From NCBI GenBank assembly GCA_903820285.1, contig CAIJGS010000325.1:1-32382 (forward strand): DNA of 32,382 bases, read 5' to 3'. The position numbers and the translations under genes are program-made. Source of the DNA: an uncultured Verrucomicrobia subdivision 3 bacterium. GTDB lineage: Bacteria; Verrucomicrobiota; Verrucomicrobiia; Limisphaerales; UBA11358. This document shows, piece by piece, positions 1-32,382 of the stretch; position 1 is the stretch's first letter; each line of letters begins with the position of its first letter. The notes under the pieces were generated by a model that searched no databases, had not been told where the DNA came from, and was given only the letters and a program-made list of their open reading frames with translations.

Positions 1-74
1 AGATAATCCATGCGCACCACCCGCCAGGCTTCGCCCAGCGCCAACACCTGCTGAAACATTTTCTCCGGTATCAT
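1..74 (-). CDS. ISL3-like transposase, N-terminal fragment cut by window edge
   Basis: Read on the minus strand from the ATG at 74, the frame is open to the window edge and gives 24 residues beginning MIPEKMFQQVLALGEAWRVV. A start of the form '(L/M)(F/Y)QxxLxLxxxWxV' is typical of ISL3-family transposases, whose first residues precede a zinc-binding N-terminal domain. Only this short N-terminus is visible, so no DDE residues can be checked. The fragment lies outside the direct repeats that bound the putative island, so it is not obviously the enzyme that mobilised it. No terminal inverted repeat could be identified between 75 and 261. The reading frame is solid but the family call is tentative. 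Confidence 0.5.
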   Translation of the reverse strand, partial: MIPEKMFQQVLALGEAWRVVRMDY

Positions 75-261
75 CACCCCATTTCACCCAACTGTTTCCT
101 TGATTTCAACCCTTTTACCCATTACAAACGTCGAGGAACCATACTGGTTTTGTTGTTCCAAGGATGGGTTGCTGTCCAGTGGTAACAACGTTTTGCGGCC
201 CAGCGGGTTTGTCGGAGTTATCAGGGCGCAATGTCATGCGTGGCCAAAGCCGGCAGGAAAA

Positions 262-291
262 GATGGTGCGCGATACCGGGTTCGAACCTGT
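262..291 (-). repeat. tRNA-Val 3'-end remnant, distal att-like repeat
   Basis: This 30-nt stretch matches 16337-16366, the T-arm, acceptor 3' strand and CCA of the intact tRNA-Val, at 29 of 30 positions and in the same orientation. The one difference (277 versus 16352) breaks a T-stem pair. Identity stops just before the T-arm, and no anticodon or D-arm follows, so this is not a functional tRNA. A 3'-terminal tRNA fragment in direct orientation at the far end of a DNA block is the usual scar of tyrosine-recombinase integration into a tRNA gene. An old partial tRNA duplication is the alternative. Confidence 0.7.
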
Positions 292-766
292 AATTCCAAA
301 CCCACCCGCATAACATGCTTAAAATGTTGATATTAAAGACGCGTTGACCCGGGTGACAAGATTGCCGTTGTTAGGTATGGCAAATTAACGCAAGCGTCCA
401 GATAGACGGATATGGGTCGGCGCACGAACCAACATGACAATGGTGGGCAATTAAATCTCTTCATACAATGAAACCGAGCTCATGCAGGATATGGAACTTT
501 ATGAGATGGCCAGGCGTTTTTGGGGCTTCACCTAACCTACGAATATGATGCTTGCGGGGCCATGTGCCGGAAGGATGATACGGAGGTGCGGGTGAAGATC
601 CAGCAACTCCTTGCCCATTTAGAGGCCCGCAGTGAACGTTTATTGGCTATTCGGCCTATTATCGTGGTCAAGACGGTTGCGGGAGAGCCGGTGAACATGG
701 CACATAAAGGAACGGCTGCAATGGAAACTCGACCGGTTACGCGGAGGCAACACGGCGCAAGGCATG
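292..766. other. 475-bp gap, no convincing gene
   Basis: This stretch lies between the tRNA remnant and the end of the GH95 gene. The only sizeable plus-strand ORF (520-780) starts at TTG; its first ATG is at 562 and would give about 72 residues, overlapping the GH95 3' end. The peptide has a short helical-looking stretch around KIQQLLAHLEARSE but nothing I recognise, and no ribosome binding site is evident. GCCGTTGTTAG at 364-374 recurs at 16276-16286, close to the other island end. Decayed DNA near an integration boundary is a plausible reading. Confidence 0.4.
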
Positions 767-3181
767 TCAGATCCGGTTAAGCGTCCCATCGAACTTGATA
801 GTTGTTCCTTTCTTTATTTCAACCGTGTTTGCTTCATTCTCATATTTGATGCGACATGATCCGCCGTTCTTTGCCAGAATTTTGGCCGTGATCAGCCGTC
901 CATTTTTCCAAGCCAGGCTGACTTCAAATCCGCCGCGAGCGCACAGCCCGCTCACTGATCCATCCTTCCACGCAGCAGGAAGCGCCGGCAGCAAATGAAT
1001 GGTTCCATTTTCACTTTGAACCAACATTTCAGCGATCGCTGCGGTCGTGCCGAAGTTGCCGTCAATTTGAAACGGCGGGCAGGCGTCGAACAAATTGGGG
1101 TAAACACCACCGCCACCGTCATAGCGAATGTCCATGCCAAAGGCCGGGTTGAGGGCTTTACGCACCATCTGCCAGGCGTGGTTGCCTTCGCCCAGCCGCG
1201 CCCACAGGGCCGCCTTGTAGGCCAGCGACCAGCCCACGCCGTCATCCCCGCGCACTTCCAAAGATTTGCGCGCCGCCTTGGCCAGGTCCGGTGTCGTGTA
1301 CGCAGATATTTCGCCGCCGGGATACAGCCCCCACAAGTGGGATACATGCCGGTGATGCGGTTCGGCTTCCCGATATTCTTCCAGCCATTCCATGATCCGT
1401 CCATCGGAGCCGATTTGTGTCGGGGCGAGGCGCGCGCGTCTGGCGATCAATTCATTGCGGAATTTTTCATCCACCCCCAGCGCTTGCGATGAATCGATGC
1501 ACGCGGTGAACAGATAGCGCACGAGTTGCTGCATCATGGTCGGGCCCATGCAAATGGCCGCTTCCCGGCCATTTTTCATTATAAAATGGTTTTCCGGTGA
1601 GCCCGCAGGGGCGACCACCAGCCATTGATGCGCCGGTTCTTCAATCAACAGGTCGTCATAAAATTGCGCCGCACCTTTTAAAACGGGATATGCCCGGCTG
1701 AGAAAATCGCGGTCGTGGGTGAACAAATAGTGATCATAAAGATGCTGGCACAGCCAACCTGAACCGCACATGGCAGAACCCCAGCTCGCGGATTCGCCCG
1801 GGGAGGTGAATTTCCACGGGTTGGTGATCACATGCGCGACCCAGCCACGGGCGCCATAATAGGCTTGGGCGGTTTTTGCACCTGGCTCCTGGAGCGATTC
1901 GGTTAAAGCGAACAGCGGCGGCGTGAGGTCTGACAGGTTGCACGCCTCTGCCGGCCAATAATTCATTTGCACGTTCACATCCAGGTGCCAGTCGCCGGTC
2001 CAGGGCGTGTGGATCTCCTCTGCCCAGAGGCCTTGCAAATTGGGCGGAAGCCCGCCTGGCCGCGAGGATGAAATCAACAGGTACCGGCCGAAATTAAAAT
2101 ATAGCGCCGCCAGATTCGGATCGCCGCCATGTTCATTCGCCCAAATGACGCGCTGCGACGTCGGCAGCTCGGCCACGGCAATGTCTCCCGGTTTCAGTTG
2201 GAGCGAGACGCGTTGATAGTAGCGTTGATAGTCGGCCACGTGGGCGGCCAGCAGCTGGCGGAACGTTTTGGGGGAAGCCCGGTTCAAATCATCCGCCGTG
2301 GCGGCTTGCGGGTCGTCCAGTTGCCGGCCTGCGAATCCGTGATAATCGGTGGCGGCGGCAATCAGTAGCAGCACTTCGTCCGCGCCGGTGATCTGCAAGG
2401 AATCTCCCCGGGCAGATACTTTGCCGCCATGATTCAGCACCCGGACCCGGGCAGCGTAGTGGAGCCCCTTGCCGTTGGTGCCATTGTCAAGCTGGCCGGT
2501 CATGAGCAATTCATTGCCAGCGGCCTCGATGGTCTCAAAACGTTCCGGCCGGTCAAGTTTGAGCCCAAAAGTAATTTGCCTGGCCCGGTTGGCGGTGAGG
2601 CGCAGCACCATCACTTCATCCGGTTTGCTGGAAAACATTTCGCGCTTAAACGTCACCCCGCCGCGCGTGAACTGCATGCGCGCCACGGCGTCACTGAGGT
2701 CGAGTTCGCGGCGGTACTTTTCCACCGGTGCGTTGGCATCGGCGGGGGACGCAAGGTGTAAATTGCCAAGAACCTGATAGCAGCCATATTGGCCGTCGCC
2801 GGACCCGCCATTGGAGCCGGGGCCTTTGCAGGTAAAATTCGCGTTCACCAATGCTTCGGCTTCGGTGTTTTTTCCGGCGAGCAGCAGGCGGCGGATTTTC
2901 GGCAAAAATTTGCCGGCGTCCGGCCGGTCCGCATCTTGCGGTGAGCCAGACCATAGGGAGCTTTCATTCAGCACAATCCGTTCTTCATCCACGCCGCCGA
3001 ACATCATGGCGCCCAAACGTCCGTTTCCCAGCGGTGACGCTTCCGTGAAGTTTTTTGCGGGCGCATCGAACCAGACCGTTTCCCCAGGCGAAACGCCTTT
3101 GATTTCCGCTCCCTGCAACCTCAAGGTGGTCGCGATGATCCAGATGGAATTGAAAGCAGAAAGGCGTAATTTTTGATTCAT
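767..3181 (-). CDS. GH95 family alpha-L-fucosidase (or alpha-L-galactosidase), secreted
   Basis: This 804-residue protein has the GH95 layout. A hydrophobic N-terminus (about residues 8-24) suggests export. It is followed by the N-terminal beta-domain motif WFDAPAKNFTEASPLGNGRL (37-56), the helical barrel motif DVNVQMNYWPAE (401-412), SPEN (528-531) and QIDGNFG (705-711). By comparison with the known bifidobacterial GH95 1,2-alpha-L-fucosidase, E530 would be the general acid, D707 and N403 would help activate water, and position 401 is Asp where that enzyme has the first Asn of an N-x-N pair. GH95 enzymes invert and remove terminal alpha-1,2-L-fucose; some members prefer alpha-L-galactose. 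It is the last gene of the run, starting 8 bp after the GH97 stop codon, so co-transcription is likely. The family is clear; the exact substrate is not. Confidence 0.9.
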   Translation of the reverse strand: MNQKLRLSAFNSIWIIATTLRLQGAEIKGVSPGETVWFDAPAKNFTEASPLGNGRLGAMMFGGVDEERIVLNESSLWSGSPQDADRPDAGKFLPKIRRLLLAGKNTEAEALVNANFTCKGPGSNGGSGDGQYGCYQVLGNLHLASPADANAPVEKYRRELDLSDAVARMQFTRGGVTFKREMFSSKPDEVMVLRLTANRARQITFGLKLDRPERFETIEAAGNELLMTGQLDNGTNGKGLHYAARVRVLNHGGKVSARGDSLQITGADEVLLLIAAATDYHGFAGRQLDDPQAATADDLNRASPKTFRQLLAAHVADYQRYYQRVSLQLKPGDIAVAELPTSQRVIWANEHGGDPNLAALYFNFGRYLLISSSRPGGLPPNLQGLWAEEIHTPWTGDWHLDVNVQMNYWPAEACNLSDLTPPLFALTESLQEPGAKTAQAYYGARGWVAHVITNPWKFTSPGESASWGSAMCGSGWLCQHLYDHYLFTHDRDFLSRAYPVLKGAAQFYDDLLIEEPAHQWLVVAPAGSPENHFIMKNGREAAICMGPTMMQQLVRYLFTACIDSSQALGVDEKFRNELIARRARLAPTQIGSDGRIMEWLEEYREAEPHHRHVSHLWGLYPGGEISAYTTPDLAKAARKSLEVRGDDGVGWSLAYKAALWARLGEGNHAWQMVRKALNPAFGMDIRYDGGGGVYPNLFDACPPFQIDGNFGTTAAIAEMLVQSENGTIHLLPALPAAWKDGSVSGLCARGGFEVSLAWKNGRLITAKILAKNGGSCRIKYENEANTVEIKKGTTIKFDGTLNRI

Positions 3182-3189
3182 ATCGGTGG

Positions 3190-5121
3190 TTAGCGGTCCA
3201 GTCGCAAGATAAATCCGCCACGGGCCGGGATTTCATGTTTCCAATCGGCGGACAGGTCCAATGAGGCGCCAGCCACCTGCATGCTGGCATCCTGCCCTTC
3301 GATCACAGCGAGGCGTTTGGCGAATTTTTTGAAAGGCGACAGGTCCAAAGTGACTGTTTGCGGCGAGTCCGTTCCGCTGATGCCGGCGATAAACCAGCTG
3401 TTTCCGGCCCGGCGGGCGAAGACGGCCAGTTGCCCGGGTTCCGCGACCAGACAGCGGGTCTCGTCCCAGCGGGCCGGCGCATCGCGGAAAATATTCAACG
3501 CCGCCGGCGGCAGGGACTCGAAGAATTCCGGCTGTTCGGCATAATGGATGATGCCGGAAGTAAAGATCAACGCCGCCGCGAGCTGATGCGCGGCAGTAGT
3601 TGTGCGGGTAAATTTTTTCGGCGAGCACGCCACTGGCGTGAAGTCCATCGGGCCAACCGCATTGCGGGTGAACGGCAATACCGTGTCGAGCTCCGCCGCC
3701 TTCACCGGATAACGCGCCTCGTAAAAATAAGACTCGGCCCCGAGCACGGCTTCACAGCTCAGAAAGTTTGGCCAGGTTCGCTGCCAGCCGCGCGGGATCG
3801 TGCAGCCGTGAAGATTCACCAGCATGTGGCGCGCGGCCGCGTCGCGCAGCAGCGCTTGCTGTGCGGCGATGGCCTCCTGGCGGTCAGAGCACCAGAAATC
3901 CACCTTTACGCCGCGCACGCCGGCATCGGCCAGCTCAGCCAGCTTTCCGGCGCGTGAGCCGGCGTCATAAAAATCCGCGGCATAAGACCACGCCAGCGGG
4001 AGGACGCCGATGGATTGTGCATGGCTGGCGAGGGGTTTGATTCCTGGCGTCCACCAACCGGCATCGAAGAGGGTATATTCCCATCCCATCCTGGCGGCAA
4101 AATCGGTGAATTCGTCAAATCGTTTCGCCGTGGGTGATTCGTCGGGATAGGACCACCAGGCCCAAGATGCCCGGCCGGGCTTGATCCAGGATGTGTCCAT
4201 GATCCGGGATGGCGATGCCAGATCCGTCACCAGGCTTTGCAACGCAATGTCGCCGGCCGACACGCCCAACACAATCACACGCCAGGGCATCGTCCACGGC
4301 AGGGTAAAGCGTGGTTGTGGACCAAACTTGTTCGTATAGCCGCGCGTTGTTTCATCCTCCAGCGGGAAATCGATGCGATAAAGTCCCCCCGTTGAATCTG
4401 GCCCAAGATGGCAGGCGCAATACGATTCATCCGTGCCGGATTCGGTAAGCAACACCCAGATTGACGCCGCTGGCAAATGAAACAGCGCCGGGAAGGCCCA
4501 ACCCCTGGCTTTTTGCCGTGAGTCGGGCGGCGGATCGCCGGGGGTGACATGAAAATAAAAATCTTCATAAGCCGGCGTGTAAGGTCCGGCGGCATGGTAA
4601 GGCTGGAGCCAGCCACGAGCGTCTTGGGGGAGCTTGAAACCGGTCAATTCCTCGTTCACCACAGAGGTTGCGGTATTGGTGCCCGGAAACCGGTAACGAA
4701 AGGCCACGCCTTCGGCGCTGGCGGCAAGATCAATGGCCAATGGCATGCCGTTCCCGTTCACAAAGGTCAACGTGCGAAAGGTGACCAGGTGGTTTATATG
4801 CGGTTGCGGGCCGGTGAATGATTCATATTGCTCGCGCCGGGTTCTGGGCTTGGCCGCATCAGCAAGAGTCAGATGGGTCGAAAAATCCTCATCGTCGCGG
4901 CGCAAACCGAGCGGAGAGGCGGGGAGCACGGCTTGTCCCCCCCGATTAACTTGATAACTCAGCCGGCCTTGATCAAGCGTCACCGAGATGCTGCAGAGGC
5001 CGCCTGGTGACCGAAGGGACCAGACGTCTGAGCCGGTCGCTGCGTGAACTGTCCCCAACGAAGCAAAAAGCAAAATCAGGAAAAAACAAAAACTTGCAGG
5101 CATTTTAAAGTTCTTTGTCAT
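3190..5121 (-). CDS. GH97 family alpha-glycosidase, probably retaining alpha-galactosidase type
   Basis: This 643-residue protein has a signal peptide (MPASFCFFLILLFASLGTVHA from M7, cleavage near residue 27), an N-terminal beta-sandwich, and a central barrel with WAWWSYPDE (320-328), YTLFDAGWW (349-357) and GVKVDFW (404-410). GH97 contains inverting alpha-glucosidases of the SusB type and retaining alpha-galactosidases. The Asp in VKVDFW (D408) sits where the retaining members carry their nucleophile, and E457 (SCEAVLGAE) is a candidate acid/base, so the retaining group is more likely. A C-terminal beta-domain follows, ending in ARGGFILRL. The translation start could be M1 (5121) or M7 (5103); neither has a clear Shine-Dalgarno. 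It lies 161 bp after the GH36 gene and 8 bp before GH95. Confidence 0.88.
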   Translation of the reverse strand: MTKNFKMPASFCFFLILLFASLGTVHAATGSDVWSLRSPGGLCSISVTLDQGRLSYQVNRGGQAVLPASPLGLRRDDEDFSTHLTLADAAKPRTRREQYESFTGPQPHINHLVTFRTLTFVNGNGMPLAIDLAASAEGVAFRYRFPGTNTATSVVNEELTGFKLPQDARGWLQPYHAAGPYTPAYEDFYFHVTPGDPPPDSRQKARGWAFPALFHLPAASIWVLLTESGTDESYCACHLGPDSTGGLYRIDFPLEDETTRGYTNKFGPQPRFTLPWTMPWRVIVLGVSAGDIALQSLVTDLASPSRIMDTSWIKPGRASWAWWSYPDESPTAKRFDEFTDFAARMGWEYTLFDAGWWTPGIKPLASHAQSIGVLPLAWSYAADFYDAGSRAGKLAELADAGVRGVKVDFWCSDRQEAIAAQQALLRDAAARHMLVNLHGCTIPRGWQRTWPNFLSCEAVLGAESYFYEARYPVKAAELDTVLPFTRNAVGPMDFTPVACSPKKFTRTTTAAHQLAAALIFTSGIIHYAEQPEFFESLPPAALNIFRDAPARWDETRCLVAEPGQLAVFARRAGNSWFIAGISGTDSPQTVTLDLSPFKKFAKRLAVIEGQDASMQVAGASLDLSADWKHEIPARGGFILRLDR

Positions 5122-5282
5122 TTGGCAAAGGTATCACATATCGGCTCAATCATCGGAGAATCGGTATCGATATTGCCCGGCCCTGCCGGAGGAGCCAGTC
5201 TTTTTTTCCCTGGCGTTGACCGGCCGATGGCTGCCCAGGCCAACGTTGCCGGCAAACATGTTCGTCGGCGGGCTTCCATGGC

Positions 5283-7481
5283 TTAGCGGGAGCCGGTACC
5301 AAAAGCGTGCAGCGTATCGGCCGCACTGACGGCGGAGGGCGCGAGTTCGATGACGCTGGCTTCAATGGCGTTTGCACACGACGGCCGGACGCCACCGGCC
5401 ATCAGTTCCGCGCCGGTAAGGGAATTCCCTTCCTGGGGAATGGCTTCACGGCCAGGCGCGGGATTTAACTCGCGAACGGTGTAGCGTTGGGCCGGATCCA
5501 AGCCTTGGGGAAACACCGGGCGATTCGCACCCTCCTTCAACTGAAACGCGAACACCACCGCGTGCCGGCGGTCAGGCGAAACAAAATTCAGCGCTCCGCG
5601 AAAATTCTCGTGCGGATCTTCCAGGCGATAAAGATCGCCCAGTTGGGTGACGTCGCGGATCTGCTTGTAAGCAATGATGGCGCCGGCACAAATCGCCTTG
5701 TCTTGCGCGGACAATTTTGTCAGATCGAGATCCATGCCAAAACGTGCGCTCATCGCCACCGCGCAGGCGAAGTGCATGGGGCGATTGCCCCAGTGCGTCA
5801 CGTGGCTGGCCAGGGCCATCACGGGGAAAAAATAGGAGTAATCCCATTGCATCGGCACGCGCAACGTCGGGTCGGTGTTGTCGCTGGGCCAGAACTCGTG
5901 GAAGTATTTCAGCGCTCCATAATCCGCTCGACCGCCGCCGCCGGAACAGAGCATCAATTCCGTCGCCGGAAATGTTTTCGCCGTTTTTTCCATCAACGCA
6001 TAAAGCGCATTGACGTAATCCACCCATAATTCCGACTGGCGGGCGGGCGACAGATAAGGCGAGCCAGGCTGGGTGAGATAGCGGTTGCAATCCCACTTGG
6101 CGTAGGAAATATCGGGGACGCTCAAAATACTTCGAATCATGTTCCACTCCTGCGTCTGGACCTCCGGACGGGTGAGGTCGAGGACGAGTTGATGGCGTTG
6201 CAGTTCCACTTCCCGTTTTGGCTGCCGGATGGCCCAATCGGGATGGGCATCGAACAATTCGCTTTTGGGATTCACCATTTCCGGTTCGATCCAGATGCCA
6301 AAGCGCAGCCCGCGTCTGACCGCTTCCGAGGCCAGGGGCGCCAGACCGTTGGGCAGGCGTTGGCGGTTGGGTTGCCAATCACCCAGGGCGGCGTGGTCAT
6401 TCACGCGCGGATATTTGTTGCCGAACCACCCGTCGTCGAGCAGGAACAGCTCGGTGCCGATCTCCTTGGCGGGATCGTAAAGACCGACGATGCGCTGGAA
6501 ATCAAAGTCAAAACCGGTCGCTTCCCAATTGTTGAGCAAAACCTGTCGGGGCGTGTGGCCGTCGCGCATGCCAAAGTCGCGCGCCCACCGGTGGAATTTC
6601 CGGCTCATGTCCCCCAAACCGTTGGTGCTCCAAACCCATAACATCGTGGGCGTGACAAAACTTTTGCCGGCCGGCAACGAAATGGCTGAGGCAAACGGGT
6701 TGATTCCAGTCAAGGCGCGCACGCCCTGGCCATAGTTGTCAAATTCACATTGAAAACTTCCGGACCAGGCAAGCGAGCCGGCCAGCACGGTGCCATTCGT
6801 TTCATTGCCTTTGCCGCCCAGCGACAAAATGAATGATGGGTTGCGGAACTGTGACGCCCGCACCCCCAGCTTGGAATCGAGGACCTTGGTGCCCGGCGTG
6901 ATCTTTTCCGTAATCGGCGACAACATTTCCTTCGCCCAATCCCCGAAAAAATGCGTCAAATACACATCTCCACCCAGCAACAGCGATGACGATTCCACCC
7001 GTTGCAATGTGACCGCGCTTTTCTCCGCATGATTCAGTTCGATCCATTGCTCGATCACATCTTCATCGAGGTGCGCTTTAAAACAAAGCGTGACATAAAA
7101 TGGATAGGCTGAATCGTGCAGGCGGATGCGGGTGGCGGTGATGTCAGCCGTCTCGTTGGTTTGCGTCAGGCTGTCAAACACCAGCACCGTCGAAGTGTTG
7201 CCGTCGGCGTGCGTCACTTCCAAGGCGGGTTCCCACACGTAACCATCGCCGGCTTGGGGATAAAATTCGTCGTCACGCACCGGCACGGCCGGGCTGGACC
7301 CCGCCTGGACGGGTTGCTGGTAAAGCCGGCCATCTGCGCCGACTTGGAGGGTGACTGCAAGGCTTTTGGTTTTAATGGCAAACGACTCGCGCACCGCCAC
7401 AGTGGCGGGTTCAGCCGTTGAATTCGCCTGAAACCAGGCTGCCAATAACAGGGTGGCAGTAAGGGTAAGTGTGAGTTTCAT
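5283..7481 (-). CDS. GH36 alpha-galactosidase, secreted
   Basis: This 732-residue protein has a signal peptide (MKLTLTLTATLLLAAWFQA), an N-terminal beta-supersandwich, and a TIM barrel with LLNNWEATGFDFD (315-327), FLLDDGWFG (346-354) and GIWIEPEMVNP (395-405). The nucleophile motif YAKWDCNRY places D464, and the acid/base motif WPSDNTD places D534. Their 70-residue spacing equals that of characterised GH36 alpha-galactosidases of the AgaA/RafA type. Such enzymes release terminal alpha-1,6-, alpha-1,3- or alpha-1,4-linked galactose with retention. Most bacterial GH36 enzymes are cytoplasmic, so an export signal fits breakdown outside the cytoplasm. It begins 35 bp after the SGNH-like gene. 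The family and catalytic residues are secure; linkage preference cannot be read. Confidence 0.93.
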   Translation of the reverse strand: MKLTLTLTATLLLAAWFQANSTAEPATVAVRESFAIKTKSLAVTLQVGADGRLYQQPVQAGSSPAVPVRDDEFYPQAGDGYVWEPALEVTHADGNTSTVLVFDSLTQTNETADITATRIRLHDSAYPFYVTLCFKAHLDEDVIEQWIELNHAEKSAVTLQRVESSSLLLGGDVYLTHFFGDWAKEMLSPITEKITPGTKVLDSKLGVRASQFRNPSFILSLGGKGNETNGTVLAGSLAWSGSFQCEFDNYGQGVRALTGINPFASAISLPAGKSFVTPTMLWVWSTNGLGDMSRKFHRWARDFGMRDGHTPRQVLLNNWEATGFDFDFQRIVGLYDPAKEIGTELFLLDDGWFGNKYPRVNDHAALGDWQPNRQRLPNGLAPLASEAVRRGLRFGIWIEPEMVNPKSELFDAHPDWAIRQPKREVELQRHQLVLDLTRPEVQTQEWNMIRSILSVPDISYAKWDCNRYLTQPGSPYLSPARQSELWVDYVNALYALMEKTAKTFPATELMLCSGGGGRADYGALKYFHEFWPSDNTDPTLRVPMQWDYSYFFPVMALASHVTHWGNRPMHFACAVAMSARFGMDLDLTKLSAQDKAICAGAIIAYKQIRDVTQLGDLYRLEDPHENFRGALNFVSPDRRHAVVFAFQLKEGANRPVFPQGLDPAQRYTVRELNPAPGREAIPQEGNSLTGAELMAGGVRPSCANAIEASVIELAPSAVSAADTLHAFGTGSR

Positions 7482-7516
7482 GCTCGCGTCGGCTTTCAGA
7501 AGTAATAGTTAGGTTT

Positions 7517-7987
7517 TCAAGGCTTCGGCAATCTGGCGACCGGCACCGCTGGCAACGCGATCCCGCAGTCATTGCAATGGACATTATCGCTGCGGCATTC
7601 CGGATGGCCAATGGCAATGGCATACAGATCATCCACCGGAACTCGGTTCGCTTGCACAAATTTTAGCGGCCGGTTGTTGCGTGCCGCAACGGACGCGGCC
7701 ATGGCTTCCTGCGGCGGGGCGTTCGTGGGGAAAATTTTCAAATGAATAGCGTCAAAATTCATTGAACCTAGCACCGTTTCAATCCGCTTGAGCAAGACCG
7801 GCTCCGCCATGAAAGCCGAACTGGAGAGCCGCGCCACATAAGCGCGGGCGGCCAGTTTCATTTCCACTTCGGGACAATGGCCCCACTCGATGGATTCACG
7901 CCCCGAGGATGGCATGGCGGGCGAATCCGCGTGCACGGCGGCGGCCGGCATCGTAAACAGTGTGGCGGAGACGAACGCTTTGGTCAT
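7517..7987 (-). CDS. small exported protein resembling a truncated SGNH hydrolase
   Basis: The ORF track starts at 8116, but the Met at 7987 is better: it is followed by an export-like sequence (MTKAFVSATLFTMPAAAVHA), leaves a 40-bp gap to the pseudopilin gene, and has GGGGA about 13 bases upstream. The 156-residue product ends with VAARNN, VPVDDLYAIA and SDNVHCND. This resembles the C-terminal third of bacterial SGNH hydrolases, where a block-V DxxH supplies the catalytic Asp and His. No GDS(L) serine motif and no clear block II or III are visible, and the middle (FDAIHLKIFPTNAPP) looks like a junction left by an internal deletion. A catalytically dead remnant is likely. A small unknown secreted protein cannot be excluded. 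Confidence 0.5.
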   Translation of the reverse strand: MTKAFVSATLFTMPAAAVHADSPAMPSSGRESIEWGHCPEVEMKLAARAYVARLSSSAFMAEPVLLKRIETVLGSMNFDAIHLKIFPTNAPPQEAMAASVAARNNRPLKFVQANRVPVDDLYAIAIGHPECRSDNVHCNDCGIALPAVPVARLPKP

Positions 7988-8027
7988 GCTGATGATTCCC
8001 CATTGGCGGCTGAACAACTGCTGCCAG

Positions 8028-8816
8028 TCAGTTGGGGCGCGTCGCCGGTGGTTGCCATTGCGCGTGCCAATAATAATTCCACAGATTCTGCAGCGGTACC
8101 GGTTCGACATGGCCATCGGTGAAACTCATATTCAGCCTGCCGGGCAACGGTGTGGCGGGAGGCACCACGCGCGGGGCGGCACCGGGCGGCATTTTCCCGT
8201 GCCGGGCAATGCAAATGCGGGGCATGCCCGAAGCCGTCGAACTGCCCAGCGGGTCATACAAATTCCGCGCCGGCGTGTCAGTTTCCATGACCCAAAAATT
8301 AATCCAGGCGGCATCCAAGAACATCGGGGTCAGGACGGGCTGTTTCACCTGCATGTCGCTGGCAAAATAATGTGGGTCCGAGGAATTTGGGCCGGTGAGC
8401 CAGTCATTGTAGCCATAACTGGAAGCATATTGCGGGGTGGACAATGCCCAATGCCACGCGGAATCCGCCTTGCCGGACGTGTTTGCGTTTAATGGATTGC
8501 CCGTATCAGGGGCCACCGGACAAAACAGGACATTGGTTGCGTTGCCGTAGTAAGCCAGCATGGCGCCCATCCAATCGCCCTGGCTCAGACTTGGATTGTT
8601 TGCGTCAATCGGCCCGACATAACGCTTTTGTTCGCCGACATACATCACGTTCGCCAAGGCCAGTTGCTTGAGATTGCTGACGCAGAGGATTTGATGCGCC
8701 CGCAGTTTCGCGCTCGACAATGCCGGCAACAGCATGGCTGCCAGAATGGCGATGATGGCGATGACCACCAACAGTTCAATCAAAGTGAAACCGCCTGCAT
8801 CTCGACGCTTGCTCAT
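8028..8816 (-). CDS. type II secretion/type IV pilin-like pseudopilin with H-x-DG C-terminus
   Basis: This 262-residue protein starts MSKRRDAGG followed by [20 protein letters not shown], a class III prepilin signal. Prepilin peptidase would cut after G9 and leave Glu at mature position 5. The hydrophobic helix is followed by an extracellular domain ending in [20 protein letters not shown], the DGH(V)-type C-terminus of the large Verrucomicrobiota/Planctomycetota pseudopilin families. These proteins occur in many copies per genome, often next to catabolic genes, and their roles are largely unknown. A fibre or a secretion-pseudopilus tip for enzymes or adhesins is a reasonable guess. It sits between the LamG protein and the SGNH-like gene, within the same run of minus-strand genes. 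Confidence 0.9.
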
Positions 8817-8842
8817 AAAACAATCTGGCTAAACTTTTACTT

Positions 8843-8868
8843 GGCGGGGCGGTTTTGGCCGCCCCGCC
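8843..8868 (-). terminator. GC-rich hairpin between LamG and pseudopilin genes
   Basis: GGCGGGGCGG and CCGCCCCGCC form a perfect 10-bp stem with a 6-nt loop in the 70-bp gap. On the minus strand it is followed by AAGTAAAAGTTT rather than a continuous T run. It therefore looks like an attenuating or mRNA-stabilising hairpin after the LamG gene more than a full intrinsic terminator. Confidence 0.55.
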
Positions 8869-8886
8869 GATGTCAATCACACCGCA

Positions 8887-11796
8887 TTATTGCTTGATCC
8901 GGTAAAACCGCCCGGGTGCTCCACCGGTGACCGAATTGGTCACCCTAAAGGCGCCACTGCCATCATAGCTGTTTGTGGACCAAATGACCCAGTTTGTCAG
9001 CGGCGTCAGCAGGTTGGTCGTCGTGAGCACATAGAAGGTGCCGCCGGCGCTTCCGCCGCTGCCGCTGACGATGATGTTGCTGCCGATTACCACAGCATTC
9101 GTGATGAGCGGCCCGGAGGTTGAAACCACACTCAGCACACCGCTGCTCAACTGGCTAATGTTCCAGGCCAAACCATCGCCGGGCGTCGCGGGACTGATGT
9201 TGGTGAAGCTGCCTGAAATCGAGCCGCCGGCGGTGAGAATCTGAAACGAGTTGCCGTTCGCGAGCGGAGTGCCGCTGATATTGGCCAAAGACAAGGTTCC
9301 GCCGCAGCTCAAGTTGCCACCGGCACGCACGCTGTCATTGGCTCCCGAACCGTTTAGTTTGATTACCGTGATTCCGTTCAAGGTGATGTTGCCCGTGGCC
9401 GTGACGGCACCGGTCTGGCTGGCACCCGCGGTGATGCTGATCGTTGTATTCGTGCCAGCGGGCGCAATGGTGGCTCCCGCTGATTCAACCAGGTTGCCAG
9501 CGACCGCCCCGATGCCGCCCAGCGTCTGGCCGGCCGCCAGTGTCAGCGTGGAGTCCGACCGGCTGCTGGCGTCCAGGTGTGTTGAGGTGGGATTGCTGCC
9601 GCCGAAAAAAATCAGCGAACTTTGCGAAATTGAGCCATTGCCGGTCAGTTTCACCTGCGGCCCGTCATTGATGATTGTCGGCCCGGCATAGGTGTTGGCA
9701 GAGGAGAACACAAAGGCATGATTCCAATAGTCCAGCAATATGCCGCCCGGCCCGCTGACCAAATTCGTGTAAACCAGGTTATGGTCACCCAGAATACAGT
9801 GAACCACGCCGTTCAACACGATGGCGCTATTGATGGGTTCATCGGTTGAACTGCTGCCCCAGCTTCGCCACTGGGCATTCTGATCCAAAGTGATGGTGCT
9901 ACCGGTGAACGCCGCTGGAGCGGTCCACAGGTCAACCGTCGCGCCGCTCATGATGTGGAAGCTGCCGTTCCAGCCGCCACTATAGAAACTAAGTTCACAG
10001 TTCGGACTGACGGTGAAAACGGTTGCGGGATTTTGAAAACCAGCGTCCATGGATTTGCTGCCGAAATTTCCGTTTGTCAGCGAAATTCCCAACACGGAGG
10101 CGCCGACCGTCACACTATTCCATTCACCGTAAGCCGCGCCATTGCCCCAGTCGAGGGTGAGATAGTGCGCGCCGTTGACTTGTGATCCGGCGGCCAAATC
10201 CCAGCGGGCGCTGCCGGCCAGGGTCGCGTTATCAGTCATGGTGAGTTTGACGGATTCGTTTGGATAATCGCTGTAAGAATTAATCAGCACTCCCTGCCCG
10301 CTTGAACCGGTTCCCGCAATGGAAATCGGCGTAATATTGTTAAACTGCCCGCCCCCCAGATCCATGGTCGCGTTGTTGGTAATCGCAATCGAAGCCGCTG
10401 CGCTGAAACAATTGTTCCCGGCATAAACCAAGCCGCCTTTGATGGCAACCGTTCCCGCAAATCCGGACGGAGTAAACAAGTTCAACGTGCTGGAGCCATC
10501 CTTGATCAACGAACCTGAGCCACTGAGGCCACCGGGCCCATTCAAAGTGTAGCTGTTCACGCTGGCAGTAATATTAACCACGCTCGGAACCACGGCATTG
10601 CCGAGGGCAATTGTGGTGGGAACGCCGGGCGTATCATCAAACAGCACCGCATCGCCGGGATTAAAAGCGGTTTGCTGGCTGTTCGCCAAATTGATCCAAT
10701 TCGCAGTTGCGTTATCCCATGCCCCATTATTCCCGTTCGCACTCCATTCGAGGTTGCGGGGGGTGGAAACCGTCAGCCCCGCCACGGAGCTGTTGGTCGT
10801 ACCATTGGCATTGCCGACCACGACGCTGTAATTTCCAGCATTGGTCAACTGCAGATTGCTTAATGCAAGCGTGGCATTCGTCTTGCCAGGCAATGGGGTG
10901 CTGCCGTAATACCATTGGTTGGTCATTGGCAACGCGCTGACCGCCGTGACTGTCAACGTCACCGAGCCACCCACATAACTTGGCTGCGATTGCGGCTGGA
11001 CGTTGATGATCGGGGCGGCACTGGCCGCCGGCACACCAACCAGGCCGACAAAATAGTGGTTCAGGACCTGTGCGGCCGTCAAACCGTTCGTGTAGATCGC
11101 CACTTCCGTAATATTTCCATTGAAATGGCGGCCATTACCGGCAGACGTGCCGTTACCAATTGCCCACGGATCGGAGAAACTGATCGCCCCCCCGGAGTCC
11201 GATTTGCTCTGGATCAGAACGCCATTGATATACAAACTGGTGTTGGTGCCGTTGTTGGCCAAAACCACATGTGTCCAGTTGGTCGCCTGCTGCCCGCCGG
11301 TAATCTGGGCATTGCCAAGATTCACATCGTAAATTGCCCCATATGGCCCGTCCACCCGGATGTAGGTTTCCTGATAAGTGCTGGAATCATAGCCCTTGGC
11401 AATGATATCCCCGAAAGACGTGGAATCAGCCGGCTGCACCCAGGCTTCCAAAGTCGCCGCGCCAGCAAGGCTCGTCAAACTGGACGACCCGCTCAAATCC
11501 ACGGACGTGTCATAGCCGTCAAAAGAAACCGCGTTGGTGATATAGGCGGACGGACCGGTGGAATTGTTGTAACCGGAAAAAATGTTCACATAAGCCCCGT
11601 CATTACCATTGCCGGTCAAGTCCGTCGCCGTGCCACTGGTGTCCACTGCCAGGTTCAACGGGTAAAAAGCCAGCGGGTTGTCGGCCAGCACGGTACCATT
11701 ATAATCCGCACGGGCCATTGAGGCGGTCGCCAGCACCGCGGCTGCGACGACAGCGAAGCAGGCAATAGGCTGGCGGGCAGAGTTTTTTATTTTCAT
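8887..11796 (-). CDS. large secreted LamG/Ig-like/beta-strand-repeat protein
   Basis: This 969-residue protein begins with a signal peptide (to about ATASMARA, residue 30). A LamG/concanavalin-like domain follows (about 45-250: LEAWVQP, NWTHVVLANNGT, LYINGVLI, GNITEVAIYTNGL). Then come an Ig-like domain (about 258-345: PQSQPSYVGGSVTLTVTA, NQWYYGSTPLPG, NAGNYSVVV) and long parallel-beta repeats of the autotransporter-associated type (about 350-890: GPGGLSGSGSLIKDG, TIINDGPQ, TLGGIGAVAG). The last ~75 residues (TFYVLTTTNLLTPLTNWVIW) resemble the C-terminus of the alpha-galactosidase at 13534-15816. LamG and Ig modules bind glycans or mediate adhesion, so a role in substrate binding at the cell surface is inferred. 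It is probably the first gene of the six-gene run ending with GH95. Confidence 0.85.
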   Translation of the reverse strand: MKIKNSARQPIACFAVVAAAVLATASMARADYNGTVLADNPLAFYPLNLAVDTSGTATDLTGNGNDGAYVNIFSGYNNSTGPSAYITNAVSFDGYDTSVDLSGSSSLTSLAGAATLEAWVQPADSTSFGDIIAKGYDSSTYQETYIRVDGPYGAIYDVNLGNAQITGGQQATNWTHVVLANNGTNTSLYINGVLIQSKSDSGGAISFSDPWAIGNGTSAGNGRHFNGNITEVAIYTNGLTAAQVLNHYFVGLVGVPAASAAPIINVQPQSQPSYVGGSVTLTVTAVSALPMTNQWYYGSTPLPGKTNATLALSNLQLTNAGNYSVVVGNANGTTNSSVAGLTVSTPRNLEWSANGNNGAWDNATANWINLANSQQTAFNPGDAVLFDDTPGVPTTIALGNAVVPSVVNITASVNSYTLNGPGGLSGSGSLIKDGSSTLNLFTPSGFAGTVAIKGGLVYAGNNCFSAAASIAITNNATMDLGGGQFNNITPISIAGTGSSGQGVLINSYSDYPNESVKLTMTDNATLAGSARWDLAAGSQVNGAHYLTLDWGNGAAYGEWNSVTVGASVLGISLTNGNFGSKSMDAGFQNPATVFTVSPNCELSFYSGGWNGSFHIMSGATVDLWTAPAAFTGSTITLDQNAQWRSWGSSSTDEPINSAIVLNGVVHCILGDHNLVYTNLVSGPGGILLDYWNHAFVFSSANTYAGPTIINDGPQVKLTGNGSISQSSLIFFGGSNPTSTHLDASSRSDSTLTLAAGQTLGGIGAVAGNLVESAGATIAPAGTNTTISITAGASQTGAVTATGNITLNGITVIKLNGSGANDSVRAGGNLSCGGTLSLANISGTPLANGNSFQILTAGGSISGSFTNISPATPGDGLAWNISQLSSGVLSVVSTSGPLITNAVVIGSNIIVSGSGGSAGGTFYVLTTTNLLTPLTNWVIWSTNSYDGSGAFRVTNSVTGGAPGRFYRIKQ

Positions 11797-11840
11797 GATT
11801 TATTCGGGGTTTGAGTTGGTTGAGTTAGGGAAGGTTGGAG

Positions 11841-11869
11841 ATTAGATGTCACAATTGTTCGCAGGACAA
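11841..11869 (-). promoter_or_regulatory. candidate sigma70 promoter for the LamG-to-GH95 gene run
   Basis: On the minus strand TTGTCC (11864-11869) is followed after 17 bp by TCTAAT (11841-11846), a 5-of-6 match to the -10 consensus. It would give a leader of about 38 nt before the LamG start at 11796. The spacer contains the perfect palindrome ACAATTGT (11851-11858), which could be part of an operator for the neighbouring XylR-type regulator. Confidence 0.45.
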
Positions 11870-12237
11870 CGCATAATGTCCGGGCCATGATTTTCGAGCT
11901 CTGGTTGAAAGTGGTCAGACGGTAATTTTCTCATACGACGTTTTCTAATGGAATGGATAAGCCGCCGGTCCGGATGGATAATTGCCTTTTTGTCCACCGC
12001 CATTACCCATCAGACGCCGCTGCCAATTTGATTTGGAACAACTATGGCAGACGTCGCAAAGGGATTTGGTGCGGCAAATTGCATGGTGTTATTTGCTTAT
12101 AGAATACCACTGTAATAACAGGCATCCAATGGACTTTTTGGGAAAAGTATTGACCTTTTTCGTCACGCGGAACCATGGGGTCTTCCGCCGCCCGGCGGAA
12201 AAAGCCGGTCGGATCAGCGGCGGGGGACGGTCCGATA
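11870..12237. other. non-coding part of regulator-LamG interval
   Basis: These 368 bp lie between the end of the regulator gene and the candidate LamG promoter. ORFs here (for example 11982-12287 plus) have no recognisable product. The stretch contains a second promoter-like sequence at 12101-12129. No tRNA, riboswitch core or strong terminator hairpin was recognised. Confidence 0.5.
12101..12129 (-). promoter_or_regulatory. second candidate promoter with palindromic spacer
   Basis: On the minus strand TTGGAT (12124-12129), a 17-bp spacer and TATTCT (12101-12106) form a sigma70-like pair. The spacer holds CTGTTATTACAG, an inverted repeat with CTGT/ACAG arms. Transcription would run into the LamG gene with a leader of about 300 nt. 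It could be an alternative or regulated start; the promoter at 11841-11869 is closer and has the better -10. Confidence 0.3.
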
Positions 12238-13482
12238 TTATAACGCCGGCGGGAGCGGGTTTCGACGGCCCGGAAGTCGGTCTTTGAGGTTTTGGAGCAG
12301 CGCATGTGCGCGGAATTCCGACGGCGTCATCCCGACGCGTTTCTTGAAAATGCGGCTCAGGTATTCCGCGTGATCCAGTCCGATTTTTTCCGCAATGATC
12401 GGCAGGGAAAAATCGGTCTCAATCAGCAGCTGCTTGGCGCGGTTCAGGCGCACCCGCAAAATTTCATCCTTGGGCGAGCAGTTCATCAGCGTGATAAAAC
12501 GGCGGTCCAGTGTGCTGCGCGACATCGGCACCGCGCGCAGCACGTCGCTGACATCAATGCCTTCGCACGCGTGTTCACGGATGAACCGGGTCACGGCGGC
12601 GATTTGGCGGTCTTCCACCACGAGCACCTCCGTCGAACGCCGGGTCACGACACATTTTGGCAGGATAAAGATTTTTTCGGGTAAGGGCTTTTCGCCCCGC
12701 ATCATGCGCTCGAGCAGGGCGGCTGTTTCGTAACCGATCCGCTCCGTATCCGGCACCACGCTGGAAATGGGCGGATCTGACAAGGAGCAAAGCACTTCAT
12801 CGTTGTCCACACCAATGACGGCCACATCGTCCGGCACATTCACGCAGAGCGCGCGGCAAGTATTCAGGATCTGCTGGCCGCGCACGTCATTGCAGGCCAT
12901 CACGCCCACCGGTTTGGGCAATTGCCTGATCCAGCGCGCAACCGCCGCGTCGTCTTTCAAGCCTTCGATATCATAACCTGCCGTTTTGACTTTGCCGGAC
13001 CGGCCGGCGTTCTTGAAAACATGGCATTGGTAACCGGCGTTGCCGACACTGCGAACGAACCCCTCGAGTCGCTCGTCGGAATAATCAGCCCCGTTGAAAC
13101 CGCAAAAGGCGAAGTGCCGGAAGCCGCGTTCCTTGAAATGTTCAAAGCACATTTCGCCGGATGCGGCGTTGTCGGTCAGGATGGTCGGCATGCCGGCCGT
13201 ATCTTTTACTTTCCGCAAATACACGACCGGCACCCGCAGCCGTTGCACCAAACCGACGATGTTGTTGTTATCCAGCCGGGTAATGATGCCCTCGCCTTTC
13301 CACTTCTTGAACCATGCCGGCGTTTCGTCGCGCAAGCTCAACTCCTGGTAAAAGATGGACCAAGCCTGGTGTTCACGGACATATTTTGCCACGCCGGCCA
13401 TGATGCCGCGGCCGTAAGCGCGTGACGATTCCACGAGCAATGCAACGCGCGGGCGGTTGGCGCTCGTGACAATTTTTTTCAT
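12238..13482 (-). CDS. XylR/AraC-family regulator with LacI-type sugar-sensing domain
   Basis: The chosen start is the Met at 13482 (MKKIVTSANRPRVALLVESS), which matches how XylR-type regulators begin; the ORF-track start at 13518 adds 12 unlikely residues. The 414-residue product has a periplasmic-binding-protein-like sensor (about 12-280: RAYGRGIMAGV, ILTDNAASGEM, GVMACNDVRG, DDVAVIGVDNDE) and a C-terminal AraC-type double helix-turn-helix (about 300-392: VLRAVPMSRSTLDRRF, RLNRAKQLLIET, IAEKIGLDHAEYLSRIFKKRVGMTPSEFR). Members bind a monosaccharide and activate nearby catabolic genes. It lies 51 bp downstream of the alpha-galactosidase gene and upstream of the LamG gene, so it probably controls one or both gene groups. 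Its sugar ligand cannot be read from sequence. Confidence 0.9.
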   Translation of the reverse strand: MKKIVTSANRPRVALLVESSRAYGRGIMAGVAKYVREHQAWSIFYQELSLRDETPAWFKKWKGEGIITRLDNNNIVGLVQRLRVPVVYLRKVKDTAGMPTILTDNAASGEMCFEHFKERGFRHFAFCGFNGADYSDERLEGFVRSVGNAGYQCHVFKNAGRSGKVKTAGYDIEGLKDDAAVARWIRQLPKPVGVMACNDVRGQQILNTCRALCVNVPDDVAVIGVDNDEVLCSLSDPPISSVVPDTERIGYETAALLERMMRGEKPLPEKIFILPKCVVTRRSTEVLVVEDRQIAAVTRFIREHACEGIDVSDVLRAVPMSRSTLDRRFITLMNCSPKDEILRVRLNRAKQLLIETDFSLPIIAEKIGLDHAEYLSRIFKKRVGMTPSEFRAHALLQNLKDRLPGRRNPLPPAL

Positions 13483-13533
13483 GATTCCAAAGTTAAATGA
13501 CGGCCGGCCGCCTGGCAACTGCGTTTGGGAGGC

Positions 13534-15816
13534 TCAAGGAATCCGCAGCCCTTGCCAGTTCACCGGGCGGTTTTGAATTGCGTTGGTGTATTGAAAGTTT
13601 CCGTTTGCATCGAAGGAATTCGTGGCCAGCGCCACCCAGTTCGAAAGCGGAACGGCAAGGTTGCTTGAAGCCACCACTTGATACGTCCAGCCGGAAATTC
13701 CGTTGCTGCCACGCCCAATGAAATTGCCATTCCCATCCCCCGCTGCGCTGGTAAATCTCGGCAATGGGGGTGCGCCGGCCAGATTGAGTTGAAATAATTT
13801 CGCCTGTTTGGCGTTAAGGGAAACCGCGAAGGAGTTCGAAACTGTCATCGTGCTGCCGTCCCATAAATTTGTCGCGATAAAAACCCGGTCGGGCAAAGCG
13901 GCGGCGGCCAGTTTTACCGTGACGTTGGTTGGCGATGCAGTGTAATTGAAGACGGCAATGTTCCAACTTCTGCCATCCTGTCGCACCAAGATGGTTGCCG
14001 CACCCGTACCGGTGGCGCCATCCACGGGTCGGAATGACCGGCCGTTTCGCGCCACCGCGTTAATGGCCGCGTTGGTCAAACAATGTTGCGCCAGGCTGAT
14101 ACTGGCGGCATTGGTGAGAATGCTGCCGTTTAAATATAAACCGGCCACGGCGCAGTTAATCAGCCGGCTTTGGATTTCATTCGGATCGGGGCCGTTGTCA
14201 AAAACCATCAAGTCAGGATCATTAAAAGCATACAAGCGGCCGCCGATCCACCAGCCCAGTGATACGGCATTCATCGTGTAAGCCGTGTTGCCGATGAATG
14301 ACGTCGTCGCATCGCAAGCTATCCGGCGGCTGTGCCCATATTGATAAGGAAAAACCGGGGCGATGGATTCGCTGAGAAACATGCTCCCGCCCAGCTTGCC
14401 TTGGAGATACTGCATTCCCTGGTTGTAGGCCTCGATGCCGGTCGTCACGTTCGTATCATAATGCCTGCCTTCCAGGGCGCCGTGCGACAGGAAATCCAGT
14501 TTCACATAATCAAATCCCCAGTTGGTGAACCAATAACCGTAATAGTCCACCAAGCCGCGGGCGCCGGGGTGGGTGGGGTCGATCGCCAGTGCGCCATCGT
14601 TGGCAATGACGTTGCCGCTCGCGTCGCGCAGCAAAATATCGCTGTACCGGTAGAGTGAAAAATTTGGCGGATTGCCGACCGGCACCCAATTGTTGGTGGC
14701 GTCGGTCACGCTGCCCCAATACACGAACGGCCCAAAGTAAATGCCGGCCTTCTGGCCGTTGTTGTGGCAATGGACGACAAAATTCCGGAGCAGCGTGCCG
14801 CCGCCGTCCGTCCACAGATTGTCCCAATACGAATCCAAATTCACATACGCCGTGCCGCCATTGGTGAAGCCGCGTGACTGCAAGTTCGTATGAATCGAAT
14901 CCGATACGGCGAGGGCGGCGTTGTAACTGATATGGTTCTGATAATTCGTGACGCCCCAGCTGTTCCAGCCAAAGGGCACGCCATTGGTCCAGACCAGCGG
15001 TCCCGTCACGCGCAGATTGGCTTCGGCGAATTTTTCCATTACGATTCGCCAATCATTGCCGTATCCGACAAATATCTGCGGGGATGAAATTGTGCCGCCG
15101 GAAACAAACCCGTGCGGCATCACGTCCCAAGTCCAATAGGATGTCACGCCGCCGAACACGTTCAATTTGTCCAGTTTGGAATTTGAACCCGACCAGTAAA
15201 TGCCGGTCTTCCAAGTGTCATGAGTCACTGAGCCAACCACCAGGCCGGTGCGTGAAACGTTGTCGTAAAAAGCGCCAACCTCATGGCCGACATCCGAGCC
15301 GTTGATGCTTTCCGAGTTGTAACTGACGAAGTGGTCATTGTCGAAAGGCACGAACAGCGCGCGATTGTCATTGGTAACGCCAAGGTTCACTCCGCCGCCC
15401 GCATCCACCACGACTGGCCCCATCCAGTTCGCGCTCGCACCGCTGCCGGTCATTGTGACGCGGGTGAGAAAACTGTCGCTTTCTGCGAGCGTGAAGGTTT
15501 GGGCCATGTCGGGCAGTCCCGCCGCATGAGCGATGACGGTGGCTTGGTTGCTGTTTGCCTGCGACCACGTGCGATTGCTGAAATCGATACCCTTGCAATA
15601 TCCGCTGCGCAATCCGACGCCGCTGTAAAAGGCGGAGATGACCGGCGTATTTTTCCAAAAAAAAGCGGTTGTTCCCGCGTTTAAATCATATTCAAGCCGC
15701 ACGTTGGCGTTTGACATCACCAAGAGATGGCCCGCCTGCCAGAAGGAGGCTGCGTCCGCCCGCGGCCGGAACGCCAATAAAATCAGGCCGGCGGTGATGC
15801 CGCTTTTGACACGCAT
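13534..15816 (-). CDS. clan GH-D alpha-galactosidase (GH36/GH27-like), secreted
   Basis: The ORF track starts at 16056, but the first 80 codons look non-coding and a signal peptide begins at M81 (MRVKSGITAGLILLAFRPRADA), so the start is set at 15816, giving 760 residues. After an N-terminal beta-domain comes a barrel with GWNSWG (283-288), VNLDSYWDN (325-333), GIYFGPFVYWG (358-368), DYVKLDFLSHG (436-446; D441 nucleophile), RIACDA (498-503; D502 acid/base) and FNDPDLMVF (531-539). These are hallmarks of clan GH-D melibiase-type enzymes, which release alpha-linked galactose. A C-terminal beta-domain is followed by a ~75-residue module (687-760) like that ending the LamG protein. It is the most upstream gene of the locus. 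Galactosidase is the best guess; an alpha-N-acetylgalactosaminidase-like activity is possible. Confidence 0.85.
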   Translation of the reverse strand: MRVKSGITAGLILLAFRPRADAASFWQAGHLLVMSNANVRLEYDLNAGTTAFFWKNTPVISAFYSGVGLRSGYCKGIDFSNRTWSQANSNQATVIAHAAGLPDMAQTFTLAESDSFLTRVTMTGSGASANWMGPVVVDAGGGVNLGVTNDNRALFVPFDNDHFVSYNSESINGSDVGHEVGAFYDNVSRTGLVVGSVTHDTWKTGIYWSGSNSKLDKLNVFGGVTSYWTWDVMPHGFVSGGTISSPQIFVGYGNDWRIVMEKFAEANLRVTGPLVWTNGVPFGWNSWGVTNYQNHISYNAALAVSDSIHTNLQSRGFTNGGTAYVNLDSYWDNLWTDGGGTLLRNFVVHCHNNGQKAGIYFGPFVYWGSVTDATNNWVPVGNPPNFSLYRYSDILLRDASGNVIANDGALAIDPTHPGARGLVDYYGYWFTNWGFDYVKLDFLSHGALEGRHYDTNVTTGIEAYNQGMQYLQGKLGGSMFLSESIAPVFPYQYGHSRRIACDATTSFIGNTAYTMNAVSLGWWIGGRLYAFNDPDLMVFDNGPDPNEIQSRLINCAVAGLYLNGSILTNAASISLAQHCLTNAAINAVARNGRSFRPVDGATGTGAATILVRQDGRSWNIAVFNYTASPTNVTVKLAAAALPDRVFIATNLWDGSTMTVSNSFAVSLNAKQAKLFQLNLAGAPPLPRFTSAAGDGNGNFIGRGSNGISGWTYQVVASSNLAVPLSNWVALATNSFDANGNFQYTNAIQNRPVNWQGLRIP

Positions 15817-16338
15817 TTTTAGTTTTTCACACAGTGGGATACTTCCTGGCTGATGGTGTAATGGGGAGCGATAGTTCCGCAACGACTTTTTCCAGCCGCA
15901 ACCGCCAGGGGCGCACCCCGCCAATGCCTCCTGACAGGTGGCATCAGGCTGCCGGACTATGCCAATCATCGGCGGGACCGCGGCTGAGTCAGCCGCAGAA
16001 GAGCGCGTACGCCTGATCGAACGGGGCTGCTTCGGAGTGCTGGAAGAATGCGGCACGAACGAATCACACCGGCTGAGATTGAGCGCCCCTTGAAGGCGAC
16101 GACGGGAGGTGTAGCGGTGACGGTCGCCAATTTGGCGAGGGGCATCGGACTGATCCTTGTTTTAGTTGGAACCCAAATTGTTGGAAGCACCGAGAATCAG
16201 AGCCAAATTTGCAGGTCCAAATACATGACATCGTTGACACGTTTACACACGGTCCGCCGGGTTGAAATCCGTTGAGCCGTTGTTAGTTTTGTTGTTAGCT
16301 TTTTGGAGAAATCCGCTTAAGCAGATGATTAAAAGGGA
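15817..16338. other. intergenic stretch between alpha-galactosidase gene and tRNA-Val
   Basis: This 522-bp gap holds the upstream region of the alpha-galactosidase gene and the island end next to the tRNA 3' terminus. ORFs across it show no recognisable protein. Notable pieces are the inverted repeat at 15925-15943 and two direct copies of GTTGTTAG (16279-16286 and 16291-16298). No clear sigma70 promoter for the alpha-galactosidase gene was found. Confidence 0.5.
15925..15943 (-). promoter_or_regulatory. candidate operator: 19-bp inverted repeat upstream of alpha-galactosidase gene
   Basis: TGCCTCCT and AGGTGGCA flank a 3-nt centre with one mismatch between the arms. The site lies about 110 bp upstream of the start at 15816. 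Its size suits a dimeric regulator such as the XylR-type protein encoded next door, but the same sequence was not found at the LamG promoter, so the link is unproven. Confidence 0.3.
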
Positions 16339-16366
16339 TGGTGCGCGATACAGGGTTCGAACCTGT
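16337..16366 (-). repeat. tRNA-proximal att-like repeat (3' end of tRNA-Val)
   Basis: This is the counterpart of 262-291 in the same orientation, with 29 of 30 bases identical. It comprises the last bases of the tRNA T-arm, the 3' acceptor strand, the discriminator, CCA and two downstream bases. Integration here would leave the tRNA intact, as observed. Confidence 0.65.
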
Positions 16367-16413
16367 GACCCCTACCGTGTCAAGGTAATGCTCTACCACT
16401 GAGCTAACCGCGC
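16339..16413 (-). tRNA. tRNA-Val (anticodon GAC)
   Basis: The minus strand folds into a complete 75-nt cloverleaf with encoded CCA. The acceptor stem is GCGCGGT/ATCGCGC, the D-stem GCTC/GAGC, the anticodon stem TTACC/GGTAG with loop TTGACAC (anticodon GAC), the variable loop GGGTC, and the T-arm ACAGG-TTCGAAC-CCTGT; the discriminator is A. The anticodon reads valine codons GUC and GUU. Its 3' end faces the glycan-degradation block, and its last 28 nt recur at 264-291. Confidence 0.96.
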
Positions 16414-16654
16414 TACCGGTGGAAGAAAACGCCTGCGGACAGGCATTCATTCGCTGACCTCGGCGGCGGGGTGGGAGCACCTCGCCAACACCGGCAGTCA
16501 GTTGGTCAAAAATAGAGATAACCCCATTGGGTGGCAAGACATTTTGGCGGGGAATTGCGGACGGCGAGGCGATAACAGTCCGGTCGGGCGCAACGCCGGG
16601 AAACGGGTTCCGGTTTGTCCTGCATAGATTGCGGACATAATGTTTTTTGTCCGC
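16414..16654. other. non-coding stretch upstream of first PEP-CTERM gene
   Basis: The ORF 16295-16714 (minus) runs through the tRNA and is an artefact of it. I see no gene here. The notable element is a perfect 7-bp inverted repeat, GCGGACA (16631-16637) and TGTCCGC (16648-16654) with a 10-nt loop, ending exactly where the -35 box of the next promoter begins. Neither strand shows a terminator-like T run, so a protein-binding site is more likely than a terminator. Confidence 0.4.
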
Positions 16655-16683
16655 TTGACTATTACAAGGTCGGGTTTTAGTCT
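16655..16683 (+). promoter_or_regulatory. candidate sigma70 promoter of first PEP-CTERM gene
   Basis: TTGACT (16655-16660), a 17-bp spacer and TAGTCT (16678-16683) lie about 49 bp before the ATG at 16732. A hairpin-forming inverted repeat abuts the -35 box. Confidence 0.5.
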
Positions 16684-16731
16684 GCATCAAGTTCACTAAT
16701 TGCACCAACGACATTTGCCTTTACCCTGCCC

Positions 16732-17649
16732 ATGAAACCGATATTTTTACCGTTGCTGTCGCTCTCCCTCCTTTGGCTCGCCGGTTCCGCGCCGGCGCAG
16801 ATTTTTATCGCCAACGGTCATAATACCGACGCCTATAATCTGGATGGCTCCGTGCTGACCAGTTCGCTCATTGCCGGCACATATTCCCAGTTCGGTGTCC
16901 AGGCGGTCAACAACCAGCTTTATGTAACCCAGCAGGGCACGGGCAATAACGATGGTTCCGTTGGGCTCTACAATCAGAATGGCACCCCGGTGAACGCCAA
17001 CCTGGTCTCCGGCCTGTACAATGGTTTGTCGGTGACCGTCAGCGGTGGTTATATTTACGCCGGGGATGCGGCCAATGGCACGGTGGGCAAATATAATTTG
17101 GATGGTTCGGTGGTAAACAATTCCCTGATCACCGGTTTAAGCCTCCCCGTCGGCTTGACGGTGGCGGATGGCCACATCTACGTGGCGGATGAGGGTTTGA
17201 CCACGGTGGGGGAATATAATCTGGATGGCACGCCGGTAAATGCCTCGTTGCTGACACCAGCCACGGGCGGTTTTTTTTATGGCATTGCAAGCGATGGTGA
17301 AAATCTGTTTGTGACTGACAACAATAACGGCACCGTGGGCGAATTCGGCCTGGATGGCACCCTGATCAATGATTCTCTCATCACTGGCCTGAATGGTCCC
17401 ACCGGACTTGCGCTCTATGACGGCAGCCTGTACGTGGAAAACAACTGGACCGGCGTATTGGGCGAGTACCAGACCGATGGTACGGCCATCAATGATTCGC
17501 TCATTACGGGTTTGGGCAATGCACTGGCAGTTTCCATTGTGACCCCTCCGCCCCCGGCGCCTACACCGGAACCTTCCACTATTTTGCTCGCCGTTCCGGC
17601 AGCATGTGTATTGTTTGGGTTGCGCCGCCGTCAGGTCGCCAAAGCCTGA
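16732..17649 (+). CDS. PEP-CTERM protein with six beta-propeller-like repeats
   Basis: The 305-residue protein has a signal peptide (MKPIFLPLLSLSLLWLAGSAPA) and six repeats of about 44 residues centred on the form (E/K)YNLDG(S/T)xxNxSLITG (for example KYNLDGSVVNNSLITG, EYNLDGTPVNASLLTP, EFGLDGTLINDSLITG). This suggests a six-bladed NHL/SMP-30-like propeller. It ends with PTPEPSTILLAVPAACVLFG then RRRQ, the PEP-CTERM sorting signal: a Pro-Glu-Pro motif, a membrane helix and a basic tail. In other bacteria exosortase cuts at this motif and the protein goes to the cell surface or extracellular matrix. The gene is flanked by its own promoter and terminator. The protein's ligand is unknown. Confidence 0.88.
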   Translation: MKPIFLPLLSLSLLWLAGSAPAQIFIANGHNTDAYNLDGSVLTSSLIAGTYSQFGVQAVNNQLYVTQQGTGNNDGSVGLYNQNGTPVNANLVSGLYNGLSVTVSGGYIYAGDAANGTVGKYNLDGSVVNNSLITGLSLPVGLTVADGHIYVADEGLTTVGEYNLDGTPVNASLLTPATGGFFYGIASDGENLFVTDNNNGTVGEFGLDGTLINDSLITGLNGPTGLALYDGSLYVENNWTGVLGEYQTDGTAINDSLITGLGNALAVSIVTPPPPAPTPEPSTILLAVPAACVLFGLRRRQVAKA

Positions 17650-17672
17650 TTCAATTAACCGGTCTTTTCTTT

Positions 17673-17708
17673 CCGCCGCAAACCCGTGGGTTGGCGGCGC
17701 ATTTTTTT
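17673..17708 (+). terminator. intrinsic terminator after first PEP-CTERM gene
   Basis: CGCCGCAAACCC and GGGTTGGCGGCG pair almost fully around a very short loop and are followed by CATTTTTTT. This is a strong rho-independent terminator 24 bp after the stop codon. Confidence 0.88.
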
Positions 17709-17802
17709 GCACCCTTCCGGGATGTTTGTTTTTTACGTTTTATTTGGTGCGGTGCGGCTGGCCTCAACCAACTCCCTGTCAACACTTAGCTGCTATTTAC
17801 TC

Positions 17803-17831
17803 TTGACATAATGGTATTAGCAATGTATGGT
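17803..17831 (+). promoter_or_regulatory. sigma70 promoter of first choice-of-anchor-A gene
   Basis: Consensus TTGACA (17803-17808), a 17-bp spacer and TATGGT (17826-17831). The spacer contains TAATGGTATTA, an inverted repeat with 4-bp arms. The start codon lies about 50 bp downstream. Confidence 0.65.
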
Positions 17832-17861
17832 GCGGGATAAGTTGGTATTGTCGTCCGAAAT

Positions 17862-17880
17862 TTCAGAGCGAGTTAAACCC
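17862..17880 (+). repeat. leader motif shared by the two anchor-A genes, copy 1
   Basis: TTCAGAGCGAGTTAAACCC ends directly at the ATG at 17881. A close copy, TTCAGAGCGGTTAAAGCC, lies at 19014-19031, eight bases before the ATG of the paralog. It may be a remnant of the duplication or a shared 5'-UTR element. Confidence 0.5.
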
Positions 17881-18843
17881 ATGAAAATTGAAAGTAAATT
17901 GATTGTCTGTCTGTCGGCCGTGGCGGTTTCCCAAATCAGCCTCAAGGCTGATGATGTGAATGCCCTGTTGTCGAACTGGAATGTTGTCACCGTCAACAAC
18001 GCCCAGATCAATAATGAATATGAAGGCCGCGCCTTTGTCGGCGGCAATCTGACAGCTGACAATCAGGCGGCCATCGGTCATTCCCTGTCGTCCACCAACA
18101 TATCCCTTGCGGTGGTGGGCAACATCACGGCCAACAACTACATCAACGTCCAAAACGGCAGTGTGGATGTGGGGGGCACCAGCTCGGCCCATTTCAATAT
18201 GAATGGCGGCGGTACGGTGAGCTTGGGCAGCCCGGTTCCGGCGGCCATTTCACCGGTCAGTGTGCTGACCACCAGTTCGTTATACTGGTCTACCTTGGCG
18301 GCCAACAGCACAATTACCACCAACAACGCCAACCAGATCAATTTCAATACCGTGGCCAATGGATCCGGCCTGGCGATTTTAAATGTGACTGGTGCGCAAA
18401 CGTTTAACGCCGGTTTGAATGGCTTTAATTTGAACCTGGGCGCCGGGGTCACGACGGTACTGGTCAATATCAACGCCGGCAGCATCAACTGGAACGCCGG
18501 CAGCTTCTTTGGCAATTTCCAGACGGATTTCGGCCGGGGCAACGTCTTGTTCAATTTTTATAATGCCACCAACGTCTATCTGGGTAACCAGTTTGAAGGC
18601 TATATAGTGGCTCCCAATGCCAATGTCACGCTGGGCAACAATGTGGATGGCGGGGTAATGGTCAGCAACTTGGTGGCGGACAGTGAGATCCATCTGCCGG
18701 ACCGCAATTCCAGTGCCTCTTCCTTTTACGGTACGCTTCCCAATGTGGTTACGCCCGGGCCGGTGCCTGAGCCGGCCACCTTGGCGTTGCTGCCGGTGGG
18801 AGCCCTACTGTGGGCCGCCCGCCGCCGATTTGCCAAAAGCTGA
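17881..18843 (+). CDS. choice-of-anchor A family PEP-CTERM protein (paralog 1)
   Basis: The ORF track begins at 17827, inside the promoter, so the Met at 17881 is the better start; it opens a signal peptide (MKIESKLIVCLSAVAVSQISLKA). The 320-residue product carries the choice-of-anchor-A pattern: NWNVVTVNNAQI, EGRAFVGGNLTA, SLAVVGNI, ALNVTGAQTF-like strand, GYIVAPNANVTLGNN and GGVMVSNL. It ends with PGPVPEPATLALLPVGALLWA and RRRFAKS, a PEP-CTERM sorting signal. Such domains occur on surface proteins with many different anchors and are thought to be adhesive or matrix-forming, though no precise function is known. It is a tandem paralog of the protein encoded at 19040-19993, sharing ISLKAD at the signal cleavage region and the same C-terminal anchor. 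Confidence 0.9.
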   Translation: MKIESKLIVCLSAVAVSQISLKADDVNALLSNWNVVTVNNAQINNEYEGRAFVGGNLTADNQAAIGHSLSSTNISLAVVGNITANNYINVQNGSVDVGGTSSAHFNMNGGGTVSLGSPVPAAISPVSVLTTSSLYWSTLAANSTITTNNANQINFNTVANGSGLAILNVTGAQTFNAGLNGFNLNLGAGVTTVLVNINAGSINWNAGSFFGNFQTDFGRGNVLFNFYNATNVYLGNQFEGYIVAPNANVTLGNNVDGGVMVSNLVADSEIHLPDRNSSASSFYGTLPNVVTPGPVPEPATLALLPVGALLWAARRRFAKS

Positions 18844-18889
18844 TCATTGGCCCGCCATCATAGGGCGAAAAATGGCAAACTGATGACTT

Positions 18890-18931
18890 TCTCCTCCGGT
18901 TTTACGGCCGGAGGAGACCTTTCCCTTTCCC
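18890..18931 (+). terminator. hairpin terminator after paralog 1
   Basis: TCTCCTCCGG and CCGGAGGAGA form a perfect 10-bp stem with an 8-nt loop, followed by the pyrimidine tract CCTTTCCCTTTCCC. The T run is interrupted, so efficiency is uncertain. Confidence 0.7.
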
Positions 18932-18949
18932 ATCCTCCCCATTATTTAA

Positions 18950-18978
18950 TTGACAAAATACGCGTACACGCGTATGTT
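18950..18978 (+). promoter_or_regulatory. sigma70 promoter of second anchor-A gene with operator-like palindrome
   Basis: TTGACA (18950-18955), a 17-bp spacer and TATGTT (18973-18978). Almost the whole spacer is TACGCGTACACGCGTA (18959-18974), an inverted repeat with 6-bp arms TACGCG/CGCGTA. A protein bound there would block RNA polymerase, so this is a good candidate repressor site. Confidence 0.65.
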
Positions 18979-19013
18979 ATGAGACCATCCTGTCAAAGGT
19001 GGAATGCGAGTGG

Positions 19014-19031
19014 TTCAGAGCGGTTAAAGCC
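19014..19031 (+). repeat. leader motif shared by the two anchor-A genes, copy 2
   Basis: TTCAGAGCGGTTAAAGCC differs from copy 1 at 17862-17880 by one missing base and one substitution. It lies 36 bp after the -10 box, against 31 bp for copy 1. Confidence 0.5.
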
Positions 19032-19039
19032 TTAAATTT

Positions 19040-19993
19040 ATGAAAATGAATCGGTTGATTGCTTGTGGTTTGCTGGTTTCGCCGGTCTCGGCCATTAGCC
19101 TCAAGGCGGATGTAAACAGCAGTATGGCCAATTGGAATGTCATCACTGCTGGTGACGCCTATTTGAATGACCCCGTGGGAGGGCGCATTTTTGTCGGTGG
19201 CAATCTTAACTACGGCAATCAGGTGGCAACGGTCGAAAGCTCGGTGGCCGCCACCAATATTACCTTGGCGGTGGTTGGCAATATCAATTCCTGGGCTAAC
19301 ATTCAGCATGGCAGCGTGGTGGCTGGTGGTACCAGTCAGTATCTCGCTTTGAACGGCGGCACCCTCACCACGGGCAGTCCGGTTCCCTCCTCCATTTCGC
19401 CGGTCACCAGTCTGATCAACAATTCACTCTACTGGTCCACCCTCACGCCCAATAGCACGGTCGCTTACGGTTCCGGTTCAGCCACTTTCAATACCACCGC
19501 CGGTTCGTCCGTAGCGGTATTTGATGTCACGGGTGCCCAAACCTTCAACGCCAACCTCTGGAACGGCATTGGCTTAAATCTGGCGGCGGGCGTCAATACG
19601 GTGATTGTGAATGTGAATGCCACCACGATCAATGGTGGGTACACACCTTTTCTGAGTTCTTTCCAGAATGCCTTTGGTTCCGGCAATGTGGTGTTCAATT
19701 TCTATAATGCCACGAGTATTGATATTGGCGCCGAAGTTTATGGCTACATTGTGGCTCCCAATGCCACGGTCAACCTGCACAGCGGGGTGCAAGGTGGCAT
19801 CATGGCCAACAGCATCAATAATATCGGTGGCGTGGGCATAACCCCGCCCGTCGGTTCCACCGGCCCTTCTTGGAACGGTTCCTTGCCCGATGTGGCGGTT
19901 CCCGGACCCGTGCCTGAGCCGGCTTCCCTCGCGTTGCTCCCGGTCGGAGCGGCCGCTCTCTGGTTCTTCCGCCGCCGCACGGTCAGAGATTGA
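19040..19993 (+). CDS. choice-of-anchor A family PEP-CTERM protein (paralog 2)
   Basis: This 317-residue paralog has a signal peptide (MKMNRLIACGLLVSPVSAISLKA); M3 is an alternative start. It shows the same domain pattern as its neighbour: NWNVITAGDAYL, GGRIFVGGNLNYGNQ, LAVVGNI, FDVTGAQTFNANL, NVVFNFYNAT, GYIVAPNATVNLHSGVQGGIM. It ends with VPGPVPEPASLALLPVGAAALW and FRRRTVRD, a PEP-CTERM sorting signal. Similarity runs over the full length, showing a tandem duplication followed by divergence. Each copy has its own promoter and terminator, so the two can be expressed separately. A surface or matrix role is inferred from the sorting signal only. Confidence 0.9.
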   Translation: MKMNRLIACGLLVSPVSAISLKADVNSSMANWNVITAGDAYLNDPVGGRIFVGGNLNYGNQVATVESSVAATNITLAVVGNINSWANIQHGSVVAGGTSQYLALNGGTLTTGSPVPSSISPVTSLINNSLYWSTLTPNSTVAYGSGSATFNTTAGSSVAVFDVTGAQTFNANLWNGIGLNLAAGVNTVIVNVNATTINGGYTPFLSSFQNAFGSGNVVFNFYNATSIDIGAEVYGYIVAPNATVNLHSGVQGGIMANSINNIGGVGITPPVGSTGPSWNGSLPDVAVPGPVPEPASLALLPVGAAALWFFRRRTVRD

Positions 19994-20020
19994 GTTCCAA
20001 CCATAGTTTGACTTTTCCCA

Positions 20021-20053
20021 AACGAGCGGCAAAATACGCTGCTCGTTTTTTTT
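20021..20053 (+). terminator. terminator after paralog 2, overlapping a possible typA promoter
   Basis: ACGAGC-GC and GC-GCTCGT pair around a short A-rich loop and are followed by eight T residues. TTGACT (20008-20013) with CAAAAT 16 bp downstream (20030-20035) could act as a weak typA promoter, which would lie across the hairpin. The terminator is clear and the promoter is not. Confidence 0.75.
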
Positions 20054-20063
20054 ATTTTAATTT

Positions 20064-21899
20064 ATGCAGCATATCCGCAACATCGCTATTATCGCGCACG
20101 TTGATCACGGCAAGACCACCTTGGTGGACTGCCTGCTCAAACAATCCGGCACGTTCCGCGCCAACCAAGCCGAAACCCAGGTGGAACGCCTGATGGATTC
20201 GATGGACCTTGAAAAAGAAAAGGGCATCACCATCCGCGCCAAGAACGCCGCGTTCAAATACAAGGACTACCACATCAACATTGTGGATACTCCCGGACAC
20301 GCGGATTTCGGCGGCGAAGTCGAACGTATCATGAACATGGTCGACGGCGTGCTGCTCGTGGTGGATTCCGCCGAAGGTCCGCAGGCGCAGACCCGCTTCG
20401 TGCTGCGCAAGGCCCTTGAAGCCGGCGCCAAGCCCATCGTGGTCATCAACAAGATTGACCGCGACAACGCCAATCCCAAGAAGGTCCTCGACCAGGTGTT
20501 CGAACTGTTCATGTCCCTGAACGCCACCGATGAGCAGCTCGATTTCCCCTTCATCTATTGCTCCGCCAAACAGGGCTACGCCAAGGTGGAACTGACCGAT
20601 ACCACCACCACGATGGAACCGTTGTACGACGCCATTGTGAAGTTCATTCCGCCGCCGCGCGCCAAGGCCGGCGAAGGTTTCCAATTGCTCGTCGCCAACC
20701 TCGACTACTCCGATTACCTCGGCCGTATCGCGTTCGGCAAGATCGTGGAAGGCAAGATCACCGTCGGCGAACCCGCCATCTGCCGCCACGGCCATGGCAA
20801 GCTCACCAAGAACAAGGTGACCATGCTCTATCATTTCGAGGGCATGAAACGTATCGAAATCAATTCCGCGTCCGCCGGCGACATCGTGGGCGTGGCCGGT
20901 TTTGAAGATGTGTTCATCGGTGAAACGATTTGCGACAGCGAATTGCGCGATACCCTGCCTTACATCCCGATTGATCCGCCGACCATTCAGATGGAATTTG
21001 CCGTGAACGACGGCCCGCTCGCCGGCCAGGACGGCAAGCTCGTCACCGCCCGTCACATCTGGGACCGGCTCGTGAAGGAAATCCGCACGAACGTGGCCCT
21101 GCGCATCGCCCAGACCAGCGACCCGAAGATTTTCGCGGTCAGCGGCCGTGGCGAAATGCAGATCGCCATTCTCGTGGAGCAGATGCGCCGCGAAGGGCAT
21201 GAGGTGCTCGTTTCCCGTCCCGAAGTCCTCTGGAAAAAGGGTCCGGATGGCGAACCGCTTGAACCCGTTGAAAAGCTATTCGTGGAAGTCCCGAGCGAAA
21301 ACCTCGGCGCCATCATGGAAAATCTGTCCGGCCGCAAGGCGCAGATCACCAACATGAATCATGTGGGCAACCAAGTTTCCGTGGAAGCCCTTGTCCCCAT
21401 GCGCGGTCTGATCGGTTTTGAAACCGACCTCGTTAACATGACCAAGGGCATGGGGGTGATGAGCCATCTGTTCCACGCCTACGGCCCCGACCACGGCGAA
21501 ATCGCCGCGCGCAAGAACGGCTCGCTCGTGAGCATGGATCAGGGCGAAGCCACCGCCTACGCGCTGAACATGGTGCAGGAACGCGGCCGCCTCATGGTGG
21601 AACCCGGCGACAACATCTATGTCGGCATGATCGTCGGTGAAAACACCCGCGAGAATGACATCCCCGTGAATCCCGTGAAGGAAAAGCGCCTCACCAACAT
21701 GCGCTCGCAGGGCGACGGCAAGGGCATCCAGCTCGCGCCGCCCCTCAAGCTCTCGCTGGAACGCGCGCTCGAATACATCGACGTGGATGAATACGTGGAA
21801 GCCACTCCCAAGAACCTGCGCCTCCGCAAGAAGGTGCTGGATGAAAACGCCCGCAAACGCTCTGAAAAGGGCCGCGTGATCCGTTTCGTCCAGGAATAA
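20064..21899 (+). CDS. typA: ribosome-associated translational GTPase TypA/BipA
   Basis: The 611-residue protein has all GTPase motifs: AHVDHGKT (11-18), the switch I motif GITI (54-57), DTPGH (75-79), NKID (129-132) and SAK (167-169). EF-G-like domains II, III and V follow, and then the TypA-specific C-terminal domain ([26 protein letters not shown]). Length and order match the family. TypA binds the ribosome and helps assembly and translation under stress such as cold. The start ATG lies 10 bp after the upstream terminator's T run and no Shine-Dalgarno is visible. The gene is single and bounded by terminators on both sides. The large opposite-strand ORF 20052-21200 is a shadow. Confidence 0.97.
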
Positions 21900-21927
21900 A
21901 CCCTGCCGCCGGAATTCTTTAAAACAA

Positions 21928-21957
21928 ACAAAGGCCGCTCGTAAGAGCGGCCTTTGT
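21928..21957 (+). terminator. typA terminator, probably bidirectional
   Basis: ACAAAGGCCGCTC and GAGCGGCCTTTGT form a perfect 13-bp stem closed by GTAA. An A-rich stretch precedes it and a T-containing stretch follows, so it could also end transcription arriving from the minus-strand gene at 22000-22434. Confidence 0.85.
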
Positions 21958-21999
21958 CGTAATAATGGTTGCTGGGTATGATCAATTGCCGAAACTCGT

Positions 22000-22434
22000 T
22001 TACGGCTTCACTCGCTGATAAGTGACGAGATAAAGTTTGGTGCCGGCCATGGTCTTAAACGTGGCGGGTGTATTTGCGCCGGAAAGGTCGTAGCAGATGC
22101 GGAGCGTGTCCCCGCTGATTTCGTAGATCGCCGGGAATGTCCGCCCATGGTTTGGGCCTTCCGTCCCTTTGATGGTCATTTGTTTGGGCGTCGTGGTCGG
22201 ATCAATTGTGTAAGTGCCCCGATCGGGTTCGGTGCCCACAAAAACTTCATATTTGCCGTCATCCAGCTTGAGGCTGATGGTCTTTAATAGTGCCTCGCTC
22301 ATGGGGTGTCCACCCAACTCGGCAACCGCAGGTTTCCAACTGCCCTGGACGGTCGCGGTGTCATTGGTCGCGGCACCGGCAAAAGTCGTCAGGGAGGCCG
22401 CCAGGCTGAAGCAAAGAATTAGCAGGTATTTCAT
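22000..22434 (-). CDS. small secreted TIGR03067-like (lipocalin-like) protein
   Basis: The start is set at the Met at 22434, which opens a signal peptide (MKYLLILCFSLAASLTTFAGA); the Met at 22443 is an alternative, and the track start at 22578 is upstream sequence. The 144-residue product carries the pattern of the TIGR03067 family, common in Planctomycetota and Verrucomicrobiota: VQGSWKPAVAELGGHPM, LKLDDGKYEV, GTYTIDPTTTPKQMTI, EGPNHGRTFPAIYEISGDTLRICYDLSG. The family probably forms a small beta-barrel, and its function is unknown. The gene stands alone, pointing towards typA and sharing the hairpin at 21928-21957 as a likely terminator. Confidence 0.85.
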   Translation of the reverse strand: MKYLLILCFSLAASLTTFAGAATNDTATVQGSWKPAVAELGGHPMSEALLKTISLKLDDGKYEVFVGTEPDRGTYTIDPTTTPKQMTIKGTEGPNHGRTFPAIYEISGDTLRICYDLSGANTPATFKTMAGTKLYLVTYQRVKP

Positions 22435-22655
22435 GGTGCTCATAAGTTTAGGGTTGATGATTGCGGCCATATGGCCATGGCGAGCCAACTCCCTGCAAAG
22501 TCCATTCCTAGTCTGGCTTACCTCGGTCGTATCGCCATCAAGGCAAAATAGGGTCAGGTCACCGGAACGGGCAAGCACTAAATGCCGGGTCAGTTACTGG
22601 ACACCTGCGTGGGCAGCCCGTTCTTAACCAGTCCTATTACGCCTTGGGCAAACCA

Positions 22656-25600
22656 TCACGAGGCGGTGCTTTGCGTGGCCGCCAACAGCGTCCACACGCG
22701 TAATGCTTCGGTTACGCCCCAAGCCTGGGCATCGCAACCTCGTTGCGTGTGCGGGGCATCGCCATCCAGCAGTTCAGGGATCTGGCCGAGGCAGCCTTGG
22801 TTCAGGACGCCGGTCACGCTGCCGAGATAGCTTTGCGCGGCGGCCACGGCAGCCGGCGAAAAATCCCACGCCCGCGCGAGGGCTTCACAGAAGACAGGGA
22901 ACGTCCACGTCCACGCCGTGCCATTGTGATAGGCGGGTTTGCGCCGCGTATCCTCATCGCCTTCGTAGCGCGGCCAATAGGGTTCCAGTGGATTGTTCAG
23001 CAGCCGGCCATCGCGCCAGATGGGCAGGGGCGTCGTGACAGGCAGGGGGGCGAGCGAGCGCAGTCCGCCCGGCACAACCAAATATTTCTGCGCGGCCTGC
23101 ACGCAGCGTTGGGCGCGTTCGCTGGTGACCAGACCGAGACTGACGGCAAAGAGGCAGTTGCTGCGCAGGGCGTCACTGGGCGTGGCATCGCGGGCAATCA
23201 CCCGCGCCTTGGCCAGCAGCACGTCGGCGAACCAGCCCTGGTCGGGGAGCCATAATAATTTTTCACACGACTCCATCGCCCGGGCGGCGCGGTCGCCCCA
23301 GCGCTTCTGGTTCGCCTTGGGACTGATCTTTTCCAGCAACCGCAGCAGCCGTATCCAGAGCACCTGGATTTCCACCGGATAGCCTTCCCGTGGCGTGCCG
23401 GCCGGGTAGTTCGTGTCCATCCACGTGAAATGGCTGGGGCTCCAGATGAGCAGCGAATCAGCATCGGCGGCAATGTCGTTCGGGGTGCCCTTGAGATAAT
23501 TTTCCGCAATGCTGGTGAGTACGTCCCGGATGGTGCGGCCCGCGTCATTCACCGGCGTGTCAAAAAACGTTTTTCCCCTGGCTTTCGGCTTGGCGGCCAC
23601 ATCGGAAAATTCCTCGCACACCACGGCAAACCACAGCGGCGCGTCCGAGGTGTCGCGATTGGACACATCATTGCCGTGAATGGTGTTGGGCAGCGTGCCA
23701 TCCTTTTCAAACTTCGCAAAGGTCAGCAGCAGCTGTTTTAATTCCGCCGTCATGCCGGCGGCCAGCAGCCCGCGCGCACAGATGAGCGAGTCGCGGCCCC
23801 AATCCAAAAACCACGGATAACCGGCAATGACCGTCTTGCCATCATCCCGCCGGACCACATACTGCCGCGCCGCCTGGGTGAGGTCCATCAGCAGCGAGGG
23901 TGCCACGGCTTTTTTGCGGGATTGCACCGGGGCCAATTTGGTTGCGTTTTCGGCTGTCGCCACCAGGGTAACACCGGTTTTTTCGGTTACCGGCAGTTCA
24001 AACCAGCCGGGGCTGTAGGCATCGCCGCTCCCGGTCTGGCCGCGCGTTTGTTCAACGGGATGCGGGATGTTTTCGCACCATTCCGCCTCGGGATGATATT
24101 TGCCCGCATCGGCAAAGATACGGAGCTGACGGTCTACCGCCGGGGTAAATTTGAAGCCCGGCATGGCGGCATCCGTCAGTGGATGCACATTCGAGGAGAA
24201 ATGATAATCCGCGCCGCCGTTGCGCTTGGTCTCTGAATGAAAATTCCGGTCTTCAATGTCGAAGCGCACCGTCAGGCTCACGTCCGCCGTGGCGGACAGG
24301 GCGCGGCCGATGGCGGGTTCGCCCGCGAGACGTTTAAAGCGCAACACCGTGGTGTTCTGTTCCGGCAGCATTTCCACCGACAGCTGGAGGGACACAATCC
24401 GCCCGTCACCGGCACTGGCGGTAAAAGTCCAGACCGCCGGCGGACCGGCCGTAAAACCGGCGAGATTTTTAAAGTCCAACGCCGAAATAAAACCGTCTGC
24501 ATTCACCCAGGCGCGCAGGCGTTTGATGAACACATGGCGGTCCACCGGCACGGTGGGATTCAGATTGGCCCCAAGCACGCAATCGTACTTTGAATTCACG
24601 CGGCCCAAGTCCACGCACAGTCTGGCCATGCCGCCAATGCCGTTGGTCAGCAACACCAGGTCCGCCGGCTTCGGGCGCGGCGTAGTGAGCGACGGCTCTG
24701 GCGCGAGGAAGCGGACGGTGCCTGTGACCGTTGGCTGGCTGGTGGCGTGCCGCTCCAGCTGGAGCCCGGCATCCGCAGCGACTTTGCGCGGCGGGAAACA
24801 GGCGATATGGCCGGTGCCGGCGGCGATGGATTGCACGTGCCGCGCCGCTTGGTCATCGCCTGCGGATGTGATTTGCAGGGTGGCGCGAAACGGCACCGTG
24901 TCCCGGACCAGCAACCAGTGATCCGCCGGTATCGGCGTAATCCGGCGAATATCCGCCAACGTCCACTCAACCACGCGCGGAAAAATGTCCCCGCTGGCCG
25001 CCTGCTCCAGCAAAGCCGCAAACGATCCCTTGTCTGCCGTACCCGCCCGGGCGGCGAACTCGCTGGCGGCGGATAAAAAATCCACCGGCGACCGCTCGAT
25101 TTGGCTGGCCAGCCAGCACCAGTCGGCCATATCCGTGGCTTCGGCCGCGATAATCTCATTGAGCGATTCCAATGCCCACGCCGCTTGTGCGCGGCCACGG
25201 CGGTAAAGATCGCCGCTTAAACCGGCCGGCCGGGCGGTGGGCGCCAGGCAATAGGCCGCTCCCGGCGGCAGCGTGAAGGTGGTGATGTTCCCGCTTTCTG
25301 AGCGGCCGGGCAGCGGCTGGCCGAGCAGTTCAAATTGAAAGGTGCCCGGCGGCTGCCGGAGGGCAAACACATCCAGCGTGAGTATTTGCGCTTTTTCGGG
25401 TTCGGTGTTTATGAGCACCAGCACACTGTCCAGGTCTTCCGCCGATTCGCGCAACAGGGCGTAAACTGGCGCGTCCGGCGGGCTCAAACGGGTCAGTCGG
25501 GCTCCGTCAAAAAAACAGGGATGATCGGAAATCAGCCGGTTCAGCGCCGCCAGTTCGGGCACAATATTATCCGGGCTGTCCCAGTTCAAACCGGTGTTGC

Positions 25601-27008
25601 CGTGCACGCGGATCTTTTCCGTGGCGAGCCATTCCACGCCGCACGTAAAGCCAAATCCACCCACCGGGCTGGTGAGGCCACAAAGACGGTTGCGCAACAG
25701 TGACCAGACACGTCCGCGCTTGGCCAGGCGGTCGTTATCGTGCGTCTCGGAATAATGGACGTAACTGCCCACACGTTCGTTCTGGCGGTTCGCGTAGTCC
25801 AGATACCAGGAAACTTCGTGGCCGGAATAGTTCTGAAACAGTTCCGAGTAAGCCCACTGCATGCCACCCTCGGTTAACAGGAGTTCAGTGGCGTCCCACG
25901 AGCCGCCCAGTCCTTCGAGCAGAAAAATGGCGGAGGAAAACTCATCCTGCACGCGGGCGATGATGTATTGCCACGCGGTGGCCGGAATCTTATAACCGGC
26001 ATCGCAGCGGAACCCATCCACCCCGCGCCGGCACCACGTGAGCAGCGAATCCGCAATGATGTCCCACAATTTTACCTCATCCTGTTCCAATTCCACCAAA
26101 TCCTCCCAGACGGTTCCCCACGCCCCGGGACTGGCAAATTCGCCATCCTGTTTTTTGAGGAAGAATTCCGGGTGATTTTCCTGCAAGGTCGAACCCCAGC
26201 CGGTGTGGTTGATGACAATATCAATGAAGATGCGTGCCCCGAGCGCGTGCGCGGCGCGGGTCAGTTCGCAAAACTGGTCGATGCCGGTCGTGCGCTTGTC
26301 AAACTCCACCAGCGCCGGGTCCACCGCGGTGAGATCCAGCGCGGCATACGGGCTGCCGAAGCGGCCAAAGCGTCCATAAGTAACCGGCGTGGGATGCACC
26401 GGCAGCAGATGGATGATGCGGCAGCCGAGCCGGGTGACGATGTGCGGCAACTGCCGGGCGAGATCGCGGAAGGTGCCCGAGGGCGGCAGCGTGGCGTAGC
26501 CCTGCGCCTCCAGGGATTTGAGCTGGGTCTCCAGCGCGGGCTCGGCGGTGCTGGCCAGGTTTTTGGTGGCACCGAACAGCCGGATAAACGCGCAGTAAAT
26601 CGTATTGGCCGTGCGGGCAAAATCAGGGTGCACGCAAATGCCCACGTCCGGACCGGCGGGCCAGTGCTGCCAGCCATTTTCGTCCAGCAGATAGGCTTTG
26701 GCTCTGAAATACCCGGCCTCGGCCAGGGGCAGTTCGATTTGCCAGCCGGTGTCGGTGCGCTGCATCGGCACATCGCGCCAGGAAGCCCCGTGCGCAGCGC
26801 TGCCGCCCGCATGGGCGCAGATAATTTCATGGCGGCTGGCAGCCGCGCGGCCGATGGTGGTGCGCAGCCGGGCGCGCCAGGTCTTGGGGGCGGTGGAAAA
26901 CTGCGCGTGCCGCAGAGTGAAAACAATTTTGTCGCCCACGAAACGCAACCGGCGCTCGCCGGGAGCCGGGGTCATCAAAGGGTTGGAGCCTGAAGCATTG
27001 CCATCCAT
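22656..27008 (-). CDS. bifunctional GH13-GH133 glycogen debranching enzyme-like protein
   Basis: This is one continuous 1450-residue frame. After an N-terminal beta-domain (about 20-130) comes a GH13 barrel with region I DIVINH (263-268), region II GFRCDAGY (D336, nucleophile), region III FLLEGLGG (E365) and region IV ETHDND (H423, D424), so all catalytic residues are present. Linker beta-domains follow. The last ~370 residues are an amylo-alpha-1,6-glucosidase domain of the GDE_C/GH133 type (YPWFLDWGRDSLICARGL, TLPNTIHGNDVSNRDTSDAPLWF, YHNGTAWTWTFPVF). The order GH13 then GH133 at about 1500 residues is that of the eukaryotic debranching enzyme AGL, which transfers a short glucan and then cuts the 1,6-branch. 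No signal peptide is seen, so a cytoplasmic role in glycogen breakdown is likely. Confidence 0.85.
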   Translation of the reverse strand: MDGNASGSNPLMTPAPGERRLRFVGDKIVFTLRHAQFSTAPKTWRARLRTTIGRAAASRHEIICAHAGGSAAHGASWRDVPMQRTDTGWQIELPLAEAGYFRAKAYLLDENGWQHWPAGPDVGICVHPDFARTANTIYCAFIRLFGATKNLASTAEPALETQLKSLEAQGYATLPPSGTFRDLARQLPHIVTRLGCRIIHLLPVHPTPVTYGRFGRFGSPYAALDLTAVDPALVEFDKRTTGIDQFCELTRAAHALGARIFIDIVINHTGWGSTLQENHPEFFLKKQDGEFASPGAWGTVWEDLVELEQDEVKLWDIIADSLLTWCRRGVDGFRCDAGYKIPATAWQYIIARVQDEFSSAIFLLEGLGGSWDATELLLTEGGMQWAYSELFQNYSGHEVSWYLDYANRQNERVGSYVHYSETHDNDRLAKRGRVWSLLRNRLCGLTSPVGGFGFTCGVEWLATEKIRVHGNTGLNWDSPDNIVPELAALNRLISDHPCFFDGARLTRLSPPDAPVYALLRESAEDLDSVLVLINTEPEKAQILTLDVFALRQPPGTFQFELLGQPLPGRSESGNITTFTLPPGAAYCLAPTARPAGLSGDLYRRGRAQAAWALESLNEIIAAEATDMADWCWLASQIERSPVDFLSAASEFAARAGTADKGSFAALLEQAASGDIFPRVVEWTLADIRRITPIPADHWLLVRDTVPFRATLQITSAGDDQAARHVQSIAAGTGHIACFPPRKVAADAGLQLERHATSQPTVTGTVRFLAPEPSLTTPRPKPADLVLLTNGIGGMARLCVDLGRVNSKYDCVLGANLNPTVPVDRHVFIKRLRAWVNADGFISALDFKNLAGFTAGPPAVWTFTASAGDGRIVSLQLSVEMLPEQNTTVLRFKRLAGEPAIGRALSATADVSLTVRFDIEDRNFHSETKRNGGADYHFSSNVHPLTDAAMPGFKFTPAVDRQLRIFADAGKYHPEAEWCENIPHPVEQTRGQTGSGDAYSPGWFELPVTEKTGVTLVATAENATKLAPVQSRKKAVAPSLLMDLTQAARQYVVRRDDGKTVIAGYPWFLDWGRDSLICARGLLAAGMTAELKQLLLTFAKFEKDGTLPNTIHGNDVSNRDTSDAPLWFAVVCEEFSDVAAKPKARGKTFFDTPVNDAGRTIRDVLTSIAENYLKGTPNDIAADADSLLIWSPSHFTWMDTNYPAGTPREGYPVEIQVLWIRLLRLLEKISPKANQKRWGDRAARAMESCEKLLWLPDQGWFADVLLAKARVIARDATPSDALRSNCLFAVSLGLVTSERAQRCVQAAQKYLVVPGGLRSLAPLPVTTPLPIWRDGRLLNNPLEPYWPRYEGDEDTRRKPAYHNGTAWTWTFPVFCEALARAWDFSPAAVAAAQSYLGSVTGVLNQGCLGQIPELLDGDAPHTQRGCDAQAWGVTEALRVWTLLAATQSTAS

Positions 27009-27072
27009 GGCTGATTACGATTTCGCAGGCGAGCCCAAAAAGCAAGCTGTTCGCACACAAATCCGAAAGGAA

Positions 27073-28080
27073 TCAAAAACTTCCCGCCGACCGGTTAACC
27101 AGCCAGGGCGGCAGGGAGGGATGGCGTGAATTGTTTACCACCGGCTTGTCATTGGGCGAAGCGAAGAGGCTGGGCAGAGGCTTCGGCCGGCCGATATTAT
27201 CCTTGAGCGGGGCATAGCCAAGACCCAGCGAATTGCCCGAAGCCGACGCACTGGCAGTCCCCGGACTCGCATAGAGGCCGGCGGTCTGACTGCCCGCATT
27301 CAACTGCTTGGGTGGCGCAGGATTGGGCGGCGAGAGAATTTGCCGGAACCGTTCCATTTCCGCCGTCTGGGCCGGATCGGGTTTGTTGTTGTAGCTGCTA
27401 TATGTCTCCGTGGGCGGGCTCCAAGAACTGGCCCACAGTGATCGGGGCGCCTGCTGGGGTTGCTTATTGAAGGTGGCCTCTTCCACCGCCGGATTGTCAA
27501 AAGTATGAACCTTGGAAAAACTGCTTTGCGAGCTGCGGAAAAACGAGCTGGCATCCTTGATCTGCGAATCCAGATTATTGTCCTCACGCCAGTTGCCGCC
27601 AAACAGGGAGGCGTGATCCGCCGCCGCATTGGTATTGATCCGCGACACTTCCAGCCGTTTGATGAAACGCTGCTCGGCAGTGAGGTTTTGATCCGGATCA
27701 TCCTGGCCCTTTTTACTGTTATCCTCCACGCCCAGGATTTCTTCCGGGGTCAGCAGCATCCAGTTTTTCTGGAGATCTTCCTGATGCTTCTGCCGTTGCA
27801 AATCGGCCTGAGTCCTTTGCTGCAAAGCTGCCGGATCAATCAGCGGGGTCGGATCGGCGGGCTGACTGAAGAGCACGGGGGGCGCGGAATATTGATCTAC
27901 GAATTTTTTCCGGTCATACGACTGCTGCCGGGCCGGCAGATACAGAACCGGATTAAGATGCACCGGTGCATAAGACGGCTCGCTGCTCGGGGAATTCGAC
28001 GGCTGGGCCACGGCACCAACACACCCTGCCAGCAGCGTGACTGCCAGCCATCCTGACATATTGGGTGAAAACCGTCTCAT
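27073..28080 (-). CDS. proline/glutamine-rich lipoprotein of unknown function
   Basis: The 335-residue protein starts MRRFSPNMSGWLAVTLLAGC, which has a basic start, a hydrophobic stretch and an LAGC lipobox ending at Cys20, so it is probably a lipoprotein. The Met at 28059 (M8) keeps the lipobox and is an alternative start. The rest is low-complexity and rich in Pro, Gln, Ser and Asn, with a short helical segment (about 85-150: LQQRTQADLQRQKHQEDLQKNW). It has no recognisable enzymatic domain and looks largely disordered. It lies 64 bp upstream of the debranching-enzyme gene and may share its transcript, although no functional link is evident. I do not recognise the family. Confidence 0.7.
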   Translation of the reverse strand: MRRFSPNMSGWLAVTLLAGCVGAVAQPSNSPSSEPSYAPVHLNPVLYLPARQQSYDRKKFVDQYSAPPVLFSQPADPTPLIDPAALQQRTQADLQRQKHQEDLQKNWMLLTPEEILGVEDNSKKGQDDPDQNLTAEQRFIKRLEVSRINTNAAADHASLFGGNWREDNNLDSQIKDASSFFRSSQSSFSKVHTFDNPAVEEATFNKQPQQAPRSLWASSWSPPTETYSSYNNKPDPAQTAEMERFRQILSPPNPAPPKQLNAGSQTAGLYASPGTASASASGNSLGLGYAPLKDNIGRPKPLPSLFASPNDKPVVNNSRHPSLPPWLVNRSAGSF

Positions 28081-28089
28081 TAGATTAAT

Positions 28090-28118
28090 ACTATACTCCC
28101 AAAATGCCGCTGCGTCAA
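28090..28118 (-). promoter_or_regulatory. strong sigma70 promoter giving a nearly leaderless lipoprotein mRNA
   Basis: On the minus strand TTGACG (28113-28118), a 17-bp spacer and TATAGT (28090-28095) fit the consensus closely. The expected transcription start, near 28083, is only about 3 nt before the ATG at 28080. The mRNA would be leaderless unless translation starts at 28059. Confidence 0.65.
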
Positions 28119-28122
28119 AAAG

Positions 28123-28368
28123 CTATTGTTTTTCATATTCACCCTTACCGATCCGCTTAAGTACCTGGAAGCCAGCTTTTTTGGCATCCGTGATCGAGAG
28201 CGGCTTCAGCTTGTGGGGGGTGGTGAAAGCCGAAATGATCTTCCGCACCGGTTTTTTGCAGGCCGGACAATGGGTCAGCGGGGCGGCCGAGAGTGGCCGG
28301 TTGAGCGTAAAAGTGCCGCCGCAAACCTTGCAGCTGCCTTCGCAGAGTTCATATTCGTATAACGGCAT
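28123..28368 (-). CDS. FmdB-family zinc-ribbon protein
   Basis: The 81-residue protein begins MPLYEY, typical of the family. It has one zinc ribbon made of two Cys pairs, CKVC (residues 13-16) and CPAC (34-37), followed by a basic tail with KPVRKIISAF. FmdB-like proteins are small putative regulators of unclear function, named after a formamidase-operon gene. The gene sits between the slipin terminator and the lipoprotein promoter and is probably a single transcription unit. Confidence 0.85.
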   Translation of the reverse strand: MPLYEYELCEGSCKVCGGTFTLNRPLSAAPLTHCPACKKPVRKIISAFTTPHKLKPLSITDAKKAGFQVLKRIGKGEYEKQ

Positions 28369-28389
28369 GAAATGGATGGGTGGAGGATT

Positions 28390-28430
28390 TTAAAAATACC
28401 CGCCCCTCCAGCTTAATGGAGCGGGGTGGG
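28390..28430 (-). terminator. terminator of the nfeD-slipin operon
   Basis: On the minus strand CCCC-GC-TCCA and TGGA-GGGGCGGG pair around TTAAGC with a 2-nt bulge, followed by TATTTTTAAAA. It lies about 40 bp after the slipin stop codon and just upstream of the FmdB gene. Confidence 0.6.
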
Positions 28431-28466
28431 GGATGAAATGTTCAAAAACAGCGTATGCCGGGCCGC

Positions 28467-29246
28467 TTATTTCTTCAAAAACGCGCTGAAGAGGTCAATC
28501 GGCAGCGGCAGGAACGTAGTGGTGTTGTGTTCGCTGGCCATTTCCCGCATGGTCTGCAAATAGCGCAACTGGAGCGCGATCGGTTCCTTGGCGATCATCG
28601 CCGCCGCCTGCACCATCTTCTCGGCGGCCTGAAATTCGCCCTCAGCGTTCACCACCTTGGCGCGACGTTCGCGTTCGGCTTCAGCCTGCTTGGCCATCGC
28701 GCGCTTCATGCTGTCCGGCAGGGCCACATCCTTGATTTCCACCGTGGTCACCTTGATGCCCCACGGCTCCGTCTGACGGTCGATGATTTCCTGGAGCTTC
28801 TGGTTGATCGTATCGCGTTGCGAAAGCAGGTCATCCAGCGAGGCCTGACCCAGCACGCTCCGCAGTGTCGTCTGCGCGATCAGCGAGGTGGCTTTCCAGT
28901 AATTCTCCACCTTCACTATTGCGTCCGCCGGGTTGATCACCCGGAAATATACCACCGCGTCCACCGTGGCCGGCACGTTGTCTTTGGTCATGATCTCCTG
29001 TTTGGAAACGTCAATCGTCACCACCCGCAGCGAAATCCGTTCCATACGGTCCACGCCGGGAATCAGCAGGATCAATCCGGGGCCCTTCGCGCCCACCAGA
29101 TTGCCGAAGCGGAAGATCACGCCGCGCTCGTATTCGCGCAGAATGCGCACAGCTTGGGGCGCGATGAAGAGCAGGGCTAAAATGCCGACCACCACGAACG
29201 GCGTGCTGGCCCCCATGAATTTGGTCAGGGCGGTGATGATTTCCAT
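28467..29246 (-). CDS. slipin (SPFH/stomatin-like membrane protein)
   Basis: The 259-residue protein has one N-terminal membrane helix (about 15-30, [16 protein letters not shown]). An SPFH domain follows, with [14 protein letters not shown] (37-50), [21 protein letters not shown] (54-74) and [16 protein letters not shown] charged coiled-coil segment comes next ([20 protein letters not shown]), then a C-terminal [10 protein letters not shown] motif. This is the prokaryotic stomatin pattern. Slipins oligomerise in membrane microdomains and are often encoded beside NfeD proteins, whose protease domain can cut stomatin C-termini in archaea. Here it follows the NfeD gene by 12 bp, so the two are almost certainly one operon and one functional unit. 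Confidence 0.95.
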
Positions 29247-29258
29247 ATGCTTTAGGTT

Positions 29259-30521
29259 CTAATGTTTCGGTTTCACCTGCAAGGTCAGTCCCGTCAGGCC
29301 GGTAATTTCCACGGACTGGCCCGCGGCCACCGTTACCGGGCTGACCGCATTCCACGTTTCTCCTCCGATAAACACCTTGCCGCCCGCCGAGTCAATCCCG
29401 GAAATCGCCTGCGCCACCTGGCCCAGCATCGCCTCCCGACCCGACCGCGCCGGGGCGAACTGCGCGCGCAGCCCCTTCGCCACAATGAAAATGAAGAACA
29501 ACGAAGTCACACCCGTCGCCGCCACGATCCACGACAGCGGCAGCACCAAGGCCGATCCCGTATCGCGGAACAGCAGCAGCAATCCCAGGAAAAACGCAAT
29601 AATGCCCCCGCCCGTCAGAATTCCATGTGTGGGCGCAAACACATCTACAATGAACAGGGCCACCGCCAGCCCCACCAGCACCATGCCCGTGAGATTCAGC
29701 GGTAAAATGGCGTACATATACAGCAGCAACACCAGCGCAATCGCCCCCGCCACGCCCGGCAAAATCGCGCCCGGGTTGCTCATCTCGCCAATGACACCGT
29801 AAATCGCAATCAACATGAGCAGCAGCATGATTTCCGGCCGCCACAACAGTTGAAACAGCTTCTCGCCGGCCACCTGCGGGATTTCCGCCACCGTCGCGTG
29901 CGCTGTGTTGAGGGTCCGGCCGTTGACCGTGCGGCCATCCAGTTGCCCGAGCAGATCGGGAATATTGGTGGCGATCAGATCAATCACGTTATTCGTCAGC
30001 GCGGCTTCGGCCGTGGCCGCCTGGCTTTGCCGCACGGCGGATTCCGCCCACTCCCCATTGCGCCGCCGCTTGTCCGTGATGTTCTTCATCAGTTGCGTGG
30101 CGTCATTCTCCATCTTCTCCTTCATCACATCGCTCACCCCGCCGCCATTGGCATCCACCGGATGCGCCGCGCCCAGCCGCGAATGCGGCGCCATCGCCGC
30201 CACGTCCGCCGCCAGGGTGATGAACGTGCCCGCGCTGTCCGCGCCCGCGCCCTCCGGCGCGACATATACCACCACGGGAATTTTGGCCGCGAAAAAACCT
30301 TCAACAATCTGTTTGGTGGAATCCATCAGCCCGCCGGGAGTATCGAGTTGGAGAATGAGACACTCATCGTTTTGCGCCGTGGCCGTCTCCAGCGCACGGG
30401 CAATATAAGTCGCCGTGGCCGGTCCGATGGCCCCGTCCACGCGGATCAACCCCACCTGACCCGCCGGTGCCGAAACGCCGGTGAGCAGCCCGAGCACCGC
30501 CATGAACCAAAACCGCCACAT
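29259..30521 (-). CDS. NfeD-family membrane serine protease (ClpP-like domain plus NfeD domain)
   Basis: The Met at 30521 opens a signal sequence (MWRFWFMAVLGLLTGVSAPA); the track start at 30719 adds 66 unlikely residues, and the Met at 30593 is an alternative. The product is 420 residues. The ClpP-like protease domain (about 22-235) has LQLDTPGG (58-64), ADSAGTFIT with the putative nucleophile S96, and ITDKRRRNGEWA with the putative base K151, a Ser-Lys dyad. Four to six membrane helices follow (about 245-370), then a C-terminal OB-fold NfeD domain (GKVFIGGETWNAVS). The residue before the serine is Asp where many family members have a small residue. It probably processes slipin or other membrane proteins. 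It overlaps no neighbour and precedes slipin by 12 bp. Confidence 0.92.
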   Translation of the reverse strand: MWRFWFMAVLGLLTGVSAPAGQVGLIRVDGAIGPATATYIARALETATAQNDECLILQLDTPGGLMDSTKQIVEGFFAAKIPVVVYVAPEGAGADSAGTFITLAADVAAMAPHSRLGAAHPVDANGGGVSDVMKEKMENDATQLMKNITDKRRRNGEWAESAVRQSQAATAEAALTNNVIDLIATNIPDLLGQLDGRTVNGRTLNTAHATVAEIPQVAGEKLFQLLWRPEIMLLLMLIAIYGVIGEMSNPGAILPGVAGAIALVLLLYMYAILPLNLTGMVLVGLAVALFIVDVFAPTHGILTGGGIIAFFLGLLLLFRDTGSALVLPLSWIVAATGVTSLFFIFIVAKGLRAQFAPARSGREAMLGQVAQAISGIDSAGGKVFIGGETWNAVSPVTVAAGQSVEITGLTGLTLQVKPKH

Positions 30522-30983
30522 AAGAAAACTACTGCTACCATGGCAACCTAACAGACCGGCCGCCCAGCGCAAATGAAACTTATGCTTACCCATGGGAGTC
30601 TCAGCCAACTTGGAAATCCATGTTGGACGATGGCAAACCCATTTTGCTAGGGTCAAATTATGTTTGGACGCGACCATGAAAAATATGTGTCTGAAAAAGA
30701 AGTTCGCGATGATGTGCACGATAATTTGTGGTTTTCGGGCAGTCTGGTAGTTTTATTGGATGTTTAATGTTGGTCGGATTTTTTTGATTCCCTTCATCTT
30801 GAATTTGCTGGAATTGATTAAATTGCGACGAAACGATAGAAAAAATAAATGACGGATCAACTTTACGAGTCACCCAACTCAGCCAGCCCGACCAGAAAAC
30901 CTATTTGGCGGTTGCTGTAAAGAGCTTGGCGATGGTGCCGGGTTTACTCTATACGCCATGCCCCGCGGCAAGCGCACCCCATC
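30522..30983. other. AT-rich intergenic region between divergent genes
   Basis: These 462 bp separate the nfeD start (minus) from the frameshifted membrane-protein gene (plus). The middle, 30650-30850, is clearly AT-rich compared with its surroundings. The ORF at 30658-30873 has no recognisable product. No RNA gene was recognised. Confidence 0.5.
30926..30954 (+). promoter_or_regulatory. weak promoter candidate for the gene at 30984
   Basis: TTGGCG (30926-30931), a 17-bp spacer and CTATAC (30949-30954) lie 30 bp before the ATG. The -10 matches the consensus only partly. Confidence 0.3.
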
Positions 30984-31429
30984 ATGAATACTCCCCAAGA
31001 AGCAATGCTTGAGATAAGTTATCCGAAGGCGCTTTTGGTTACGCTGCCCTCGATGGCTTGCTTCGTCGCTTTTCCTTTCGTCAACGGCAAACCCACCAGC
31101 GATCCTTTATTCAATGGTTCGCTTCTGGTCATGGCCGTTGTCATGGCGTTTGTCTTTGCCGGTTGCCTGTGTTTTGTGCTTCGCTGCAAGATTGGTTGTG
31201 ATGGTTTGCGTTCGGCGGTGCCGACATTTTACCAGTACGTTCTGCGCTGGGAAGACATCGCCGTTGTGCGAGGTTTTGTAACGCCATTTTACGTGGTCAA
31301 ATCTTCAGCATTCGGGCCAATGTGCATTTGCCACGCCGGTTTCTCCTCAAGCGACCAGACAGCCTCAGAGAGGCTATTGACCAGTATGCACCGGCAGAGA
31401 ACATTCTTCGCAAGAAGTTGGTGACCTAA
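30984..31429 (+). pseudogene. small membrane protein gene with a C-terminal frameshift
   Basis: The first frame encodes a protein with two membrane helices (about 15-33 and 46-66) followed by KIGCDGLRSAVPTFYQYVLRWEDIAVV-like beta strands, reminiscent of bacterial PH-like domains. After AFGPMCI (near 31327) this frame becomes nonsense-like (CHAGFSSSDQTASER). The frame one base back reads LPRRFLLKRPDSLREAIDQ and ends KKLVT-stop at 31427-31429, a natural-looking C-terminus. Adding one T to TTT at 31327-31329 joins the two halves exactly. This is either a true inactivating deletion or a sequencing error in a short T run. The function is unknown. Confidence 0.65.
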
Positions 31430-31512
31430 CCACCGGCTTGGAAAAAACGCAAATATTGTGGCACAGAACATCCTGACTCAGCCGCCACCCGCCGCCCACA
31501 TAAACGACTGGT

Positions 31513-31954
31513 TCAATTTTGTTTGGAATTGAGTTTGTGTATGCTGCGGGCGAGGAGCGCATAACGTCTGCCGAAAGTGAATGCGTGAAAATCCGGGAGC
31601 AACTTGCGTATATGACCGCACATGGCATCAATGACACGGATGCGCGCTCCCCAAAAACGGATATGGGAACCGTCCGAAAATCTGAACACGACCGCAAATA
31701 ATCCCCGGCCGACCTGCACGGACACTAGCTGGGAAAGGGGACGCTGTTTCAGCACAAATTGTCGGCAAAACCACCAGCGGGACAATGACGCCAATGACCA
31801 AAGCCCCGACAACTGCCGTTGGCCAGTCCTTGGCGAGTCGGCCATCATGGTAAAAACTCACGCCGAAACAGACTCCGGCAAAAGCACCCAACATCACGCT
31901 GCCCAAGGCGGCGCGTCCCAAATCGGCCATGGTGTTGCCGTAAATCTTGCTCAT
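31513..31954 (-). pseudogene. small membrane protein gene split between two frames
   Basis: The frame starting at 31954 gives MSKIYGNTMADLGRAALGSV and two membrane helices (about 16-34 and 47-66, AVVGALVIGVIVPLVVLP), then turns into Arg/Gly/Pro-rich text. From about 31760 a second minus frame reads FVLKQRPLSQLVSVQ, then FRFSDGSHIRFWGARIRVI, and stays open to 31513, again like the beta-rich tail of a PH-like membrane protein. An indel near 31755-31765 would fuse them into about 145 residues. The layout matches its convergent neighbour at 30984-31429, and both appear broken. It starts 6 bp after the SGNH-hydrolase stop codon. Confidence 0.5.
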
Positions 31955-31960
31955 CTGCGT

Positions 31961-32293
31961 TCACCGCATCAGCGCCAGCACTTCCCCGCGAATTTTCGCG
32001 CCCAAAATTCCGTAGCCGGTGGCATTGATATGCACGCCGTCGGAGTAGAGTTTGGGATCCGGCACGCCATCGGGTCCGCGAAAGGCGGCACCGAAATCAC
32101 GAAACGTCAGCCACGGTACATCGGTTAGCTGTGCCGCCAGCAAGGTGTTTACTTTTTCCGTGATGGCCGGGCGCGGCGGCTTTTCATCGTGCCGCGGGAG
32201 GATGCCGAGCACCAGAATCTTGGCGCCGGGTTGCTTCGCGTGGGCGGCGGCACAGACGGCTTCAATGCCGGCAGCAATATCTTCTGGTGTCAC
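31961..32293 (-). CDS. SGNH/GDSL hydrolase, C-terminal half only
   Basis: The frame reads TPEDIAAGIEAVCAAAHAKQ, KILVLGILPR and finally SDGVHINATGYGILGAKI, which is SGNH block V with the catalytic Asp and His (DGVH). The apparent start is a GTG. The same frame continues upstream for about nine codons (LNLNRTVV) to a TGA at roughly 32330-32335, so the N-terminal half with the GDS serine and the GTN block is missing. A second frame shows PEIILS just upstream, suggesting a frameshift or a junction with foreign DNA near 32300-32330. The fragment is probably inactive. Only about 50 bp remain to the window edge, so the rest cannot be judged. Confidence 0.65.
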   Translation of the reverse strand: MTPEDIAAGIEAVCAAAHAKQPGAKILVLGILPRHDEKPPRPAITEKVNTLLAAQLTDVPWLTFRDFGAAFRGPDGVPDPKLYSDGVHINATGYGILGAKIRGEVLALMR

Positions 32294-32382
32294 TACTGTC
32301 CGGTTAAGATTTAGCTGAGAATGATTTCAGGTCGGTAAAACCTGTATATATCCACTGTTCGGTCATTTTTCGATTTCAATTC

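Follow-up and report, generated by a model that had tools for sequence, protein, structure and literature searches.

tDNA-targeted genomic islands have been mapped by Islander, which requires an integrase ORF (PMC4383910). The locus described here lies on a stretch of 32,382 bp (the window), which is one whole contig (C325) of a draft genome of 5.25 Mb that comprises 395 contigs and is 91% complete. It shares with the Islander islands an intact tRNA gene, a displaced and correctly oriented 3' fragment, a 16-kb interval, integrase remains adjoining the fragment, and an attachment site in the T-arm region. The 16.1 kb between its ends, as given by their coordinates, fall inside the 2-200 kb length of the Islander definition. 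It differs from these islands in that no integrase ORF has survived, leaving a 14-codon stub with a stop. Since the window contains no integrase ORF, the Islander integrase filter would reject this island. This kind of layout is already known, and the window holds a decayed member of it. With respect to gene content, polysaccharide-utilization loci occur on integrative conjugative elements of Bacteroidetes. As in those elements, glycoside hydrolases and a regulator are located between the ends of an integrative element, but SusC/SusD-type or conjugation genes are missing among the families found in the window, and both the lineage and the integration module are different. The closest GH95 matches and the gene content suggest Verrucomicrobiota as the taxon of the window. 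A literature search for glycan-degradation islands of this type in Verrucomicrobia gave no direct precedent among the papers listed. We consider it very probable that the locus is a decayed tRNA-Val integrative element that was inserted by a tyrosine recombinase, with the glycan genes most likely representing its cargo and the whole now probably immobile.

The single tRNA gene of the window, tRNA-Val(GAC), was located by ARAGORN at positions 16339-16413 on the minus strand, with its CCA encoded. An earlier note on this DNA had pointed out that positions 262-291 equal positions 16337-16366 at 29 of 30 bases in the same orientation, and that the second copy is the 3' end of an intact tRNA-Val(GAC) facing the block. 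Both observations were confirmed: the match has an E value of 2.2e-7 in a BLAST search within its own 5.2-Mb genome, and a structural scan of the whole window for CCA-ended tRNA 3' ends gave scores at 264-291 and 16339-16366 only. The displaced copy (262-291, minus strand) consists of the 28-nt 3' end of tRNA-Val(GAC) (264-291; T-arm, acceptor, and CCA), oriented as in the intact gene, and two further nucleotides. Its lone mismatch changes CCTGT to CCGGT and disrupts one T-stem pair, as expected for a non-functional remnant. With the 3' end of the intact tRNA pointing into the block, the side on which the 3' fragment lies is the correct one. We assign the fragment as the far half of the attachment site (attR), based on this identity, on homology to the intact element of relative G057 that begins at position 263, and on the same 28-nt structure at related integrase loci (see below). 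The intact gene represents the regenerated target on the attL side. The possibility that the fragment derives from a non-coding RNA or has a tmRNA-like source was also considered and rejected: the Rfam match was only at chance level, and ARAGORN reported nothing.

The sequence following the displaced CCA, TCTTTTCC, is similar to what comes after intact tRNA-Val genes in several relatives, and the present tRNA-Val(GAC) is followed by element sequence. These two features lend modest support to the integration model. The uninserted site would join a tRNA-Val gene ending in ...CGCGCACCA to TCTTTTCCTGCCGGC, which in the window lies beyond the fragment. When the flanks were compared with the tRNA-Val loci of many genomes of the same genus and the same order, neither flank of the window was conserved there. 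To the right of the tRNA, the window encodes an NHL protein, two ice-binding-like adhesins, TypA, a glycogen debranching enzyme, an SPFH protein, and NfeD. Little flanking sequence is available on the left, where about 120 bp lie between the fragment and a multicopy insertion sequence, the end of which fills positions 1-140. The sequence TTACCCATTACAAACGTCGAGGAACC is common to eight contig ends (the window and seven others), which differ from one another thereafter. Both ends of the insertion sequence read alike outward, that is, as terminal inverted repeats. On the minus strand, a transposase-like frame begins near position 80. No insertion-sequence family could be assigned from the short end peptides.

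A search of the genus with positions 140-420 of the window yielded one strong match, G057:C51:6469-6635, the DNA of this Val-subfamily element end being 79% identical to window positions 263-417. The homology starts at the tRNA end, not earlier, and runs on beyond the fragment. In G057, the intact gene for a tyrosine recombinase of 413 aa (PF00589) begins 97 nt beyond a tRNA-Val 3' fragment. In the window, alignment to this protein identifies an integrase relic on the plus strand (377-418): the frame begins at 377 as MAN*RKRPDRRIWV, is interrupted by a stop at codon 4, and the homology ceases near 418 after the start codon and about 14 codons. The other approximately 400 integrase codons were not found between the repeats. 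The earlier note had regarded the lack of an integrase there as unusual. An intact integrase ORF is indeed not present between the repeats, but the 5' stub is, its remainder having been deleted. Judged from the alignment, the integrase gene has been deleted rather than lacking from the start. No homologue of the G057 integrase was found elsewhere in this genome at E 1e-20, so that rescue in trans by a close relative looks unlikely, as far as a draft of 91% completeness allows this conclusion. With its integrase cut to a 14-codon stub, the island is probably immobile. The stretch between the stub and the first glycan gene (419-766) has no family match, nor did Pfam give any for the short open stretch near 530-770.

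The Val subfamily of these elements is characterized by the arm motif GTTGTTAG-N4-GTTGTTAG. Within the window, GTTGTTAG occurs at positions 367, 16279, and 16291 and nowhere else. The two right-hand copies form an arm-type repeat pair, GTTGTTAGTTTTGTTGTTAG (16279-16298, plus strand), which represents the tRNA-side end of the element and lies 40 nt inward from the tRNA end. These 20 nt are identical to the integrase-proximal arm upstream of the G054 integrase and match the G057 arm at 22 of 23 positions. The right-hand pair did not match the arms of other subfamilies, and such an arm pair was absent downstream of the 35 other tRNA-Val genes examined. According to the alignment with the intact relative, the copy at 367-374 (plus strand) is one surviving unit of the integrase-proximal arm repeat: the relative has two units 12 bp apart, and a 12-bp alignment gap corresponds to the unit lost in the window. 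Because the left arm is down to one unit, the comparison of left and right arms inside the window alone is weak, with 7 of 300 interior controls reaching the same score. In all four complete islands described below, the short repeats near one end have a match near the other end that is oriented alike; the left and right arm sequences of G016 agree at 22 of 23 positions. Their position and pairing suggest that the arm repeats are bound by the integrase.

Homologues of the G057 integrase were found in 23 of the 49 genus genomes searched. All 30 integrase loci examined carry a 28-nt CCA-ended tRNA 3' end upstream of the start codon, at a distance of 73-195 nt and mostly of 96-121 nt; the background for such ends is 0.011 per 500 nt, real tRNAs included. 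Four complete islands share the layout of the window, three at tRNA-Gly (G020:C83, 16.3 kb; G016:C36, 8.4 kb; G055:C42, 5 kb) and one at tRNA-Glu (G019:C360, 10.8 kb), and their fragments are identical to their own intact tRNA at 27-28 of 28 positions. In a quick tree, integrase clades largely track the tRNA target and the three Val-targeting integrases cluster together. No relatives of the integrase were found in viral contigs. With the intact family of the genus (G057:C51, G054:C202, and the four complete islands), the window shares the fragment, the arm repeats, the integrase start, the spacing, and the layout with the tRNA. The features of the Val subfamily are recognizable in the fragment at 264-291 just upstream of the stub start at 377 and in the arms at 367 and 16279-16298, while the functional integrase that belongs to the definition of this subfamily is missing, its gene being deleted. 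The intact family differs from the window in that it keeps its integrase and carries defence, AAA/DUF3987 or unknown genes, whereas the window combines a lost integrase with glycan genes. Cargo of intact relatives includes a LamG protein in G055 and AAA or DUF3987 proteins in G057 and G019. Of the backbone genes known from intact relatives, none is left in the window.

Three loci that came up in this comparison deserve mention. The complete 16.3-kb tRNA-Gly island (L187; G020:C83, 570-16939) contains cas1, a Cas_NE0113-type gene, HsdM, a PD-(D/E)XK nuclease, and a Fic-like/AlbA protein, and looks like a defence island. At L092 (G001:C17, 87-13560), 13.4 kb lie between a 51-bp tRNA-Val fragment, which differs from the tRNA 3' end of its own host, and an intact tRNA-Val(GAC), and a divergent integrase-like ORF adjoins the fragment; this is a second kind of element that has the same layout and uses the same tRNA. 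At L095 (G014:C87, 9700-15362), an integrase is located on the 5' side of tRNA-Val(GAC), with a 37-nt fragment of the 5' half of the tRNA 5.5 kb upstream, and this element seems to have integrated towards the tRNA 5' half.

The main genes between the repeats are all encoded on the minus strand. They comprise a GH95 glycoside hydrolase (767-3181; PF22124, 7.2e-172), a GH97 glycoside hydrolase (3190-5121; PF10566) with an 81% identical orthologue in G063, a GH36 alpha-galactosidase-type hydrolase (5283-7481; PF02065, 2.3e-101), a pseudopilin-like protein with a prepilin N-terminal motif (8028-8816; PF07963), a LamG/Ig-domain protein (8887-11796; PF13385), a XylR/AraC-type sugar-responsive regulator (12238-13518; PF13377 and PF12833), and an 840-aa protein without a named family (13534-16056). 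The earlier note had spoken of alpha-galactosidases in the plural, but the GH36 gene is the one clear alpha-galactosidase-type gene here. The GH97 protein is only distantly similar to the model of retaining alpha-galactosidases (193.7 bits, cut-off 800). In other members of the genus, homologues of the 840-aa protein adjoin this regulator or GH36. The protein has no Pfam or NCBIfam match. Its PDB matches are weak (E 0.045 and above) and concern chains of alpha-L-fucosidase and alpha-galactosidase, so that it may represent a glycoside hydrolase not yet described. Its C-terminal approximately 70 residues are also found in the LamG protein (8887-9111). This domain, which has no Pfam name, occurs in many proteins per genome across the genus and possibly serves sorting or anchoring. 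The 840-aa protein was rejected as an island marker, since its C-terminal domain is present in many genus proteins and most matches are uninformative.

A very similar gene block is found in G063:C213, where GH95, GH97, GH36, and the regulator (79-89% amino-acid identity) as well as the LamG protein (57%) have the same order and orientation as in the window. It is flanked by a glmS-like gene and a sugar-transporter/AraC region; neither a tRNA nor such an integrase is present within the stretch examined, and the pseudopilin and the 840-aa protein are missing from this block. Orthologues of GH97 have a patchy distribution, with 9 of 49 genomes carrying one at E 1e-60, and GH36-GH97-GH95 in the same order also occur in other genomes at 68-72%. 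The occurrence of the block at several addresses, in G063 and other genomes, indicates that the glycan operon is a self-contained unit, which in the window lies inside an element. An unrelated case is probably presented by L067 (G011:C120, 12778-15204), where a different GH95 (40% identity) is located about 1 kb downstream of tRNA-Val(GAC), with no detectable tRNA fragment or arm repeats; we regard this as probably a coincidence.

GC content and tetranucleotide frequencies of the block are within or near the range of other contigs and not anomalous. Composition, which the earlier note had proposed as a check on the insertion, failed to separate the block from the host. Among the 4-kb bins, the one that deviates most (16-20 kb) has hardly any overlap with the island. 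Host-like composition is compatible with a donor from the same lineage or with an insertion that took place long ago. The region with the most deviant tetranucleotide composition of the window, 16414-20000, is located to the right of the tRNA and encodes the NHL protein and the two ice-binding-like adhesins; homologues of the NHL protein are rare, occurring in 6 of the 49 genus genomes.

An alternative history, which we judge rather unlikely, is that a small element unrelated to glycans occupied the tRNA, and that the glycan block was inserted later by recombination or by an insertion sequence, perhaps when the integrase and the backbone genes were lost. The syntenic G063 block at another address without tRNA or integrase, the different cargo of the intact relatives, the lack of a typical backbone gene in the window, and the insertion sequence 120 bp outside the fragment would all be in line with such a sequence of events. 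No insertion-sequence ends and no second fragments were found between the repeats, however, and the LamG protein is also present in one intact small island of the family, that of G055. It is considerably less probable that two tandem elements of the same subfamily collapsed at tRNA-Val, leaving ends that stem from different elements. Tandem tDNA islands are known (PMC4383910), and the ends of one element are only partly intact here, but a third tRNA fragment or a second integrase stub is missing between the ends.

We consider it highly improbable that the repeat arose by chance, belongs to an unrelated conserved sequence, or is an assembly artefact. The draft genome is split into 395 contigs and this contig begins inside a repeat, which would make an artefact conceivable, but the match at 29 of 30 bases (E 2e-7) is accompanied by an integrase stub and by element-specific arms at both ends, and an imperfect repeat of 30 bp is a poor cause of misassembly.

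Integration by a tyrosine recombinase at the tRNA-Val 3' end, as the earlier note had proposed, is backed by the element-end sequences at both boundaries and by the intact relatives, and we favor it as the explanation for the layout. The integrase, a tyrosine recombinase, would have inserted an element of the genus-wide family at the T-arm/acceptor 3' end of tRNA-Val(GAC), and would have bound paired GTTGTTAG-type arm sites near both ends of the element. The present 3' end of the tRNA would have been supplied by the element, and the original 28-nt end displaced by 16 kb to a position just upstream of the integrase gene. Later losses would have removed one arm unit and all of the integrase gene beyond its first ~14 codons. 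This would have left the glycan-degradation genes, which most likely arrived as cargo, as a probably immobile block. We infer this order of events from the present arrangement. All cargo may have arrived in one step, but G063 has the block at a non-tRNA site and the composition does not set it apart from the host. The lack of a conserved flank in relatives, the host-like composition, the one-unit left arm, the loss of all backbone genes, and the element-free G063 block count against the favored explanation.

These results show that a 14-codon stub and the end repeats suffice to place an island in its element family even when the integrase is gone, and they name intact relatives on which the mechanism can be tested. 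They also point to one plausible route by which sugar-degradation operons change address in a poorly cultured lineage, the operon being located in a tRNA-Val element here and at a tRNA-free site in a relative. An integrase family with clades that largely follow the target tRNA provides a natural set for studying how tyrosine recombinases switch between tRNA targets. On a wider scale, we tentatively suggest, as a possibility still short of even odds, that small integrative elements of tRNA 3' ends form an undescribed family in circulation within this probably verrucomicrobial genus, with integrase clades tied to particular tRNAs, and that this family may spread complete carbohydrate-degradation operons and defence genes, which the loss of the integrase would then fix in the host.

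Follow-up and report, generated by a model that had tools for sequence, protein, structure and literature searches.

The window, i.e., the whole 32,382-nucleotide stretch of DNA that was analysed, encoded a 1450-residue protein in which a GH13 domain is joined to a GH133 domain. This protein is predicted to be a cytosolic bifunctional glycogen debrancher that arose in bacteria by fusion of a GH13_48/GlgE-like enzyme with a prokaryotic GDE_N–GDE_C protein, independently of the eukaryotic debranching enzyme AGL (probability about 0.6). It was AGL-like in layout, is probably AGL-like in action, and is probably not AGL by descent. As far as the literature was searched, the widespread bacterial GH13–GH133 fusion is new, and unfused prokaryotic GDE_N–GDE_C proteins and eukaryotic AGL were known. 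The search, with most subscription journals and CAZy tables outside its scope, retrieved no paper reporting a bacterial GH13–GH133 fusion, and the parts of a 2024 review that discuss GH133 in archaea mention no bacterial fusion (PMC11046441). PMC11239784 was considered as an account of the fusion and rejected, because the "GH133" counts in the papers retrieved first were often "GH13_38" minus the underscore.

Gene, domain layout and catalytic residues

A single uninterrupted ORF ran from an ATG at 27008 to a stop at 22656 (Table 1). Pfam matched Alpha-amylase at residues 178-341 of the product (27.4 bits; cut-off 22), GDE_N at 785-1012 (90 bits) and GDE_C at 1046-1437 (219 bits), with PF12439 and PF06202 both above cut-off, and matched no family in the connecting module. 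GDE_N (PF12439) was present in 48/48 relatives. The first-pass annotation had described one 1450-residue frame joining GH13 to an amylo-1,6-glucosidase domain in the order and total size of AGL, and this held: GH13 preceded GH133, and the protein measured 1450 aa vs 1532 aa in human AGL. An assembly artefact was ruled out by full-length homologues in hundreds of genomes, some of them single-contig (including G072, G098 and G528). No signal peptide was seen at the N-terminus, and the protein is therefore probably intracellular. The ORF lies on the minus strand; no strand had been given before.

All GH13 catalytic residues were present, as had been claimed. Six catalytic or sugar-binding acids (D336, E365 and D424 in GH13; D1073, D1198 and E1412 in GH133) were invariant in 68/68 full-length relatives, and likewise in 32/32. 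The GH133 catalytic pair of Candida GDE has been shown to be Asp1241 and Glu1492 (PMC4837477). The alignment partner of E1412 in human AGL was the Glu of LPEL, and through this alignment E1412 is the probable counterpart of Candida Glu1492.

Table 1. Features of the fusion gene and its product, with positions counted along the window.
Feature	Position	Strand	Basis
GH13–GDE_N–GDE_C (GH133) fusion gene, 1450 aa	22656..27008	-	ORF, Pfam
N-terminal beta-sandwich domain, residues ~11-130, GlgE-like by whole-half fold match	26619..26978	-	AlphaFold2 model, fold search
GH13 TIM-barrel, short domain B, residues ~135-500	25509..26606	-	Pfam, profile and fold searches, model
GH13 catalytic nucleophile D336 (GFRCD)	26001..26003	-	Invariant 68/68
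GH13 general acid/base E365 (LLEGL)	25914..25916	-	Invariant 68/68
GH13 transition-state stabiliser D424 (ETHDN)	25737..25739	-	Invariant 68/68
GH13 C-terminal beta domain, residues ~504-590	25239..25499	-	Strands in model
Connecting module (helices at 599-671, beta strands at 679-767)	24708..25214	-	Models
GDE_N (PF12439), N-terminal domain of prokaryotic-type GH133 proteins, residues 785-1012	23973..24656	-	Pfam
GDE_C/GH133 (alpha/alpha)6 domain, residues 1046-1437	22698..23873	-	Pfam, model
GH133 general acid D1198 (TWMD), aligns with Candida GDE Asp1241	23415..23417	-	Alignment; 68/68
GH133 general base E1412 (GQIPE), probably equivalent to Glu1492 of Candida GDE	22773..22775	-	Alignment; 68/68

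Identity of the two halves

The best solved relatives in the GH13 profile search were 3dhu (2.2e-43) and 4gkl (2.7e-29), both in or beside GH13_48 (PMC11239784), followed by GlgE, with no AGL chain among the best 60. In a fold search with residues 1-790 as modelled by AlphaFold2 (pLDDT 88.6), GlgE (GH13_3) ranked first, a beta-sandwich standing N-terminal to the barrel in both proteins, but GlgE shared only ~16% identity with the fusion and has no GH133. The best target-normalised TM belonged to 4gkl/3dhu (0.79-0.80), and no AGL chain was among the top 50 fold matches of this half. The profile built on fused GH13 domains gave 142 bits with 3dhu, 125 with an Azospirillum GlgE-like protein, 124 with the unfused amylase of the window's own genome, 111 and 75 with GlgE, and 98 with 4gkl; scores were 23.5 with Candida GDE, 10.5 with GlgB, 10.2 with GlgX and 8.7 with human AGL (transferase region, solved chain 8zeq).

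The GH13_48 amylases 3dhu and 4gkl were thus the best sequence matches, to which the fusion adds an extra N-domain and GH133. A Cys immediately preceding the CSR-II nucleophile, one of the GH13_48 signature features (PMC11239784), was common to both (GFRCD; C335 invariant among fused relatives), but the L-[DN] ending CSR-V and the GQ ending CSR-VII of GH13_48 were absent from the fusion (VELE aligned with KDLD, and NGVEW with NGQEF, of 3dhu; G457 and E459 of CSR-VII invariant among relatives). Both GH13_49 features compared were absent, with Leu364 in place of the Asp before the CSR-III general acid (E365), and Y-K in place of the [WY]-[GA] ending CSR-II. The GlgX/TreX (GH13_11) model TIGR02100 scored 20.3 bits, against a cut-off of 640.9. 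Because the GH13_48 Cys is present but the CSR-V and CSR-VII endings are absent, the GH13 half is best described as an unassigned GH13 member related to GH13_48 and GlgE.

The GH133 half is of the prokaryotic GDE_N–GDE_C type, as judged from its domains and residues. The C-terminal 670 residues of the protein shared both domains and the catalytic residues with gde_arch (TIGR01561) and relatives, with 128.2 bits against a cut-off of 364.15 for TIGR01561 itself; the known prokaryotic proteins stand alone, whereas here the pair is joined to GH13. Human and Candida GDE were the only strong solved relatives of the GH133 profile by sequence (1.5e-16), and the model of the second half (pLDDT 92.4) matched GH94-type phosphorylases and Candida GDE in fold. 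The prokaryotic layout is given in the literature as GDE_N–GDE_C alone, and such unfused proteins are common in prokaryotes (PMC4236520); the earlier statement that most bacteria use a GlgX/TreX-type debrancher was fair, but omitted them.

Predicted function and genome context

The fusion probably debranches glycogen in the cytosol by the "indirect" route, using two active sites. The inferred scheme comprises both activities, transfer over hydrolysis, and the following order of steps. Outer glycogen chains would be cut back to short stubs by glycogen phosphorylase, after which the GH13 site would cleave the alpha-1,4 linkage that precedes the branch point. It would then most likely move the short malto-oligosaccharide onto another chain end, release of this oligosaccharide being less likely. 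The GH133 site would act last, hydrolysing the single alpha-1,6-linked glucose.

In Kiritimatiella-type genomes the fusion gene adjoined glgA and a glgB-type gene in 5/5 examined, with alpha-glucan phosphorylase (glgP) also adjacent in 2/5; two of these clusters were identified by family searches, and the other three were matched by near-identical start sequences. The window's genome carried glgA, glgP and glgB, had no GlgX above cut-off, and had the fusion as its only GDE_C protein. Two observations speak against the scheme: in the window the neighbours of the fusion gene were not glycogen genes, and the genome retained a GH77 amylomaltase, whose gene spanned two contigs.

MalQ recycles short maltodextrins, and its absence together with that of GlgX is expected if no free maltodextrins are released. 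In a sample of 73 genomes (41 fusion bearers and 32 others), MalQ/GH77 was found in 7/41 bearers vs 26/32 others (Fisher p = 6e-8), and GlgX above cut-off in 2/41 vs 7/32, both contrasts being between clades; phosphorylase was present in 41/41 bearers. Within the window's order neither contrast was seen (MalQ in 1/5 fusion-less genomes vs 6/22 bearers, GlgX in 0/5 vs 2/22).

The GH13 half may instead hydrolyse, because the nearest GH13 enzymes of characterised function, maltogenic amylases, are hydrolases. A maltogenic-type GH13 half would then turn branched dextrins into small sugars and glucose together with the GH133 site, with no transfer. The GH13_48-group placement of 3dhu and 4gkl (PMC11239784) speaks for such an amylase plus glucosidase, but GlgE, which is almost equally near, is a transferase, and the bearers mostly lack MalQ (at the level of clades), which makes this alternative rather unlikely.

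Relation to AGL, distribution and history

The likeness to AGL/GDE (GH13_25–GH133, "indirect debranching enzyme") comprised the same GH13-then-GH133 chain, a near length and the catalytic acids of both sites. The claim of AGL architecture therefore stood for the layout, and kinship was not demonstrable. AGL is built of hGDE_N, hDGE_amylase and hGDE_central domains and has no GDE_N (PMC4236520), whereas the fusion has the prokaryotic GDE_N, and hGDE_N and hGDE_central were not found by Pfam in the window protein or its relatives. The AGL transferase domain belongs to GH13_25, a kinship not detectable in the fusion, whose domain B is much shorter. The AGL equivalog model TIGR01531 scored 26.7 bits (cut-off 1399.55), and hDGE_amylase 20.5-22.1 bits (cut-off 27), with weak hDGE_amylase matches in 43/48 relatives. 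The AGL-like transferase signal (PF14701) was dropped because the unfused amylase of the same genome scored higher on hDGE_amylase (29.5 bits vs 20.5 for the window protein).

Remoteness of the GH13 half from AGL, set beforehand as a sign of convergence, was borne out by the profile scores, with the AGL transferase near GlgB and GlgX and far under GH13_48 and GlgE; in the GH13 tree AGL fell next to the fused clade, but with support of 39/2, i.e., none. The AGL GH133 domain scored 142 bits with the profile of unfused bacterial GH133 vs 78 with that of the fused type, and the GH133 AU test (19-row) gave p-AU 0.416 for fused members plus AGL. Profile scores for GH13 and GH133 together favour two separate fusions, although they measure similarity and not descent, and the trees are compatible with AGL inside or outside the fused group. 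A convergent fusion, independent of AGL, is the likeliest reading of these scores.

Shared ancestry, in which AGL and the bacterial protein would descend from one GH13–GH133 fusion with AGL extremely diverged (e.g., after an early eukaryote had acquired the gene from a member of the PVC group), would account for the common domain order and size, for trees that do not reject it, and for the weak hDGE_amylase matches. The reversed sets of accessory domains, the low scores of the AGL transferase, the higher hDGE_amylase score of the unfused amylase and the nearness of AGL GH133 to unfused GH133 make it improbable.

With roughly even odds, several bacterial phyla own an indirect (transfer-then-hydrolyse) debrancher derived from a separate fusion with a different GH13 branch. 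If so, indirect debranching would no longer separate eukaryotes from bacteria, contrary to the published view. The same solution would then have evolved twice, and the enzyme whose defect underlies human glycogen storage disease III could be compared with a bacterial one.

The fusion family is old and conserved, and common in Verrucomicrobiota-related groups. In the window's order, 132/146 genomes had a match, 125 of these strong (E < 1e-170). In the phylum sample, most genomes of other classes carried the fusion, at ~40-46% identity across the full length, and the remaining members of the window's class had weak or unfused matches only. A named scan returned at least 576 relatives, many of them from metagenome bins whose titles may mislabel. 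Among the matches listed were Verrucomicrobia subdivision 3/Limisphaerales, Kiritimatiellae, Lentisphaerae, Holophagaceae (Acidobacteriota) including Geothrix, Desulfobacterales, and one Planctomycetota genome (BB1); the Holophagaceae and Desulfobacterales groups were each seen several times.

Fused members formed one clade in the GH13 tree (100/99), which grouped with GlgE-like sequences (97/98), and one clade in the GH133 tree (100/100), which included one unfused member (L072). A synthetic role, with the GH13 half a GlgE-like maltosyl or oligosyl transferase acting on a sugar phosphate and GH133 trimming the product, would agree with this grouping and with the top fold match, N-terminal beta-sandwich included, but is very improbable given the low identity to GlgE, the GlgA of the window's genome, and the Ala after the nucleophile in the fusion vs Asn in GlgE (FRVDN).

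Identity between fused and unfused GH133 was at most 31%, except for L072 (35%). Both trees placed Limisphaerales with Holophagaceae, and Desulfobacterales with Kiritimatiellae/Lentisphaerae; the same groupings in the two trees suggest a single, old fusion event with later transfers. The gene probably passed between phyla thereafter and lost its GH13 half at least once. A split precursor in genome G380 was ruled out, the gene neighbour being GH63-like and not GH13. The unfused GH133 of G380 fell in or beside the fused clade, and a fused-only clade had p-AU 0.045 (19-row test), which makes domain loss in G380 somewhat likelier than an ancestral unfused state.

GH133 and GH13 proteins outside the window

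The profile of GH13 halves from the bacterial GH13–GH133 fusions had among its top matches (125 bits) a plasmid protein of Azospirillum sp. B510 (L184; ~1100 aa), annotated as 'maltotransferase domain-containing'. In Azospirillum (L180), a GH133 gene immediately precedes a gene annotated 'glucosidase', and in genome G380 (L093, 8597-13449) the gene for an unfused GH133 protein of the fusion type overlaps a GH63/MGH1-like gene. The window's genome encodes, in addition to a normal GlgB, a CBM48–GH13 branching-enzyme-like protein (L095, 7872-9968), which is apparently secreted, judging by its signal-like N-terminus.

Other genes of the window

The 840-aa ORF had no Pfam and no NCBIfam family. The two adhesin-like genes are neighbours, and both carry a PEP-CTERM sorting signal.

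Features in the window other than the fusion gene
Feature	Position	Strand	Remark
XylR-type regulator	12238-13518		
ORF, 840 aa	13534-16056	-	GTG start; adjoins XylR-type regulator
Choice-of-anchor A / ice-binding-like adhesin gene 1	17827-18843	+	
Choice-of-anchor A / ice-binding-like adhesin gene 2	19040-19993	+	
Low-complexity protein	27073-28080		signal-like N-terminus; between fusion gene and SPFH/NfeD1b pair
SPFH/Band 7 protein	28467-29246	-	upstream of fusion gene
NfeD1b membrane protease partner	29259-30719	-	upstream of fusion gene
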